NCBI GenBank assembly: GCA_016793885.1
Contig: JAEUHE010000012.1
Span: forward strand, 1 to 64,000
Reading direction: 5' to 3'
From: Verrucomicrobiales bacterium
Lineage (GTDB): Bacteria; Verrucomicrobiota; Verrucomicrobiia; Limisphaerales; UBA11320
DNA: 64,000 bases
Part shown: piece after piece, positions 1 to 64,000 of the stretch
Layout: each line of letters begins with the position of its first letter
Position numbering within the stretch: position 1 is the first letter of the stretch
Notes under the pieces: model-generated
What the model was told of the DNA's origin: nothing
Databases searched by the model: none
Seen by the model: only the letters and a program-made list of their open reading frames with translations
Position numbers and translations under genes: made by a program

Positions 1-84
1 GGCCCCGCCCACCGGGCTGCCCGGGCGCGGTCCCCTGTTTTTCCGGCGGCGCGGGGGCCTGCTGGGGGCCCGCGTTCAACCCCC

Positions 85-324
85 CCCTACCGCCGTGACG
101 ATGTGGGGATAGGGCAGATTTGACCGCGAAGCGGTTCGACGCGGGGTAGGGCGAGACTCTGTTCGAGCCCTGACATGCCCTGCGTTGGCGAAAGGGAAGG
201 GGCTGCGGCGAGGAGAGCCGAGATGGCGACGAACACCTGGCGGGCCTTGCGGAGTTGCCCCTTTGTTATCCTGAGCGTGGGGCAGGAGTGGGCTCGACGG
301 AGTCTCTCCCTACCGCCGTGACGA
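85..324. repeat. Repeat-rich intergenic block downstream of hrpB
   Basis: No gene is supported in the first 352 bases. A 17-bp direct repeat (CCCTACCGCCGTGACGA) occurs at 85-101 and 308-324. Between the copies, 146-183 and 277-313 form an imperfect inverted repeat of about 37 bp built around GTAGGG, GAGACTC and TCGAGCCC. A smaller hairpin (ACCGC-GAA-GCGGT) lies near 123-135. The frames that cross this block on either strand have no protein-like composition. The structure resembles the mobile or REP-like palindromic elements scattered between genes in verrucomicrobial genomes. It could also help terminate the helicase transcript, which ends at 353. Confidence 0.55.
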
Positions 325-352
325 GATGGTGTGTTTATCCCAGGCGGTCTGG

Positions 353-3022
353 TTACACCCAAATGACGCCGGGATACTTCTTGGACAGGGTCGAGCGGAG
401 TTTGGGATACGTCAGACTTTTGAATGCAGGCCAGTTGAAGGTGGACTCGAGGCGCTTGCCATCGGGAGTGCAGAGCCAAAGCTTAACCGGAAGCTTGTTC
501 TCCAGGATATGAGGATGCTCCTTGAGGGCGAAGGTTTCGTGGAGCTTCACCTGGGCCTCTGGCGACTGAGGTTCGCCCTCTTCATCTCGAGCTGCTTCAG
601 CGTAGGTCAATTTGAGCTTCTTCCCGTCATGCCAGGGGATTGCTAGCGGTGTGAGCTCATCCAGCCAGCCCCGTTGCTCGGGGGCGAGATGGGCCAGGAA
701 GGCTTCCTTCAACGCAGCGGCTTGTGCCTCCTTGACCAGCGTCATCCCTTCGAAGGCCCGAGTGAGTGCCTTGAGCTGTGCGTCGCGATCGAACGGGGGA
801 AACTCGAGCTCGGGCGCGGCGGCGTCGATGAGGTTGATCCGGGCCATCAGCTGCTTCAGCTCGTGATTGAGCTGTGGAAGCTCGAACCAGCCGCGCAGAA
901 ACGCGTCCGCCAGGCAGCGGCCCGAAGCCTCCGGATCCACTTCGCGCTGATGCTGATGATCGATGACCAGATCTTGGAAACGAATCAGGCGCACGGCGGC
1001 AACCCGCTTGTGCCCGCGATCGAACAAGTGTTCGACCTCTCCGGTGAGCTGATCGGGAAATAACTCCTGGAGCCATTCCTTCTTCACCGCGGTGGCTAGT
1101 CCCAAGAGGGTCAGAGGACTGGATCCTCGGCCGGGCACCTCGCGGATGGTGGCCGCGACGAACAGAGCTTCCTGCTGCACGACGCTTTCACGCATGAGCG
1201 TGGCGTGTCGACCTTCGGTGAGATCGCACTCCAATGTTCCCAGATCGCGACGGATCGCCAGCTGATCGGCAAACCCCACCGCCAGACAGCGCAGCAGAGG
1301 ATCCTGCGCGGCGGCCGCTTTGCTTTTGGTGTCTGTCGGTGCCGGATCGTTGCCTCCGGTGGCCGAAGGGCTTCCATCGGCCGGGGCCGCATCGCGTACG
1401 AAGCCATGCTGCCGCGCGATGTCGAGGATCTGCTTGAACGTCTGCTCCACCTCGCGAGCAACTTTGCCATTGATGCCGTAGCGACGGCAGCGCTCAGGAT
1501 TGAAGTCGCTGTTCTTGGCGAACTGATAGGCGCGCATCAGCGTGTAGAAATCGGACAGCGCGCTGGCTTCGAATAGCTCCCGCGCTTCGGCGATGTGTTT
1601 GTCGTCGCGTCCGATGCGCGTGAGTAAGTCGCGTCCACTGACGAGCGCGGCGCAGAGTGCCGCGGCCGGGACGCAGCCGTGCTTGGAAGCTTGGACCAGC
1701 ATTCGCGAGTAGCGGGGATGCATGGGGAGTCGAAGCATCTGGCGTCCGACGAGGGTGAGATCACTTTCGTGACGATGCGTTTCGATGGCTTGGCCTGCTA
1801 TCGGGCGTGCGCTGCGCAGTGCGCCCAGCTGGGTGAGTAGCGATTCCGCCCTCTCCACGGCTTGAGTGTCCGGCTTGTCGAGCCAGGCGAAGCCTGCCGC
1901 TCGGCGGATGCCCAGGGAATGCAACAGCAGCACCACCTCGGCGAGGTCGGCCCGCTGGATTTCGGGGGTATTTCGCTCCGCTCGATTCAGGTGAGCGCTC
2001 TCGGTCCAAAGTCGCCAGCAGGTTCCGGGCGCAGTCCGGCCGGCGCGGCCTTTGCGCTGGTCGGCCGAGGCCCGGCTGATCGGCTCGAGATTGAGTGTGC
2101 CGATCCCGCGCTCGGCATCGTAGCGGGCCACGCGGGCCAGTCCGGAGTCGACGACATGACGGATGCCGTCAATGGTTACGGAGGTTTCGGCGACGTTGGT
2201 CGCCACGATGACCTTGCGCAGTGCGTTGGGAGCGAAAGCCAGGTCCTGCTCCTCGGGAGAAAGCTCCCCGTGCAGCGGGATCAGGGCCACGCGTTCGGCC
2301 AACCGTTGGCTGCGGATGGCGTTCATGGTGGACAGGATTTCGCCCATGCCCGGCATGAAGACCAAGATGTCCCCCTCGACGCTGGTTTGTATAATGCGCT
2401 CGACGGCATCCGCCGCTTGCTCGGTGATGGGGCGATCGTCGGGGCAGTCAAGATAGGAGACTTCGACCGGCCAGGATTGGCCCTCGGAGATCACAATTGG
2501 GCAGCCGCCCAGATAGGCCGCGACTGGCTCGGCATCGAGGGTGGCGGACATCACGCCGATTTTGAGATCGGGCCGGGTCGTGGCTTGGAGCTGCTTGGCC
2601 AGGGCGAGCGCTACATCGCTGAGCAGGTTCCGTTCATGGAACTCATCGAAGAGCAGGACGCCGACGTCGCTGAGTTGCGGGTCGTCCTGGATTTGACGGA
2701 GCAGAACCCCTTCGGTGATGAAGAGGATGCGAGTGCCCGCTTCCGTCCGGTCCTCGAAACGTATTTGATAGCCGACTTCTTTGCCTACCGGTGACTTCCG
2801 TTCCCACGCCACGCGGGCTGCGACTGTGCGTGCGGCGACTCGACGCGGTTGCAATACGATGATCTTCTTGTCGCCCGCTAGTCCTGCATCCAAGGCCATC
2901 TGGGGGACCTGGGTGGTTTTTCCGGAGCCGGTGGGGGCGACCAGAACCAAGCGATTGCCCTCCCGGAGCGGGCGGAGCAACGCGTCGTGGACATCCCAAA
3001 TGGGCAGTTCGCGTCCGGTCAT
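353..3022 (-). CDS. hrpB: ATP-dependent helicase, HrpB type (DEAH/RHA)
   Basis: Predicted DEAH/RHA-family RNA helicase of 889 residues. Walker A (APTGSGKT) lies at residues 29-36, followed by motif II DEFHER, motif III SAT, and the C-terminal helicase motifs VATNVAETSVTI and QRKGRAGR. The C-terminal part (PW-DGK, VKLHETFAL, PKLRSTLSKKYPGVIW) matches the HrpB C-terminal domain rather than the longer HrpA tail, although 889 residues is somewhat longer than enterobacterial HrpB (about 820). An ATG at 3022 is preferred because it precedes the conserved RELPIWD segment by only a few residues. A GTG at 3061 would add 13 residues and overlap the upstream TMEM14-like gene. The cellular role of HrpB is poorly defined even in model bacteria. 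Confidence 0.9.
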   Translation of the reverse strand: MTGRELPIWDVHDALLRPLREGNRLVLVAPTGSGKTTQVPQMALDAGLAGDKKIIVLQPRRVAARTVAARVAWERKSPVGKEVGYQIRFEDRTEAGTRILFITEGVLLRQIQDDPQLSDVGVLLFDEFHERNLLSDVALALAKQLQATTRPDLKIGVMSATLDAEPVAAYLGGCPIVISEGQSWPVEVSYLDCPDDRPITEQAADAVERIIQTSVEGDILVFMPGMGEILSTMNAIRSQRLAERVALIPLHGELSPEEQDLAFAPNALRKVIVATNVAETSVTIDGIRHVVDSGLARVARYDAERGIGTLNLEPISRASADQRKGRAGRTAPGTCWRLWTESAHLNRAERNTPEIQRADLAEVVLLLHSLGIRRAAGFAWLDKPDTQAVERAESLLTQLGALRSARPIAGQAIETHRHESDLTLVGRQMLRLPMHPRYSRMLVQASKHGCVPAAALCAALVSGRDLLTRIGRDDKHIAEARELFEASALSDFYTLMRAYQFAKNSDFNPERCRRYGINGKVAREVEQTFKQILDIARQHGFVRDAAPADGSPSATGGNDPAPTDTKSKAAAAQDPLLRCLAVGFADQLAIRRDLGTLECDLTEGRHATLMRESVVQQEALFVAATIREVPGRGSSPLTLLGLATAVKKEWLQELFPDQLTGEVEHLFDRGHKRVAAVRLIRFQDLVIDHQHQREVDPEASGRCLADAFLRGWFELPQLNHELKQLMARINLIDAAAPELEFPPFDRDAQLKALTRAFEGMTLVKEAQAAALKEAFLAHLAPEQRGWLDELTPLAIPWHDGKKLKLTYAEAARDEEGEPQSPEAQVKLHETFALKEHPHILENKLPVKLWLCTPDGKRLESTFNWPAFKSLTYPKLRSTLSKKYPGVIWV

Positions 3023-3041
3023 GGGGAGGGCAGCTGGAGCG

Positions 3042-3344
3042 CTAGACTTTGGGGGTGGCACCGACGAACAGCAGCGCCAGGGCTACCAGGCTCAAAATGG
3101 CCATCATGCCCATGGGCATGAATTTCTTTCCTTTGGCAAAGCGCAGTCCGAAAAACACGGTGAGGAACATTAGGAAGCCCTTGGCGACATCCAGGCTGAA
3201 GTAGCCCAGCGCGCAGAGGATTAGCGGGATCGACAGCACCGAAGAGGCGATCAGCGAGGCCTTGCTGCCGGCTTTGATGAAACCCATTAAGCCGCCGGCG
3301 ATGAGAAAGGCGATGTAGACCCACAAAATCACAGTAGCGTTCAT
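3042..3344 (-). CDS. TMEM14-family small membrane protein
   Basis: A 100-residue, almost entirely hydrophobic protein with about four predicted membrane segments (starting MNATVILWVYIAFLIAGG). Glycine-rich turns such as GGLMGFIKAGSKASL and the tail FAKGKKFMPMGMM are typical of the Tmemb_14 family, which in bacteria are uncharacterised inner-membrane proteins. The ATG at 3344 is chosen because AGGA lies just upstream; an ATG at 3359 would add five residues. The gene lies 19 bp upstream of the helicase in the same direction, so the two are probably co-transcribed. No substrate can be inferred. Confidence 0.75.
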   Translation of the reverse strand: MNATVILWVYIAFLIAGGLMGFIKAGSKASLIASSVLSIPLILCALGYFSLDVAKGFLMFLTVFFGLRFAKGKKFMPMGMMAILSLVALALLFVGATPKV

Positions 3345-3395
3345 AGTCCTGAGAAACATAAGGGGCGCGTGGTGGTGAGGGCACGAACAATCTGC

Positions 3396-3484
3396 TCTCG
3401 CAGCACCGGCTGTCGGCGCGATGGAACGGCGGTCGTTCGGTGTAGGAACAGGATCGCATCGCGCCGACAGCCGGTGCTGCGAGA
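3396..3484. repeat. Perfect 28-bp inverted repeat with 33-nt loop
   Basis: Positions 3396-3423 and 3457-3484 are perfect reverse complements over 28 bp. The core is CAGCACCGGCTGTCGGCGCG. The 33-nt loop holds a further small hairpin (GAACG-GCGGT-CGTTC at 3424-3438). It sits between the divergent TMEM14-like and glycosyltransferase genes, so neither gene needs it as a terminator. No T-tract follows on either strand. A perfect stem this long suggests a recently moved palindromic (MITE or REP-like) element or a strong structured RNA. Confidence 0.85.
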
Positions 3485-3573
3485 AGGCGCTGCGTGCGGG
3501 GGGGATGGACGGCTCTTGATATCCAAAGGGTTTGGGCTTGCGCAGTCCCCCCGCAGCTGCTGGATTCTGACCC

Positions 3574-4368
3574 ATGGGCCGACAACGTTGCACAGCCACC
3601 ATCCTCACCTTCAATGAGGAATCCAATCTCGCCGACTGCTTGGAGGGGTTGGGCTGGGCGGACGAGATTGTGGTGGTGGATTCGGGAAGTACGGATCGGA
3701 CCTTGGAGATCGCGCGTCGCTACACCCATTCGGTCTGGGTAAATCCATGGCCTGGATTCACTGAGCAAAAGAACTTCGCGGCGAGCCAGGCTGCCCATCC
3801 GTGGATCTTCAATGTGGATGCTGATGAGCGGGTGACGCCGGAATTGCAACGGGCATTGGTGGAGGTCTTGGAGAACCCTCGCCAGGAGGGCTATGAGGTG
3901 CCGCGGGCCAATTTTTTTCTCGGGCGCCACATGAAGTGGGGAGGGTGGTCGCCGGATCGGGTGCTTCGGCTTTACCGGAAGGACGCAGGACGGTTTGGCG
4001 GGGTGGAACCGCACGCCAAGGTTCTGCTCGACTCGGCCCAGGTGGGTCGACTTGAGGCACCGCTGATCCATTTCACCTACCGCTCCTTCGCGCACTTTGT
4101 TTCCAAACAAACCCCCTACGCGGAAGCGACGGCCCGAGCTCGGATGGAGGCAGGAAAGCGCTATGCCTGTCTGCCTTTAAGGATTTTTTTGAAGTCGGTT
4201 TGGAAGTTCTTTGAGGTCTATTGTTGGAAACTGGGGCTGCTGGATGGGACCCATGGTTTGGTGGCAGCCTTGGGTTACTCTTATCGGACTTACCTCCAGG
4301 AAACCATCCTCTGGGAACGCACTCGGCTTCCGGAGCCATCGATTGGCGAGACGCAAACGCGGCGGTAG
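3574..4368 (+). CDS. Family 2 glycosyltransferase, WaaE/KdtX-like
   Basis: A 264-residue cytoplasmic GT-A glycosyltransferase. The N-terminus TATILTFNEESNLADCL and EIVVVDSGSTDRTLEIA bind the nucleotide sugar, and FNVDADERV supplies the DxD metal site. The WSPDRVLRLYRKDAGRF segment and the amphipathic C-terminal helices (FLKSVWKFFEVYCWKLGLLDG) are characteristic of the WaaE/KdtX branch, which adds hexose to the inner core of lipopolysaccharide. The start is the ATG at 3574, directly before the GT-A strand. It is transcribed alone. The acceptor and donor are not determinable from sequence, but a role in LPS or other surface glycan assembly is likely. Confidence 0.85.
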   Translation: MGRQRCTATILTFNEESNLADCLEGLGWADEIVVVDSGSTDRTLEIARRYTHSVWVNPWPGFTEQKNFAASQAAHPWIFNVDADERVTPELQRALVEVLENPRQEGYEVPRANFFLGRHMKWGGWSPDRVLRLYRKDAGRFGGVEPHAKVLLDSAQVGRLEAPLIHFTYRSFAHFVSKQTPYAEATARARMEAGKRYACLPLRIFLKSVWKFFEVYCWKLGLLDGTHGLVAALGYSYRTYLQETILWERTRLPEPSIGETQTRR

Positions 4369-4462
4369 GCCCCTGCTGTTTGCTGTTGAGAATTGGAGGG
4401 CGTTATACCGGGGGTGTCACTGTGCTTCCCGCCCCGGCCCATCTTTTTGAACCCTCCGGTTT

Positions 4463-4690
4463 CTAGGTGTTGGATTCAGGAACGTGAAGGTGTCGATTTT
4501 GCCGGCGATACTCGGCAAGGACTTCCCGGACTTCGTCATCCATGCGCCTGACGTTCGGTGAAAATGTCTCTGCCTGGGACATTTTTTGAGACACTTGCCT
4601 TGGCCTTGGGGCAAAACGGGCGAGCCGAACCTGTTTAGGAAGGGCTTCCCTGACCGCCAGTGCAGCGCTGTCGATGAGGCGACACAGCAT
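4463..4690 (-). CDS. Possible small protein, unrecognised
   Basis: The roughly 540-base gap 4369-4912 holds only this 75-residue candidate. The C-terminal half (MDDEVREVLAEYRRQNRHLHVPES) looks like a charged helix and is the only protein-like stretch. The N-terminus is arginine- and alanine-rich and could be untranslated; an internal ATG at MSQAETF would give a shorter product. No family was recognised and the ribosome binding site is weak. It may be a small regulator, a remnant, or chance. Confidence 0.22.
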   Translation of the reverse strand: MLCRLIDSAALAVREALPKQVRLARFAPRPRQVSQKMSQAETFSPNVRRMDDEVREVLAEYRRQNRHLHVPESNT

Positions 4691-4912
4691 CGAAATTCGC
4701 CCCGAATCTGCCAGGAAAGCTTAACCTGTTGATAGACGCGGTTGGTTGATGTTTCTGGAGCGTTGGCGCGAGAAAGATTGTCTTACCCAAGGACACATTT
4801 GAGACCAAAAGTCTGGTGGTTTCTAGCTAAGGTTAGATTTGGCATTCGCTCTGCTTGTTAGGAGGAGTGTGGTTGATCTCCGATTGACCCCCGAACCTGA
4901 ACTTAAGAAGCC

Positions 4913-5191
4913 ATGACTACTAAAGACCTTGTTTACCTGAGCTTGCTGGCACTCTCTGCGATCGTCTTCTACTGGGCTGGTTTCTATGGTGGGTTCAACA
5001 CGACGCTGCGCATCCTGAAGGCTAAGGATGACGAAGCCGTCAACGACACCGATATTGAGCTTTCTGTTCCGGAGCAGCCGCTCCTGTCCTCCACGGGTAT
5101 CGAATCCATTACGTCCACTCGGCGCCACAACACCGTGTCGGTCGGTTCGACCCTGCTTCCTCAGAAGTCCAATTATTTTGGCCGAAACTAA
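4913..5191 (+). CDS. Small single-span membrane protein, function unknown
   Basis: A 92-residue protein with an N-terminal hydrophobic segment (residues 6-27, VYLSLLALSAIVFYWAGFYGG) followed by a polar tail rich in Ser, Thr and acidic residues with no recognised domain. Codon use is like the neighbours. AAGAAG lies just before the ATG and a strong rho-independent terminator follows 48 bases after the stop, which together support a real, independently expressed gene. The product is probably anchored in the inner membrane; which side the tail faces cannot be told. Confidence 0.6.
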   Translation: MTTKDLVYLSLLALSAIVFYWAGFYGGFNTTLRILKAKDDEAVNDTDIELSVPEQPLLSSTGIESITSTRRHNTVSVGSTLLPQKSNYFGRN

Positions 5192-5238
5192 ATCGGCCTA
5201 CCTGAGTAGCCCCCTTTACGATTTACTTCATAAGACTG

Positions 5239-5264
5239 AAAGCCCGCGGATGCGGGCTTTTTTT
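5239..5264 (+). terminator. Rho-independent terminator between convergent genes
   Basis: A perfect 9-bp stem (AAAGCCCGC / GCGGGCTTT, 5239-5247 and 5252-5260) with a GGAT loop runs directly into a T-tract (5258-5264). It ends the small membrane protein transcript. The T-tract overlaps the stop codon of the convergent propeller gene, and the A-rich left arm gives a partial T-tract on the minus strand, so it may act weakly in both directions. Confidence 0.9.
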
Positions 5265-7401
5265 ATTCCCCACGTAGCCTTGTTCGGTAATAGGCCTGCG
5301 GTGCCGCATTCGTCGCTGGCTGGGTGAACAGATAGGTGAGGGTGCCCGACCCTTGACTCATCTCAAGGTAGGAAAGAGGCGTCCAGGTGTCAGGGAAAAG
5401 CGTTTGGCTCCATTCCAGGTTAAACCCTTGATCCACGTGGCCGCCGAATAGGAAAAGATGATTCCAGAGCTCTCCTGTCGGACTGAGGGTCCGCGAGTAA
5501 GCCAAAATTTCCACCGGGGTTGTGTCCGAGACAACGGAACTTCTGAGGATGGCCCCTTCCTCGCCCACCATGATGAGTTGCCGGCCATCCGTGGCCAGGC
5601 CGTAGAGATCCCGATAGGTGTAGGTATTGAGTTCCTTCCAGGAGGCGTAGTTGGTGCTCCAGCGCAGCGTGCCACTTTGGCCAAGAATGAAACAAGCATC
5701 CCCCGCCCACGCGACATCGGTGAGGAACTCGGTGGTTCCTGACACTCGCGCAACCCACGCGCTGTCATTGGTGCTGGTCAGCAGAGTGCCGCCTTCGCCT
5801 ACGGCCACGCGCGTGCCGTCGTGTTCGCGAACTCGGAATAGCCAGGCCGTGGTGGGACTCGTGATTCGACGCCAACCCAGTCCGTTGGCTCCCCCCGCAA
5901 TCAGTGTCCCTTTTTGGCCGCACGCGATGAATCCGTCCGGCGTCGTGGTGACGCTCGATAGCAGGTTGGCGTTGACCGGATTGCGTCGGGTCCAGAGGCT
6001 TCCGTTGCTGCTCACCACGATTTCCCCCTGATCGCCGACCGCCACATAAAGGCCGTGGCCGGCGGTGATTCCCTGGAGTTGGTTCGTGGTCGGCTTGTTC
6101 TCAGATTCGAGCCAGATAACCCCGAAGGTTGAACTAAGATTCGTTCCGTTCCCCGACTGTGAGGGCAGGTTGGTGAGCAGGTTGGGGCTCCGGATGATCG
6201 AGCCTTTCGTTCCGACGGCCACCAGCAGGTTGGAATCGCCTCCCACCCCCAGCAGCGTGACATTGGTCACGGAACGTGGTGCGAGCTCCAGGGTCCAATC
6301 GACTCCTTCGCTGCTGGTCAGCAGAGTTCCGTTCTGACCGACGGCGACATAAAGATCATTCAGTCGAGTTGCGCTCCACAGCCAGGGGCGAAGCGATTCG
6401 GAGGTTTCCAACCAGGAGTAGGGGAAACCGGCGAGTGGTTGGTATCCTTCAACCATCAGACCGCTACGGCCGGCGGCCAGGAAGTAGTTGGACCGCGCCA
6501 TGGAGGCATAATATGTTCCAGCAGGCGCGGGATAGTTCGAGAGAATGAACTGATCCACCCAGGGACCGTTTGTTTCGCTGATGAGCAGATCGAAGCTGCC
6601 CCCGACCAGTCGCGAGGAGGCGTTGGCTGAGGCCGTCCAGAGGTCATTGGTTCGGCCGGAGGATTCGAGGCTCCAGTTGATACCATTGCTACTCGACCCG
6701 ATCGTACCCGCCCGTCCCACGGCGAGGTATCGGCCCCCTCCGTAGGTGATTCCCAGCCAATCCTTGGTCCCAACGGAGCGCGAAACCCAATTAGTTCCTT
6801 GCTGGCTTTGGAGCACTGTTCCCTGTTGGCCGACCGCGACGAAGCCAGCCGGCCCGTGAGCAACCCCCGTCAGCCACGTGCTGAAGGGGGTTGATTGCCG
6901 CTTCCAACGCACCCCGTCATTGCTGGTGTAGATGGCTCCCGCGTCACCCACCGCCACGATCTGCTGGGGAGAAGCCGCCACCCCTTCGAGCCAATCCTCA
7001 GTCGGCCCGTCCAAATGAGTTCCTGGTTGGATACTTTGGGGTCCGTTAAGGTTATCGGAGTAGTATACCGAACCACTTTCCCCTACGAGAACTGCTCTTC
7101 CGGTCGGTAGGAACAGAGCAGCGCGCAAGGCTAGGTTGGTTCCAGTTTCGCGCGGAATCCAAGTCACCAGGTCATCGCTGTAGTAGATAAGCCCTCTTTC
7201 CGTCACTTGGAGCCCTCGTTGGAGGGCATCGGAGTAAGTCAGGCCGAAAACCTGGTTGCCGTGTGGTTTTGGATTTGACCATCGCGTGTGAGCCGAGGGA
7301 GGTGCGGCAAAGCACTGAACATCAGCATGGTGGAGCACCAGGCTGATCCAGCACAACCGAGCGATCAGGCCGATCGGCGCGTGAAAAACGCGGTACGCCA
7401 T
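5263..7401 (-). CDS. Secreted YCF48-like repeat beta-propeller protein
   Basis: A 712-residue exported protein with an N-terminal hydrophobic signal (residues about 8-32, ending near CFAAPP). The body contains roughly a dozen repeats of the pattern VAVGxxGxIxxSxDGxxW, the blade signature of YCF48-like/sialidase-type beta-propellers, although the strict catalytic residues of sialidases are not evident. The last 80 residues (EWSQTLFPDTWTPLSYLEM and YYRTRL) form the C-terminal module often seen at the end of secreted verrucomicrobial proteins, possibly a sorting or adhesion domain. The ATG at 7401 gives the signal peptide directly. It is convergent with the small membrane protein and shares its terminator region. 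Function is unknown; binding of a cell-surface or extracellular ligand is the usual guess. Confidence 0.75.
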   Translation of the reverse strand: MAYRVFHAPIGLIARLCWISLVLHHADVQCFAAPPSAHTRWSNPKPHGNQVFGLTYSDALQRGLQVTERGLIYYSDDLVTWIPRETGTNLALRAALFLPTGRAVLVGESGSVYYSDNLNGPQSIQPGTHLDGPTEDWLEGVAASPQQIVAVGDAGAIYTSNDGVRWKRQSTPFSTWLTGVAHGPAGFVAVGQQGTVLQSQQGTNWVSRSVGTKDWLGITYGGGRYLAVGRAGTIGSSSNGINWSLESSGRTNDLWTASANASSRLVGGSFDLLISETNGPWVDQFILSNYPAPAGTYYASMARSNYFLAAGRSGLMVEGYQPLAGFPYSWLETSESLRPWLWSATRLNDLYVAVGQNGTLLTSSEGVDWTLELAPRSVTNVTLLGVGGDSNLLVAVGTKGSIIRSPNLLTNLPSQSGNGTNLSSTFGVIWLESENKPTTNQLQGITAGHGLYVAVGDQGEIVVSSNGSLWTRRNPVNANLLSSVTTTPDGFIACGQKGTLIAGGANGLGWRRITSPTTAWLFRVREHDGTRVAVGEGGTLLTSTNDSAWVARVSGTTEFLTDVAWAGDACFILGQSGTLRWSTNYASWKELNTYTYRDLYGLATDGRQLIMVGEEGAILRSSVVSDTTPVEILAYSRTLSPTGELWNHLFLFGGHVDQGFNLEWSQTLFPDTWTPLSYLEMSQGSGTLTYLFTQPATNAAPQAYYRTRLRGE

Positions 7402-7483
7402 GTTTGAGTTGGAAGACCTTCATCAGGCTAACACTCTGCGGCAGAAAGTGCCAGCGGGGAGTTGGAGGGGACTCTGGTCATTC

Positions 7484-7602
7484 GTAATCGTAATCCCTTC
7501 CTCCTCAACATCGGACCCCGTTACTCCGCCAGGATACCGCCACGAGGTGGGAACCAGGAAACCAAACCGACTGACGGATTACGATTACGATTACGATTAC
7601 GA
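7484..7602. repeat. GATTAC hexamer tandem repeats in the propeller-fabI spacer
   Basis: The 300-bp spacer between the divergent propeller gene and fabI holds (GTAATC)2 at 7484-7495 and (GATTAC)4 at 7577-7600, i.e. the same hexamer on opposite strands about 80 bp apart. The same hexamer array recurs at 18466-18483. An open frame reads through the repeats into fabI, but it adds 80 residues absent from the FabI family and is not accepted. Confidence 0.8.
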
Positions 7603-7701
7603 GGAAGGGGGCGAGGAGGGATCTGGGACTTTTCGGGATGTAAGTCTTGCCTGAGTGGAGGCTTTGCTTCCATTCTCCCGACGCATTCATATCAACCGTT
7701 T

Positions 7702-8472
7702 ATGACGCTTCTATCTGGAAAAATCGGAGTGGTGTTTGGGGTAGCGAACAAGCGATCCATTGCCTGGGCTATTGCCCAGGCTTGGCATAAGGCTGGCGCT
7801 CAGCTGGCGTTCACCTACCAAGGCGAACGCCTCAAGGAGAATGTGGAGGAATTAGCCTCAACCTTTGGAGCTGATACTTTGCTGATCCCTTGCGACGTGA
7901 CCCGAGATGAGGACATCCAACGAGTCTTCACCGAGGTTGGCCAAAAGTATGGCAAGCTGCACCTCCTGCTGCATTCCGTGGCGTATGCTCCCAAGGACGC
8001 GCTGGAAGGAAAGTTCGTGGACACAAGTCGGGAAGCTTTCCGGGTAGCGCACGATGTGAGCGCCTATTCCTTGGTGGCATTGGCTCGGGGCGCTGCTCCC
8101 CTGATGACCGAAGGGGGAAGCATTGTGGCGATGAGCTACTACGGGGCGGAGAAGGTAGTGCCGCACTATAACGTCATGGGGGTGGCCAAGGCAGCTTTGG
8201 AAGCCAGCACTCGCTACCTCGCCTACGATCTGGGTCCGCAGAAAATCCGGGTTAACTGCATCAGTGCCGGCCCTATGAACACCCTGGCCGCTCGGGGTAT
8301 CGCGGGCTTTTTGGACATGATGAAGCACTATGAGGCCCATTCCCCCCTCAAGCGAAATGTTGCTCCGGACGAGTTGGGGGCGACCGGCGCTTTCCTGGCG
8401 AGTGACGGCGCGGCCGCGATCACCGGGCAGGTCCTTTACGTGGATTGCGGGTATCAGATCATGGGCATGTAG
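7702..8472 (+). CDS. fabI: Enoyl-[acyl-carrier-protein] reductase FabI
   Basis: NADH-dependent enoyl-ACP reductase, last step of each fatty acid elongation cycle. The product is 256 residues, the usual length. It has the FabI-type nucleotide fold start GKIGVVFGVANKRSIAWAIA, the CDVT segment, Tyr146, and the catalytic Tyr156-x6-Lys163 (YNVMGVAK) of the FabI family in the same numbering as E. coli. SAGPMNTLAARGI is the mobile substrate-binding loop. The ATG at 7702 is chosen because the frame upstream has no homology and translates the GATTAC repeats. It stands alone between spacers. The protein class is the target of triclosan and diazaborines. Confidence 0.95.
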   Translation: MTLLSGKIGVVFGVANKRSIAWAIAQAWHKAGAQLAFTYQGERLKENVEELASTFGADTLLIPCDVTRDEDIQRVFTEVGQKYGKLHLLLHSVAYAPKDALEGKFVDTSREAFRVAHDVSAYSLVALARGAAPLMTEGGSIVAMSYYGAEKVVPHYNVMGVAKAALEASTRYLAYDLGPQKIRVNCISAGPMNTLAARGIAGFLDMMKHYEAHSPLKRNVAPDELGATGAFLASDGAAAITGQVLYVDCGYQIMGM

Positions 8473-8634
8473 GCCTCCTTGGAAAAATCGGATCAAGTCT
8501 TTCAGGCTTCACCCGATTCACTGAGAAGTGATTGCCAAACGGTTACGTGGGATCAAAACGCTAAATCTTTTGACCCCTTCCGCAACTTTTACTAGCGTCG
8601 CGCGTTACTCTACACACGCGCACCGGCTAATATT

Positions 8635-10386
8635 GTGTCATTTTTATCGCTAAAGAACTTAATCTCGGAAGTTACCCAGTCCACTCCGGACCAGGTGGAC
8701 GCGTGGAGTAAGGCGTGGCGAGTGGCGGCTGAGAACGGAGGCCAGGAGTCGCTCATCGAGTTTATCGCGCGCGAGTGCGGCCGATCCGAGGAAACCTTCC
8801 TGCAGGAGCTGGCCAAGCGACTCAACTGGCCCTTTCTGGAGCTGCGATCGCTTTCAATTCCGACGGAGGCTCGAAATCGGATTTCGACCAAGGTGGCCTT
8901 TCAGTATTCGGTCATCCCGGCTAACGTGGTCGATGGCCAGCTTCAGGTTGCCGTCAGCAACCCGTTTGATCCCTCGATGATCAACTCGGTGCAGTTCGAT
9001 GCTCGATCACCGGTTCAGTTCGCTTTGGCGCCCCGAGCGGAAATCGATAAGGCGCTGAAGAAGTACTATGGCGTTGGCGCCGAGACTTTGGATGAGCTTT
9101 CCAAGGACGAGCCCATGGAGCTGGTGGTGGCGGAGGACAAGGAAATCACCGAAGGCGATCAGGAAGCCAGCGTCATCAAGTTCGTTAACCAGATCGTCTG
9201 GGAGGCCTTCAAGGACCGCGCAACGGATATTCATTTTGAGCCTGCGGAGGATGAGCTGCGAATCCGGTATCGCATTGACGGCATTTTGCATCAGACCCCG
9301 ATGCCCCCGCAGCTGAAGCACTATCAGTCCTCCATCATCTCCCGCATCAAGGTCATGGCCGGGATGAACATCGCCGAGAAGCGGCTCCCGCAGGACGGAC
9401 GCATTAATGTTCGCATCAAGGGCGAGGAGATCGACATCCGCGTTTCCACCGTTCCCACGGTGTATGGTGAAAGCGTGTCGTTGCGGTTGCTGACCCGCGG
9501 AAAGATCTTCTTTGGCCTGGAGAAGCTCGGATTTGGTGGGGAGGAGGAGGCGGCGCTCCGGGAGATTATTGTGAAGCCACACGGCATCATGTTGGTGACC
9601 GGGCCTACTGGCTCGGGAAAGTCCACCTCTCTGTATGCCTTCCTCAGCACCATCAACTCAGTGACCAAGCGGATCATCACGATTGAGGAGCCGGTTGAGT
9701 ATGAGTTGAAGGGCATCAACCAGATCGCCGTGCGATCCGACATCGGACTGACCTTTGCCGTGGGCCTGCGGCACATTCTGCGGCAGGATCCGAACGTGAT
9801 CATGGTTGGGGAAATTCGCGACTTGGAGACGGCGGAAATTGCCATTCGCGCCGCGCTGACCGGTCACTTGGTTTTTAGCACTCTGCACACGAATGACGCC
9901 CCGAGTGCCTTCACCCGGCTGATTGACATGGGGATCGAGCCGTTCCTGGTGGCGTCCTCGGTCGAGGCAGTGATGGCCCAACGTCTGGTTCGGCGGATTT
10001 GTCCCAAGTGCAAAGTGGAGCAGAAGGTGGAGCGAGACTATTTGGTGAAAGCGGGGTTTCCAGAGGCAGGTATGGCACAGGCGAAATTCTGGAAGGGAAC
10101 CGGTTGCGAAGAGTGTCGGCAGCTGGGGTATCAGGGTCGCGAGGGCATTCACGAGCTGATGGTCATGAATGATGCACTGCGGCCGTTGATTCTGAACCGG
10201 TCCGCTGCGTCGACCATTGCGGCCAAAGCGATGGATTATGGAATGAAAACGTTGCGAACAGATGGATGGAAGAAGGCCTTGGCGGGCATCACCACCATCG
10301 AGGAAGTGCTTCGCGTGACGCAGAGCGAGGAGCATATGCGCTCGCTCGTTGAAGAGGAAAAAACTGACAAGTGGGCAAAGGCGTAA
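8635..10386 (+). CDS. Type II secretion/type IV pilus assembly ATPase (GspE/PilB)
   Basis: Cytoplasmic hexameric ATPase of 583 residues that powers pseudopilin assembly. An N-terminal MshEN/GspE-N domain (residues about 20-150) precedes the ATPase. Walker A (GPTGSGKS) is near residue 323, the Asp box and Walker B (MVGEIRDLETAEIA) near 388, the His box (FSTLHTNDA) follows, and a four-cysteine zinc site (CPKC near 456, CEEC near 491) marks a PilB/GspE assembly ATPase rather than PilT. It starts with GTG at 8635, with no obvious Shine-Dalgarno. It is the first gene of a four- or five-gene operon and overlaps the next gene by 16 bp. Confidence 0.93.
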   Translation: MSFLSLKNLISEVTQSTPDQVDAWSKAWRVAAENGGQESLIEFIARECGRSEETFLQELAKRLNWPFLELRSLSIPTEARNRISTKVAFQYSVIPANVVDGQLQVAVSNPFDPSMINSVQFDARSPVQFALAPRAEIDKALKKYYGVGAETLDELSKDEPMELVVAEDKEITEGDQEASVIKFVNQIVWEAFKDRATDIHFEPAEDELRIRYRIDGILHQTPMPPQLKHYQSSIISRIKVMAGMNIAEKRLPQDGRINVRIKGEEIDIRVSTVPTVYGESVSLRLLTRGKIFFGLEKLGFGGEEEAALREIIVKPHGIMLVTGPTGSGKSTSLYAFLSTINSVTKRIITIEEPVEYELKGINQIAVRSDIGLTFAVGLRHILRQDPNVIMVGEIRDLETAEIAIRAALTGHLVFSTLHTNDAPSAFTRLIDMGIEPFLVASSVEAVMAQRLVRRICPKCKVEQKVERDYLVKAGFPEAGMAQAKFWKGTGCEECRQLGYQGREGIHELMVMNDALRPLILNRSAASTIAAKAMDYGMKTLRTDGWKKALAGITTIEEVLRVTQSEEHMRSLVEEEKTDKWAKA

Positions 10387-11771
10387 ACAAACCGCGCTGG
10401 CAGGCGTGCAATGTCATGGGGCTGAGCCCGACCGGGCCGCGTCTTTGGCAGGCGAGTCTCGCTGGAGGCAAAGTGACCCTGAGTCGCGAGGAGCCGCTGG
10501 AGGCGGCTGCGGCCACGGATCTGAAGCTGATTGCGAAGGATTGGAACGAGCTGGTTCGTCCTCGCCTCAACCTCGCCGTTCTCTCGCCGTCCCAGGTCTT
10601 CGTTCGCGTGGTTCATCTGCCCAAGGCGGAGGATCCGGCGGAGACTCATTCGATGCTCGAGTTTCAGCTCGAGAAGCTTTCTCCGCTGCCGGTCCCTCAG
10701 ATTGTCTGGACCTACGAGTTGGTGCCCTCGCGTGGGTTGAGCGAAAACCAGACCGTGATTTTGGTGGTGGTGGCCCGGCAGTTGGTCGAGGAGTTGCTCG
10801 GAAAGCTGGAGGGGTTTGGCTATCTCGCGGACCGGATCGAGCTTCCGTTCATCGATCAGTTGCTGGCACTGGAGATCAGTCGGGATTGCGCGCTGCTGTT
10901 TCCGATCACCATTGAGGACGGTTCCCAGTCGTTCTGGGTCGCGTGGTGGTATGGGGGCACTCTGCAGAGCATTGGGCAGATCCATCTGCCGGCCGAGGGG
11001 AATTTCGGCGAAGCTCTCAAATCTCAGCTCGGACAGATGGCGTGGGCGGGCGAATTGGAGGGCTGGCTCACGACTCTGCCGCGCTACTATCTGGTCGCGG
11101 AGGCCGTTGTCGGCCAAGCGTTGCTCGCGCGCCTGGAAGGTCATTTCGATCCTCCTATCGAGATGGTGCCCGCCGCTCCGGAAAAGACTCTCGCCGGCTT
11201 GACCGCCCGCCGCGCGATTCAAGGGAACGTCCGAGCCGGCCTCCTGCCACCGGAGTATGCGGCCAAGTATCGACAGCTCTTCGTCGACAAGCTCTGGATG
11301 CAGGGCCTGTTCGGTTTGGTGGCGGCCTATCTCTTCGCCATTCTGATTTATTTCGCGATCGTGGCGTACATGCGCTTTGACCTGGATTCGGTAGCCACGC
11401 AGGAGCGCGCTCAGGGCATTGCTTATACCAATGCGCTGCGACTGCGCGATCAGGTCCGGGTTCTGCAGGATCAGGTGAACCTGCAGTTCGCGGCGTTGAA
11501 CTGTTATGCTGCGGTGTCCACCAACCTGCCGGCCGAACTTTCCCTGGACTCCATGATCTTCGATCGTGGCGCCAAGCTGACTGTCAATGGCAGCGGGGGC
11601 GCTGAAGCGGGGAACCGGGTCTTTGATTTTGTGGAGCTGCTGAAGAAGGCACGGGTGGCCGATCAGCCATTGTTCGGGCCCATCGCCGGGCCGACCATCA
11701 CCGTGAAGCAGGGTGGGCAGCAGATCTCGTGGAGCATGATCTGTGATATTCGGAGGCCAGATCTCGAATGA
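10371..11771 (+). CDS. PilM-PilN/GspL-like assembly platform protein
   Basis: A 466-residue protein combining a cytoplasmic actin-like domain (residues about 15-290, with VFVRVVHLPKAED and MLEFQLEKLSPLP typical of PilM/GspL), one transmembrane helix (about 308-332, LFGLVAAYLFAILIYFAIVAYM) and a periplasmic coiled-coil plus small domain like PilN or the GspL C-terminus. It links the ATPase to the inner-membrane platform. GTG start overlapping the ATPase gene by 16 bp; the next gene overlaps by 4 bp (ATGA). Whether the system is a true type II secretion system or a type IV pilus cannot be settled from these genes. Confidence 0.75.
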   Translation: MGKGVNKPRWQACNVMGLSPTGPRLWQASLAGGKVTLSREEPLEAAAATDLKLIAKDWNELVRPRLNLAVLSPSQVFVRVVHLPKAEDPAETHSMLEFQLEKLSPLPVPQIVWTYELVPSRGLSENQTVILVVVARQLVEELLGKLEGFGYLADRIELPFIDQLLALEISRDCALLFPITIEDGSQSFWVAWWYGGTLQSIGQIHLPAEGNFGEALKSQLGQMAWAGELEGWLTTLPRYYLVAEAVVGQALLARLEGHFDPPIEMVPAAPEKTLAGLTARRAIQGNVRAGLLPPEYAAKYRQLFVDKLWMQGLFGLVAAYLFAILIYFAIVAYMRFDLDSVATQERAQGIAYTNALRLRDQVRVLQDQVNLQFAALNCYAAVSTNLPAELSLDSMIFDRGAKLTVNGSGGAEAGNRVFDFVELLKKARVADQPLFGPIAGPTITVKQGGQQISWSMICDIRRPDLE

Positions 11772-12502
11772 TCTCGTATCTCGACAAGATGAATCTGCGT
11801 CCCGCTGAAAAGCGGCTGGTGGTGTTTGCCGCCATCGCAGTGTTTGTGGTGGTGAATCTCATCTTTGTAGTGCCGAGTTTCGGGGAGTGGGGCCGCATCG
11901 AGCAGCAGATCAAGGATTCGCGCGTGCAGCTCGACAAATATGCCGTGGAGGTTCGCAAGCATCCGGTCTATGCCAAGGAGTTGGAGCGGCTGCGGAAGAT
12001 TGGGCAGGCGGTGCCTTCGGAGGATCAGGCGTTGGACGTGGTCAAGACCGTGAGTTCTGAAGCCGCACGAGCGCATCTCGCCATTCAAAACATCTCGGGT
12101 CGCGGGGGAGCCACTGGTAAAACCAACCTGTTTTTTGAAGAGCGAACTGCCAGCGCCACCATGAACGGATCGGAAGAACAGCTGGTGGATTTCCTCTACT
12201 ATCTCGGCAAGAGCGATTCGCTCATTCGGGTGCGGGCCATGAACCTGACTCCCGATCCGGCTCGGATGCGATTGAACGTCAACTTTACCTTTGTCGCGAG
12301 CTATCAAAAGGTTCCCGCTTCCCGCGCGGCCGCCCAAGCGAAGTCGGCTGCGGCCGCCACCGCCACGACTGCCACGACCGCCACCGCTACGTCACAGGTG
12401 ACAGCTCCCGTCGCCTCTCCCTTTAAGGCGCCCCCGACCTATCCCAAGACGAATCGGCCGACGCGTCTCACGACCAACCAGGCGATTGCTCCACGCAAAT
12501 GA
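11768..12502 (+). CDS. PilO/GspM-like inner-membrane protein
   Basis: A 244-residue bitopic protein: short cytoplasmic N-terminus, one membrane span (residues about 19-38, LVVFAAIAVFVVVNLIFVVPSF), a coiled-coil (about 43-90) and a ferredoxin-like periplasmic domain (about 90-180), as in PilO and GspM. The tail (about 185-244) is low complexity, Ala/Thr-rich. It overlaps both neighbours by four bases, indicating translational coupling. It probably pairs with the preceding protein in the assembly platform. Confidence 0.72.
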   Translation: MISYLDKMNLRPAEKRLVVFAAIAVFVVVNLIFVVPSFGEWGRIEQQIKDSRVQLDKYAVEVRKHPVYAKELERLRKIGQAVPSEDQALDVVKTVSSEAARAHLAIQNISGRGGATGKTNLFFEERTASATMNGSEEQLVDFLYYLGKSDSLIRVRAMNLTPDPARMRLNVNFTFVASYQKVPASRAAAQAKSAAAATATTATTATATSQVTAPVASPFKAPPTYPKTNRPTRLTTNQAIAPRK

Positions 12503-15084
12503 AGACCTTGTACCGCGCCATGGACGCCCGCCATTCAACAACCCCCAGCCACTTTGTGAGAAACCTCTCCTGCTTCCTTCTGGCTTGTGCCTTGGCGCTC
12601 ACCGCGACGGGCCAAGATCAAACTCCGGACCAGCCGGCGCCGGCGCCTGCGCCGGCAGCTGCGGATGCGGATGCGGATCCCGCTCCGGTCGTGCCACCAG
12701 CTGCTCCGGCCGTGTCGCCGCCGCCCGCGCCGGTGGCACCGTCACCTCGAATTCCGCTTCCCCCTCCCACCGCGGGACTGAGCAAGTTCACCAATTCATT
12801 GCGCAACGCGGTGAATACGGCAGCGGCCACCAACCGTCCTTCTCTGCCCGCGTTTCCGGCTTTGCCCACGCCGCGTCCGCGAACCAATGCGGCATCGGTC
12901 CGTCCCTTGGGCGGTGTTCCTGGCCAGACTACCATTGCGGCTCCGGCGACGCCGGTCAACCCGGGGGCGGTCCCGCCTGGGGTGGCGGGTCAGGTGAATC
13001 CGGCGGTGGCCGGCGGTAATCCCGCGGGAGGCGCCGCTGGCGCCACACCCCCTCCAGTCAAGCCGGTCTTCGATCCTTCTGCGACCAACGATCCCAACGA
13101 GCTGGTGACCGTTGAGATGAACGACATGGACATGCAGAGCGTGATCGAGCTCTATCAAAGCTTCAGTGGAAAAACGGTGCTGCGACCTGCGAACCTTAAT
13201 TTTCCGAAGCTTACCATTCACCCGCCCGGGCCTCTGACCCGGAAGGAGGCGCTTGAGGCGCTCGACAGCATTTTGGCGCTGAACCAGATCAGCATGGTTC
13301 CGCAAGGCGACAAGTTTGTGAAGGCGCTGCAGAGCAACCAAGCGTTGCAGTCCGGAACCGTGTTCTACGAGGGGGATCCCAACCAGCTTCCTGAAGCGGG
13401 TGTGTATGTGCAGTACGTGGCCAAGTTTGAGTTTATCGACCCGGAAAGCTTGAACACCCTGCTCAGCCAGTTTGCCTCGGCGAGCGGGAAAAACATCATC
13501 ATTCCAAATACTCAAAACATCGTGCTGCGCGATTTCTCCGAGAACGTGAAGCGGATGCTGGAGGTGTTGCGGAAGGTCGATGTGGACACGCCGCGAGATT
13601 ACGATCCGGTGGTCATTCCCATGAAGTATGCCCTGGCGAGCGACATCGCCAACGTCCTCTCCTCCTTGAGCCAGGGCGGTGGCGGTGGCGGGGTCTCGAT
13701 TGGCGCCGGCGGCGGCCGTTCGGGGGGCGGTGGGAGTCGGGGTGGCGGCATCGGAGGAGGTGGGTTTGGCGGAGGCAGCGTCGGAGGATTCGGCGGGTCG
13801 CGCAGCGGCAGCTCGATTGGAAACCGCAGCTATGGCGGCGGCATCGGGAACAACTACGGCGGTGGCTACAACAACTATCAGAACGGGAGTGCGGTTCCAG
13901 TGGATGGTTTTCTGCCGCAGAGCGGCACGACGGTGCCCTTGGACGCCAACTTCTTTGACCCTCTCCAAGCAGCAGTCAATCCGGTGGCGCCCGGAGCTAC
14001 CGCGGGGGGGGCGGGACGTGGGTCCTTCAACAATCGGCTCAACCAGATCCGCAATGCCGCGGGCGGCGGCAAAGAGGACATCTATGTTCTGGGGCAAGCC
14101 AAGATCATCGCTGATGAACGCACCAACTCACTCCTCATTTTCGCCAGCAAGCAAGATTTGGCGAGTATCTCGAACATCATCGAAAAGCTGGATGTGGTGC
14201 TGGCGCAGGTTCTGATCGAGGCTCTCGTCATGGAGGTCTCGCTGAATGACAGTCTGGAGTATGGGGTGAGTTACATCCAGCGTCCGAAGACCACGGGACG
14301 CTTCACTGGCGCGGGCGGCGTCAACAATGGGCAATCGATTGGCGATGCGACCTCGGCCACCAACCTGCTGAACCTGGGCAATGCCTTCAGCTACTTTGGC
14401 AAGTGGGGCGGCGACTTCGATGTGGCGGCGCGGGCAGCGGCGACCGACAGCCGGGCGAACATCCTCTCCCGTCCGCGCATCCAGACATCGCACGCGGTGC
14501 AAGCCGACATCTTCGTCGGTGAAACCCGCCCCTATCCCACATCGGCCGGAACTTCTGGCGGGATTTACAATTACGGACCCCAGATCCAGCAGCTCCAGAT
14601 TGGTATCACGCTATCGGTGTTTCCCCTCATCAACCCGGACGGGTTGGTGGTGATGGAAATTCGTCAACGAGTTCAGAGCTTCAAGGGCAGCGTTCGGATT
14701 GAGCAGATTGGCGACGTCCCGATCACCACCGAGCGCGAAGCGAACGCCACCGTGGCGGTGCGCGACCGTGAGACCGTCATGCTGGGAGGATTCGTGAATG
14801 CCAACAAGGAGAAGGGCCGAAGCGGCGTGCCGCTGCTCAAGGATATCCCGCTGCTGGGGGCTCTGTTCCGGAGCAACTCTGACAAATCGGATCGCACCGA
14901 GCTGATTGTCCTGATTCGTCCGACGGTGTTGCCTACTCCGACCGACGCTGCTGACATCGCGATCGAGGAAAAGGCGAAGTTGCCAGGTGTGACTTTGGCG
15001 GAGGAAGAGTTTGATCGCGAAGAATCCAAGCGGTTTGAGGAAGCGCGCAAAGAGTTGAAACGGCGTGAAAAGAAGCGCCGCTGA
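12499..15084 (+). CDS. Secretin GspD/PilQ family
   Basis: Outer-membrane secretin, 861 residues. Signal peptide (residues about 23-40, SCFLLACALALTATG) followed by a Pro/Ala-rich linker to about 190; N-domain repeats (VTVEMNDMDMQSVIELYQ, then FEFIDPESLNTLLSQFA and VIPMKYALASDIANVLSSL); a Gly/Ser/Asn-rich insert at about 393-460; a further N-type repeat (VLGQAKIIADERTNSLLI); and the C-terminal secretin barrel with VPLLKDIPLLGALFRS and ELIVLIRPTVLP. The Gly-rich insert interrupts an N-domain loop and is far longer than usual. It overlaps the PilO-like gene by 4 bp. The charged tail (EEARKELKRREKKRR) is unusual and could bind a pilotin or the cell wall. Confidence 0.9.
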   Translation: MKTLYRAMDARHSTTPSHFVRNLSCFLLACALALTATGQDQTPDQPAPAPAPAAADADADPAPVVPPAAPAVSPPPAPVAPSPRIPLPPPTAGLSKFTNSLRNAVNTAAATNRPSLPAFPALPTPRPRTNAASVRPLGGVPGQTTIAAPATPVNPGAVPPGVAGQVNPAVAGGNPAGGAAGATPPPVKPVFDPSATNDPNELVTVEMNDMDMQSVIELYQSFSGKTVLRPANLNFPKLTIHPPGPLTRKEALEALDSILALNQISMVPQGDKFVKALQSNQALQSGTVFYEGDPNQLPEAGVYVQYVAKFEFIDPESLNTLLSQFASASGKNIIIPNTQNIVLRDFSENVKRMLEVLRKVDVDTPRDYDPVVIPMKYALASDIANVLSSLSQGGGGGGVSIGAGGGRSGGGGSRGGGIGGGGFGGGSVGGFGGSRSGSSIGNRSYGGGIGNNYGGGYNNYQNGSAVPVDGFLPQSGTTVPLDANFFDPLQAAVNPVAPGATAGGAGRGSFNNRLNQIRNAAGGGKEDIYVLGQAKIIADERTNSLLIFASKQDLASISNIIEKLDVVLAQVLIEALVMEVSLNDSLEYGVSYIQRPKTTGRFTGAGGVNNGQSIGDATSATNLLNLGNAFSYFGKWGGDFDVAARAAATDSRANILSRPRIQTSHAVQADIFVGETRPYPTSAGTSGGIYNYGPQIQQLQIGITLSVFPLINPDGLVVMEIRQRVQSFKGSVRIEQIGDVPITTEREANATVAVRDRETVMLGGFVNANKEKGRSGVPLLKDIPLLGALFRSNSDKSDRTELIVLIRPTVLPTPTDAADIAIEEKAKLPGVTLAEEEFDREESKRFEEARKELKRREKKRR

Positions 15085-15095
15085 GCGATGTCCTT

Positions 15096-16508
15096 ATGTC
15101 CCATTCCACGCCGCATTCACACGAGCGGAAGCATGCCTTCCGATTCTTGAATGGCCGTGAGCGGGAGGGGTTGGCGGTGTGGAGCCGGCGTGGGGTGCTG
15201 AAGGCAAGCCTGGCGGGACTGGCAGGGCTGACCCTTCCGGGATTGCTCCAGCTTCGCGCCCGTGCGGCGGAGGAGAATCAGCCAGGCGCGCTGCGGAAAT
15301 CGAAGGCGGTGATCCTGCTATGGATGACCGGTGGTCCTTCCCACATTGATACCTGGGACGTGAAGCCCGGAATGCCTTCCGAGATTCGCGGTCCCTTCAA
15401 GGATATTCCCACCAAGCTCCCTGGGGTTCATCTCTGTGAATACTACCCCAAGCAGGCGGCTATGCTGGATCAGTTCACGCTGATCCGATCGGTCGACTGT
15501 CGGGAGAGCAACCATGAGCCGAACATGGTGATGCAGACGGCGAATCTCGCTGCTGAGCCGCGTCTCAACCCACGCGGCCATCTTTATCCGGCGATCGGTT
15601 CGTTGGTGGCGAAGATGCACGGGGCGAACGACCCCAGTGTGCCGCCCTACGTGGTGCTGAATTTAAAGGACCGATCGCATGTCGCGTGGGGTGGCTATGC
15701 CGGGCAGCAGCACGATCCGTTCAACGGAGCGAATGTGGATCAGTTGTTCAAGCTGCCGGCGGGGCTGACTTTGGACCGGCTGCGATCGCGTCAGAGCCTG
15801 GCGCAGCAGATGAATCAGGTGCGACACGATCTGGATGCCAGCGGCCAGATGGAAGCGATGGATCGCTTTACCGCTAAGGCGTTCGACATCGTCGCCGGTG
15901 GGCGCGCCCAGGCGGCGTTCGATCTCAGCCGGGAACCGGCGAAAGTCTTGGAACGCTATGGCAGTCATGCTTGGTGCCGACAGGCCTTGTTGGCCCGCCG
16001 GTTGGTCGAGGCGGGATCCAGCTTTGTCACGATTGACCTCAGCAACCATTCGGCCTCCGGAACTTGGGATACCCATGGCGACAACATTCCGCCGTATGGA
16101 GGCATCTGGAACGGGCTTCGTCCGTTGCTTCCAACCTTCGATCATCTAGTCACGACGTTGGTGAGCGACTTGAAGGACCGGGGTCTGCTGGAAGACACAC
16201 TGGTGATCGCCATGGGAGAGTTCGGTCGGACGCCTACGTTGGGCACCCAAGGTAGCTCGGATGGAAGGGACCATTGGCCCTACGTGATGTCGATGCTGAT
16301 GGCGGGCGGCGGATTTCGTCATGGTCAGGTCATTGGGGCCAGCTCACGAGACGGCGGTGAGATTGCTGAGCGTCCGGTGACCCCCGGGGACATCGCTGCC
16401 ACCATCTACCGCCATTTCGGAATTTCCCACGATTCGACCTACCTTGACCACGGGGGACGTCCGATGCGGTTCGTCGAACAAGGCGAACCCATCCGCGAAT
16501 TGCTCTGA
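15096..16508 (+). CDS. DUF1501 Tat-exported protein, secretion-operon linked
   Basis: A 470-residue protein of the DUF1501 family (alkaline phosphatase/sulfatase-like fold), exported by Tat: SRRGVLKASLAGLAGLTLPGLL with the twin arginines at 31-32. Family motifs include ILLWMTGGPSHIDTWDVKPG, the WDTHGDNIP segment and MGEFGRTPTLG, which line the putative metal site. It begins 11 bp after the secretin stop and is likely co-transcribed with it. DUF1501 genes usually pair with DUF1549/DUF1553 genes; here the partner is absent, so this copy may serve, or be a substrate of, the secretion system. Enzymatic activity is not established. Confidence 0.85.
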   Translation: MSHSTPHSHERKHAFRFLNGREREGLAVWSRRGVLKASLAGLAGLTLPGLLQLRARAAEENQPGALRKSKAVILLWMTGGPSHIDTWDVKPGMPSEIRGPFKDIPTKLPGVHLCEYYPKQAAMLDQFTLIRSVDCRESNHEPNMVMQTANLAAEPRLNPRGHLYPAIGSLVAKMHGANDPSVPPYVVLNLKDRSHVAWGGYAGQQHDPFNGANVDQLFKLPAGLTLDRLRSRQSLAQQMNQVRHDLDASGQMEAMDRFTAKAFDIVAGGRAQAAFDLSREPAKVLERYGSHAWCRQALLARRLVEAGSSFVTIDLSNHSASGTWDTHGDNIPPYGGIWNGLRPLLPTFDHLVTTLVSDLKDRGLLEDTLVIAMGEFGRTPTLGTQGSSDGRDHWPYVMSMLMAGGGFRHGQVIGASSRDGGEIAERPVTPGDIAATIYRHFGISHDSTYLDHGGRPMRFVEQGEPIRELL

Positions 16509-16738
16509 GGGAAGGGGGAAAGACGTTGTTGCCCGCGGACCACACAGATCACACGGAGGAAAACTCGCTTCAGACAGGAAAAGAACTTGTTGTGCTTTCT
16601 CTGCACTTTCGGCCCGGCCAGGTTTTCATCCGTTCGTTAGCTTTGTGGCTGTCAGCGGGCTTCGTGTGAAACCATCTGGCACCCGCTGCGCTCGGGGCTG
16701 GGAAATCGTGCAGGAACAGAGGACGCTGCAACAGAGTG

Positions 16739-16755
16739 TGGGCCACGCTGGCCCA
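16739..16755 (-). terminator. Hairpin in spacer between convergent genes
   Basis: The 262-bp spacer 16509-16770 contains no credible gene. A perfect 7-bp stem with a 3-base loop (TGGGCCA-CGC-TGGCCCA) lies 15 bases past the stop of the PPC-domain gene. There is no T-tract, so terminator function is only suggested by position between two converging genes. Confidence 0.35.
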
Positions 16756-16770
16756 TTCCCGTGCTGATTC

Positions 16771-18456
16771 TCACGGCTTGGCGGTCGGGAGCGGGAGCAC
16801 AGTGAGCCAAAGGCGGTCGACGCTTTCGACTAACAGTTTATGAAAACCATTGGGCACCCCGTTGTCGGTGCCGGTGGCCACGATGCTAAACCGGGCCGTG
16901 TGCTCCGCACCGCTTTTATCCTCGATTCCGATAACCTGAAATTCCCCGCTCGCCGGTTTGGCATCTTTGGCTGCCACCAGTTTGAGTTTAAATTCCCCAG
17001 CCTTTTCCGGAGTGGGCACGGGCTCGCAGGTCAACCCGGACGGAAGTCCACGCAGGCTTGTCTTGAGCACGCGTGTGTCTCCATTGAGACGTTTGAGCGT
17101 GACCGGAATTTCGTTGGTCTCCCCGGCCTTGATCGTGAACGCATGGGCAGCCACGGATAGCGCAATCCCCGGTGTTCGTCGTTCCAGGCTGAGTCGATAG
17201 AGGCAGTCCGAATTTCCGCGGCGCAGGAGGTTTCCCACCACCGCTTGGTAGGAACCGGTCTCGGGCGCTGCCCACTCGATAGCGGGGTCGGCGTTGGATC
17301 CGTCGTCGGACCGGGTGAGTTCCTTGCCCGCCTGGTCTTCTAAGCGCAACCAAGGATCCATCGGAAAGCCCAAGGAGGCTGACCGGACCTGGAATTCGAG
17401 CTGATCGCCCTTTTGGGCCTGAAAAAGGTAGCGATCGACATCCCCCGGGCTGGAGATGGTTCCGGTGATGGCGCTCGGCAGGGTTACCGCAGAGGCCTGG
17501 GCGAGGTTGTCGTTGGGTTCCTCTTCCAGCATTTCAGAGCCTTGCCCAACCCGAACTGCAATCGGGTTTTCGATGCCCGGGAATTGGATGACTTGGATGG
17601 CGTTACCTGGCGCGCAAGCCAGCCCGCTCAGTTCCATCCAGAGTTCCTGGCCCGCGGGGAAGTTCCATCCGACGCCACGGAGCTTTGCGGCTTGGCCGCA
17701 AGGTATTCCCAGCGGAAGGGTATGATGGACGAACGCGCCTCCGGAGACTAGCAAGCGATATACGGAGGAGGAGCTGCCGGCGAACCGAACGTCGGAACCA
17801 GCGGGATAGGGGAAGCCGAACACCTGCAGGATATAGGTGCCGGCGGTCTTGGCCGTCCAGGCGATGAAGGGATCAAAGGTTTTGCCATCGTCGTGATTGA
17901 GGGCCACTTGAACCCCTTTCGAATCGATGATCCGCAGCACGGCATCGATAGGCGACGCCAGGACGAAGGCTTCGATGAAGGCGATTACTGTTTGGTTCTC
18001 GCGAAGCTCGATGGAGTAGGAGTCGACATCCCCGCTCTTATCGAGCCTACCGTTGATGGCCGCCGGCAGTTGGGAAACTCTCTGAGGCTTCTTGAAGTGG
18101 TCGTTTGGTTCCGTTTCCGGGGTCTGTGGCTGGGAGGTGGTCACCAACACTCGGATCGGACTTGCGCCTTCGTCGTTGAAGAGGCGTATCGCATGAGCTG
18201 CTGGCGGCAGGTTGGCGTCGACATGGATCGAGAGCAGTCCCGAGTTGGTGAGCGGCTGGATGTGAATGCCTGGCGAGTCGACCCAAACTTTGGGAGGCCA
18301 CGGATCCACCTTGCCGATGACATTCACCTGTTGAGTGGTGCCGGCCTGGATCGCGACGGGATAGAGATGATCGAGGGCAGGGGGAGCTGCGGTTGCGCTG
18401 AGAAGGGCGGCGAGGTAGAGGCCGCCCATTTGGCGCCATTGTTTTGCGCGAGCCAT
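16771..18456 (-). CDS. Secreted protein with bacterial pre-peptidase C-terminal (PPC) domains
   Basis: A 561-residue exported protein with an N-terminal signal (GGLYLAALLSATAAP). Two PPC-type beta-sandwich domains are visible, each opening with EPNDH/EPNDN and continuing INGRLDKSGDVDSYSIEL or ITGTISSPGDVDRYLFQA. A C-terminal Ig-like/NPCBM-like region (FTIKAGETNEIPVTLKRL) follows. Such proteins are commonly encoded beside DUF1501 or DUF1549/1553 genes in planctomycetes and verrucomicrobia. It lies just downstream of a DUF1501 gene on the same strand, separated almost wholly by a GATTAC repeat. ATG at 18456 is used; a GTG at 18459 is adjacent. No catalytic domain is seen. Confidence 0.75.
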   Translation of the reverse strand: MARAKQWRQMGGLYLAALLSATAAPPALDHLYPVAIQAGTTQQVNVIGKVDPWPPKVWVDSPGIHIQPLTNSGLLSIHVDANLPPAAHAIRLFNDEGASPIRVLVTTSQPQTPETEPNDHFKKPQRVSQLPAAINGRLDKSGDVDSYSIELRENQTVIAFIEAFVLASPIDAVLRIIDSKGVQVALNHDDGKTFDPFIAWTAKTAGTYILQVFGFPYPAGSDVRFAGSSSSVYRLLVSGGAFVHHTLPLGIPCGQAAKLRGVGWNFPAGQELWMELSGLACAPGNAIQVIQFPGIENPIAVRVGQGSEMLEEEPNDNLAQASAVTLPSAITGTISSPGDVDRYLFQAQKGDQLEFQVRSASLGFPMDPWLRLEDQAGKELTRSDDGSNADPAIEWAAPETGSYQAVVGNLLRRGNSDCLYRLSLERRTPGIALSVAAHAFTIKAGETNEIPVTLKRLNGDTRVLKTSLRGLPSGLTCEPVPTPEKAGEFKLKLVAAKDAKPASGEFQVIGIEDKSGAEHTARFSIVATGTDNGVPNGFHKLLVESVDRLWLTVLPLPTAKP

Positions 18457-18465
18457 CACGATCGC

Positions 18466-18483
18466 GATTACGATTACGATTAC
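18466..18483. repeat. (GATTAC)3 repeat filling the DUF1501-PPC gene gap
   Basis: Three perfect GATTAC units followed by a GATTTAC variant that contains the stop codon of the DUF1501 gene (18487-18489). The repeat occupies most of the short gap to the PPC gene start. It is the same hexamer as at 7577-7600. Confidence 0.8.
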
Positions 18484-18486
18484 GAT

Positions 18487-19830
18487 TTACGTGAACAGGT
18501 CGCGGATCAGGCGTCCATTGTTGACCAGCTGGACGGGACGTCCGGTGTTCGTGTGGAGCACTTGAGTAGGATCGATCCCCATTTTGGTGTAGATCGAGGC
18601 GGCGAAATCTTCGGGGCGATACACGCTCTCGGCGGCATGGTATCCTTTCGCGTCGGTGGCACCGATGATGTGTCCGCGGGGAACTCCTCCACCCGCCACC
18701 ATGACCGACATGGCGTGCGGCCAATGATCGCGTCCGGCATCCTTGTTCACCTTGGGAGTGCGTCCGAACTCTCCCAGCAACAGTACTAGCGTGTTGTCGA
18801 GCAAGCCTCGCTGGTCGAGGTCGCGAATGAGTGCGGCAACGCCCGTATCCATCCGCTTCCCGTGGTCCCCCTTGAAGGCGTCAAAGATCTTCGTGTGATG
18901 ATCCCAGCCCCCGTAATAGACCGTCACCCAGGACACACCCACTTCCACGAGCCGACGTGCCAAGAGCAATCGCTGTCCGAAGTCATGACGTCCGTAGCTG
19001 TCCCGGACTTTCTCCTCCTCGCGATGAATGTCGAAGGCCGCCTGCGCTTTGGGGGAGAGCACCAGATCCACGCCCTGCTGGTAGTATTGGTCGAAGGTCA
19101 CCGCCGGGTCTTCGGCCAGCTTCTCGTGGTAGCGTTGCATGTCATCCAGCGTGGTGCGCAGCTGTCGGCGCGAGGCGGCTCGGCTGCTGCTGATCTCCGA
19201 GGGCAGGACGACATCACGGACCTGAAAATTCTTATCGTTGGGGCTTCCGTTGATGACAAAGGGTGCGTGTTTGCCACCGAGGAAGTTGGGTCCTCCGCTG
19301 CGGGAGACCTGGGGCATCGACATGTAGGCCGGCATGCCCTCTCGAATGCCCCGCTCGTGGGCGACCACCGAACCGAACGAGGGATGAAAGGTGACGGAAG
19401 CACCGCAGGCGACGGGGACCGGAGTGGGGGCGCCGGTCATCATGTAATGGTTTCCACCGCCGTGATTGGGATCCTTATGGCAGATCGACCGAATCACGGT
19501 CATCCGATCGGCCACCTTCGCCAAATTCGGAATCGCTTCGCTGAAGCGGATACCCGGAACTGCCGTGGCCATGTCCTTGAATTCACCCCGGATTTCCTGA
19601 GGGGCTCCGGGTTTCGGATCGAACGACTCGTAATGGGAAGGGCCACCATCCAACCAGATCATGATGCAATTCATCCGGGAAGAGGACGACTTGCTCCCGG
19701 GGACGGGTGATGACGCCTGCGCTTGGAGACGGAGTAGATCGGTCAGGCCTAATCCGAGCAGGCCTCCGAGCCCCACCTGGAGAAAGTCTCTTCGCGGCAT
19801 CCCGGCACAATTGCGGTTTAAACCGAGCAT
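18487..19830 (-). CDS. DUF1501 Tat-exported protein
   Basis: A 447-residue DUF1501 protein. A Tat signal (MPRRDFLQVGLGGLLGLGL; twin arginines at residues 13-14) is followed by IMIWLDGGPSHYESFDPKPG, VIRSICHKDPNHGGGNHYM, YYGGWDHHTKI and LLGEFGRTPKVN, all hallmark segments with conserved His and Asp residues that would coordinate metal in a sulfatase-like fold. Upstream partner of the PPC-domain protein. Probable periplasmic or surface location. Closest in style to the planctomycete/verrucomicrobial copies often speculated to handle sulfated or phosphorylated polymers; no activity is proven. Confidence 0.87.
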   Translation of the reverse strand: MLGLNRNCAGMPRRDFLQVGLGGLLGLGLTDLLRLQAQASSPVPGSKSSSSRMNCIMIWLDGGPSHYESFDPKPGAPQEIRGEFKDMATAVPGIRFSEAIPNLAKVADRMTVIRSICHKDPNHGGGNHYMMTGAPTPVPVACGASVTFHPSFGSVVAHERGIREGMPAYMSMPQVSRSGGPNFLGGKHAPFVINGSPNDKNFQVRDVVLPSEISSSRAASRRQLRTTLDDMQRYHEKLAEDPAVTFDQYYQQGVDLVLSPKAQAAFDIHREEEKVRDSYGRHDFGQRLLLARRLVEVGVSWVTVYYGGWDHHTKIFDAFKGDHGKRMDTGVAALIRDLDQRGLLDNTLVLLLGEFGRTPKVNKDAGRDHWPHAMSVMVAGGGVPRGHIIGATDAKGYHAAESVYRPEDFAASIYTKMGIDPTQVLHTNTGRPVQLVNNGRLIRDLFT

Positions 19831-20005
19831 GGATTAGTCAAGTTAAGCAGTTTGGGTGAGGCTTGTGAAGCCTCAATGTAGTTTGGACGAAGCCAATCGA
19901 CTTCGATTCGATCATTTGCACTTGAGCCAGGCAATGAACTCGATACCTTGGCGCGCATTCACGACTGTTGGCACTCAATACCGACTCAATTCTCTCCTAA
20001 CACAC

Positions 20006-21736
20006 ATGAGCCAGAGCAAGAACAAGTCCTCCCCGCGACGTCCTTCGACCTCGTCGCGCACGTATGTCCTTGGAATCGACTTCGGCACGCTGTCAGGGAG
20101 GGCTCTGCTGGTAGATGCGGTTACCGGAGAAGAGGTGGCGACGGCGGTCCATGAATATCGGCATGGCTCGGTGGAGGAGCGGTTGCCCGGCTCTACCAAG
20201 CGCCTTCCTCCGGAGTTCGCCCTGCAGCATCCTGGCGACTACCTGGAGGTGTTGGAACGGACCATTCCCCGGGTGTTGGCCGACGCGGGAGTGCGTGGAG
20301 AGCAGGTATTGGGCATTGGGACCGACTTCACCTCGTGCACGATGCTCCCAACCCGGGCCGACGGACGACCTCTCTGCTTCGAGACGCGGTGGCGTCGCGA
20401 GCCGCATGCCTGGGTCAAACTGTGGAAACATCACGCCGCCCAGCCGGAAGCGGACCATATCAATGCGGTTGGCTTGAAGCGGAAGGAGGAATTCATCCGG
20501 GCCTATGGCGGACGCTACTCGAGCGAGTGGTTCTTCTCCAAGTTGCTGGAGACGGTTCGACAGGCGCCGGAAGTCTATGATGCGGCGGATCGCTTCATCG
20601 AGGCCGGAGATTGGATCGTCTGGCAGCTGTGTGGCTCGGAGCGAAGGAACCTTTCGGCCGCCGGGTTCAAGGCTATGTGGGTGTATCCGGATGGGAAGGG
20701 TGGGTGGACCTATCCGTCGGAAGCGTTCTTTCGAGCTCTTCATCCCAAGCTCACCCGAGTGGTTGCGGAGAAACTGGGTGGTACGCCTTTGCCCCTCGGT
20801 GCCTGCGCCGATGGACTGACGGCCGCGATGGCCCAGAGGCTGGGGCTTAAAGCGGGTACCCCGGTTGCGGTGGGAAATATCGATGCCCATGTAGCGGTGC
20901 CTGCTTGCGGCGTGGGCCGCTCCGGCGAGTTGGTCATGATCATGGGAACTTCGACTTGTCATCTGCTGGTTGGCGACCGCAAGCAATCTGTCGAGGGTGC
21001 TTGCGGCGTGGTGGATGGCGGCGTCGTCGCGGGATCCTGGGGGTATGAAGCCGGACAGGCGGGAGTGGGGGATCTGTTTGCCTGGTATATGAAACACGGA
21101 GTGCCGGCGGAAGTGGATCAGCAGGCGCGCCAGCAGGGAGTGGATCGATATCGCTATCTGGAGACCCGGGCGGCCGCGCTGCAGCCGGGGGAATCAGGTT
21201 TACTGGCTCTCGACTGGTGGAACGGGTGTCGATCCGTCCTGATGGATTCTGAGCTCAGCGGCCTGCTGTTGGGAGCGACCCTCGGAACCCGACCGCACGA
21301 GATTTATCGGGCGATGATCGAGGCGACCGCCTTTGGGACTCGACGCATCATTGAGGCTTTTACCTCCCAGGGGGTGGCCATTCGACGGTTGGTCGGATGC
21401 GGTGGGTTGGCCAAGAAGAACCCGTTGCTCATGCAAATCTACGCGGATGTGACCGGTAGGCCGATCCAGGTGGCATCCTCAGAGCAGGCTTGCGCTTTGG
21501 GTGCGGCGATGCACGGCGCGGTGGCCGCTGGGCTTTATCGTGATGTGCGCCAAGCGGCGCAGCGGATGGCGCGGATTGAAGCCAAGTCCTATCGGCCCAA
21601 CCCGAAGCACAAGCGCGTGTATGACTCGCTCTATTCCGAATACCTGCGCATGCACGACTTTTTCGGTCGCGATCCTCAGAGCCCCATGAAGCGCTTGCGC
21701 CAGCTGCGCAAGAAAGCCCTGGGACTCACTCGTTGA
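20006..21736 (+). CDS. araB: Ribulokinase (FGGY family)
   Basis: ATP-dependent sugar kinase that phosphorylates L-ribulose to L-ribulose 5-phosphate in L-arabinose breakdown. The product is 576 residues, close to AraB (about 566). Evidence: N-terminal YVLGIDFGTLSGRALLVD, the ribulokinase-specific GTDFTSCTMLP and WKHHAAQPEADHIN segments, MIMGTSTCHLL, and the C-terminal nucleotide-binding GCGGLAKKNPLLMQIYADV. The ATG at 20006 is chosen because the upstream 50 codons of open frame have no family match. No araA, araD or araC-like gene is in the window, so it is an isolated kinase here. Confidence 0.9.
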   Translation: MSQSKNKSSPRRPSTSSRTYVLGIDFGTLSGRALLVDAVTGEEVATAVHEYRHGSVEERLPGSTKRLPPEFALQHPGDYLEVLERTIPRVLADAGVRGEQVLGIGTDFTSCTMLPTRADGRPLCFETRWRREPHAWVKLWKHHAAQPEADHINAVGLKRKEEFIRAYGGRYSSEWFFSKLLETVRQAPEVYDAADRFIEAGDWIVWQLCGSERRNLSAAGFKAMWVYPDGKGGWTYPSEAFFRALHPKLTRVVAEKLGGTPLPLGACADGLTAAMAQRLGLKAGTPVAVGNIDAHVAVPACGVGRSGELVMIMGTSTCHLLVGDRKQSVEGACGVVDGGVVAGSWGYEAGQAGVGDLFAWYMKHGVPAEVDQQARQQGVDRYRYLETRAAALQPGESGLLALDWWNGCRSVLMDSELSGLLLGATLGTRPHEIYRAMIEATAFGTRRIIEAFTSQGVAIRRLVGCGGLAKKNPLLMQIYADVTGRPIQVASSEQACALGAAMHGAVAAGLYRDVRQAAQRMARIEAKSYRPNPKHKRVYDSLYSEYLRMHDFFGRDPQSPMKRLRQLRKKALGLTR

Positions 21737-21750
21737 CTGGCTTGAGTAGG

Positions 21751-21880
21751 CATCCTGCCTGCCAGTGGCAACCACGCTGACTTTTGCACCACAGAGTTTT
21801 GCGAGGGCTATGTTCTCGCATTTTCCAACCATGGCTCCGTGTCGCGTCTTCCAGCCCCGCCACCACCGGCAGGCAGGATG
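21751..21880. repeat. Inverted repeat downstream of araB
   Basis: CATCCTGCCTGCC (21751-21763) is repeated in reverse complement at 21868-21880; with one mismatch the arms extend to 18 bp (21751-21768, 21863-21880). The araB-sialidase gap (21737-22326) has no credible gene. This repeat and the next element account for its structure. Confidence 0.6.
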
Positions 21881-22055
21881 TCCGATACCATCACAGGACC
21901 ACACCTTTTTCCGATTGCAAGCGGAGGTCCTCCTTTTCTGAAATTTCTCGTTGGGAAAAAGTGGGGGAGCGGCAAAAACATCCAGGAATGTTCATTGTCC
22001 ATTCCGGGGGGGTGTGACTAAGCCCGCGAGAGTGCGTTTCCGCGGCTGTGGAACT

Positions 22056-22221
22056 CTCCCGACTCCGTCGGGTGCTGAAAAGCGGTAGAGGTCTACCGGA
22101 CTATGGAACTATAAACCTCATCGGACCGCTTCACGGGCAACTCCAAGATGCTTCGCGAGCCGCTTGACGCTATGGAGTGCTGTAGCCCTCTACAGCTTTT
22201 GCCCCCCGACGGAGTCGGGAT
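22056..22221. repeat. 166-bp nested palindromic element
   Basis: The two ends are perfect 15-bp inverted copies, each itself a palindrome (CCCGAC-TCC-GTCGGG at 22058-22072; CCCGAC-GGA-GTCGGG at 22205-22219). Just inside each end is a second hairpin: CGGTAG-AGGT-CTACCG at 22083-22098 and GCTGTAG-CCCT-CTACAGC at 22179-22196. The whole element folds back over about 50 bp per arm with mismatches. It has no reading frame. This architecture suggests a non-autonomous mobile or REP/BIME-like element. Confidence 0.75.
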
Positions 22222-22326
22222 TCGTTGTCCTCACCCGCATCTTCATCACACCCCTGCGGGATGCATCCAAAACCGGGACTGGACCAAGGGGGAGAAATCG
22301 GGTGTGCTCGAGCTTAACACGCACCT

Positions 22327-23409
22327 ATGCACCAGCCCTTGATGACTCCATGGATTTGCCTTCTCTGCTTCGGAATGTTTCAGGCTGCGTTTTTGGCGGG
22401 GGCCGCCGACTCGGATGCCGCTCCCGTTTCCGTGGGCCCCAAACCCATCATGGTCTGCCAGGACGCTGGTGCAGGAGCCTACGAAGCCTTCCCTGACGTT
22501 TGCCGGGTGCGCGACGGACGATTGATGGCGGTGTTCTATGCGGGGTATGGACATGTCGCATTGCCCTCTCCCAAACTTCCGCGTGGCGGACGCATCAGCT
22601 CTTGTTTTTCGAGTGACGAAGGACGGACCTGGACTCCGGCTCAAACGCTCTACGATGGGCCGAACGACGATCGAGATCCTTCCATTGTGCAGCTTAAGGA
22701 CGGACGTCTGCTATGCAGCTTCTTCTCCTTGGCTGGGGACGACACCGGCAAGCTGCCGTATGTCGGCCTGGGAAGCTGGATCGTCGTATCTTCGGACTTG
22801 GGGGCCACTTGGTCGGAGCCGCAGCGCCTCTCTCAGAAGTATTATTGCAGCTCGCCGGTTCGGGAGCTTGCCAGCGGACGACTGATCCTGGGGCTTTACA
22901 CGGAAGAGAATGACTCCGCTCGCGGTGCAGTCACTTTCAGTGATGACGGGGGCAAGACCTGGAGTGCCGAGGTCGACATTCCGAACTCGGGCATGCGGTT
23001 GGACGCCGAAACCGATGTCCTGGAACTGAAGGATGGGAAATTGTTTGCCGCGCAGCGCGCAGATCGAGGTAAGCCGATGGCTTTTTCCCTATCTTCCGAT
23101 CAAGGCCGCACTTGGTCGCCTTCCCAAGCCTTTAATTTCCCGGGGCATTGTCCTTACCTGCATCGGACCGTGGATGGCATCATACTGCTGGCGCATCGGG
23201 TGCCGCAAACCAGCCTGCACTACAGTCTGGATGAGGGACGCACGTGGAGCAAGAACGTGGTTGTGGATACCGTGGGGGGTGCCTATCCCTCGATGGTCAA
23301 CTTGAGGGATGGATCAGTCCTGATTGTCTACTACGAGGAGGGAGACGGATCCAGCATTCGCGCGAGGCGTTTTCGAGCCACCCGCAACGGAATCGAGTTT
23401 CAGCCGTAG
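22327..23409 (+). CDS. Secreted sialidase-family (BNR/Asp-box) protein
   Basis: A 360-residue exported six-bladed propeller. A signal peptide (residues about 8-26) is followed by five Asp boxes (SSDEGRTWT, SSDLGATWS, SDDGGKTWS, SSDQGRTWS, SLDEGRTWS). This is the exo-alpha-sialidase superfamily; the arginine triad of true sialidases cannot be confirmed by eye, so the substrate may be another sugar or the protein may only bind. Start ATG at 22327; an ATG six codons in is also possible. Its last 10 bases overlap the 3' end of the convergent synthase gene. Confidence 0.82.
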   Translation: MHQPLMTPWICLLCFGMFQAAFLAGAADSDAAPVSVGPKPIMVCQDAGAGAYEAFPDVCRVRDGRLMAVFYAGYGHVALPSPKLPRGGRISSCFSSDEGRTWTPAQTLYDGPNDDRDPSIVQLKDGRLLCSFFSLAGDDTGKLPYVGLGSWIVVSSDLGATWSEPQRLSQKYYCSSPVRELASGRLILGLYTEENDSARGAVTFSDDGGKTWSAEVDIPNSGMRLDAETDVLELKDGKLFAAQRADRGKPMAFSLSSDQGRTWSPSQAFNFPGHCPYLHRTVDGIILLAHRVPQTSLHYSLDEGRTWSKNVVVDTVGGAYPSMVNLRDGSVLIVYYEEGDGSSIRARRFRATRNGIEFQP

Positions 23410-24434
23410 TTGGGCTGGCGACTGCCGATGAGCGATCGAAACCAGGTTCGGGCGATCAGCGCCAGTTTTTGAAAACGATTCAGGCGGATTAGTTCAGGTT
23501 GAAACACATTGAACTCGGCGCGTTCCAGTTTCTCCAATAGACGCCAATAAACCGAGCCCATGAGTTCCGCGGCCACCATCGATCGGCGGTCTTCCTCGGG
23601 GAGTGCTTGAGCCGCTTGGCGATAGAAGGCCCGGGCCCGATCCGCGACAGATCGAGCCAATTGCCGGTAGGCTTGGGAGTATTGGTGGGCGAGGATCGAA
23701 TCTGTAGTGACCCCGAACCGTTGTAGATCCTCTTGGGGAAGATAAATTCTTCCGCGTTCCGCGTCGCCCTTCACATCACGAAGAATGTTGGTGAGTTGCA
23801 GCGCTTTACCCAAATGCAGGGCGTACTCGCGGCAGCGGGGATTGTGGTAGCCAAAGATCTCGATGCTGAGCAGCCCGACCACGGAGGCCACTCGATAGCA
23901 GTATTCCTCGAGATCCGCCTGGGTATGGTAGCGGGTGATTTCAAGGTCCATCTCGCAGCCGCGAATGAGTTCGCTGAAGAGTTCGAAAGTCAGGCCGTAT
24001 CCTCGGATGACCGGTTGGAGCTCCCGATTGACTGGAAACTTGGGAGTGCCCTCCGGCTGACACGCAAGTTTGACGTCCTGACGCCAAGCTTCGAGTTGAC
24101 GGCGCCGCTCAGGAATGGGGACCTCTTCGTTATCGGCAACATCATCGACCTCGCGGCAAAATGCATAGAGAGCAGCCATGGCATCCCGCCGGGGTTTGGG
24201 GAGTAGCACGAAGGCGAGAGCCAGATTGGATGCGCTTTTCTTGGTAATTTGCTGGCTCTGTTCCACATCCAGCTCTTTGGGGGCGGCGGGGGATGAGTCT
24301 CGAGGTGCGGTGGTTTGGCTGGAGGGAGGGGTGGAAGCGGCGGATGATGACTCAACAACTTCTGCGACCCCGCCCTTGCCTGGCAAGGTAGGGGACTCAG
24401 ATCGGCCGTGAGGCTGCCCGGTGCTTCGAGTCAT
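23400..24434 (-). CDS. Squalene/phytoene synthase-family enzyme (HpnD/CrtM-like)
   Basis: Trans-isoprenyl diphosphate synthase that joins two prenyl diphosphates head-to-head. Both aspartate-rich metal motifs are present: AFCREVDDVADN and NILRDVKGDAERGRIYLPQEDL. RIYLP and the spacing resemble HpnD (presqualene diphosphate synthase) and CrtM. A disordered Ser/Pro-rich N-terminus of about 60 residues is unusual. ATG at 24434 gives 344 residues; a GTG at 24473 would add 13. It is the last gene of the operon with the two-component system. It is the only candidate in the window to feed the C30 carotenoid genes at 45-53 kb; hopanoid or squalene synthesis is an equally plausible role. Confidence 0.85.
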   Translation of the reverse strand: MTRSTGQPHGRSESPTLPGKGGVAEVVESSSAASTPPSSQTTAPRDSSPAAPKELDVEQSQQITKKSASNLALAFVLLPKPRRDAMAALYAFCREVDDVADNEEVPIPERRRQLEAWRQDVKLACQPEGTPKFPVNRELQPVIRGYGLTFELFSELIRGCEMDLEITRYHTQADLEEYCYRVASVVGLLSIEIFGYHNPRCREYALHLGKALQLTNILRDVKGDAERGRIYLPQEDLQRFGVTTDSILAHQYSQAYRQLARSVADRARAFYRQAAQALPEEDRRSMVAAELMGSVYWRLLEKLERAEFNVFQPELIRLNRFQKLALIARTWFRSLIGSRQPNYG

Positions 24435-24493
24435 GCTGCGTTCCAACCTCGATGTCAGCCTACCCGGGGGCACTAGTAAAGCTCAACCCGAGC

Positions 24494-24933
24494 TTAACTC
24501 TTGGCGTCCGCTGGGCCGGCATTGTCCTGCGGAGGATCTTCCTGTCGCATGGGCGGCAGCCCTCCTCGTTCTTTGAGCGTGGGATTGCGTGGCCGATTTT
24601 CGGGATGTCGGGATCGGCGGCGTCGCTTGCCTCCGGACGAGGATCGGCTCTCCCCGTCGTACAGCACGCCGCTGCGTCGGCCGAGACGATTGTGGGCGGG
24701 TTTGCGAAAGATCAGCGCCCAGCCGAAGAGGATGGCGGCCAGGATGCCCACGACGACAAGCAGGATGAGAATCTCGGTAGGGCCGCCGAGGTGGCTGCGA
24801 AAAGGGGAAAGCAGCGCGGGAGCTGGTGGGGGTGCATGGATGGCTCCGGTGGCGGGCTGGGCCGGAGCGGCCGGCGCCGGAGTCGGGGCCGCGTCAGCTC
24901 CCGTTGAGCTATCCGCATAGAGAACGATCGTTT

Positions 24934-24937
<4 letters not shown>
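24494..24937 (-). CDS. Small single-span membrane protein, unrecognised
   Basis: A 147-residue protein with a Pro/Ala-rich N-terminus, one clear transmembrane helix (residues about 55-77, ILILLVVVGILAAILFGWALIF), then a basic, Ser/Arg-rich tail. No family is recognised. Its start overlaps the stop of the response regulator by 4 bp, so it is translationally coupled to it, and the synthase gene starts 59 bp after its stop. It may be an accessory of the sensor system or an unrelated small envelope protein. Confidence 0.6.
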
Positions 24938-26360
<1,423 letters not shown>

Positions 26361-26364
<4 letters not shown>

Positions 26365-28013
26365 TGAGGGACTTTCGTCAGGGCCCGAGTGGGAAAGATG
26401 AGGATGAATCGAGAGCCATGTCCGGGTTCGGATTCCACCCGCACGGTCCCTCCGTAAAGGCTCATATTTTGTTTTACAATCGCCAGGCCCAGGCCGCTGC
26501 CTTTGTCCTTGGTGGTGAAGTAAGGCTGAAAGACCTGGTTCGCCCTTTCGGCTGGGATGCCGGGGCCGTTGTCGGCGATGGTCACGCACAAGGAGTCGCC
26601 ATTCCGCTGGACTTCGGCACTGATTTGGATCTCACCCTGGCCGAACAACGCCTCGCGCGCATTCAACAGGATGTTTGAGAAAATATCGCCGAGATGCTGT
26701 CGTTGCATCCATAAGCTCGGCAGGTCGGGCCCGAACTGTTTGACAATTTGAGTGGAGTACTTCGCGACCGGGGGGAACACTTCGTGCAGCACGCGCTCGA
26801 TCTCCTCAACCACATCTAGTTTCTCCACCCGCCCCTCCTTCAATTGGGCGTAACCCATGAGACGGGTGATTACCTGGTCGGCGCGGTTGATCTCCTCGCG
26901 AATCATCTCGAGCTGATGCTCAGCCGCCTCGCGCTTGCCAATGCGCAGGCTCCGTTCGAGGTTGTAGACAGTGGTGTTGATGATTCCGAGCGGGTTCTTG
27001 ATCTGGTGGGCGATCTGGGCGGCGAGCCGCGCGGCCACGTCGAGTTGCTGCTGTCGCGTAGTCAACTCCCGGGCATCCTCCTCAGTCTGTCGCTGCTTCT
27101 CCAGAAGCACCTGGAGGCCGTAGCAGCAGACGGTCAGGAGCATGAGCAGTGCGATGCGGAGGAGGAACGGCTCAGCCGGCCCCGAACTGCTCGAATGGTA
27201 AACGACCGAGCGTTCTGGGATCCGTTCATCCGGTAGCACCGCGTAGTTGTTGGAAAGATCCAGAGTTCCCGCGGTGACATAGAGCAGGATCGTCAGCAGG
27301 TTCAGCAGCAGTTGAGGCCGAGCCAGCGGAAGACTCATGCTGTTGCGAAGGATCAGTCCAGGAAACAGCCAAAACACGATGCTGGCGAACCCTTCGGTGA
27401 GATAGGTCAGTGAGGCCACAAAAATCGCGTCCAGGCTGCTGATCACCAGGATGACACCTTGAATATGGCGTAGCCTCAGGCCGAGGGTTTTGGGCCGTAG
27501 AAGCAGAAAGGCGGCCGGGACATTGATCAGAATGTAGACGACCAGCAGCCAGCGCAACGCCCGATATCCTTCGTTAAAGCTGTCCCCGCTGGCAGCTCCC
27601 GGATCGACTTCAACCCGCAGTGAAGGCGGCTTGGCTGGCACCGGGGCATTCGTGGCGAGGGTGTCAGGAACACCGTTGGTCAGGACAGGTTTGGTCAGCG
27701 CTGGGCGGGTGCGGTTTCGTCCCTGGGTAGTATCGAGGCTGGCGACGGGCGCGAAGACATACCATGACACGATCAGCACCAGCAGTGTCTTGACCGGAAG
27801 AATAATGTTCTGCTCCACGGACCGCAGGCGGAGGGCCTGCTGCTCCGGTGGGGGATGAATATCCCGAACCAGTTCTATGAGCTTTCGCGCATTGTCCCGC
27901 CACCGGCGATGAGTTCGACGGTAGTGCGATAGCCCCGGAGCCTCCTCGCTTTTAGGCGCAGGTTCAGGCGTAGCCGGGGCAGCGGATTTAGCTATTTCGA
28001 GCTCCGTCGGCAT
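26361..28013 (-). CDS. Membrane sensor histidine kinase
   Basis: A 550-residue kinase with a basic cytoplasmic N-terminus, one early membrane span (about 71-92), a roughly 60-residue extracytoplasmic loop, then four or five further spans (about 150-300), a coiled-coil, and a kinase core. The phosphorylated histidine is His336 in AAQIAHQIKNPLGI; N-box NILLNARE, G1 DNGPGIP, and GSGLGLAIVKQNM follow. It resembles NtrB-type kinases that partner NtrC-like regulators, as here. The signal sensed by the membrane part is unknown. It starts 57 bp from the divergent SNF2 gene, so promoters overlap. Confidence 0.92.
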
Positions 28014-28070
28014 GCCTTTCGATTGGACAGGAAAGAGGCCTAAGTGTCACGCCCTGTGTGAGGGAAGATT

Positions 28071-31000
28071 TTGCGGCATCGTCGGTTGGGTAACTTTTGG
28101 AGCCTGGGTTTGCCCCGGCGTCCAAACAATTTGGCTGAGTTTCTTCCCCGCCTCGCCTATGAAGAGGGGCGCATGGCGGAAGTGGAGCTCAATGAGACGT
28201 TTCTGGCGAAGATCGCTGGATGGGAAGCGGTCAAGTCGGCGCGCGCACTCCTGGCGGGCGGGCGGGTGCTCAGCTCCAACTGGACGCCTCCGGTTTTGAA
28301 GGGCGTGGTCCAGGAGGGGACGGCCTCGTATCGGGCCACGCTGATCATCAAAGACCTGGTGAACGTCGAGAACATGTGCACCTGTCGGCAGGCTCGCGAA
28401 TGGGGCACCATTTGTGCCCATGCTGTGGCGGTGGGGCTGCATCATCTGAATCGAGGCCTTCCTCCCAAGGAGGCGCCGGTCCCAGCCAAATCCCCCTCTC
28501 GGCCTCCCTCAGACGGAACCAAGCCGGCTTCCACCCTGCGTCCGTCGCGACTTCGCTGGGCGCGGGAGGGTGAAGTCGGGGTGCCGCTGGAGCTCTTTTT
28601 GATCATGCCCCCCAATCTCGAAGCGGCTTTGGCGCGCGGGCGGGTCATGGTCTGCTTTGAAATTCGTACCCCCCGCGGCCGCAGTCCTTTGAGCACGCTC
28701 TCTCCGGCGTCGACCTATCACGCGTCGGAGCAGGATCGCGAGCTGCTCGAGCGCATCGAGGTTTTGGCAGCGGGCGAGTTTCCTGGGCTACTGCAGCTGG
28801 AGGTTTCCCAATTGGCTGCTCTGCTGGCGTTGTGTGTGGGGCATCCACGCATCACGCAGGGGCGCAGCGCCGGGGTGGAGGTGGCTGCAGAGCCTGGAAA
28901 ACTGGCCCTGAAGGCTCATCTGGAGAAGGACGGCATGTGTCAGCTGTCCCGCGCCGATGCTCGCCCACTCCCACCTCTTCTGGTCGGCGAAGGAGATCGA
29001 CACTGGACCTTCGCAGCGGGGCGCTTCGTTCCGCTGCACCTCAACGCCAAGTTCCTGCCGGTCCTTCGGACTCCTGTTTGGATCTCGCGGGCCGATCTTC
29101 CTTTGTTTCTCAACCGTGACTGGCCTGGGTTGCTGCGCGGGGGTGCTACTTCCGACAACCTTCATCCCGAGGAGTTCAAGATCGAGACCCTGGCCCCGCG
29201 GTTTGCCTTGAGGCTGACCGGGGGCCTGGCCCAGTTGGAGGCTCAGCTGACGGCGATCTACGGGCAGCGCCGGCTGCCCCTTGGCACGGTGGTGGACGAC
29301 CAGGATGCGTGGATCCCGGATGAGCTGGATATTCGTAAATTCGGGACTCGGGATCCGGAAGCCGAGCGCGCGGCCATCGGACGATTGCTGCGTTGTGGAT
29401 TTTCGGCGCCGGATTCGCAGGGACGGATGAGCATGTCGGGTCAGAACACGGTCCTCAACTTTTTCGCGCGCGAGCATCCGCGATTGGAGCGGGAGTGGCA
29501 GGTAACGATGGAAGAGCGTCTGCAGAAGAGCTGTTCGACCCAGCTCGAGCGGGTCGAACCTCAGTTCGCGGTGAGTTCATCGGGGGTGGAGTGGTTCGAC
29601 TTTTCGGTCAGCTTTCGCCTCGGCGGGGGGGAGACCTTGTCGGCTGCGGAAATGCAGCGGTTGCTGGTTTCGGGACAAAGCCACGGCCGCCTTAAGAACG
29701 GGAAGATCGCGGTGTTCGATGCGGCGGCGCTGGATGAGTTTCAAGAGTCATTGCGCGACTGCAGTCCACGTCAGGAGGGGCAGGTCTACCGGATTTCGAG
29801 CAAGCAGGCCGGTTTCTTGGAGGCCACCGTGCGGGAGCAGGGCTGGACGTTGCAGGCGCCGGCCCCCTGGAAGGAGAAGGTGCGTCATCGCTCGGGAGAA
29901 GCCCTTCCGGAGTGCCCGCCTCTGGGGTCGTTGGAAGAGGTGCTTCGGCCCTATCAGAAGCACGGTGTGGCCTGGTTTCAGTTTTTGCGCAGCAGCCAGT
30001 TTGGAGGAATTTTGGCGGATGAGATGGGGCTTGGAAAGACCCTGCAGACGCTGGCCTTCCTCCGGGCGATGCGTGCTCAGGGCGAGATCAAGGCGCCCTG
30101 GCTGGTGATCTGTCCGACCAGTCTGGTGTTCAACTGGGTCATGGAGGCGAAGAAATTTGCTCCAGAGCTGAAGGTGCTGCCTTTGCAGGGGGCGGACCGG
30201 CAGCGCTGGTTTCCCGAGATCGCGGACTCGCATCTGGTGGTCACGAGTTATGCGCTGATTCGGCGGGATGCGGAGCGGTATCAAGGGGTCGATTTCGATA
30301 CGGTTGTGCTGGACGAAGCGCAGCACATCAAGAATCGCCAGACCCTGAATGCGCAGGCCGTGAAGTCTATTCGGTCGCGCCATCGTCTGGTGCTTACCGG
30401 CACTCCGCTGGAGAATTCCGTCTTCGACCTGTGGTCGATCTTTGACTTCTTGATGCCCGGTTATCTCGGCAGCGCGAGCGACTTTCGGGAGCGTTACGAG
30501 CTCCCGATCAGCAAGGGCAAGGACTCGTCCGCATCGGCCCGTCTGGGACGACGACTCCGGCCGTTCATTCTGCGCCGCTTGAAGCAGGAGGTGGCCCGCG
30601 ACCTGCCGGCCAAACTGGAGCAGGTTTCTTTCTGTGAGCTGAGCGACTCCCAACGTCGGATTTATCAGCAGGTGTTGGAGGCGGGACGGAAGGAGATGCT
30701 GCAGGCGGGAGGTGAACCGGGGGCGTCTCGGGGACGCATGTTAGTGCTCACGACGCTGCTGCGCTTGCGTCAGATCTGTTGTGACCCACGGCTGCTCAAG
30801 CTGGAGTCCATTGCCAAGGACGAAGGCTCCGGCAAGGTGGATCTTTTCGGTGAGCTGCTCCAGGAGGTTTTAGACGGCGGACATCGGGTGTTGGTCTTTA
30901 GCCAATTTACCGAGATGTTGGCGCTGTTGCGGGAACAGTTGGAAGAGGACGGGGTCGAGTATTGCTATCTAGACGGCGGCACTCCGAATCGCGGCGAGGT

Positions 31001-31331
31001 GGTCGACCGTTTTCAGCGGGGGCAAGCTCCTGTTTTCTTGATCAGCCTGAAGGCTGGCGGCGTGGGTCTGAACCTCACCGGCGCCGACACCGTGATCCAT
31101 TTTGATCCTTGGTGGAATCCGGCAGTCGAGGACCAGGCGACCGACCGGGCGCATCGGATCGGACAGTCCCGAGTGGTCACCAGCTACAAGCTCATCGCGC
31201 GCGACACCGTGGAGGAGAAGATTCTGACCCTGCAGCAGCGCAAGCGTGAGTTGACCGCTCAGACCCTGGGTAGTGAGGAGAGCTTCACTCAAGCCCTGAG
31301 TTGGGAGGAGATTCAGGAGTTGCTCGGCTGA
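28071..31331 (+). CDS. SWIM-domain SNF2/DEAD-like helicase
   Basis: A 1086-residue SNF2-family ATPase. A SWIM zinc finger (CTCRQAREWGTICAHAVAVGLHH, about residues 103-125) precedes a long middle region; the helicase core has ILADEMGLGKTLQTLAFL near 645-662, DEAQHIKN near 747, LTGTPLENS, and the C-terminal QFTEMLALL, DRFQRGQAPVFLISLKAGGVGLNLTGADTVI and DQATDRAHRIGQ motifs. Start is TTG at 28071 with AGGGAAG 5-12 bases upstream; the first ATG (28173) would remove about 34 residues. Such SWIM-SNF2 proteins act on DNA-protein complexes during transcription recycling or repair; the exact role is unknown. It is a single-gene unit. Confidence 0.9.
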   Translation: MRHRRLGNFWSLGLPRRPNNLAEFLPRLAYEEGRMAEVELNETFLAKIAGWEAVKSARALLAGGRVLSSNWTPPVLKGVVQEGTASYRATLIIKDLVNVENMCTCRQAREWGTICAHAVAVGLHHLNRGLPPKEAPVPAKSPSRPPSDGTKPASTLRPSRLRWAREGEVGVPLELFLIMPPNLEAALARGRVMVCFEIRTPRGRSPLSTLSPASTYHASEQDRELLERIEVLAAGEFPGLLQLEVSQLAALLALCVGHPRITQGRSAGVEVAAEPGKLALKAHLEKDGMCQLSRADARPLPPLLVGEGDRHWTFAAGRFVPLHLNAKFLPVLRTPVWISRADLPLFLNRDWPGLLRGGATSDNLHPEEFKIETLAPRFALRLTGGLAQLEAQLTAIYGQRRLPLGTVVDDQDAWIPDELDIRKFGTRDPEAERAAIGRLLRCGFSAPDSQGRMSMSGQNTVLNFFAREHPRLEREWQVTMEERLQKSCSTQLERVEPQFAVSSSGVEWFDFSVSFRLGGGETLSAAEMQRLLVSGQSHGRLKNGKIAVFDAAALDEFQESLRDCSPRQEGQVYRISSKQAGFLEATVREQGWTLQAPAPWKEKVRHRSGEALPECPPLGSLEEVLRPYQKHGVAWFQFLRSSQFGGILADEMGLGKTLQTLAFLRAMRAQGEIKAPWLVICPTSLVFNWVMEAKKFAPELKVLPLQGADRQRWFPEIADSHLVVTSYALIRRDAERYQGVDFDTVVLDEAQHIKNRQTLNAQAVKSIRSRHRLVLTGTPLENSVFDLWSIFDFLMPGYLGSASDFRERYELPISKGKDSSASARLGRRLRPFILRRLKQEVARDLPAKLEQVSFCELSDSQRRIYQQVLEAGRKEMLQAGGEPGASRGRMLVLTTLLRLRQICCDPRLLKLESIAKDEGSGKVDLFGELLQEVLDGGHRVLVFSQFTEMLALLREQLEEDGVEYCYLDGGTPNRGEVVDRFQRGQAPVFLISLKAGGVGLNLTGADTVIHFDPWWNPAVEDQATDRAHRIGQSRVVTSYKLIARDTVEEKILTLQQRKRELTAQTLGSEESFTQALSWEEIQELLG

Positions 31332-31576
31332 GCATCCGAACTGTGGGTGGGGCGACCACATAGCTGGATTGCGCGAGTCCGCACTGGATGAGAAGTCCGA
31401 TTAGACTCCACTGACCCCTGCCAACCCTCAGCGAACGACCAATCTCAACCTTGACCATTGATTGGTTTGCCCGTCTGATGAGGTCAAAATCATCCCGGTG
31501 GACCGTCGGTCGCGTGCTGGCCTCAACGAGAGATAGAGATTCGTTTCGCGGATGCGGCCACCAACTCATTCACTTT

Positions 31577-32950
31577 ATGACCGAAAAACAATCGTCAGCG
31601 GGCCAGCCCTTGAGCTCCGCACAATGGATGGTACTGCTTGCGGCCTTTCTGGGATGGCTGTTCGACGGATTTGAGATCGGACTTTTTCCCGTCGTGGCGC
31701 GTCCGGCTCTGCTGAGCATGCTGGGGGAGGGCGGCGACGCTGCGGTGGGGCCTTGGATGGCAAAGATCACCGCGGCATTTCTGATCGGAGCTGCGGCCGG
31801 AGGACTGGTTTTTGGTTGGCTTGGTGATCGGGTTGGTCGTGTGCGCGCACTGGCGATTAGTATTCTCGTCTATTCCCTGTTCACGGGGTGCGGTTACTTC
31901 GCTCAGACCCCCACTCATCTGGCGATCTTCCGCTTCATCGCCGCGTTGGGCATGGGGGGGGAGTGGGCTTTGGGGGTGGCGCTGGTGATGGAATGTTGGC
32001 CCGAAAAATGGCGTCCACTGCTGGCTGGGGCCATTGGGGCCGCCGCCAACTTCGGGTTCCTGCTGACGGGGTTGGTGGCCCGGGTTTGGCCGCCCACTCC
32101 TGAGTCCTGGCGCACTATGTTTCTGATTGGTGCGCTGCCGGCCCTGCTCGTCTTCCTGATTCGCTTGGCCGTACCAGAATCCAAGCGGTGGCAGGACTCC
32201 GTCAAGGATGGGAAATCCAAGCCGCTGGTTGAGATTTTTGCACCGGGGATTCGGGGTCGAACGTTGCTGGCCATCGTTTTCGCATCGGTTGCATTGATCG
32301 GCACCTGGGGGTCGGTTACCTGGATCCCGCTGTGGGCGAATCAGCTGGTCTCGCGTGAGGCCCAGAGCCAGTTGAAGGCTGAAAACCCCGGATGGTATCA
32401 AGCCGATGGGACCCCCGCCTCGTTGAGCGCGGAAGAGGCGGCCAAGCGGGCGGCCCTTGAATCCGAAGGGAAGCGTTCGGCGGGTATGGCCTCGGGCAAC
32501 GTGCAGATGATTCAAGGCTTGGGCGCGATTCTCGGTTGCATCATCGCGCCGCTGCTGGGGGCTCAGTTGGGCCGTCGGATCGCGTTTTTTCTGCTGTGTC
32601 TGGGCTCGCTCGCCATGTGCGCGCTGATGTTCCGGACCATCTCCCAGTTTGATGCCTCGTTCATGGCCTATGCCTTTGGCGTGAGCGCGGTCACCGCCTC
32701 GTTTTACGGTTGGTTCCCCTTGTACTTCCCTGAATTGTTTCCCACGCGAATTCGTGCTACCGGGCAGGGGTTGTGTTTTAATTTTGGACGCATCTTCGCC
32801 GCTGGAGGCGCGCTGCTCCAGGGAGAGTTGGTGAGGACGCTGGGGGGAAGCTATCCGCAGGCGGGGGCTATTGTGACTTTGGTTTACCTCGTCGGCATGG
32901 CGCTCATCTGGTTTGCTCCGGAAACCAAGGGTAAACCGCTGCCGGAGTGA
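31577..32950 (+). CDS. Major facilitator superfamily transporter
   Basis: A 457-residue inner-membrane permease with about 12 spans. The MFS signature GWLGDRVGRVRALAISI (after span 2) and RFIAALGMGGEWALGVALV in span 4 are clear; FPTRIRATGQGLCFNFGRI marks the second-half equivalent. The EWALG motif and the large loop between spans 6-8 (KPLVEIFAPGIRGR) resemble sialic acid/aromatic acid/SHS-type transporters. ATG at 31577 is chosen because it begins the conserved region; 42 codons of open frame upstream lack homology. The substrate is not deducible. It lies alone between SNF2 and the NicO-like gene. Confidence 0.85.
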   Translation: MTEKQSSAGQPLSSAQWMVLLAAFLGWLFDGFEIGLFPVVARPALLSMLGEGGDAAVGPWMAKITAAFLIGAAAGGLVFGWLGDRVGRVRALAISILVYSLFTGCGYFAQTPTHLAIFRFIAALGMGGEWALGVALVMECWPEKWRPLLAGAIGAAANFGFLLTGLVARVWPPTPESWRTMFLIGALPALLVFLIRLAVPESKRWQDSVKDGKSKPLVEIFAPGIRGRTLLAIVFASVALIGTWGSVTWIPLWANQLVSREAQSQLKAENPGWYQADGTPASLSAEEAAKRAALESEGKRSAGMASGNVQMIQGLGAILGCIIAPLLGAQLGRRIAFFLLCLGSLAMCALMFRTISQFDASFMAYAFGVSAVTASFYGWFPLYFPELFPTRIRATGQGLCFNFGRIFAAGGALLQGELVRTLGGSYPQAGAIVTLVYLVGMALIWFAPETKGKPLPE

Positions 32951-33008
32951 GCATCGCTCCTGGTTCGGAGGGTCGGCGTTGGCCATGGATCTGACGTGTT
33001 TTCAGCGC

Positions 33009-33028
33009 GTGTAAGCTCTGCTTTACAC
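33009..33028. promoter_or_regulatory. Candidate operator palindrome upstream of NicO-like gene
   Basis: GTGTAA-N8-TTACAC is a perfect 6+6 inverted repeat located 68 bases before the NicO-like start codon, in a 146-bp spacer. Its size suits a dimeric metal-responsive regulator, but no regulator gene is adjacent and no known consensus is matched exactly. Confidence 0.3.
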
Positions 33029-33096
33029 CGAGGAGGCCCTCGCGTAGCTTCTGATCCCGTGAGTCAAATGATCGATCTGTCCCGGGAGCGCCTCCA

Positions 33097-33795
33097 ATGA
33101 GTTTGGTGGCTCTTACTGGCTTTCTGGCCGGTGCTCTGCATGTGGTTTCTGGGCCCGATCACTTGACGGCTGTGGCGCCTCTGGCCGCCGCCTCCACTCG
33201 GGCGTCCTGGCAATCGGGACTTCGATGGGCTTGCGGTCACAGTCTGGGAGTGGTGTTGATCGGCTGCCTCCTCTACGCGTTTCGTTCGGCCTTGCCCGTG
33301 GAGGCGTACAGTAGTTGGGCGGAGCGCTTGGTGGGGGTGACTCTGTGCGGGATTGGTGTTTGGACCCTGCGTCGTGCCATGTCTCGTCGGCTGCATATTC
33401 ACACCCATGCGCATGGCGACAGCCAGCATGTTCACTTCCATCTTCATTCCGAGCGCACCGCCCATCCTCCGGCGGCGGCCTCGCCCCACGCGCACGCGCA
33501 CGCGGCGTTTGGGATCGGAACCCTGCACGGGTTGGCGGGAAGCTCGCACTTCTTTGCGGTTCTTCCGACGCTCGCGCTGCCAAGCCTGGTCCAGGTGGTG
33601 ATTTATCTCACCGCCTACACGCTCGGAACCATGCTGGCAATGGCCGGGTTCGCGGAGGTGATCGGCCGGGTAGTAACCGCGACTTCCAGGGTTGGATTGG
33701 TTCCCTATCGGATCCTGCTGGGAACCCTGGCGATTTCTGCATTGGGCACAGGAGCCTATTGGATTTGGGCGACTGGTTGGGCGGCGGCCTCCTGA
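33097..33795 (+). CDS. NicO/UreH-like nickel-cobalt transporter
   Basis: A 232-residue membrane protein with about six spans. Near the N-terminus GALHVVSGPDHL gives the H-x5-DH metal motif (His15, Asp21, His22) of the NiCoT/NicO superfamily, a second HGLAGSSHFF motif occurs later, and between them lies a His-rich cytoplasmic loop (about residues 99-137) with many HxH units for metal buffering. Transport of Ni or Co is inferred; export (RcnA-like) or import cannot be told. Because the window also encodes a B12-dependent photoreceptor, cobalt would be relevant, but no link is shown. Confidence 0.75.
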   Translation: MSLVALTGFLAGALHVVSGPDHLTAVAPLAAASTRASWQSGLRWACGHSLGVVLIGCLLYAFRSALPVEAYSSWAERLVGVTLCGIGVWTLRRAMSRRLHIHTHAHGDSQHVHFHLHSERTAHPPAAASPHAHAHAAFGIGTLHGLAGSSHFFAVLPTLALPSLVQVVIYLTAYTLGTMLAMAGFAEVIGRVVTATSRVGLVPYRILLGTLAISALGTGAYWIWATGWAAAS

Positions 33796-33815
33796 GTTGA
33801 GTCAGTGGGCTGGGT

Positions 33816-34388
33816 TCAGCGTTTTTTCTGAGGTTTGACGGGTTCCGCCAAATCTTTAAATTTCAGCTTCTGGCCTCCAATGCTCGCCTCGGCCATCAAG
33901 CCCTTCACGGCCTGCGTGAACACCGCGACCCCGTCGACATACTTAGCGTTCTTGGACGCTCCCTCCGCGGCGGCGACGGCACTGAGCTGGGCGCTCATCT
34001 CGAGTTTGCTGCTTTTGAACCGGGCCAAGGCTGCCGGCGTTTCAAAAAAGATGATCTCGGCAAATCGTTGGCCACCGATTTGGGCCCCAAAGGTCACTTG
34101 GGTGACCGAGGCCCGCCCGATCAGCTTGCCACCCTCGTAAGCCAGACCGTTGCCGTGAGCTCCACCGAGGACCAGACCTCCCTTGCCAACTCCCGGAAAC
34201 ACCGCGTAACCCGCGGCTGTGGAGAAGAAGCGCTGGAGACCCGGATCCGCTTTCTTAAAGTTCTCTATGGCTTGAGCCACCTCCTGCTGCAGGGAGGGTA
34301 GATCCGGCGCGGCCGGCGCTCGATGGGGAAGGGAAAGCCAAAGGATCAGCGCGCTAATCCTTAAAAAACAAGAACGCTGGGTCATCAT
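33816..34388 (-). CDS. SYLF/Ysc84-domain secreted lipid-binding protein
   Basis: A 190-residue exported protein: signal peptide (residues about 9-26) and a SYLF domain (about 45-180) with the family sequence AAGYAVFPGVGKGGLVLGGAHGNGLAYEGGK and VTFGAQIGGQRFAEIIFF. In eukaryotes SYLF binds phosphoinositides; in bacteria function is unknown, probably envelope lipid binding. It is the downstream gene of a two-gene unit with 34408-34866 and converges with the NicO-like gene (20 bp gap). Confidence 0.83.
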   Translation of the reverse strand: MMTQRSCFLRISALILWLSLPHRAPAAPDLPSLQQEVAQAIENFKKADPGLQRFFSTAAGYAVFPGVGKGGLVLGGAHGNGLAYEGGKLIGRASVTQVTFGAQIGGQRFAEIIFFETPAALARFKSSKLEMSAQLSAVAAAEGASKNAKYVDGVAVFTQAVKGLMAEASIGGQKLKFKDLAEPVKPQKKR

Positions 34389-34407
34389 AGGTGGGCAACT
34401 CTAACCC

Positions 34408-34866
34408 CTAAGGGGTTGGCTTGTCCACGCGGACGACCACGAACCAGACACTGCGTGCATCCCGCTCTCCTCCAATGATGGTCATCGCTTCTCCGGCCTT
34501 GCGAATGCTGCGTGCGAGCTCCTTGCCCGACTGAGAGACCGTGACCTTTCTCTTGCCTGGTTCCGTCAGGTCGATTTCCACCTCCCGTTCGCGGTTGAGC
34601 TTCACCTTGGTTTTTCCACCCGGGCTAACGTCGACCCGCTGGTGCTGAATCTCCCAGTAGGACTTCCAGCGAAACAGCGGTCGCAGCCTGGTGCTCAGGC
34701 GGGTGCCAACCACTTTGGCATCCGGCCCTGGTGGTTTGTCCTCGTCATCTCCACGGATCAGCTGAACATAATGTGCTGTCCTCTCGATCTCGGCAGCTCG
34801 GACAGTGGGAACCGGCGTCCAAAGAGCCAGGAGGAGCCAAGCTAGCCGTGGAAGACGCGGGATCAT
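34408..34866 (-). CDS. Exported protein of unknown function
   Basis: A 152-residue protein with a signal peptide (PRLAWLLLALWTPVPTVRA) and a mixed alpha/beta body rich in charged residues; no known domain recognised. ATG at 34866 gives a proper signal; an upstream ATG at 34896 adds ten polar residues. It lies 19 bp upstream of the SYLF gene on the same strand, implying co-expression and perhaps a shared periplasmic role. Confidence 0.6.
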   Translation of the reverse strand: MIPRLPRLAWLLLALWTPVPTVRAAEIERTAHYVQLIRGDDEDKPPGPDAKVVGTRLSTRLRPLFRWKSYWEIQHQRVDVSPGGKTKVKLNREREVEIDLTEPGKRKVTVSQSGKELARSIRKAGEAMTIIGGERDARSVWFVVVRVDKPTP

Positions 34867-35011
34867 ATGAGGACTTTGACGCACCTGCGGATGCATCTAT
34901 TTCAAAATAATCGAGATTGTTTCCTGTCGGTTGATTTGAATACTGCCCAGGTTTTCATCATCTCAAGTTACCGACCACGACCACGGTCGCAATGCATCGC
35001 CCAGCCAAACC

Positions 35012-38000
35012 ATGCCGCTGTCCATCGTCTTAATTCGTAGCCGCCGATCACCTCGGTTCGCCTGGGTCCTGCTGCTCCTGTCGGTGGCGGCGCTGGCCGA
35101 AGCGGCGGGGCCAGGTGACACCGTGGGGCCCTCCTTCAGCCGGGAGATTCGTCCCATCTTGTCGGATCGCTGCTTTCGTTGTCATGGCCCTGATGAGAAC
35201 CATCGGAAAGGTGGTCTTCGGTTGGATCTTCCCGAGGAGGCATCGCGCGAGCTCAAGTCAGGGCGGCGAGCAATTGTGCCGGGTCGCCTGGATCAGAGCC
35301 ACCTGGTGGCGCGGCTGTTCAGTGAGGATCCGGACGAAGTCATGCCGCCTCCCGAGACCAAGAAGCCGCTGACGGCGGAGCAGAAAGACCTCTTGAAGCG
35401 CTGGGTTGCCTCGGGTGCTCGATATGAGCAGCATTGGGCTTTTCAACCGCCCCGGGCTGCGGCCTTGCCGACGGTGCGTGATTCGGGCTGGGTTCGTAAC
35501 GGCATCGACTCCTTCATACTGGCTCGTCTGGAGAGCGAGGGGTTGTCTCCCTCCCCTCCAGCCGACAAATCGGCGCTGGCGCGGCGCGTCTCATTGGATC
35601 TGATCGGGCTTCCACCCACTGCCGAGGAGTTGTCGGCCTTTCTGGCCGACTCTTCGCCGCAGGCCTACGAGTCCCTGGTCGATCGGCTCCTGAGGTCTCC
35701 GCACTATGGCGAACGTTGGGCCAGGCCTTGGCTCGATTTGGCGCGCTACGCCGATACCAATGGCTACGAGAAGGACCGGGCCCGAAGCATCTGGCCCTAC
35801 CGCGACTGGGTCATTCGTGCCTTGAATCGGGATTTGCCTTTTGACCAGTTCACGATCGAGCAATTGGCGGGAGACCTCCTGCCGGATCCGACCGTCGATC
35901 AACGGGTAGCCACTGGTTTTCATCGCAACACGATGCGAAATGAGGAGGGAGGGATTGATCCGCTCGAATTTCGCTTTCATGCCATGAATGATCGAGTGGC
36001 GACCACCGGTACCACCTGGCTGGGGCTGACCCTGCAGTGCGCCCAGTGTCACACGCACAAGTACGACCCGATTCCCCACCGCGAGTATTATCAGGTGATG
36101 GCCTGCCTGAACAACGCCGACGAGCCGGACCTGGATCTTCCCGACCAGAAGCTCGAGGCGACCTGGAAGCAGAATCAGGAAGAAGCGGCTCGGCGTCTGG
36201 CTGCTCTCGCGGATAAATGGCCGTTGGATGTGATTCGATGGGAGACGCCTCGTGATGGATCGGCGCAGGACGAGAGCAAGCGTCCAGCTCGTCTGCTGGA
36301 GGATGGCTCTTTCCTCTTCCAGGGGAAGCCGGAGGAACGCGATGTTTACACGCTTCGGTTCTCCAGTTCGGCGCGGGGTGTTGACCAGCTTCGGCTGGAA
36401 GCGCTGACTGATCCCTCGCTGCCTTCCAAGGGCCCGGGACGAACTCCGCATGGCAACTTCGTGTTGAGTGAGATTCAGGTTTTTGCGGCTCCGCTGAGTG
36501 ATGCGAGCGCCGCCCTGCGCTTGTTGAAAATCGTTTCCGCGACCGCCGACGTCGAGCAGCCAGGATTTCTCATCAGCGCGGCGGTGGATGGAGATGAAGC
36601 CACCGGGTGGGCGGTCCATGATCCCAGGAAGACATTGAACTCGGCAAAAGTTGGTTATTTCAGCTTCGAGGCCCCAGTGGGGCATGAGGGTGGCACTCGC
36701 TACGAAGTCCGGTTGGTTCAACGTTACGGCGGTGCTCATCTGATCGGAAGGTTGCGCGTGGGATTGGGGATTCCATCGGCCGACACCCGAGCGGTAGCGG
36801 TTCGCCGACAGGAGGCGATGCAGCAGTCCTTTCAGAACTGGCTCACCCGCGAGCGGCGTTCGCTGGTGGATTGGAGACCGGTTCGTCCAGTCGAGTTGCG
36901 GTCCAATCTACCGATCCTGAGCTTGGAACCCGACGGAAGCATTTTTGTGTCGGGGGACATCACCAAGCACGACACCTACGAGCTGGCCTTCCGCGACCTC
37001 CCTCCGAGGGTAACCGCGGTGCGGCTGGAGGTATTGCCGGACGATCGGCTGCCGGCGCATGGTCCGGGCATGACCTATTACGAGGGCCCCCCTGGAGACT
37101 TCTTTCTCAGCGAGTTGGAACTGGTGGCTTCCGGCCAGCCCTGCAAGATCTCGAAGGCCAGCCATAGCTACGCCAAAACTGGTTTGGGTGCTGACAATGT
37201 GGGGGCGCAGCGAGCGATTGACGGTGACTTGCAAACGGGTTGGTCTTGCGCTGGGCGAATGGGTGAGCGGCATCAAGCGGTATTTGTACTGGAGGCGCCC
37301 CTGGAGCCGACTGGCGATCTGCGCGTAAAGATGCAGTTCTGGCGCCATTACGCCGCGTCGCTGGGGCGATTTCGTCTCTCGGTCACGGCCGATCCACGGG
37401 GAGCAGACGCCCGCGACTTGCCGGAGGAGATGGAACGCTTGCTCCGCAAACCGTCAGAGGAGCTGACCTCGTCCGAACGTCAGGAGTTGCTGAACCAGTT
37501 TTTACTCAGCAGCCCGGAACTGGCCAATGAGGCGGAACAGATCCGTCGGCTGCGTCGGCGTCCGGCGGCCACCACCACTCTCGTGATGCGCGAGCGGCCT
37601 GCGGGTCATCCCCGGCCCACTTTCGTACATCATCGCGGGGAATACCTTCAGCCGAAGGAGGCAGTGGAGCCTGGTGTGCTGTCCATTCTGAATCCGCTGC
37701 CCTCCGGTTCGACCCGCGATCGGCTGGGGCTGGCCCGCTGGCTGGTTTCTCCTGAGAACCCGTTGACCGCCCGAGTGGTCATGAATCGGAACTGGGCCCT
37801 GGTATTTGGAACCGGTTTGGTGAAGACGGTTCAGGATTTTGGCTTCCAGGGGGATCTCCCGAGTCATCCCGAATTGTTGGATTGGTTGGCGCTGGAATTT
37901 GTTCGGCAAGGATGGTCGGTCAAGGCGATGCACCGTTTGATGGTGACCAGTGCCACCTATCGCCAAACCTCCCAGCGGACTGAGCTGGCCGGGCAAAGGG

Positions 38001-38638
38001 ATCCTGAAAATCGGCTACTGTCGCACGGGCCGCGGAAACGGTTGGACGCGGAGATGGTGCGGGATGCCGCCCTGCGGGCCTCGGGGCTGCTTCAGCCCAC
38101 CATCGGTGGCCCCAGCGTGTATCCGCCGCAGCCGGCAGCGGTCACGTCGGAAGGGACTTATGGAGCCATGGGATGGACAGCCAGTACGGGTCCGGACCGA
38201 TATCGTCGAGGCCTCTACGTGTTTGCCAAGCGGACGGCGCCGTTCGCGATGTTCAACACTTTCGATGGGCCCAGCGGTGAGGCGTGCGTGGCTCGTCGCG
38301 AACGATCCAATACACCCCTCCAGGCCCTGACTCTCCTCAACGATCAGGTCTTTGTGGAGATTGCCCAGGCCTTTGGGGCCCTCCTGGTTAAGGCTGGCGG
38401 GACGGACCAAAGTCGTATCGAGTCATTGTTTGAACGGAGCTTGAGCCGTCGTCCGACCGATCGGGAGGTTCAGGTGCTGCTTCGTTTTGCGGAGGTTCAG
38501 CGTGGACGCATCCAGCGCGGGGAGATGGACTCCCGGAGCGTGGCGGGGGGTGGGGAAGGGGATGTTGGGGAGCGAGCCGTGTGGACTTTGCTGGCGCGGC
38601 TGGTCTTCAACCTCGACGAATTTATCACGCAAGGTTGA
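35012..38638 (+). CDS. PSCyt1/DUF1549/DUF1553 cytochrome-type exported protein
   Basis: A 1208-residue periplasmic protein. Signal peptide (residues about 15-32), a planctomycete-type cytochrome c domain with CFRCH at 54-58 and PGRLDQSHLVARLFSEDPDEVMPPPE, then DUF1549 (about 160-370) with LARYADTNGYEKDR and a second CAQCH motif at 343-347, a central beta-rich region with two similar halves (about 420-760), and DUF1553 (about 890-1170). The second CxxCH may bind another haem. Found almost only in PVC bacteria, next to DUF1501 genes; roles in degradation of complex polymers are suspected but unproven. Two bases separate it from the DUF1501 partner. Confidence 0.88.
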   Translation: MPLSIVLIRSRRSPRFAWVLLLLSVAALAEAAGPGDTVGPSFSREIRPILSDRCFRCHGPDENHRKGGLRLDLPEEASRELKSGRRAIVPGRLDQSHLVARLFSEDPDEVMPPPETKKPLTAEQKDLLKRWVASGARYEQHWAFQPPRAAALPTVRDSGWVRNGIDSFILARLESEGLSPSPPADKSALARRVSLDLIGLPPTAEELSAFLADSSPQAYESLVDRLLRSPHYGERWARPWLDLARYADTNGYEKDRARSIWPYRDWVIRALNRDLPFDQFTIEQLAGDLLPDPTVDQRVATGFHRNTMRNEEGGIDPLEFRFHAMNDRVATTGTTWLGLTLQCAQCHTHKYDPIPHREYYQVMACLNNADEPDLDLPDQKLEATWKQNQEEAARRLAALADKWPLDVIRWETPRDGSAQDESKRPARLLEDGSFLFQGKPEERDVYTLRFSSSARGVDQLRLEALTDPSLPSKGPGRTPHGNFVLSEIQVFAAPLSDASAALRLLKIVSATADVEQPGFLISAAVDGDEATGWAVHDPRKTLNSAKVGYFSFEAPVGHEGGTRYEVRLVQRYGGAHLIGRLRVGLGIPSADTRAVAVRRQEAMQQSFQNWLTRERRSLVDWRPVRPVELRSNLPILSLEPDGSIFVSGDITKHDTYELAFRDLPPRVTAVRLEVLPDDRLPAHGPGMTYYEGPPGDFFLSELELVASGQPCKISKASHSYAKTGLGADNVGAQRAIDGDLQTGWSCAGRMGERHQAVFVLEAPLEPTGDLRVKMQFWRHYAASLGRFRLSVTADPRGADARDLPEEMERLLRKPSEELTSSERQELLNQFLLSSPELANEAEQIRRLRRRPAATTTLVMRERPAGHPRPTFVHHRGEYLQPKEAVEPGVLSILNPLPSGSTRDRLGLARWLVSPENPLTARVVMNRNWALVFGTGLVKTVQDFGFQGDLPSHPELLDWLALEFVRQGWSVKAMHRLMVTSATYRQTSQRTELAGQRDPENRLLSHGPRKRLDAEMVRDAALRASGLLQPTIGGPSVYPPQPAAVTSEGTYGAMGWTASTGPDRYRRGLYVFAKRTAPFAMFNTFDGPSGEACVARRERSNTPLQALTLLNDQVFVEIAQAFGALLVKAGGTDQSRIESLFERSLSRRPTDREVQVLLRFAEVQRGRIQRGEMDSRSVAGGGEGDVGERAVWTLLARLVFNLDEFITQG

Positions 38639-38640
38639 CC

Positions 38641-40083
38641 ATGAAATTGCACACATTTTCTCCGCTCGACACTTCCCGGCGGCACTTTCTCCGCGAGTGC
38701 GGTTATGGATTGGGCAAGCTTGGCCTGGCCGGGCTATTGACCGGGCAGCTGGGGCTTTCGGCGGGAGCGAAGATTCTTCCCAAGGATGCGTTGGCCGTGC
38801 GCCAGCCGCACTCGGCTCCGAAAGCCAAGCAGGTGATTCATCTGTTCATGGCCGGGGCTCCCAGCCATTTGGAGTTGTTTGACCACAAGCCCGAGCTCGC
38901 GCGCCTCCAGGGCAAGCCGATTCCACCGAGCGTGATCGGCGGTCAGCGCTACGCCTTTATCAAATCGGACGCCGCGGTTCTGGGACCCCAGTTCAAGTTC
39001 GGGCGGTATGGCCGGTCGGGCATTGAGCTGAGCGAGGTCTTGCCGCATCTGTCCAAAGTGGTCGACGATCTGTGCCTGGTGCGGTCGGTGCGCACGGACC
39101 AGTTCAATCATGCCCCGGCTCAGATGTTGTTCCAGACGGGGTTTCCCGTACCGGGCCGGCCGAGTCTGGGTTCTTGGGCGCTGTATGGGCTCGGATCGGA
39201 AACCCAAAACCTGCCGGCGTTTGTGGTGATGTCGACGGGGGCAGGGATCAGTGGAGGTCCGGCCCTGTGGTCCAGCGGATTCCTTCCCACCATCTATACC
39301 GGGGTCCGGTTTCGTAACTCCGGCGATCCTATTCTGAACATGACCAATCCCGCGGGAGTGGATCGAGTCATTCAGCGAGACACTTTGGATGTGGTGGGGG
39401 CCTTGAATCAGGAGCGTTTGGGAGTGGTTGGCGACCCGGAAATCGCAACCCGCATTTCTCAGTATGAGATGGCGTTTCGCATGCAAACCTCGGCGCCGGA
39501 GTTGACGGATCTCCGGAGCGAGAGTCGCGCGACGTTGGAGCTGTATGGCTGCGACCCTGACAAACCGTCCTTTGCGCGTGCCTGCCTGTTGGCTCGGCGG
39601 ATGATTGAGCGCGGGGTGCGGTTTGTGAACATCTTTCACGAGGGCTGGGATGCTCATTCCGATGTAGCCGGCAATGTGAAGGATAATTGTAATAAGACGG
39701 ATCGGGCATCGGCCGCACTCATCACCGATCTGAAGCAACGGGGGCTTCTTGACGAGACCTTGGTGGTGTGGGGAGGTGAGTTTGGCCGAACCCCTATGGT
39801 CGAGACCAATCCGACGTTGGGGCGTGCTCAGGGTCGGGATCATCATCCGCAGGCCTTTTCTCTCTGGATGGCGGGCGGAGGAGTCAAGGCGGGAACGACC
39901 TTTGGAGCCACGGACGATCTGGGTTTTCATGCGGTGGATAACCCGGTTCATGTTCACGATATTCAAGCCACGATCCTCCACCTGCTGGGGTTCGATCACG
40001 AGCGGCTCACCTTCCATTTCCAGGGGCGGGATTATCGACTGACTGATATCCACGGTAAAGTTGTCGCCGGGCTGCTGGCCTAG
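38641..40083 (+). CDS. DUF1501 Tat-exported protein, DUF1549/1553 partner
   Basis: A 480-residue DUF1501 protein with Tat signal TSRRHFLRECGYGLGKLGLAGLL (twin Arg 13-14). Motifs: IHLFMAGAPSHLELFDHKPEL, VRSVRTDQFNHAPAQMLFQTG, FHEGWDAHSDV, VVWGGEFGRTPMVE and GRDHHPQAFSLWMAGGG. This longer variant has the QxxLFDHKP form typical of copies paired with PSCyt1 proteins. ATG at 38641 is preferred over the upstream in-frame codon at 38581, which lies inside the preceding gene. The final codons and stop overlap the start of an inverted repeat. Confidence 0.9.
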   Translation: MKLHTFSPLDTSRRHFLRECGYGLGKLGLAGLLTGQLGLSAGAKILPKDALAVRQPHSAPKAKQVIHLFMAGAPSHLELFDHKPELARLQGKPIPPSVIGGQRYAFIKSDAAVLGPQFKFGRYGRSGIELSEVLPHLSKVVDDLCLVRSVRTDQFNHAPAQMLFQTGFPVPGRPSLGSWALYGLGSETQNLPAFVVMSTGAGISGGPALWSSGFLPTIYTGVRFRNSGDPILNMTNPAGVDRVIQRDTLDVVGALNQERLGVVGDPEIATRISQYEMAFRMQTSAPELTDLRSESRATLELYGCDPDKPSFARACLLARRMIERGVRFVNIFHEGWDAHSDVAGNVKDNCNKTDRASAALITDLKQRGLLDETLVVWGGEFGRTPMVETNPTLGRAQGRDHHPQAFSLWMAGGGVKAGTTFGATDDLGFHAVDNPVHVHDIQATILHLLGFDHERLTFHFQGRDYRLTDIHGKVVAGLLA

Positions 40084-40178
40084 CAGCCTGTCGGACTAAT
40101 CCCCACTGGACGTGAGTCCGGCTTTGAACCTCGTTTGTGCTGAGTTATCTTTTAGGAATCGTCGCGACAGGCTGCTAG
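40080..40178. repeat. Inverted repeat containing the DUF1501 stop codon
   Basis: CTAGCAGCCTGTCG (40080-40093) and CGACAGGCTGCTAG (40165-40178) are perfect 14-bp reverse complements; the TAG stop of the DUF1501 gene is inside the left arm. Such GCAGCCTGTCG-bounded units look like a repeated palindromic element. The 742-bp gap 40084-40825 contains this and the next repeat but no credible gene. Confidence 0.75.
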
Positions 40179-40444
40179 ATATTTTTCCTGCGGAAAAGAG
40201 CCGATTCGCTGTTGGTTTGCTTGAAGCTGGAGCGGGGCAACGGCGTCGGGTTTTGCATGGGTCCCCGCTTCGTCAATATTGATCACGACACACCACTTCC
40301 TTTGCCTCCCAATTTGCGTGATCGGGCTCCTTCGGACCACCATAGCCATCCGGACCACGACACCCTCTGCGCCTTCCATCGCAACAACCTGGCTTTGATC
40401 GGCCTGATCCGCACGATCCGTCAGTTCGCACTGATTTACTGCTC

Positions 40445-40536
40445 CTCCGCGTTCTCCGCGTCTCCGCGAGAAAAGATCCCTCTCCTGACTCCGAAGGACT
40501 GCCGGAATCTCTCGCGGAGGCGCGGAGAACGCGGAG
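40445..40536. repeat. Near-perfect 27-bp inverted repeat (CTCCGCG-rich)
   Basis: 40445-40471 and 40510-40536 are reverse complements over 27 bp with one mismatch that would still pair as G-U in RNA; each arm is a run of CTCCGCG-like units. The loop is 38 nt. Open frames on both strands across 40152-40680 arise from this element and show no family features. Confidence 0.8.
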
Positions 40537-40825
40537 ATGGGGAGGGCTATTCCCTTGTGCATTGTTTGCACGCTCAGGCGCAAGTTTGCGCACCTCTTGC
40601 GCGAGACGAGGCCACGCATCGCCTGATTTGTTGGGTTTTTTGCCCTGGAACGAGGATTGCTTAATGGATCTTGCCTCCAATACCGCGGTCGAGTCCGACG
40701 ATCGGTTTGGTTTGGAACGGTGTTGGGTTCTCTCAGGTTAAGTTTCGCTTTAAGGCGGGATCGCCGGGATGAGACTCTCCGAGTGAAACGATTGGCACAG
40801 GCTTGCTCCGTCTATTGCTTTGAAA

Positions 40826-42796
40826 ATGAACACGGGTCTTTGGTCGCTTTCTCAGATTCGGTGGATGGTTTGCGTTGCCTTGCTGGCAGGTGTCAGCGGC
40901 GTGGTCGCTAAGGAGGCTTCACAATCCGGGGGGGCTCAGGTTTATCGGCGGACGAATCTCTTCTCGATCCATCTCACCTTCACGCCGGAGCAGTGGGGGG
41001 CCATGGAACCAAAGGGTGGCGACCGTGGTCCATTTGGCGGAGGCGGACGAGGGGGCGGTCGGGGTGGATTCGGCCCGGCGATGGTTCTCGCGCCTGGGTT
41101 TGTCTCGCAAGGCGACGTCGACCGGAACGGGAAACTTTCCAAAGAGGAGTTCACCGGATTGGCCGATCGCTGGTTCTCCGCGTGGGACAAGGACAATACC
41201 GGGCAACTCACTTCTCAGCAGGTCAGCCTGGGGATTTCTGCGTCCATGCCGTTGCCTGGCGGTGGTCCTGGGGGTCCTGGTGGCATGAATCTTCAAGGCG
41301 CGGAAGGTAAGCGCAACGGTCTGGCATCGGCTGCCGGAGTTGAGTTCAACTATGTCCGAGCGTCGCTGGCTATTGACGGTCAGGAGTTCAAGGAGGTGGC
41401 TGTTCGCTATAAAGGAAATGGGACCTTTATGGAGTCCCGTGGCCAGCTAAAGCGATCGATGAAGATCGATTTGAACGAGTACACCAAGGGGCAGAAGTTC
41501 TTTGGCCTGACCACCCTGAACCTGCACAACAACGTGACTGACCCTAGTTGGATGAATGAGCCGTTGAGCTACCAATTGTTTCGCGACGCTGGAGTTCCGG
41601 CGCCGAGGAATGCCTATGCTCAGGTGTTCGTGACGGTGCCGGGACAATACGATCGGACCTATCTGGGGCTGTACACTCTCATCGAGAACCCCGACAAAAA
41701 TTTTGCTGAGGAGCAGATCGGGGAGAAGAAGGGCGCAATCTTCAAGCCGGTGGCTCGGGTTCTGTTTGATGACTTGGGGGACGACTGGTCTCAGTATCAA
41801 CAGACATTTGACCCTAAGCAGACGTTGACCCAGGAGCAGAAGCAGCGGGTGATCGATCTTTGCAAGTGGGTGTCCCGCAGCAGTGATGAGGAGTTTGCTC
41901 AGAACATTCATAAGTTCCTCGATCTTCCCGAGTTCGCCAGCTTCATGGCCGTCACGGTCTGGCTCGCGAACATGGATAGCATCCTGGCTTTGGGACAGAA
42001 TTTCTTGGTTTACCTGCATCCCAAATCTCAGCAGTTCCAATTCTGGCCTTGGGATCTGGACCATTCATTTGGGCAGTTTCCTATGGTTGGAACCCAGGAT
42101 CAACGGGAACAGTTGAGCATTCAAAAGCCCTGGCAGGGAGAAAATCGTTTCTTGGAGCGGGTGTTTCGGGTGGAGGCGTTCAAGAAGCTCTACCTGGAGA
42201 GGATGTCGCAGTTAAGCACGAGCGTGTTCAGTCCCGAACGAATCCATGGCCAAATTGAGGAGTTGGCCCAGGTGATCCGTCCCTCCGTGGAGAAGGAGTC
42301 CCAGGAGAAGCTCGAGGTCTTCAACAAGGTGGTGGCTGGTGAGGCGGTACGACGAGCACGGGGTGGTGGGCCAGGTCCCGGCGGCCCGGAACCGGGCAGG
42401 GGCGAAGGGCCTGGGTTTAACCCGGGCATGTTCGGTGACCCTCCCAAGCCGATTCGTACCTTTGTCACCGCGCGTTCTCAATCGGTATCTGACCAATTGG
42501 CCGGCAAATCCCCGGGTCTTCAAATCGACCGAATGGGTTTTGGTGGCCGTGGACGGGGAGGCCGGCCGGGTGGACCGGGTGGACCGGGTGGACCGGGTGG
42601 ACCGGGCGAGTTCATCGGCCGAACCTTCTTCGATGCCTTGGACGCGGACAAGAACGGCTCACTGAGTCGGGCGGAGTTTCGAACTGGATTTTCGAAGTGG
42701 TTTGGGGCTTGGGATGGCGATGCCGATGGGGTTTTGACTGAGGACCAATTGCGAGCAGGCATCAATCAAGATTTGAGTCCTTTCCGGGGGCGTTGA
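40826..42796 (+). CDS. CotH-kinase-like secreted protein with EF-hands
   Basis: A 656-residue exported protein (signal about residues 12-28). Four EF-hand loops flank the CotH fold: DVDRNGKLSKEEF and DKDNTGQLTSQQV at about 92-130, and DADKNGSLSRAEF and DGDADGVLTEDQL at the C-terminus. The CotH region (about 175-490) contains AVRYKGNGTF, MKIDLNEYTKGQKFFGL, YLGLYTLIENPDKNF and FWPWDLDHSFG, the atypical protein kinase motifs known from spore-coat CotH. Gly-rich tracts, including a tandem GGP repeat (42567-42605), separate the modules. It may phosphorylate envelope proteins or bind calcium outside the cell. ATG at 40826 is used; a TTG two codons earlier is possible. Transcribed alone. Confidence 0.82.
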   Translation: MNTGLWSLSQIRWMVCVALLAGVSGVVAKEASQSGGAQVYRRTNLFSIHLTFTPEQWGAMEPKGGDRGPFGGGGRGGGRGGFGPAMVLAPGFVSQGDVDRNGKLSKEEFTGLADRWFSAWDKDNTGQLTSQQVSLGISASMPLPGGGPGGPGGMNLQGAEGKRNGLASAAGVEFNYVRASLAIDGQEFKEVAVRYKGNGTFMESRGQLKRSMKIDLNEYTKGQKFFGLTTLNLHNNVTDPSWMNEPLSYQLFRDAGVPAPRNAYAQVFVTVPGQYDRTYLGLYTLIENPDKNFAEEQIGEKKGAIFKPVARVLFDDLGDDWSQYQQTFDPKQTLTQEQKQRVIDLCKWVSRSSDEEFAQNIHKFLDLPEFASFMAVTVWLANMDSILALGQNFLVYLHPKSQQFQFWPWDLDHSFGQFPMVGTQDQREQLSIQKPWQGENRFLERVFRVEAFKKLYLERMSQLSTSVFSPERIHGQIEELAQVIRPSVEKESQEKLEVFNKVVAGEAVRRARGGGPGPGGPEPGRGEGPGFNPGMFGDPPKPIRTFVTARSQSVSDQLAGKSPGLQIDRMGFGGRGRGGRPGGPGGPGGPGGPGEFIGRTFFDALDADKNGSLSRAEFRTGFSKWFGAWDGDADGVLTEDQLRAGINQDLSPFRGR

Positions 42797-42846
42797 GCCG
42801 GGTTGGCAGCAAGTGCCCTCGCGAGCCATGAGAGACGGGAGACTTT

Positions 42847-42955
42847 GACTCCCGGGTAGCGGACCTAACGTTTGGTTGGGAGTGTCGGGAGATGGGGACA
42901 AGCTTTCCTGACACTTCACAGGTTGGGTTGTTCCGTACCCGGGAGTCCTTTTTTT
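42847..42955 (+). terminator. Nested inverted repeat ending in T-tract after CotH gene
   Basis: Outer arms GACTCCCGGGTA (42847-42858) and its reverse complement (42936-42947) are perfect; an inner stem of about 10 bp pairs AGTGTCGGGA with the TTCCTGACACT region. The outer arm is followed within two bases by seven T (42949-42955). The large loop is atypical, but position between the convergent CotH and DUF2892 genes supports a terminator or palindromic element doing that job. Confidence 0.45.
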
Positions 42956-42972
42956 GGGGGGGACCGGGAGCC

Positions 42973-43185
42973 TCACAGCTTGGTTTTGATTCCGCAGGCC
43001 CGCATCACGCACCAGCCGCGGGCCGCTTCGAAGAGGACAAATAAACTGGAGGCGAGCAGCACGAGTCCCAGCCAGGGCGCGTAGCTAAATCCGAACCAGG
43101 CGCCTGCCAGCAGGGCGAGTCCTCCGGCTCCACGGAGCAGGCGGCCACCGGTGCCGATATTGGGAGAGAAGAAGTGCTGTTTCAC
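42973..43185 (-). CDS. DUF2892-family small membrane protein
   Basis: A 70-residue protein with two membrane helices (about residues 19-33 and 38-53) and the DUF2892 pattern: N-terminal NIGTGGRLLRGAGGLALLAG and C-terminal ARGWCVMRACGIKTKL with the conserved Trp-Cys. The family occurs as the C-terminal part of rhodanese proteins such as YgaP and as stand-alone proteins; function unknown. Its start overlaps the CarH stop by 4 bp (ATGA), so it is made together with the light-sensing repressor. Confidence 0.75.
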   Translation of the reverse strand: MKQHFFSPNIGTGGRLLRGAGGLALLAGAWFGFSYAPWLGLVLLASSLFVLFEAARGWCVMRACGIKTKL

Positions 43186-44129
43186 GCGGCTCCTTGTTTG
43201 GCGGGCCTGCGCAGCTGATCCAGGGTGCTGCAGAGAGCGTTCAGATCGGCGATGAGAAAAGCGCCGATGCTTTCGATAGACATTCGATAGGCTTCTGCGG
43301 CTCGTCCCCCCACGATCAATGACACCTCCGGGGGGAGAAGCTGGCGGAGCCGGCGGAGTTCGTGGTCCATCTGCGGGTCATCCTCTGGATACACAATGCT
43401 GAGCGCGACCGCCCGGACGCCATTTTGTAGTGCGGCCCCGGCGATCTCTGCCGCCGGCAGGCTGGCTCCCAAATAAATCACCCGCCATCCCAGATTGGTC
43501 GCCGCCGCGTACACCAGGAGCGCTCCTAGTTCGTGCAGTTGCCCGGCCGGTGTCGCGACAATCAGCCTTGCGTGCTGATTCGCGCTCACGAAGGGGCTTA
43601 CCCCTTTGCCCAGGAAGGTTCGAATCACGCCCGTGGCAAAGTGCTCATGTGCCGCAGTGAGTTCCCCAGCGCGCCAGAGGGTGCCGAGACGTTGAACCAG
43701 GGGGCCTACCACCTGCTGAAGCAGGCCCTGGGCCCCCAATTTAACATTTCCAGCCTGCAGCGCATGGTTGAGGGCTGTTGAGTCCAGCTCTCGGGTCGCC
43801 CTCAGGCATTCTGCGAGGAAGGACTCCGCTGAGCTCAGCGTCTTCTCTTCCTCCCCTAGTCGTGTGCCGCCGGGGGCAGGTTCATTCTCCACTAGGCTCC
43901 TGAGCCGTTCCATCTCCAGGCCGGCGACATTTCCTATGCTGTGACCAGCCGCGATAACTTGCTTTAGCAGACTGAGCCGTTCCACCTCGGCCTCGGAATA
44001 AAGTCGGCGGTTGGTTTCGGTTCGGGAAGGACGAACTGCCCCATAGCGCTTTTCCCATACCCGGATCACATGGGGGCTTAGACCCGTTCTCTGAGCCACC
44101 ACTCTGATCGAATGAATCAAGTCCGACAT
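43182..44129 (-). CDS. CarH/LitR-type MerR repressor with B12-binding light-sensor domain
   Basis: Transcription regulator of 315 residues. An N-terminal MerR helix-turn-helix (residues about 7-75; IRVVAQRTGLSPHVIRVWEKRYGAVRP, then RRLYSEAEVERL) is followed by a helical cap domain and a Rossmann cobalamin domain (about 185-315). Trp152, Glu162 and His163 (LWRAGELTAAHEHF) form the W-x9-EH signature of CarH, which senses light through adenosylcobalamin, and His199 in GQLHELG is the likely lower cobalt ligand (Gln replaces the usual acidic residue two before it). In known CarH, the dark AdoCbl tetramer represses carotenoid genes and light breaks it up. ATG at 44129 is chosen; 24 upstream codons lack homology. 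It is divergent from the carotenoid operon. Confidence 0.88.
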   Translation of the reverse strand: MSDLIHSIRVVAQRTGLSPHVIRVWEKRYGAVRPSRTETNRRLYSEAEVERLSLLKQVIAAGHSIGNVAGLEMERLRSLVENEPAPGGTRLGEEEKTLSSAESFLAECLRATRELDSTALNHALQAGNVKLGAQGLLQQVVGPLVQRLGTLWRAGELTAAHEHFATGVIRTFLGKGVSPFVSANQHARLIVATPAGQLHELGALLVYAAATNLGWRVIYLGASLPAAEIAGAALQNGVRAVALSIVYPEDDPQMDHELRRLRQLLPPEVSLIVGGRAAEAYRMSIESIGAFLIADLNALCSTLDQLRRPAKQGAA

Positions 44130-44344
44130 CGTGAGTGATACGTTAGACAAAATGTAAACAGTCCGCAAGTGCCCGTCGCAAAGAATTGTAATGCAGCTCA
44201 TTATTGCAGGAAATTAATCTGAACAATATATAGACAAACATTTGACATAATCTGTACAGCTGACATATTGATGGTGAAGAGCGGATGTCATGACGGCCCG
44301 AGCCTGACCCATGCTCTCTGAATTTTGAGACGAGGAAATGCCTT
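44130..44344. promoter_or_regulatory. Divergent promoter region with CarH-operator candidates
   Basis: Minus-strand promoter candidate TTGCGG (44168-44163), 17-bp spacer, TAACGT (44145-44140) for the repressor gene. Plus-strand promoter candidate TTGACA (44242-44247), 18-bp spacer, TATTGA (44266-44271) for the sigma gene. The 17-mers TAGACAAAATGTAAACA (44144-44160) and TAGACAAACATTTGACA (44231-44247) match at 12 of 17 positions; the first fills the repressor promoter spacer, the second covers the sigma promoter -35. TGACATA occurs twice (44243, 44261) around the palindrome CTGTACAG (44252-44259). GAGGAA (44332-44337) is the ribosome site for the sigma gene. Confidence 0.5.
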
Positions 44345-45424
44345 ATGCGAACGAAACGTGCAGTTAAGCGAAGTGCTCCCAAGCGACGTTGCGGCAGTCA
44401 GCGCCCTAAAATAGTCAGCAGCCCGATTCGATCCAGTGCCCGGGGCGAAATTCTGTCCCGGACCTCGCCGGGGTTACTCGAGTTAGCGCCTCCTGACCGA
44501 GCGATGGAATTGGCTCCGTCGGCGGTGGTGGTCGACGAACCCGCGTCCACTTCTGCGGTGGTGGATGCGGAAGCTTCCTCGGAAACGGTGAAGTGGGCTG
44601 CGGCTGACCTGGTGACGCTCTACATGAGGGATGCGGGCAGGGAGCCGCTCCTGACTGCCGAGGAAGAGGTTGAACTTTCCGATCGGGTTCAGCAAGGCGA
44701 CGACCTCGCTCGAGATCGGATGATCCGCGCCAACCTTCGTCTGGTGGTCAAGATTGCCCGCGAGTATGAGCACCTAGGCCTGCCGCTCTTGGATTTGGTG
44801 AATGAGGGAAACATCGGTTTGATGACGGCGGTTGATCGTTTCGATCCCCGTAAGGGCGCCAAGTTCTCCACCTACAGCTCGCTCTGGATTCGGCAGCAGA
44901 TTCGCCGCGCCGTGGCGAACCAGGGCAAGACCATCCGGCTTCCGATCAATGTGGTGGAGAAAGTCTACCATCTCAGCCAGGCGGCTGCCCGCTTCCGAGG
45001 CCAGTATGGCCGAGACGCGAGCCATGAGGAGTTGGCTGCCGAACTCGACATGAGCCCGGCTCGAGTTCGTCAGATCCGCGAAGCTTCTGTTCGGCCGGCC
45101 TCATTGGATGCACCTCTGGGTTTGGATGATGCGAACCGCCTGGCGGACGTGATTGCCGACGAGAATGGCGAGCGTCCTGACGAACATCTGGAGCAGAAGA
45201 ACTCCCTTGAATTGCTTCGCGAAGTCCTTCCCAAACTCCCGAAGCGGCAGGCCAGCATTCTCAACCTCCGGTTTGGGCTCGACGGCAGCAACGCCAAGAC
45301 GCTTGAAGAGATCGGGGCCCTGATGGGAGTGACTCGGGAACGCATCCGCCAGTTGCAGAATCTGGCTCTTTCGAAGTTGCGCCGGCTGATGCAGCAACGT
45401 GATTTGATTTTCGTCGCCGCCTAA
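44345..45424 (+). CDS. Group 2-type sigma-70 factor, first gene of carotenoid operon
   Basis: A 359-residue RNA polymerase sigma factor. After a 75-residue basic/disordered N-terminus come region 1.2 (DLVTLYMRDAGREPLLTAEEEVELSDRV), 2.1-2.4 (RDRMIRANLRLVVKIAREYEHLGLPLLDLVNEGNIGLMTAVDRFDPRKGAKFSTYSSLWIRQQIRRAV), region 3 and 4.2 (TLEEIGALMGVTRERIRQLQNLALSKLRRLM). Region 1.1 is lacking, so it is a non-primary RpoD-like (group 2) factor. A 15-bp gap to the CrtN-like gene implies co-transcription. It probably directs polymerase to photo-oxidative stress genes, downstream of the CarH switch; ECF sigma factors play this part in myxobacteria and streptomycetes. Confidence 0.92.
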   Translation: MRTKRAVKRSAPKRRCGSQRPKIVSSPIRSSARGEILSRTSPGLLELAPPDRAMELAPSAVVVDEPASTSAVVDAEASSETVKWAAADLVTLYMRDAGREPLLTAEEEVELSDRVQQGDDLARDRMIRANLRLVVKIAREYEHLGLPLLDLVNEGNIGLMTAVDRFDPRKGAKFSTYSSLWIRQQIRRAVANQGKTIRLPINVVEKVYHLSQAAARFRGQYGRDASHEELAAELDMSPARVRQIREASVRPASLDAPLGLDDANRLADVIADENGERPDEHLEQKNSLELLREVLPKLPKRQASILNLRFGLDGSNAKTLEEIGALMGVTRERIRQLQNLALSKLRRLMQQRDLIFVAA

Positions 45425-45439
45425 AACCTGAGCCAAATC

Positions 45440-47098
45440 ATGAAGCTCGATACTGTTATTGTTGGAGCTGGGCCGGGCGGCCTGGCCACCGCTATCTTGC
45501 TGGCTGCCGCCGGTCTTCGAGTGAAGGTTTTGGAGCGCTTGCCGATCGTTGGGGGACGCACTTCCCGCATTGAATCGGAGGGCTACAAGTTCGATTTGGG
45601 ACCTACCTTTTTCCTTTACCCGAGAATTCTCGATGAGATTTTCCGAGCGGCGGGGACCTCTCTGGACGCGGAGGTGGAGATGGTCCGACTGGATCCCCAG
45701 TATCGCATTCAGTTCGGGAGTGGCGGACGGATGGACTGCACGGCGGACATTTCGCGGATGGAGAAGCAGATCGGGGAGCTCTCGCCGGCGGATGTGCCGG
45801 GGTTCCGTCGGTTTCTGACCGAGAATCGGGAGAAACTCCAGCAGATTCAACCCTGTCTAGAAAGCCCTTTCCTGGGATGGCAGGACGTGGTGAACCTGCG
45901 GTTGCTCAAGCTGTTGCCGGTGGTGCGTCCTCATCAATCGGTCGATGCTTATCTACGCCGTTTCTTCTCCGACGAGCGTGTCCGTCTGGCCTTTTGCTTC
46001 CAGTCCAAGTATTTGGGGATGTCTCCTTTCCGTTGTCCTAGCCTCTTTAGCATCCTGAGTTTCTTGGAATACGAATACGGGGTTTTCCACCCCCTCGGTG
46101 GATGTGCCGCGGTTACGGAAGCCATGGCTCGCGTGGCAACCCGGTTGGGGGTAGAAATCTGTCTCAACCAGCAGGTTAAGGGCTTCCTTTTGGAGGGGAG
46201 AAAGGCCGTCGGGGTCCGCACGGACGAGGGAGAAGTTCGTGCCTCGACCGTGGTACTCAACGCCGACTTTGCTCGGTCTATGAAGCGACTGGTGCCAAAT
46301 GAGGTCAGGCGCCGATGGACCGACGAGAAGATCGCTCGCAAGAAGTTCTCGTGCTCCACCTTCATGATGTACTTGGGGGTCGAGGGCCAATTTGATCTTC
46401 CGCACCACACCATTCACATCTCCGAGAGTTACGAACGGAATTTGGATGAGATCGAGAATCAGCATGTATTGAGCGCCGATCCGAGCTTCTACGTCCAGAA
46501 CGCCTGCGTTACGGATCCCTCCCTGGCGCCGAGGGGGCACAGCAGTCTGTACGTCCTGGCTCCCGTGACCCACCAGCATCCGAATGTGGATTGGAACCGG
46601 GAAAAAGGTCCCTTCCGGGAGCTGCTTTACCGACAGATGGCCAAGGCAGGATACGGTGATGTGGCAGGCCGGGTTAAGTATGAAAAGATCATCACTCCTG
46701 ACCAGTGGGACCAAACCTACGAAATCCACCAAGGAGCCACCTTCAACCTGGCACACACTCTCGATCAAATGCTGCATCTGCGTCCGCGGAACCGTTTCGA
46801 AGATCTGGACGGGGTCTATTTGGTGGGAGGCGGCACGCATCCAGGAAGCGGCCTGCCGGTGATTTTTGAAAGTGCCCGCATCAGCTCCCGTCTCCTGCTG
46901 GAAGACTTGGGTCGGTCGGGCTGCATGACAGCCGGTTCCGACGGCGGCGAGTCGGCACTGCCACTCGGAGGTTCCGGGGCGGTCAAATCGGTGCTCCCGG
47001 AGACCGCGGGGACCCTCCGTCGGTGGTTTGCTAGTAAGCTTAGCGGGGCGTCGAGTCCGAGCGGCGTCGCCGCATCCACCCCCAGTTCTCCTGCATGA
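45440..47098 (+). CDS. CrtN/CrtI-like carotenoid desaturase
   Basis: FAD-dependent oxidoreductase of 552 residues. The N-terminal dinucleotide fold VIVGAGPGGLATAILLAAAGLRVKVLE with GGRTSRIESEGYKFDLGPTFF, and the C-terminal GVYLVGGGTHPGSGLPVIFESA, are carotenoid desaturase hallmarks. In a crtN-ald-crtN2 arrangement the first gene usually encodes the diapophytoene or squalene desaturase. A Ser/Gly-rich tail of about 50 residues is extra. It overlaps the aldehyde dehydrogenase by 4 bp (ATGA). Which C30 substrate is used (dehydrosqualene or squalene) is not visible in the sequence. Confidence 0.85.
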   Translation: MKLDTVIVGAGPGGLATAILLAAAGLRVKVLERLPIVGGRTSRIESEGYKFDLGPTFFLYPRILDEIFRAAGTSLDAEVEMVRLDPQYRIQFGSGGRMDCTADISRMEKQIGELSPADVPGFRRFLTENREKLQQIQPCLESPFLGWQDVVNLRLLKLLPVVRPHQSVDAYLRRFFSDERVRLAFCFQSKYLGMSPFRCPSLFSILSFLEYEYGVFHPLGGCAAVTEAMARVATRLGVEICLNQQVKGFLLEGRKAVGVRTDEGEVRASTVVLNADFARSMKRLVPNEVRRRWTDEKIARKKFSCSTFMMYLGVEGQFDLPHHTIHISESYERNLDEIENQHVLSADPSFYVQNACVTDPSLAPRGHSSLYVLAPVTHQHPNVDWNREKGPFRELLYRQMAKAGYGDVAGRVKYEKIITPDQWDQTYEIHQGATFNLAHTLDQMLHLRPRNRFEDLDGVYLVGGGTHPGSGLPVIFESARISSRLLLEDLGRSGCMTAGSDGGESALPLGGSGAVKSVLPETAGTLRRWFASKLSGASSPSGVAASTPSSPA

Positions 47099-48585
47099 TT
47101 CTTGACCACGATAGCCGATCTCCCGCGTCCACCCCGATGGTCGACGACCTCGGAGCTGCGATGCGGATCACTCGCTGGGCTCAAACGGTCTGGGCCTGCA
47201 CTCCAATTCAGCAGCGCCTGCGCATCCTTCGGCGCTTTCGATCGAACGTGGCTGCTGGGGGGGCCGCCATCGCCGGCCTCAGCGCTCAGGTGCGTCAACG
47301 TCCCCTCGAGGAGGTTCTGGCCTCGGAAGTATTGCCCTTGGTGGAAGCTTGTCGGTTTTTGGAGCGTGAGGCGGCCTCCGTCCTGGCTCCTCGGCGACTG
47401 GGGGCCGCGGGCCGCCCTCTCTGGCTCGGTCGAGTTCGTACCCAGGTGACGCGCGAACCTCTCGGCGTGGTTCTGATCATTGCTCCCTCCAACTATCCAC
47501 TCTTGCTGCCCGGAGTTCAGTTACTTCAGGCCTTGGCGGCCGGGAATGCGGTATGGGTTAAGCCGGCTCCCAAAACATCCGGTCCCATTCTCAAATTGGC
47601 CTCTCTTCTTGTCGAGGCGGGCTTGGATCCGAATCTGATCAAGGTCCTGCCTGAGAGTGTCGAGTCTGCCAGGGCGGCCATGTCGGTGGGCATCGATAAG
47701 GTTTTGTTCACGGGATCTTCCAGCGCCGGCCGCGATGTCCTGGCTTTTCTGGCGCCCCGAGGCATTCCCGCGACTGTGGAGCTGAGCGGGGTTGATCCGG
47801 TGGTGATCCTTCCCGATGCCGACCTCGATTTAGCCGCCGATGCGCTGGCCTTTGGGCTTTGTCTGAACTCGGGCCGAACCTGCATGGCCCCGCGGCGGGT
47901 GTTCGTGCCTGCTGCATTGCTGTCTGCCCTGGAGGAGCGGCTCGCCACGCGGCTGAAGGCTGGTTCGGTCTCCACCCTTCCAAGTCCCCAGATTCTCCTT
48001 GTGGACGGGCACCCTCTCCGTCCGGATTCCGTGGAAGCCGGGGCACGGTGGGTGGTGGGCTCGGCGCATCGGGGGCCCGCAGTGCTCAGCGGCATTCGGC
48101 CTGACAGCCTGATTCTGCAATCCGAATGGATGTCCCCGCTCTTGGTGTTGGTGGCGGTGGGAGACGAGGACGAGGCCGTTCGGTGCGCCAATGACTGCGC
48201 CTATGCCCTGGGGGCATCCGTGTTCACCCAGGACGAAGCCGCCGGCTGGGACCTTGCCCACCGGTTGCGCGGTGGTGTGGTTTCGATCAATGACCTCATT
48301 GTGCCGACCGGCGATGCCCGGATCCCGTTTGGTGGCCGCGCTTCAAGCGGGTTCGGTGTGACCCGGGGCCCTGAGGGGCTGCTTGATCTCACCGTGCCCA
48401 AGGTGGTCACCCGCACCGCGGGGCGCTTTCGTCCTGCCTTTGCGGCCCCTCAGCCCGGGGATGCTGCGCTCTTCGGAGGCTACCTTCGTTGCGCTCACAG
48501 CTTCAGCATTTTCGACCGCTGTGCGGGTCTCTTGGAGATGCTCAAAGCCATGGCTACTCGAAGTCGAAGGAACCAAGATTTATGA
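47095..48585 (+). CDS. Carotenoid aldehyde dehydrogenase (AldH/Ald-like)
   Basis: A 496-residue NAD(P)-dependent aldehyde dehydrogenase. Evidence: APSNYPLLLPGVQLLQALAAGNAVWVKPAPKTSG, LFTGSSSAGRDVL, general base Glu in VELSGVDPVVI, catalytic Cys in NSGRTCMAPRRVF, and PFGGRASSGFGVTRGPEGLLDLT. Four-base overlaps join it to CrtN-like genes on both sides. In staphyloxanthin and methanotroph C30 pathways this enzyme oxidises diaponeurosporenal or diapolycopenal to the acid. The catalytic loop (SGRTCMAP) fits that atypical group better than housekeeping ALDHs. Role by context. Confidence 0.85.
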   Translation: MILDHDSRSPASTPMVDDLGAAMRITRWAQTVWACTPIQQRLRILRRFRSNVAAGGAAIAGLSAQVRQRPLEEVLASEVLPLVEACRFLEREAASVLAPRRLGAAGRPLWLGRVRTQVTREPLGVVLIIAPSNYPLLLPGVQLLQALAAGNAVWVKPAPKTSGPILKLASLLVEAGLDPNLIKVLPESVESARAAMSVGIDKVLFTGSSSAGRDVLAFLAPRGIPATVELSGVDPVVILPDADLDLAADALAFGLCLNSGRTCMAPRRVFVPAALLSALEERLATRLKAGSVSTLPSPQILLVDGHPLRPDSVEAGARWVVGSAHRGPAVLSGIRPDSLILQSEWMSPLLVLVAVGDEDEAVRCANDCAYALGASVFTQDEAAGWDLAHRLRGGVVSINDLIVPTGDARIPFGGRASSGFGVTRGPEGLLDLTVPKVVTRTAGRFRPAFAAPQPGDAALFGGYLRCAHSFSIFDRCAGLLEMLKAMATRSRRNQDL

Positions 48586-50165
48586 AACGTTCAGACGAAA
48601 CCAAAGTTGGAATTGTGGGTAGCGGTCTCGCTGGTTTGTCAGCGGCCTGCACGCTGGCGGCGCGCGGCTACTCGGTCGTGCTTTTCGAGCGCAACGATTG
48701 GCTGGGTGGTAAGGCGGCCCAACTCGAAGGCGATGGCTTTCGCTTTGACATGGGGCCGACCATTCTGACGATCCCCTCGGTCCTGCGGCGGGTTTTCGCG
48801 GAGGCTGGCCGGAACATGGAGGATTATCTGGATCTGATCCGACTTGATCCGCAGTGGCGGTGTTTCTTTGACGATGGGTCCAGTCTTGATTTGATCGAGG
48901 ACACGAAGCAGATGGCGGCCAGACTCGACGCCTTTGCTCCCGGCCGTGGTAGCGGAGCTGGCTATCAAGCGTTCATGTCTCTGAGCGAGCGACTGAACCA
49001 GATTTCTCAAAAGTTTTTCTTCTACAAGCCCATTGGTGGGTTGAGTGACATGTTCGACTTTAAGACCTCGTTTGACGCCGGGGTGCTTTCTGATGTTCTC
49101 GCCATGCGCATGGGTAGAACCGTGGCGTCCACTGTTCGAGCTTTTAATCCGGATCCTCGCGTCGCCCAAATGATCGACCATTACACCCAATACGTGGGGT
49201 CGTCCCCCTACGGCTCTCCGGCGGTGTTGTGTGGGATCGCACACATGCAGACGGACGAGGGGATCTGGTATCCGAAGGGAGGCACCCGCGCCGTTCCGAA
49301 CGCCCTCTTCAGGCTCGCGCAGGAGCTGGGGGTTGAGTTCCGAATGCAGGCGAGCATTGAGCAGATTCTGCATCGTGACGGCCAAGTGGTCGGAGTGCGG
49401 ACGGCGGATGGTGAGACGGTTCCTCTGTCTGCGGTGGTTTCGAATGCGGACGCTGTCCGTACGCACCGGGAACTGCTGGGTGGAAAAGTGTCCAGCCGCT
49501 TTGAGGGACGTCGCGACTATGAGCCGGCTTGCTCAGGAGTGGTTCTGTATCTTGGCTTGAATCGCAGGTACGAGCATCTAGCCCACCATGATTTCGTGTT
49601 CAGCCGCGATCCTCACGAGGAGTTCGATTGGATCTACCGGCGAGGTGAGCCGGCTCCCGACCCGACCTGCTACCTGGCGGCGACGAGCTGCACGGAGCCC
49701 GGCACCGCGCCCGAGGGCGGCGAAGCTCTCTATGTGCTGGTGCACACACCCTATCTGCGACCTCACCACGACTGGTCCGCGATGTTTCCCGCTTACCGAA
49801 AAGTCATTCTGGAAAAGCTCAAGCGTACTGGCGGCATGAAAGACATCGAGAGTCGAATCGTCTTCGAGCGTGCGTTGACACCACAGGATATTCACGATCG
49901 GTATCGGGTCTTGAACGGCGCCATCTATGGGCTGGCGAGTCATGGGCGGTTTCTCGGGGCATTCAAGCCTGGGAATCGATCGCCCGACTTGAAGGGGCTC
50001 TATCTGGCTGGCGGCGCGGCCCATCCTGGTCCTGGCATGCCCATGGTGCTCATGAGCGGATGGATCGCAGCGGACACTCTGGATCGCGATGGTTTTGTTG
50101 CTCGAGGTGATTCTCGTGGGATGGGAGAGCGAGAGGCTGTTGGAGAGGTGGCGGCTGTGCTGTGA
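48582..50165 (+). CDS. Second CrtN-like carotenoid oxidase/desaturase (CrtN2/CrtP-like)
   Basis: A 527-residue FAD oxidoreductase homologous to the gene at 45440. VGIVGSGLAGLSAACTLAARGYSVVLFERNDWLGGKAAQLEGDGFRFDMGPTILTIPSVL opens the FAD fold, and GLYLAGGAAHPGPGMPMVLMSGWIAA closes it. CrtN2/CrtP enzymes oxidise the terminal methyl groups of C30 carotenoids to aldehydes, the substrate of the adjacent dehydrogenase. The order of function between this gene and the first CrtN-like gene is inferred from position only. ATG at 48582 overlaps the dehydrogenase stop; upstream in-frame codons lie inside that gene. Confidence 0.83.
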   Translation: MKRSDETKVGIVGSGLAGLSAACTLAARGYSVVLFERNDWLGGKAAQLEGDGFRFDMGPTILTIPSVLRRVFAEAGRNMEDYLDLIRLDPQWRCFFDDGSSLDLIEDTKQMAARLDAFAPGRGSGAGYQAFMSLSERLNQISQKFFFYKPIGGLSDMFDFKTSFDAGVLSDVLAMRMGRTVASTVRAFNPDPRVAQMIDHYTQYVGSSPYGSPAVLCGIAHMQTDEGIWYPKGGTRAVPNALFRLAQELGVEFRMQASIEQILHRDGQVVGVRTADGETVPLSAVVSNADAVRTHRELLGGKVSSRFEGRRDYEPACSGVVLYLGLNRRYEHLAHHDFVFSRDPHEEFDWIYRRGEPAPDPTCYLAATSCTEPGTAPEGGEALYVLVHTPYLRPHHDWSAMFPAYRKVILEKLKRTGGMKDIESRIVFERALTPQDIHDRYRVLNGAIYGLASHGRFLGAFKPGNRSPDLKGLYLAGGAAHPGPGMPMVLMSGWIAADTLDRDGFVARGDSRGMGEREAVGEVAAVL

Positions 50166-51061
50166 GAACACTTCCCGCGAGTGCGCCGTTGGGACCTGGC
50201 CCAGTGAGGGCTGCATTGCCTCCTGCCCGGTTGGAGCCTTCTCAGGGCTCGGAGGTGCGTGTTCCTGCAGGAGGTGGCCGGCCGCCTATTTCGCCCCGGT
50301 GGGTTTCCTGGTTTACCCGTTACTCTCGGTGGTATCTCCGCCGGCACTTCCATTCCTTGCGCTGTTGTGTCGGAGATTATCCGGAGCTCCCGAGTCAGGT
50401 GCCCTGGGTGGTCTACGTAAACCACGCCTCTTGGTGGGATCCTCTGGTGGGGCTGGTTTTGAAGGATGCCTTGTTCCCCCACCGCCACCTCTATGCTCCC
50501 ATGGAGCAGGCGGCGGTGGAGCGCTATGCGATGTTCAAGAGGATGGGATTCTTTGGCGTGGAGCGTCGAACCACCCGGGGGGCGATTCGGTTCCTGCGCA
50601 CGGCGGAGGAGATTCTAGCCTCTCCCACGGCCGCCTTGAGCATCACGCCCCAGGGAAGGTTCGCGGATTGCCGGGAACGCCCCTTGCGGTGCGATCCTGG
50701 GCTCGGGGCGGTGGCCTCGCGCAGCCCGGGTGCGATCTTCCTGCCCGTGGCGATCGAGTATGTGTTCTGGGAGGAACGATTGCCCGAGATTCTTGTGCGA
50801 TTAGGTCGCCCTGATTGGGTGGTGCGGGGCCAGGATGAGAACGGTTCCGTGCGGAGCGTGGCGGAATGGACTTCTTTTTTTGAGGCGCGGATGGCGGCCA
50901 CGCAGGACGCGTTGGCTGCTGCAGCAAGCCGACGGGATCCGGATGACTTTCGATGCCTGCTGCTAGGTGGGGCAGGGCAGGGGGGTGTTTATGATCTCTG
51001 GCGTGCCATGAAATCATGGCTGCGAGGTGAACGCTTCCAGAAGGAGCATGGAGTGAGATGA
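50162..51061 (+). CDS. PlsC-like acyltransferase, CrtO-type by context
   Basis: A 299-residue lysophospholipid acyltransferase-family protein. The catalytic block is VVYVNHASWWDP (NHxxxxD); FKRMGFFGVERRTTRGAIRFLRTAEEIL and ITPQGRFAD supply the acceptor-binding block (ITPQGxR in place of the classical FPEGTR). A Pro-rich N-terminus of about 60 residues is probably disordered. GTG start overlaps the preceding stop (GTGA) and its stop overlaps the next start. In staphyloxanthin synthesis CrtO (not PlsC-related) acylates the glycosyl carotenoid; a PlsC-type enzyme is proposed here to do the same. Alternatively it acylates glycerol phosphate, but the operon argues against that. Confidence 0.78.
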   Translation: MRTLPASAPLGPGPVRAALPPARLEPSQGSEVRVPAGGGRPPISPRWVSWFTRYSRWYLRRHFHSLRCCVGDYPELPSQVPWVVYVNHASWWDPLVGLVLKDALFPHRHLYAPMEQAAVERYAMFKRMGFFGVERRTTRGAIRFLRTAEEILASPTAALSITPQGRFADCRERPLRCDPGLGAVASRSPGAIFLPVAIEYVFWEERLPEILVRLGRPDWVVRGQDENGSVRSVAEWTSFFEARMAATQDALAAAASRRDPDDFRCLLLGGAGQGGVYDLWRAMKSWLRGERFQKEHGVR

Positions 51062-52797
51062 ATTGGGAAACACTAGCTTGGATCGCGTTGGGACTGGCGT
51101 CGTGGCCTTTCCTTCTCTTTCTAGCGAACAGCCGCGTCTATCGTCCGCTGCTGCCACTGCCTCAAGAGCCCAATGAGCTGGGGCATCGGCCTGATGCTCT
51201 AAACGCTGAGTCAGCGGGAGTGAGCGTCCTGATACCTGCCCGCAACGAGGAAGCAAACCTACCTGCCACTTTGGAGTCGGTGCTCTCCAACGCGGGGGTC
51301 GATTTGGAGTTGATCGTGCTGGACGACCATTCGTCCGACCGAACTGCGGCGATTGTTCGAGAATTTCAAGCGCGTGATTCCCGGGTGCGGCTCGAGGCTG
51401 CTCCGCCCCTCCCTCCTGGCTGGTGTGGAAAGCAGCACGCCTGCCACGTTCTGTCGAGGCTATCGAACCGGCGCTGGCTGGTGTTTATGGATGCTGACGT
51501 CAGGCTCCACCCTCAAGCCTTGCAGCAAATGGTGCGTTTTATGGAGGAGTCGCGGGCGGACCTTGCCAGCGGCATTCCACGTCAGGAGACCGGATCGTTC
51601 AGTGAGAAACTGCTGATTCCGCTGATCCACTTCATTCTGCTCGGCTTCTTGCCCATGCACGCCATGAGGCGATCTGCCTCTCCCTCCTTCGCGGCGGGAT
51701 GCGGCCAACTGTTTGTGGCATGTCGGCGAGCCTACCGAGAGTGCGGAGGGCATTCCAAGATCCCGGCAACATTGCACGATGGTCTTCGCTTGCCCCGAGT
51801 CTTCCGGCAGGCCGGATTTAGAACCGACCTCTTCGATGCGACTCCGCTCGCCACCTGCCGGATGTATCGTAATGGCTCCGAGGTTTGGTGCGGGCTAGCG
51901 AAGAACGCCATTGAAGGATTGGCTGCCCCCAAGCGGATATTGCCGATGTCTTTCCTTCTCGCGGGCGGGCAGGTGTTGCCCTGGATCGTGGCTCTGGCTG
52001 GCTGGAGCGCTTTGGGTAATCTCGAGCGGGGTGCCGCCTTGACCGCTATTGCCCTAGCAATGGTTCCTCGGCTTCTTTCTGTGCGGCGGTATCATCAGTC
52101 CCTCGTGGGCGCTCTGCTGCATCCGGTGGGCATCCTGGCGCTGTTATTGATCCAGTGGTTCGCTCTGGTGCAATACGCGCTGGGCCGTCCGGCCACCTGG
52201 AAAGGGCGCAGCTATTCACCGGAGAGCGTCCGGTCTCGGCCGGCCTCGGCTGTGGGGACCGCACTGCTCCTGGGCGGGGCTCTGCTGGTGGCTTCCTCGT
52301 TCGATCTGCCTAGCTCGGGCGCGGATGCGCACTCGGCGACTGAGTTTCGTCTCGGGCGTCTGACTCTGGACGATCAGTATGGAGCGCGGCATGACCTGTC
52401 ATTCCCCGCCGCGCATATCACCGTCATGACTTGTGCCGACCGGGAAGGAGCGGCTGAGGTCTCGAAGTGGGTTTCGGCGGTGAAGTCCCTCGGTTACGAC
52501 ACTAACCAGGTGGTCCTCTGTGGGGTGGCGGATGTGAGGAAGGTGCCGTCGGTTTTGCGCGGCATGATCAGGCGCCGTTTTGTCGAGCGTTACACGCATC
52601 CCATCTTGATGGACTGGAAGGGGCAGATTGCGGGCCAGCCGTTTCTGAAGTCTGGCTCGGCAAATGTCCTACTGCTGGACCGGACGGGCCGTTTGGTGGG
52701 TCTTTTTCTGGGCGAGCCGACCCCGGGTCGCGCCCAGGAGTTGGCCGACTCCATTCGAGCGTTGATAAAAGTTAGACCAACATCCTCATCTCCTTGA
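51058..52797 (+). CDS. Membrane glycosyltransferase fused to thioredoxin-like domain
   Basis: A 579-residue protein. One N-terminal membrane span (about 5-24); a family 2 glycosyltransferase domain (about 52-290) with VSVLIPARNEEANLPATLESVL, ELIVLDDHSSDRTAAIV, FMDADVRLHP and a TLHDGLRL segment near the catalytic end; three or four C-terminal spans (about 295-425, including VGILALLLIQWFALVQYAL); then an extra soluble domain (about 435-572). The glycosyltransferase resembles CrtQ/HpnB. The extra domain (LTLDDQYGARHDLSFP, MTCADREGAAEV, HPILMDWKG, NVLLLDRTGRLVGLFLG) looks like a peroxiredoxin/YtfJ-type thioredoxin fold without CxxC, so redox catalysis is unlikely. Probable role: glycosylation of the carotenoid acid. 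Confidence 0.8.
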   Translation: MNWETLAWIALGLASWPFLLFLANSRVYRPLLPLPQEPNELGHRPDALNAESAGVSVLIPARNEEANLPATLESVLSNAGVDLELIVLDDHSSDRTAAIVREFQARDSRVRLEAAPPLPPGWCGKQHACHVLSRLSNRRWLVFMDADVRLHPQALQQMVRFMEESRADLASGIPRQETGSFSEKLLIPLIHFILLGFLPMHAMRRSASPSFAAGCGQLFVACRRAYRECGGHSKIPATLHDGLRLPRVFRQAGFRTDLFDATPLATCRMYRNGSEVWCGLAKNAIEGLAAPKRILPMSFLLAGGQVLPWIVALAGWSALGNLERGAALTAIALAMVPRLLSVRRYHQSLVGALLHPVGILALLLIQWFALVQYALGRPATWKGRSYSPESVRSRPASAVGTALLLGGALLVASSFDLPSSGADAHSATEFRLGRLTLDDQYGARHDLSFPAAHITVMTCADREGAAEVSKWVSAVKSLGYDTNQVVLCGVADVRKVPSVLRGMIRRRFVERYTHPILMDWKGQIAGQPFLKSGSANVLLLDRTGRLVGLFLGEPTPGRAQELADSIRALIKVRPTSSSP

Positions 52798-52801
52798 AGC
52801 C

Positions 52802-54055
52802 ATGATCTTGATCGGCAGATGCAAACGGCTGGTTCACGCAGAGTTGCTGGTTCTCCTCTGGTTCGGGCTTGGAGCCCTACCTCTCGGGGCGTCTGATTGG
52901 TTGCAATGGCGCGGGCCAACGCGCGATGGAAAAGTCATGGAGGCCTCCTGGCCCTCCAATTTGGCGGGGCTTAAAAAGACCTGGAAGGTCGGGTTGGGTC
53001 CTGGCTACTCAGGCCCGATCATCGCCGGTGACCGGGTGTTTGTGACGGAGACCCGCGACAAGAAAGAGGAGATCGTTCGAGCGCTGGAGCGCCGCACCGG
53101 TGCTCAACTGTGGCAGCAGTCCTGGGAGGGGGCTCTGTCCGTGCCCTTCTTCGCCAAGTCCAACGGCGATTGGATCCGGGCCACACCCGCCTGTGATGGC
53201 ACGAATCTGTTTGTGGCCGGGATGCGGGATGTGTTGGTGTGCCTCGACGTGGTGACCGGTTCCAACCGGTGGAGGCTGGATTTCGTGAAGTTGCTTGGTT
53301 CCCCAGTTCCCGATTTTGGGTTTGTTTCCTCTCCGCTTCTGGATGGCGATTCGGTGTATGTTCAGGCGGGGGCGTCGGTGCTTAAGATTCGGAAGGAGGA
53401 CGGGGAAGTGGTGTGGCGCGCCATGAAAGATGGCGGGGGCATGTGGGGTAGCGCGTTCTCGTCACCCGTGATCGCCACGCTGTTGGGGCGGCGGCAACTT
53501 GTGGTTCAGACACGTGAAACGCTGGTAGGCCTGGATCTCGAGAAGGGCAGTGTGCTGTGGTCGAAACCGGTGGAAGCCTTTCGTGGAATGAACATTCTGA
53601 CCCCTGTGATTGTAGGATCGAACTCCGTGTTGACCAGTACCTACGGGGGCAAGACGATCCTCCATCGACTGGTCGACGGTGCCGGCGGCGTCCAGGTCGA
53701 GGAGTCCTGGGTGCATAAGGCGCAGGGTTACATGTCTACTCCGGTGGTGATCGGTGACTTTGCCTACTGCCATCTTAAAAGCCAGCGGGTCATGTGTCTC
53801 GAGCTTACCTCCGGCGCTGAACGTTGGACCTCCGATCAAAGCTTTGGAAAGTATTGGAGCATGGTGGCCTCTGGAAGCCGGATCCTGGCCCTTGATCAGA
53901 AAGGTAAACTGTATCTGCTGGAGGCGAGTTCGCAGTCGTTCCAGTTGCTCGCTTCAGCGTCGGTATCCGAGCAGGAGTCGTGGGCTCACCTGGCCGTTGC
54001 GGGGACCCAGCTTTTCGTGCGGGATCTAGCCAACATTACCGCCTTTTCCTGGTGA
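52802..54055 (+). CDS. PQQ-type beta-propeller exported protein
   Basis: A 417-residue exported protein (signal about residues 12-30). SDWLQWRGPTRDGKVMEASWP begins a typical verrucomicrobial/planctomycete PQQ-like propeller; repeats such as GYSGPIIAGDRVFVTET, VCLDVVTGSNRWRLDF, GLDLEKGSVLWSKP and CLELTSGAERWTSD are the blades. No catalytic residues of alcohol dehydrogenases are seen, so it is a BamB-like or binding propeller. It starts four bases after the carotenoid glycosyltransferase and may be the last gene of that operon. Confidence 0.8.
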   Translation: MILIGRCKRLVHAELLVLLWFGLGALPLGASDWLQWRGPTRDGKVMEASWPSNLAGLKKTWKVGLGPGYSGPIIAGDRVFVTETRDKKEEIVRALERRTGAQLWQQSWEGALSVPFFAKSNGDWIRATPACDGTNLFVAGMRDVLVCLDVVTGSNRWRLDFVKLLGSPVPDFGFVSSPLLDGDSVYVQAGASVLKIRKEDGEVVWRAMKDGGGMWGSAFSSPVIATLLGRRQLVVQTRETLVGLDLEKGSVLWSKPVEAFRGMNILTPVIVGSNSVLTSTYGGKTILHRLVDGAGGVQVEESWVHKAQGYMSTPVVIGDFAYCHLKSQRVMCLELTSGAERWTSDQSFGKYWSMVASGSRILALDQKGKLYLLEASSQSFQLLASASVSEQESWAHLAVAGTQLFVRDLANITAFSW

Positions 54056-54097
54056 GCAGCATTGATTTCCACCAGCCGACGCTGTTAAGTCGGTTTC

Positions 54098-54619
54098 GTG
54101 AAATCGAAGCCTAAAGCGCCCGCGCTCGTTGGTATCATCATGGGCAGCCAGTCCGACTGGGAGACGATGCAACACGCCGCTCTTCAGTTGGCGGATTTGG
54201 GCATTCCTTTCGAGGCTCGGGTCGTTTCGGCGCACCGCACCCCGGACCTGCTCTTCGACTATGCCGGCTCCGCCGCGGATCGCGGCATCCAGGTGATCAT
54301 TGCCGGAGCCGGCGGGGCGGCCCACCTGCCCGGAATGTGTGCCTCCAAAACGGTCCTGCCGGTGCTGGGGGTGCCCGTTGAATCCAAGGCGCTCAAGGGG
54401 ATGGACTCGTTGCTGTCCATCGTTCAGATGCCGGGCGGGATTCCGGTGGGTACTCTGGCGATCGGAAAAGCCGGAGCCATCAATGCTGCTTTGCTCGCGG
54501 CGGCGATCCTCGGCTGCAAGCATGCCAAGTTCAGAAAAGCCTATGCCGACTTTCGCTCTTCACAAACCCGGCGTGTCTTGGCGGACAGCCATCGACTTCC
54601 GGAGCCCAAGCGCGGCTGA
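54098..54619 (+). CDS. purE: N5-carboxyaminoimidazole ribonucleotide mutase PurE
   Basis: Purine synthesis enzyme (class I PurE) of 173 residues that converts N5-CAIR to CAIR, working with PurK. Motifs: [39 protein letters not shown] and [14 protein letters not shown] start at 54098 places the conserved GSxSDW at the correct distance. It and purK lie in the same direction with a 135-bp gap containing a weak hairpin. Confidence 0.95.
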
Positions 54620-54664
54620 GTCGATCCTTCGTGCTTGTCCGGGCGAGACCGCAACTAGGAAATC

Positions 54665-54679
54665 GGCTTGAATCAAGCC
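54665..54679 (+). terminator. Weak hairpin after purE
   Basis: GGCTTG-AAT-CAAGCC stem, six bp with a 3-base loop, followed by a pyrimidine-rich stretch (CCGCCTCTCGTCTTC) but no clear T-run. Possibly attenuates purE-purK read-through; poorly supported. Confidence 0.25.
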
Positions 54680-54754
54680 TCCGCCTCTCGTCTTCTTTCT
54701 CCAAGTCGCCGGATCTATTTCCGGCTGCAACGACCCATTTTTCCGCATTAACAC

Positions 54755-55924
54755 ATGAACGGATCACCATCAGGCTCTCAGTCCACGGCACCCGGCTTTC
54801 CACTGTTGCCTGGCGCGACCATCGGCATCCTGGGAAGCGGCCAGTTGGGCCGCATGCTGGCGATGGCCGCTAAGCAGTTGGGATATCGCGTCGCCATTTT
54901 CTCCCCGGACTCGCACTCCCCGGCTGGTCAGGTGGCCGATGAGGAAGTGGTGGCCAGCTATGCGGATCTGGAGGCGGTGCGACGGTTTGCGGCAACCGTC
55001 CAGGTGGTCACCTTTGAGTTTGAGAACGTGCCATCCGCGACTACACAGGCGGCCTCTGAAGTCTGTCCGGTGAGGCCGGACGGCCGGGTTCTGCACATCA
55101 CGCAACATCGGCTTCGAGAGAAGACCTTTCTCCAGGAACATGGTTTCCCGGTCACCCCGTTCCGACGCATTGGCAGCGAGCAGGAACTTCAGCGGGCGGC
55201 TCAGGAGTTGGGGTTACCGGCGGTGCTCAAAACCGCCAGCTTTGGCTACGACGGCAAAGGGCAGGTGAAGGTCAGGGGGGCGTCGGATCTGGAATCGGCA
55301 TGGAGGAGCTTGGCAGGTGCCGAGGGGATCTATGAGGCCTTTGTGGATTTTGAGAAGGAGATATCCGTCATTGGGGCTCGGACTGCCGCCGGTGAATTTC
55401 GGGCTTTTCCGGTGTTTGAGAACCAACACGCTAACCACATTCTCGATGTGACTTTTGCTCCGGCGAACATTGATCGCTCACTGGCAGAGCAGGCGGAATC
55501 GCTAACGGCCGGCATCCTCAAGGCGCTCCAGGTCGTCGGGCTTTTGACCGTGGAAATGTTCCTCACGCGGGACGGTAAACTGCTCGTGAATGAGCTCGCC
55601 CCGCGCACGCACAATTCTGGGCATTTAACTCTTGACGCGGCCGTGACGAGTCAATTTGAGCAGCAATTGAGGGCTGTTTGTGGGCTGCCATTGGGTGCGA
55701 CGGATCTGCATGCGCCCGCGGCCATGGCGAACCTGTTGGGGGATGTTTGGGGTAAGGGGATTCCTCGTTGGAACGAAGCTCTGAGGGACCCGGGCATTAA
55801 ACTTCACCTCTATGGTAAACAGGAGGCCCGGGTTGGTCGGAAAATGGGACATTTGACGGCATTTGGGGGCGTTTGTGCCGATTCCGTGCGGCGGGTTCGA
55901 GAGGCACGTGACCGCTTGATGTGA
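54755..55924 (+). CDS. purK: N5-carboxyaminoimidazole ribonucleotide synthase PurK
   Basis: ATP-grasp enzyme (389 residues) that makes N5-CAIR from AIR, bicarbonate and ATP; partner of PurE. Motifs: TIGILGSGQLGRMLAMAAKQLGYRVAIFSPD, VTFEFENVPS, LKTASFGYDGKGQ, FEKEISVI, and LVNELAPRTHNSGHLTLDAAVTSQFEQQLRAVCGLPLG. ATG at 54755 leaves a short Ser/Pro extension before the fold. It is immediately followed by the ribosomal protein cluster, which has its own promoter. Confidence 0.95.
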   Translation: MNGSPSGSQSTAPGFPLLPGATIGILGSGQLGRMLAMAAKQLGYRVAIFSPDSHSPAGQVADEEVVASYADLEAVRRFAATVQVVTFEFENVPSATTQAASEVCPVRPDGRVLHITQHRLREKTFLQEHGFPVTPFRRIGSEQELQRAAQELGLPAVLKTASFGYDGKGQVKVRGASDLESAWRSLAGAEGIYEAFVDFEKEISVIGARTAAGEFRAFPVFENQHANHILDVTFAPANIDRSLAEQAESLTAGILKALQVVGLLTVEMFLTRDGKLLVNELAPRTHNSGHLTLDAAVTSQFEQQLRAVCGLPLGATDLHAPAAMANLLGDVWGKGIPRWNEALRDPGIKLHLYGKQEARVGRKMGHLTAFGGVCADSVRRVREARDRLM

Positions 55925-55942
55925 AGTTTTTTGAAAAACATG

Positions 55943-55970
55943 TTGCACGGCTCCATGCATTTGCTATTTT
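55943..55970 (+). promoter_or_regulatory. Promoter candidate for ribosomal protein cluster
   Basis: TTGCAC (55943-55948), a 16-bp spacer and TATTTT (55965-55970) lie in the gap after purK, about 120 bases before rplB. This is the only plausible sigma-70 promoter ahead of the cluster and explains the independent start at rplB. Confidence 0.45.
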
Positions 55971-56092
55971 CCGCGCTCCGTTTCGTCCCGTGTTCGGGAT
56001 GAGCGTATTAGTCGAACCGATAACCGAAGCTCTCCAGGAGCCGGGAATGATGGCTCGACGCCTCCGAGAACAAACTCGGTTTTATTGATTTT
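55971..56092 (+). promoter_or_regulatory. Structured leader before rplB with attenuator-like hairpin
   Basis: The leader contains the hairpin TCCCG-TGTT-CGGGA near 55986-56000 and, just before the start codon, CCGAG-AACAAA-CTCGG (56064-56079) followed by TTTTATT (56080-56086). The second hairpin plus T-tract resembles an intrinsic terminator and lies six bases before the rplB ATG. Ribosomal protein operons are often autoregulated through such leaders; which protein binds here cannot be said. Confidence 0.4.
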
Positions 56093-56947
56093 ATGCCAGT
56101 CAAAACCTTTAGGCCGTTAACGCCGTCGACGCGATATATCACCATCGCGTCGTTTGACGACATTACGAAGACCCGGCCCGAAAAAAGCCTGGTGGAGATT
56201 AAGCGACGATCGGGCGGGCGCAATGCCTACGGTCGTGTGACTGCCCGGGGTATCGGCGGCGGTCATAAGAAGAAGCTCCGCTTGGTGGACTTTCGGCGCA
56301 ATAAGCATGGTGTGGAAGCTACGGTGGCTGCGATCGAGTATGATCCCTGCCGCAGTGCCCGCTTGGCGCTGTTGCAGTACACCGATGGGGACAAGCGGTA
56401 TATCCTCTGTCCTCAAGGACTGCAGGTTGGAGCTAAGTTGATGAGCGGTGAGACGGCCCCTCCCGAGTTGGGAAACAGCCTCCCGCTGAAGTCGATTCCG
56501 GTCGGCATTCAGATTCACAACATCGAGCTGAGCCCGGGTCGCGGTGGGCAGATCGTCCGCTCGGCTGGCGGCGCGGCGATGCTGATGTCGCGTGCTGAGG
56601 GATATGCTCAGGTGAAGTTGCCTTCCGGCGAAATCCGCAAGATCAACGAGGTTTGCTTTGCGACCATCGGTCAGGTGGGCAATGTGGACCACTCGAACGT
56701 GATTTTGGGTAAGGCGGGTCGCAGCCGTCACCGTGGCATTCGCCCGGTGAATCGTGGTGTGACGCGTAACCCTGTGGATCATCCGAATGGTGGTGGTGCC
56801 GGTAAGTCCAAGAGCGGTGGTGGTCGTCAGCACCTCACCTCGCCCTGGGGTCTTTTGGCCAAGGGCTACAGGACTCGTAATCGTAGAAAACATTCCAACC
56901 GGTTCATCCTGGTTCGCCGCGATGGCCGTCCGATGAAGCTCAAGTAA
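56093..56947 (+). CDS. rplB: 50S ribosomal protein L2 (uL2)
   Basis: Peptidyl-transferase-proximal large-subunit protein, 284 residues, slightly longer than the usual 273-276. [54 protein letters not shown] and [24 protein letters not shown] (with the conserved HPHGGGxG-type loop, here HPNGGG) identify it. ATG at 56093. It is the first gene of the cluster; rpsJ, rplC, rplD and rplW, which usually precede it, are not found upstream. Confidence 0.97.
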
Positions 56948-56957
56948 CCGCAACCGT

Positions 56958-57239
56958 ATGGGACGCTCAATCAAAAAAGGCCCGTTTGTAGATTTGCATC
57001 TCCTGGAGAAAATCCAGAAGGCGAAATCGACCAGCTCCAAGGCCCCGATCAAGACCTGGTCGCGACGTTCAATGATCACCCCCGAATTTGTCGGGCTGAC
57101 ATTCAATGTTCACAACGGCAAAGTATTCAACCCGGTCTTCGTGACTGAAAACATGGTGGGTCACCGTCTCGGCGAATTTTCGCTGACCCGCACCTTTAAG
57201 AAGCATGGTGCGCATACGGCGAAAGCGGAGGCCAAATAG
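56958..57239 (+). CDS. rpsS: 30S ribosomal protein S19 (uS19)
   Basis: Small-subunit head protein, 93 residues. [19 protein letters not shown] and [40 protein letters not shown] are conserved S19 segments. It is 10 bp after rplB and the rplV start directly follows its stop. Standard order rplB-rpsS-rplV is kept. Confidence 0.97.
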
Positions 57240-57240
57240 T

Positions 57241-57573
57241 ATGGAAGTTAAAGCTATTACCCGGAACGTTCGGATGTCGGCTCAGAAGATGCGCGAGGTG
57301 GTTCGCCAGATTCAGGGCATGCCCGCGCTGAAGGCTCAGGCTGCCTTGGCGTTCGTTTCCCGCAAATCGGCTCGCGTGGTTGCCAAGACGCTCAAGTCGG
57401 CCATCGCGAACGCTGAGAACAACAACGGCCTCAAGGCTGAAAATTTGACGGTGCGCGAGGCTGTGGCCTGCACCGGCTTAACAATGAAACGGTTCACTCC
57501 CAAGGCCCGTGGCTCGGCTGGTCCGATCCTCAAACGGACTTGCCATGTGCGAATTGTGCTTTCTGACGAGTAA
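57241..57573 (+). CDS. rplV: 50S ribosomal protein L22 (uL22)
   Basis: Large-subunit tunnel protein, 110 residues. [39 protein letters not shown], then the loop-containing [24 protein letters not shown]. The ATG at 57241 follows the rpsS stop with a single base between, and the 12 upstream codons of open frame belong to rpsS. Length agrees with the family. Confidence 0.96.
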
Positions 57574-57578
57574 ACGAT

Positions 57579-58259
57579 ATGGGCCAAAAGACTAACCCGA
57601 TCGGTCTCCGCGTCGCGGTCAATAAAGACTGGCGATCTAAGTGGTATGCCGACAAAAAGGACTTCGGTCGCTTGCTGACCGAGGATCAACTGATTCGCTC
57701 AATCCTCAAGAAAAAGCTCGAGGCTGCCTCGGTGCCACGCATCTTGATCGAGCGCGCTGCGACCCGCTGCCGCGTCACCATTCTCACGGCTCGTCCGGGG
57801 GTGGTCATCGGCCGTAAGGGTTCAGAAATCGACAAGCTCAAGGAGGAATTGAGCAAGATGACCGGCAAGGAAATCTACGTCGACATCCTCGAAGTCAAGA
57901 CTCCCGAGTTGGATGCCCAATTGGTCGCCGAGAACGTGGCTCTCCAGCTGGAGCGCCGGGTTTCCTTCCGTCGAGCCATGAAGAAGGCGGTTCAGACCGC
58001 CATGGACCTGGGTGCCGAAGGCATCAAGATCCGCTGTGGTGGTCGTCTTGGCGGCGCCGAATTGGCGCGTGTCGAAATTTACCATGAGGGCAGTGTTCCG
58101 CTCCATACCTTGCGTGCCAACGTTGACTACGGATTCGCTGAGGCGAAAACGGTCTATGGCATTTTGGGTGTGAAGTGCTGGATCTGCAAACAAGACGAAA
58201 AGAAAGACAAGGCCCCGGCGCCTCGTCCGGCTGAAGCCTTGGCTCCTGCTGGCAAGTAA
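57579..58259 (+). CDS. rpsC: 30S ribosomal protein S3 (uS3)
   Basis: Small-subunit protein, 226 residues: KH domain with [17 protein letters not shown] and the S3 C-terminal domain [45 protein letters not shown]. The last 25 residues ([19 protein letters not shown]) are a disordered tail. Start ATG 57579, five bases after rplV. Confidence 0.97.
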
Positions 58260-58286
58260 CCCATTAAAGATTCTTAGGAGACGCCT

Positions 58287-58709
58287 ATGCCATTGATGCC
58301 CGCAAGAGTGAAGTATCGCAAAATGCATCGGGGAAGCCGCGCAGGCACTGCCTACCGTGGTTCCACCGTAGCATTTGGCGAATATGGACTGCAGAGTCTC
58401 GAACGCTGCTGGTTGGATACCAAGCAGATTGAAGCGGCCCGGGTCGCCATCGCACGCAATATGAAGCGTCGCGGCAAGGTGTGGATCCGGATCTTCCCTC
58501 AGAAATCCTTTACGAAGAAGCCTTTGGAAACTCGTATGGGTAAGGGCAAAGGCCCGCTTGAGTCTTGGGTTGCCGTGATTCGTCCGGCTAACGTCCTGTT
58601 CGAAGTGGATGGGGTGCCCGAAGCCTTGGCTCGGGAGTCTCTTCGCTTGGCGGCTACCAAGCTGCCGATCCGGACTAAATTCATCTCCCGCCATCGTGTG
58701 GCCGCGTAA
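58287..58709 (+). CDS. rplP: 50S ribosomal protein L16 (uL16)
   Basis: Large-subunit protein, 140 residues: [89 protein letters not shown] 11-17 bases before ATG is one of the few good Shine-Dalgarno sites in the cluster. Confidence 0.97.
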
Positions 58710-58733
58710 GGCCTGCGCAAGGAATTTGACGAC

Positions 58734-58931
58734 ATGAAATCTTCCGATCTGAAAGACCAAACAGTTGCCGAGTTGCAGGTGAAGAGCCGCGACCTTCGGC
58801 AGCAGCTCTTCAAGCTGCGATTGCAAAAGGCCTCCAGCCAGCTGGAGAAGCCTTCGGAACTCAGAAACCTCCGTCGGAGCATCGCACGGGTGGAAACAAG
58901 AATCTCGGAACTGCGGAAACAAGCTGCCTGA
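58734..58931 (+). CDS. rpmC: 50S ribosomal protein L29 (uL29)
   Basis: Small helical large-subunit protein at the tunnel exit, 65 residues: [55 protein letters not shown]. Lies between rplP and rpsQ as in other bacteria. Confidence 0.95.
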
Positions 58932-58939
58932 CCTTAAGT

Positions 58940-59230
58940 ATGGAACAGACGAATAAAACCGGCGGTCATCGTAAGGAACGGGTGGGTGAGGTGGTGTCTA
59001 ACAAAATGACCAAGACCATCGTGGTTCGGGTCGAACGACGCTTCCCGCATCCGCAGTTCAAAAAAGTAATCACCCGTTACAAGAAGTTTTACGCTCACGA
59101 TGAGAAGAGCGAGGCGAAGCCTGGCGATCGCGTTCGCATCCAAGAGACTCGTCCGCTTTCGCGCACCAAGCGGTGGAAGTTGGTGGAAGTGGTTGAGCGC
59201 AACACTGAGGCGACCCCTGTCGCAGTCTAA
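58940..59230 (+). CDS. rpsQ: 30S ribosomal protein S17 (uS17)
   Basis: Small-subunit assembly protein, 96 residues. [44 protein letters not shown] and [25 protein letters not shown] are the OB-fold signatures. Eight bases after rpmC. Confidence 0.96.
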
Positions 59231-59242
59231 ATCTAAGATACT

Positions 59243-59608
59243 ATGCTGCAGATTCGTTCCATATTGGACGTTGCCGACAACACAGGTGCCAAGCGCGCGG
59301 CCGCGATTGGCGTCCTCGGCAAGAATCAACGCTACGCCCGGATTGGCGACGTGATTAAGGCCCACATTAAAGAGGCGGCTCCGGATGGGACCGTTAAGAA
59401 GGGCGAGGTTGTGAATGCGGTGGTCGTTCGGACTCGGCAGGCGATTCGCCGTTCTGACGGCTCGTATCTGCGTTTCGATTCCAACGCGATTGTCATCATC
59501 GACAAGGAAAACAACCCTCGCGGAACCCGTATCTTTGGACCTGTGGCGCGCGAGCTGCGGGACAAGCGGTTCATGAAGATTATTTCGCTCGCACCGGAGG
59601 TGATTTGA
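59243..59608 (+). CDS. rplN: 50S ribosomal protein L14 (uL14)
   Basis: Large-subunit interface protein, 121 residues. [59 protein letters not shown] and [27 protein letters not shown] are near-invariant L14 segments. Confidence 0.97.
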
Positions 59609-59611
59609 TTT

Positions 59612-59884
59612 ATGGCTAAGTTGCATGTTAAGCGCGGAGACGAAGTGGTCGTCATTGCTGGCTCCGAGCGGGGTAAGCGCGGCAAGATCATCCAGGTTCT
59701 CACCAAGAAGAATCGGGTCATCGTCGAGGGCGCCCAAATGATCAAACGGCACATGAGGAAGAGCCAAACTCATCCTCAGGGTGCGATCGTCGAGCGGGAA
59801 GGAACTATCCATTCGTCCAATGTGATGTTGGCTGAACGCTACGATTCCAAGGCCGCGAAGCGCGGCGGGACGAAAACCAACTAA
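59612..59884 (+). CDS. rplX: 50S ribosomal protein L24 (uL24)
   Basis: Large-subunit assembly initiator, 90 residues, KOW motif in [37 protein letters not shown]. It is somewhat shorter than the usual 100-110, lacking part of the C-terminal region. Three bases after rplN. Confidence 0.95.
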
Positions 59885-59940
59885 TAGAACGTCCTGTTTA
59901 CTACGTCACGAAGCGCGTCAGTTACCACTAATTTTCGGAA

Positions 59941-60486
59941 ATGAAACCGAGACTTTACACCAAGTATCAGGCCGAAGTGCGGCCGGCCCTGCAGAAGAAC
60001 CGGGGCTACAAGAACGTTCACCAGGTGCCTCGCATCGAGAAGATCGTGGTCAACATGGGCGTGAGTGCCTCCCTCGAAAAGGGAGCCATCGAAGATGCCG
60101 CCAAGGATCTGCAGATGATCACCGGGCGTAAGCCGGCCATCAGCAAGTCGCGCAAGAGCATCGCGAACTTCAAGCTGCGCGAAGGTCAGCCTATCGGCTG
60201 TCGCGTCACGCTCCGTCGCGACTGCATGTATGAGTTTCTGGATCGGTTGGTGGCCGCCACCTTGCCTCGTATCCGTGACTTTCGTGGGATTTCGAGCCGC
60301 TCCTTCGATGGTCGCGGCAACTATTCCTTGGGCATCGCCGATCAAACGGTGTTCCCGGAGATTGAATTGGAAAAGATCAAACGTCAGCAGGGCATGGACA
60401 TCACGATCGTGACTTCCGCCCCGACCGATGCTGAGGCTCTCGAACTGCTCAAGTTGATGGGCATGCCGTTCGCGGAGAATCGCTAA
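59941..60486 (+). CDS. rplE: 50S ribosomal protein L5 (uL5)
   Basis: 5S rRNA-binding protein, 181 residues. KIVVNMGVSASLEKGAIEDAAKDLQMITGRKPAISKSRKSIANFKLREGQPIGCRVTLR and DFRGISSRSFDGRGNYSLGIADQTVFPEIE. A 56-base gap to rplX is the largest within this stretch, with no promoter visible. Confidence 0.96.
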   Translation: MKPRLYTKYQAEVRPALQKNRGYKNVHQVPRIEKIVVNMGVSASLEKGAIEDAAKDLQMITGRKPAISKSRKSIANFKLREGQPIGCRVTLRRDCMYEFLDRLVAATLPRIRDFRGISSRSFDGRGNYSLGIADQTVFPEIELEKIKRQQGMDITIVTSAPTDAEALELLKLMGMPFAENR

Positions 60487-60521
60487 CGAGTTTGGTGAAT
60501 CTTTGAGAAGACTTTAACCTT

Positions 60522-60791
60522 ATGGCCAAGAGATCCTGGTTGGAACGTAATAAGAAGAAGGCTCGCACGGTGAAGAAGTATGCGGCCCTGCGCGCCGAGC
60601 TGAAGGCGAAGGGCGACTACGCCGCTTTGTCGAAGCTCCCGCGTAATGCTAGCCCCGTGCGGTTGGTAAATCGCTGCCGGATTTCCGGCCGTCGCCGCGC
60701 CTTCATCCGAAAATATGGCGTATCTCGTTTGACGTTCCGCGAATTGGCGCTGAACGGACTGATTCCTGGCGTGACTAAGGCCAGCTGGTAA
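60522..60791 (+). CDS. rpsN: 30S ribosomal protein S14 (uS14), zinc-free form
   Basis: Small-subunit head protein, 89 residues: [78 protein letters not shown]. The CxxC zinc ligands of the short form are absent, so this is the longer C-minus type. Confidence 0.95.
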
Positions 60792-60794
60792 CCT

Positions 60795-61181
60795 ATGACC
60801 GACACGATTGCAGATTTGTTGACCCGGATCCGTAACGCGCACCGAGCGCTCTTGACGGATATTGAGCTGCCGCACTCCAAGATGAAGCAGGCCATTGCTG
60901 CCATCTTGAAGAAGGAGGGCTACATTGTGGACTTTAGCGTGGAGGGCAAGACTATCAAACGTCTCAAGCTCAAGTTAAAGTATGATGGACGACGCAGTGT
61001 TATCACTGGCATTCGTCGCGTGAGCAGCCCAGGGCTCCGTCGCTACGTCGGGTCTACCGAGATTCCTCGGGTCCGCGGTGGCCTCGGGACCGCGATCCTC
61101 TCCACCTCGCAAGGGGTCATGAGCGGTGCGGAAGCTCGTAAGCAGAACTTGGGTGGCGAACTCCTCTGCTACGTTTGGTAA
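60795..61181 (+). CDS. rpsH: 30S ribosomal protein S8 (uS8)
   Basis: 16S rRNA-binding protein, 128 residues: [44 protein letters not shown] and [33 protein letters not shown]. In many bacteria S8 autoregulates this operon; no obvious mRNA target was identified here. Confidence 0.96.
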
Positions 61182-61199
61182 CTTCAATTTACAGCCATT

Positions 61200-61736
61200 A
61201 TGTCACGAATTGGTAAGCAACCGATTGCGATTCCCGCCAAAGTTAAGGTGGAGATCAAAGGCAGTCAGCTCCGCGTCGAGGGGCCCAAAGGTAAGCTCGA
61301 CATGACTCTTCCGCGCCGCACGTCCGCCAAAGTGGCTGACAACCAGGTCGTGGTGTCCCGGGATGGGGAAGATGCTGAGGCCAAGGCCATGCACGGTTTA
61401 GGTCGTGCCTTGGTCAACAACATGGTCAAGGGCGTCAGCGATGGCTTCGTCAAGAAGCTCGAGATTCAAGGCGTCGGATTTAAGGCCGCTGTCCAAGGGG
61501 CAGTTGTCAATCTGAGCTTGGGGTATTCGCATCCCCTGAACTACCCCATTCCCGCCCAAATCAAGGTCACGGTCGAAGAAAACACCAAGCTGACCATTGA
61601 AGGGCCGGATAAGGCCTTGGTTGGTCTCGTGGCCTCCGAAATTCGGGCCTTCTACCCCCCTGAGCCTTACAAGGGCAAGGGCGTCCGCTACTCGGACGAA
61701 AAGGTGATCCGCAAGGAAGGCAAGACCGTACAGTAA
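61200..61736 (+). CDS. rplF: 50S ribosomal protein L6 (uL6)
   Basis: Large-subunit protein near the sarcin-ricin loop, 178 residues: MSRIGKQPIAIPAKVKVEIKGSQLRVEGPKGKL, GVGFKAAVQGAVVNLSLGYSHPLNYPIP and RAFYPPEPYKGKGVRYSDEKVIRKEGKT. Confidence 0.97.
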   Translation: MSRIGKQPIAIPAKVKVEIKGSQLRVEGPKGKLDMTLPRRTSAKVADNQVVVSRDGEDAEAKAMHGLGRALVNNMVKGVSDGFVKKLEIQGVGFKAAVQGAVVNLSLGYSHPLNYPIPAQIKVTVEENTKLTIEGPDKALVGLVASEIRAFYPPEPYKGKGVRYSDEKVIRKEGKTVQ

Positions 61737-61775
61737 CCGATTTAACGCCACGGCCAAACCCGTGGCTCCAAAAAC

Positions 61776-62135
61776 ATGCAGATCCAGAACAAACAACGTC
61801 TACGCCGCCTCCGAAAGCTTCGCATTCGCAAGGTGGTCGTCGGCACACCGGTCCGCCCCCGCTTGTCTGTCAAATTCAGCAATGCGCACATCTACGTTCA
61901 ATTCATCGACGATTCAGCCCGCGTCACTTTGGCGGCCGCCTCAACGAAGGTCAAAGGTGGCAAGTCGGTGCTCAAGGCGAACATCGATGGCGCGACCAAG
62001 TTAGGGAAACTCGCGGCTGAAGCTGCTTTGGCCAAAGGGATTAAGAAAGTTGTGTTTGACCGCAATGGCATTCGCTACCACGGGAAGGTGAAAGCGCTTG
62101 CTGACGCGGCTCGCCTGGGTGGTCTTGAATTTTAA
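61776..62135 (+). CDS. rplR: 50S ribosomal protein L18 (uL18)
   Basis: 5S rRNA-binding protein, 119 residues: [38 protein letters not shown] and [28 protein letters not shown]. Normal order and length. Confidence 0.95.
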
Positions 62136-62156
62136 CCGCGGAAGGAATTAATCACC

Positions 62157-62858
62157 GTGTCAGATCCTATCAAAAGCAATAACGAAGGTGCAAAGCCCGC
62201 TGGGCAGCCGGGTAACAGCTCGGGTGGCCAGGGTGGCGGGGGCGGCTATTTCGGTGGCGGCGGCAATCGCGGCGGCGGGCGTGGGCCTGGACGTGGACCT
62301 CGGCGTAACCGGGGCGATGGCGATGGCGACCAAAACGGCAACGAACTCGCCGAGAAAGTCGTTTATATCAATCGCTCCGCTAAGGTGGTTAAGGGCGGTC
62401 GTCGCTTCAGCTTCAGCGCTCTGGTTGTCGTTGGAGACAAAAAGGGCCGTGTAGGGTTGGGCCTTGGTAAAGCCGGGGAAGTGGCTGACGCGATCCGCAA
62501 AGGCGGGGAAATCGCCAAAGGACGCATGATGCCTATTTCTCTGCGCGATACCACCATCCCGCATGAGGCTTTGGCCGATTATTGCGGTGCTCGCGTGCTG
62601 TTGCGACCTGCCTCTCCCGGAACCGGGGTCATCGCCGGTAAGACCGTTCGGGCCGTTTTGGAATCCGTCGGCATCCGTGACGTTCTGAGCAAATCGCTGG
62701 GATCCAAAAATCCGTCCAATGTAGTCAAGGCAACCTTCGCCGCTCTGCGCCAGTTGCGCCTCCGCGAAGACATCCTGAGGAGCCGTGGCATCGTTGTGCG
62801 GACCGCTGCTGCGGCTGCACCGGTTGCTGCGACGCCTGAAACTCCTGCTACTACCTGA
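62157..62858 (+). CDS. rpsE: 30S ribosomal protein S5 (uS5) with long Gly/Arg-rich N-terminus
   Basis: Small-subunit accuracy protein, 233 residues. The conserved domain begins only at [51 protein letters not shown] (about residue 62), preceded by an extension rich in Gly, Arg and Asn ([20 protein letters not shown]) not found in model S5. GTG start at 62157; no alternative start lies nearer the domain except inside it. The extension is RGG-like and could bind RNA. rpmD should follow but rplO comes next, eight bases later. Confidence 0.94.
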
Positions 62859-62866
62859 ATCTAGAT

Positions 62867-63322
62867 ATGTCACTTCGTCTCCATAATCTTAAACCTCGAC
62901 CTGGTGCTAAACACCGCCGGAAGCGGCTTGGTATCGGTGAGTCCAGCGGCCACGGCAAAACCAGCGGTCGCGGTGGAAAAGGTCAGTCTGCTCGTTCAGG
63001 CAGCTCCATCCGTCCCGGGTTCGAAGGGGGCCAGATGCCCCTCTTCCGCCGTATGCCCAAGCGCGGGTTTAACAACATCAGCCACGCGACGCGCTATCTC
63101 GTTGTCAATGTGGCTTCTCTGAACAGCTTTGCTGATGGCGCGACCGTAGACACTGCGGCGCTCCGCAAAATTCGTGTTGCCTCTGGCCGCTTGACCAAGC
63201 TCAAGATTCTGGGCGATGGGGACTTGACCCGCAAGCTCACGGTCGTAGCTCATGCCTTCACCGCCACCGCCAAAGCCAAGATCGAGGCCAAAGGCGGTAA
63301 GTGCGAACTCGTAACAGCCTAA
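62867..63322 (+). CDS. rplO: 50S ribosomal protein L15 (uL15)
   Basis: Large-subunit protein, 151 residues: LRLHNLKPRPGAKHRRKRLGIGESSGHGKTSGRGGKGQSARSGSSIRPGFEGGQMPLFRRMPKRGFNN is a textbook L15 N-terminus. The gap before it is too short for rpmD (L30). Confidence 0.96.
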   Translation: MSLRLHNLKPRPGAKHRRKRLGIGESSGHGKTSGRGGKGQSARSGSSIRPGFEGGQMPLFRRMPKRGFNNISHATRYLVVNVASLNSFADGATVDTAALRKIRVASGRLTKLKILGDGDLTRKLTVVAHAFTATAKAKIEAKGGKCELVTA

Positions 63323-63342
63323 GCTGAACCCCCGCACCCGGC

Positions 63343-64000
63343 ATGCTCGGCAACATTTTTAATACCTTCGCTAACTGCTTCAAGATCCCCGAACTGAAAT
63401 CGAGGATTTTGTTCACGCTAGTTGTTTTGGCCTTGTGTCGAGTGGTGTCGATGTGCCCCCTGCCTGGTTTGGATGGGGAGGCGCTTAAGAACTTCTTCGA
63501 CCAGCTTGCAGCGCGTGCAGCGAGGGGCGGAGATTCCGGTGGTTCCTTCCTGGGCATGTATAGCATGTTCACCGGAGGTGCCCTTGAGCGTTGCGCGGTG
63601 GGCTCCTTGGGCATCATGCCCTACATCAGTGCCACGATCGTTATTCAGTTGCTGACGGCGGTGATTCCCTCCTTGAGCAAGCTCGCTCGTGAAGAGGGCG
63701 GACGCACCAAGATCATTCAATATGGTCGTTATCTGACCGTGTTTCTCTGCTTGGCAGAAGGCCTCTACATGAGCACGACCTGGGAAAACCCCAGCACTCT
63801 GTTCGGTGGTGCTGAGTTTCCTGGTAAGCTGGTGATGTATGACAACATCATCTGGTACCGCATCCAGACGACGATCATCTTGACCGCTGGAACGATGCTC
63901 CTGATGTGGTTTGGTGAGCAGATCACCGAGCGCGGCATTGGCAACGGAACGTCACTGGTAATCAGTATCGGTATCTTGGCTCGGCTGCCTCAGTCCTTCC
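63343..64000 (+). CDS. secY: Preprotein translocase subunit SecY (partial, runs off window)
   Basis: First 219 codons of the main translocon channel; the rest lies beyond the window. ILFTLVVLALCRVVSMCPLPGLDGEAL forms TM1, SMFTGGALERCAVGSLGIMPYISATIVIQLLTAVIPSLSKLAREEGGRTKIIQYGRYLTV is the conserved plug/TM2-TM3 segment, and WFGEQITERGIGNGTSLVISIGI follows. ATG at 63343, twenty bases after rplO. Standard end of the spc-type cluster. Confidence 0.94.
   Translation, partial: MLGNIFNTFANCFKIPELKSRILFTLVVLALCRVVSMCPLPGLDGEALKNFFDQLAARAARGGDSGGSFLGMYSMFTGGALERCAVGSLGIMPYISATIVIQLLTAVIPSLSKLAREEGGRTKIIQYGRYLTVFLCLAEGLYMSTTWENPSTLFGGAEFPGKLVMYDNIIWYRIQTTIILTAGTMLLMWFGEQITERGIGNGTSLVISIGILARLPQSF

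Follow-up and report, generated by a model that had tools for sequence, protein, structure and literature searches.

The window, the whole stretch of 64,000 nucleotides analysed here, encodes on its minus strand a protein of 315 amino acids that a sequence-only reading took for a CarH-like photoreceptor with one deviation, a Gln in place of the acidic residue of the ExHxxG motif. The question raised by this locus is whether the protein is a light-responsive repressor dependent on adenosylcobalamin (AdoCbl) and, if so, whether its light switch can be that of Thermus thermophilus CarH. Translation of 43182-44129 placed Trp152, Glu162, His163, Gln197 and His199 exactly as that reading had them. 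A longer open reading frame with a start at 44201 exists; the relatives align from Met1 at 44129, indicating that 44129 is the right start.

Family membership and cobalamin-site motifs

The protein has the domain order of CarH and class I LitR, an N-terminal MerR helix-turn-helix, a helix bundle and a Rossmann B12 domain, and its matches to MerR_1, B12-binding_2 and B12-binding all exceeded the Pfam cut-offs. Its top sequence match in the PDB was Thermus CarH (E about 4e-22, residues 5-312, identity about 27-29%), with the photocobilins and CtMerR ranking after it. The AlphaFold model, built from 71 input sequences, had a mean pLDDT of 91.4, and its best PDB folds in Foldseek were Thermus CarH with DNA and AdoCbl (5C8E) and CarH alone (5C8D). 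In a Foldseek comparison normalised to the Thermus domain, the cobalamin-binding domain of this predicted model reached a TM-score of about 0.82. The structural modelling against CarH that had been suggested as a check was answered in part, by a matching fold with the motif residues at equivalent alignment positions. The score against the NCBIfam CarH equivalog NF052513 was 110 bits (cut-off 400), placing the protein inside the family and outside the Thermus-type equivalog. Judged from sequence and modelled fold, the protein is a member of the CarH/LitR class I family; chance resemblance was excluded by the PDB match to CarH, the three Pfam domains and the conservation of the Trp, Glu and His residues in 83 relatives.

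HMMER paired W152, E162, H163, Q197, H199 and G202 with W131, E141, H142, E175, H177 and G180 of Thermus CarH, bearing out both the proposed W-x9-EH match and the assignment of His199 to the cobalt-ligand position. Among 83 aligned relatives, a set in which at least one sequence is duplicated (L070/L087) and a few are fragments, Trp152 and His163 were conserved in all and Glu162, Gln197 and His199 in 82 each. The seed of the locus scan contained AHEH, and conservation was therefore recounted on profile matches picked without this seed, where it was unchanged. R23, W25, E26 and R28 of the MerR domain were kept in every relative covering them. The classic B12 motif is D/ExHx2G/Px41SxT/Vx22-27GG (PMC9304148), and its remainder is intact here (G202-x41-S244-x-V246-x27-GG274), with Gln at the first position as the sole deviation. 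All four SignatureFinder motifs of B12-based light sensing, GxxW (G149, W152), EH, GxxH (G196, H199) and GxxxP (G221, P225), were present and conserved.

Table 1. Positions of the predicted features in the window
Feature	Position	Strand	Basis or remark
CarH-like AdoCbl-dependent repressor (predicted), 315 aa	43182..44129	-	translation, HMMER, Pfam, AlphaFold/Foldseek
MerR-type DNA-binding domain, residues 7-70, recognition helix R-V-W-E-K-R-Y	43920..44111	-	Pfam MerR_1 1e-15
B12-binding Rossmann domain, residues 188-283	43281..43568	-	Pfam B12-binding 2.1e-12
W152-x9-E162-H163 adenosyl-contact motif	43641..43676	-	translation and alignment of relatives
Arg153 codon, position of Thermus His132 (light-state upper cobalt ligand)	43671..43673	-	alignment
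Q197-x-H199-x-x-G202 lower-ligand motif, Gln for Glu/Asp	43524..43541	-	translation and alignment
Possible operator O2, TAGACA-N5-TAAACA, two tandem repeats	44144..44160	+	directly before the start codon of the carH-like gene
Candidate operator O1, 11-bp direct repeat nnnnTnnACAn in four perfect tandem copies	44216..44259	+	sequence pattern search
Sigma-70 promoter predicted for the divergent operon, TTGACA-N16-CATATT	44242..44269	+	10/12 matches
Accessory sigma-70 factor, RpoS/RpoD-like, encoded by the operon's first gene	44345..45424	+	Pfam/NCBIfam profile matches
CrtI-family carotenoid desaturase/oxidase	45440..47098	+	TIGR02734, 520 bits (cut-off 238)
Aldehyde dehydrogenase (AldH-like)	47095..48585	+	Pfam Aldedh 2.3e-80
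Second CrtI-family desaturase/oxidase, probably starting near 48582	48489..50165	+	TIGR02734, 405 bits
Acyltransferase-like protein	50162..51061	+	PF01553, slightly under cut-off
Family 2 glycosyltransferase with C-terminal extension	51058..52797	+	PF00535 1.8e-23
Phytoene/squalene synthase	23400-24473

Operator repeats and the divergent carotenoid operon

Published CarH operators consist of tandem 11-bp repeats, nnnnTnnACAn, overlapping the promoter hexamers, with three repeats in Thermus and four in Bacillus megaterium. The 215-bp gap between the carH-like gene and the divergent operon contains such an array (O1, Table 1), the core of which, TGAACA-N5-TAGACA-N5-TTGACA-N5-TGTACA, spans 44220-44258, and its third repeat is the consensus -35 element of the predicted divergent promoter. 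The array resembles the operator of B. megaterium in number and in its overlap with promoter elements. No array of this type was expected in the window and none arose in shuffled sequences; across the 8.7-Mb assembly, the triple-repeat pattern was found at O1 only, with no match for the reversed-pattern control. The pair of repeats in front of the carH-like gene (O2) is a possible candidate autoregulatory site.

The arrangement recurs among the relatives. A TnnACA pair spaced at 11 bp was present on the divergent strand in 62 of 84 upstream regions, the query's own counted, compared with 1-7 regions for each of the other spacings from 6 to 18 bp and five for the opposite strand at 11 bp. A spacing of 22 bp, equal to two repeats, was also raised; pairs were likewise enriched at 19 bp (24 loci of 84), a spacing outside the 11-bp series. 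The 22 regions without the divergent-strand pair included those of three relatives with Glu at the Gln197 position (L109-L111) and their neighbours L107 and L108. The shuffles, the opposite strand and the other spacings rule out an operator produced by AT-rich chance. The repeats are a line of evidence independent of the protein motifs and show, at the level of DNA pattern, that the lineage retains CarH-type DNA recognition.

The divergent genes (Table 1) form a set that, we infer, resembles the pathways to staphyloxanthin-type glycosyl carotenoid esters, and a phytoene/squalene synthase gene lies in the same window. About 150 residues extend the glycosyltransferase at its C-terminus; this extension looks redoxin-like by eye, and no Pfam match was found in it. 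Another long RpoD-like open reading frame sits on contig C131 of the assembly. Of the loci of 83 relatives, many of them short, 31 contained a sigma-factor homologue and 16-19 had CrtI-family genes. The genome encodes a PduO-type adenosyltransferase, and no BtuR-type enzyme was found in it; as AdoCbl can be made with the former, its supply in the host is plausible. Just upstream, the window also encodes a DUF1501 protein (38581-40083) and a CotH-kinase protein with EF-hand repeats (40820-42796), both apparently unrelated to a light regulon.

Many CarH-like genes of lake Verrucomicrobia metagenome-assembled genomes (within L006-L085) were divergent to a gene for a fasciclin-domain protein, often with TnnACA repeats. 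Seventeen of these divergent proteins clustered together, one of them confirmed by Pfam, and a MerR/B12 homologue on an Eleftheria terrae plasmid (L101) likewise adjoins a fasciclin gene. Seven Verrucomicrobia-type loci (L006, L013, L025, L030, L036, L070 and L079) are filed under the titles Klebsiella pneumoniae or Akkermansia muciniphila, which look wrong.

The W152-x9-EH motif, the four light signatures, the 11-bp operator and the adjoining carotenoid operon, together with the fold, make the original proposal of a CarH-like photoreceptor well supported. Thermus CarH (5C8D/5C8E/5C8F) shares with the present system the domain order, W-x9-EH, the lower-ligand His, SxV, GG, an 11-bp TnnACA tandem operator over the -35 element and divergent carotenoid genes; the operator here, however, has four perfect repeats instead of three, and its target is an operon of a sigma factor with CrtI and AldH genes. 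In Streptomyces coelicolor, the B12-based LitR similarly governs a sigma gene, litS, that drives carotenoid genes. LitS, however, is an ECF sigma factor whose transcription LitR is described as promoting, whereas here the sigma factor is an RpoS/RpoD-like protein with four regions and the operator lies over the -35 element.

Gln197 and Arg153 across the lineage

With profile-found sequences added, residue 197 was Gln in 86 of 90 relatives, Glu in three and His in one, whereas Glu occupies this position in the Thermus and proteobacterial relatives. A second phylum was sampled via the genome behind locus L076, the record titles of which conflict (Gemmatimonadaceae, Gemmatimonadetes, Latescibacterota); all 19 of its readable full CarH relatives had Gln, and its more distant B12-domain proteins had Asp. 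A tree computed without the two trait columns implied few changes at site 197, a result that is indicative only, the tree being a quick one with several long branches. The substitution noticed in the sequence-only reading is thus real and is not peculiar to this protein: as far as these alignments go, Gln197 is the standing state of a deep lineage, because it is found in both sets of relatives. Fixation across the lineage with W-x9-EH retained rules out a sequencing error, decay or a private change. No published description of a Gln-type lineage was found in a search of openly accessible papers. Two relatives depart from the common pattern in other ways. A homologue of 40% identity on plasmid 2 of Gemmatirosa kalamazoonensis (L096, 3001-3927) has no Trp, Glu or lower-ligand His (R-V-H..., GQFEELG) and is probably a B12-independent relative that retains Gln; in the relative at L040:6001-6915, the matched stretch is interrupted at its residue 13 by an in-frame stop, after which the open frame resumes.

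In cobalamin enzymes, as in the ligand triad of methionine synthase, the motif Asp or Glu bonds the ligand His and can accept its proton. Gln197 should still hydrogen-bond His199, by analogy, but should be unable to take up the proton.

The more consequential change is Arg153, which the sequence-only reading did not mention. In Thermus CarH, His132, the residue after Trp131, becomes the upper cobalt ligand upon photolysis, and the resulting bis-His ligation stabilises the light state. Position 153 was Arg or Gln in 76 of the 90 relatives. The Arg176-Asp201 salt bridge, which holds the Thermus dimer, is also gone, its equivalents here being Leu198 and Ser223; a hydrophobic residue paired with Ser, Asn or Gly was usual in the 90 relatives, and among the pair types listed a basic-acidic pair (K/D) occurred in one. 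The oligomer may therefore differ from that of Thermus. The W-x9-EH motif is retained, as had been claimed, and the sequence-only reading treated the classical mechanism as intact along with it; with His132 and the salt bridge both absent, a light state of the Thermus bis-His type could not form in the same way. A single linked change of Gln197 and His132 was ruled out, since 8 of the 19 sequences from the second phylum combine Gln with His at position 153. On its sequence, the protein is a predicted photoreceptor of a known kind, and the lineage it belongs to is a variant one in which two cobalamin-site residues are altered and the dimer salt bridge has been lost.

Proposed light state and mechanism

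An Arg at the His132 position has a published precedent in CtMerR (8JBS/8JBT), which also combines a MerR domain with a cobalamin-binding domain bearing the light signature. CtMerR binds AdoCbl, which is photolysed to hydroxocobalamin, and passes from a dark tetramer to a light monomer, its Glu166 swinging towards the cobalt in light (PMC11796333). It differs in its DNA-binding domain, and its match to the lineage profile reached only E=2.4e-17. The photocobilin SasPcob has Gln at this position and a water- or hydroxide-ligated end state. Since Arg153 takes the place of the upper-ligand His, the protein most probably ends, after illumination, in an aquo/hydroxo-Co(III) form that has Glu162 or water close to the cobalt, like CtMerR and unlike the bis-His state of Thermus CarH.

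Considering these results, we propose that the protein probably acts as a CarH-type, AdoCbl-dependent dark repressor of the sigma-factor/carotenoid operon. In the dark, His199 would hold AdoCbl base-off, the adenosyl group stacking on Trp152 and bonded by Glu162 and His163, and binding of the cofactor would lead to an oligomer on the four tandem repeats. This oligomer would cover the -35 element and block transcription of the operon, and would probably also occupy O2, the weaker pair (44144-44160) next to the start of the carH-like gene. Light in the blue-green range would break the Co-C bond and release the adenosyl group, leaving aquo/hydroxo-cobalamin; the oligomer would collapse and the operon would be transcribed, a response that the sigma factor might amplify.

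The loss of His132 could instead cripple the light switch where nothing compensates for it. The Thermus H132A variant mostly fails to monomerise in light, remaining largely tetrameric and giving a 352-nm product instead of one at 359 nm, though the reports conflict, one study finding largely no monomerisation and an earlier one disassembly. The protein here might accordingly bind AdoCbl and DNA and release DNA inefficiently on photolysis, its His132 coupling lost, serving as a sensor of AdoCbl availability or as a slow or weak light sensor. CtMerR, which requires a higher light dose than others to reach its light state, would agree with such behaviour; it still monomerises in light, however, and the carotenoid context and the conserved W-x9-EH favour a light role, so that we regard this alternative as unlikely.

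A photoreceptor that still ends in bis-His ligation, with another His replacing His132, seems quite unlikely. The most plausible substitute is His161 of A-H-E-H, since His occupies this position, Glu140 in Thermus, in 67 of 83 relatives. The residue adjoins Glu162 on the same helix, however, and probably points elsewhere, and CtMerR does without a substitute His. A B12-independent repressor like CarA, proteins of this kind keeping the B12 motif under the control of other signals, or an activator of the sigma gene like Streptomyces LitR is very improbable, because CarA has lost the Trp of W-x9-EH that is present and invariant here and because repeats overlying the -35 element fit repression.

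Within the preferred reading of a light-released AdoCbl repressor, we tentatively suggest, as a less probable extension, that a deep CarH lineage spanning several phyla has a fixed Gln beside the cobalt-binding His, which breaks the acid-His relay of cobalamin proteins. Together with the loss of His132 and the salt bridge in Verrucomicrobiota, this might give a distinct photocycle, in which the release of the adenosyl group alone, and not a switch of cobalt ligand, dismantles the repressor.

With two cobalamin-site residues swapped, the light switch of this protein must differ in detail from that of textbook CarH. The role of the bis-His switch is disputed, given the disagreement over Thermus H132A and the monomerisation of the Arg-bearing CtMerR, and a natural lineage that has Gln, no His132 and a readable operator makes its importance testable in natural proteins instead of mutants. 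The relatives would also be new candidate green-light switches for optogenetics. The predicted system would extend the B12-based light control of carotenoids via a sigma factor to Verrucomicrobiota.
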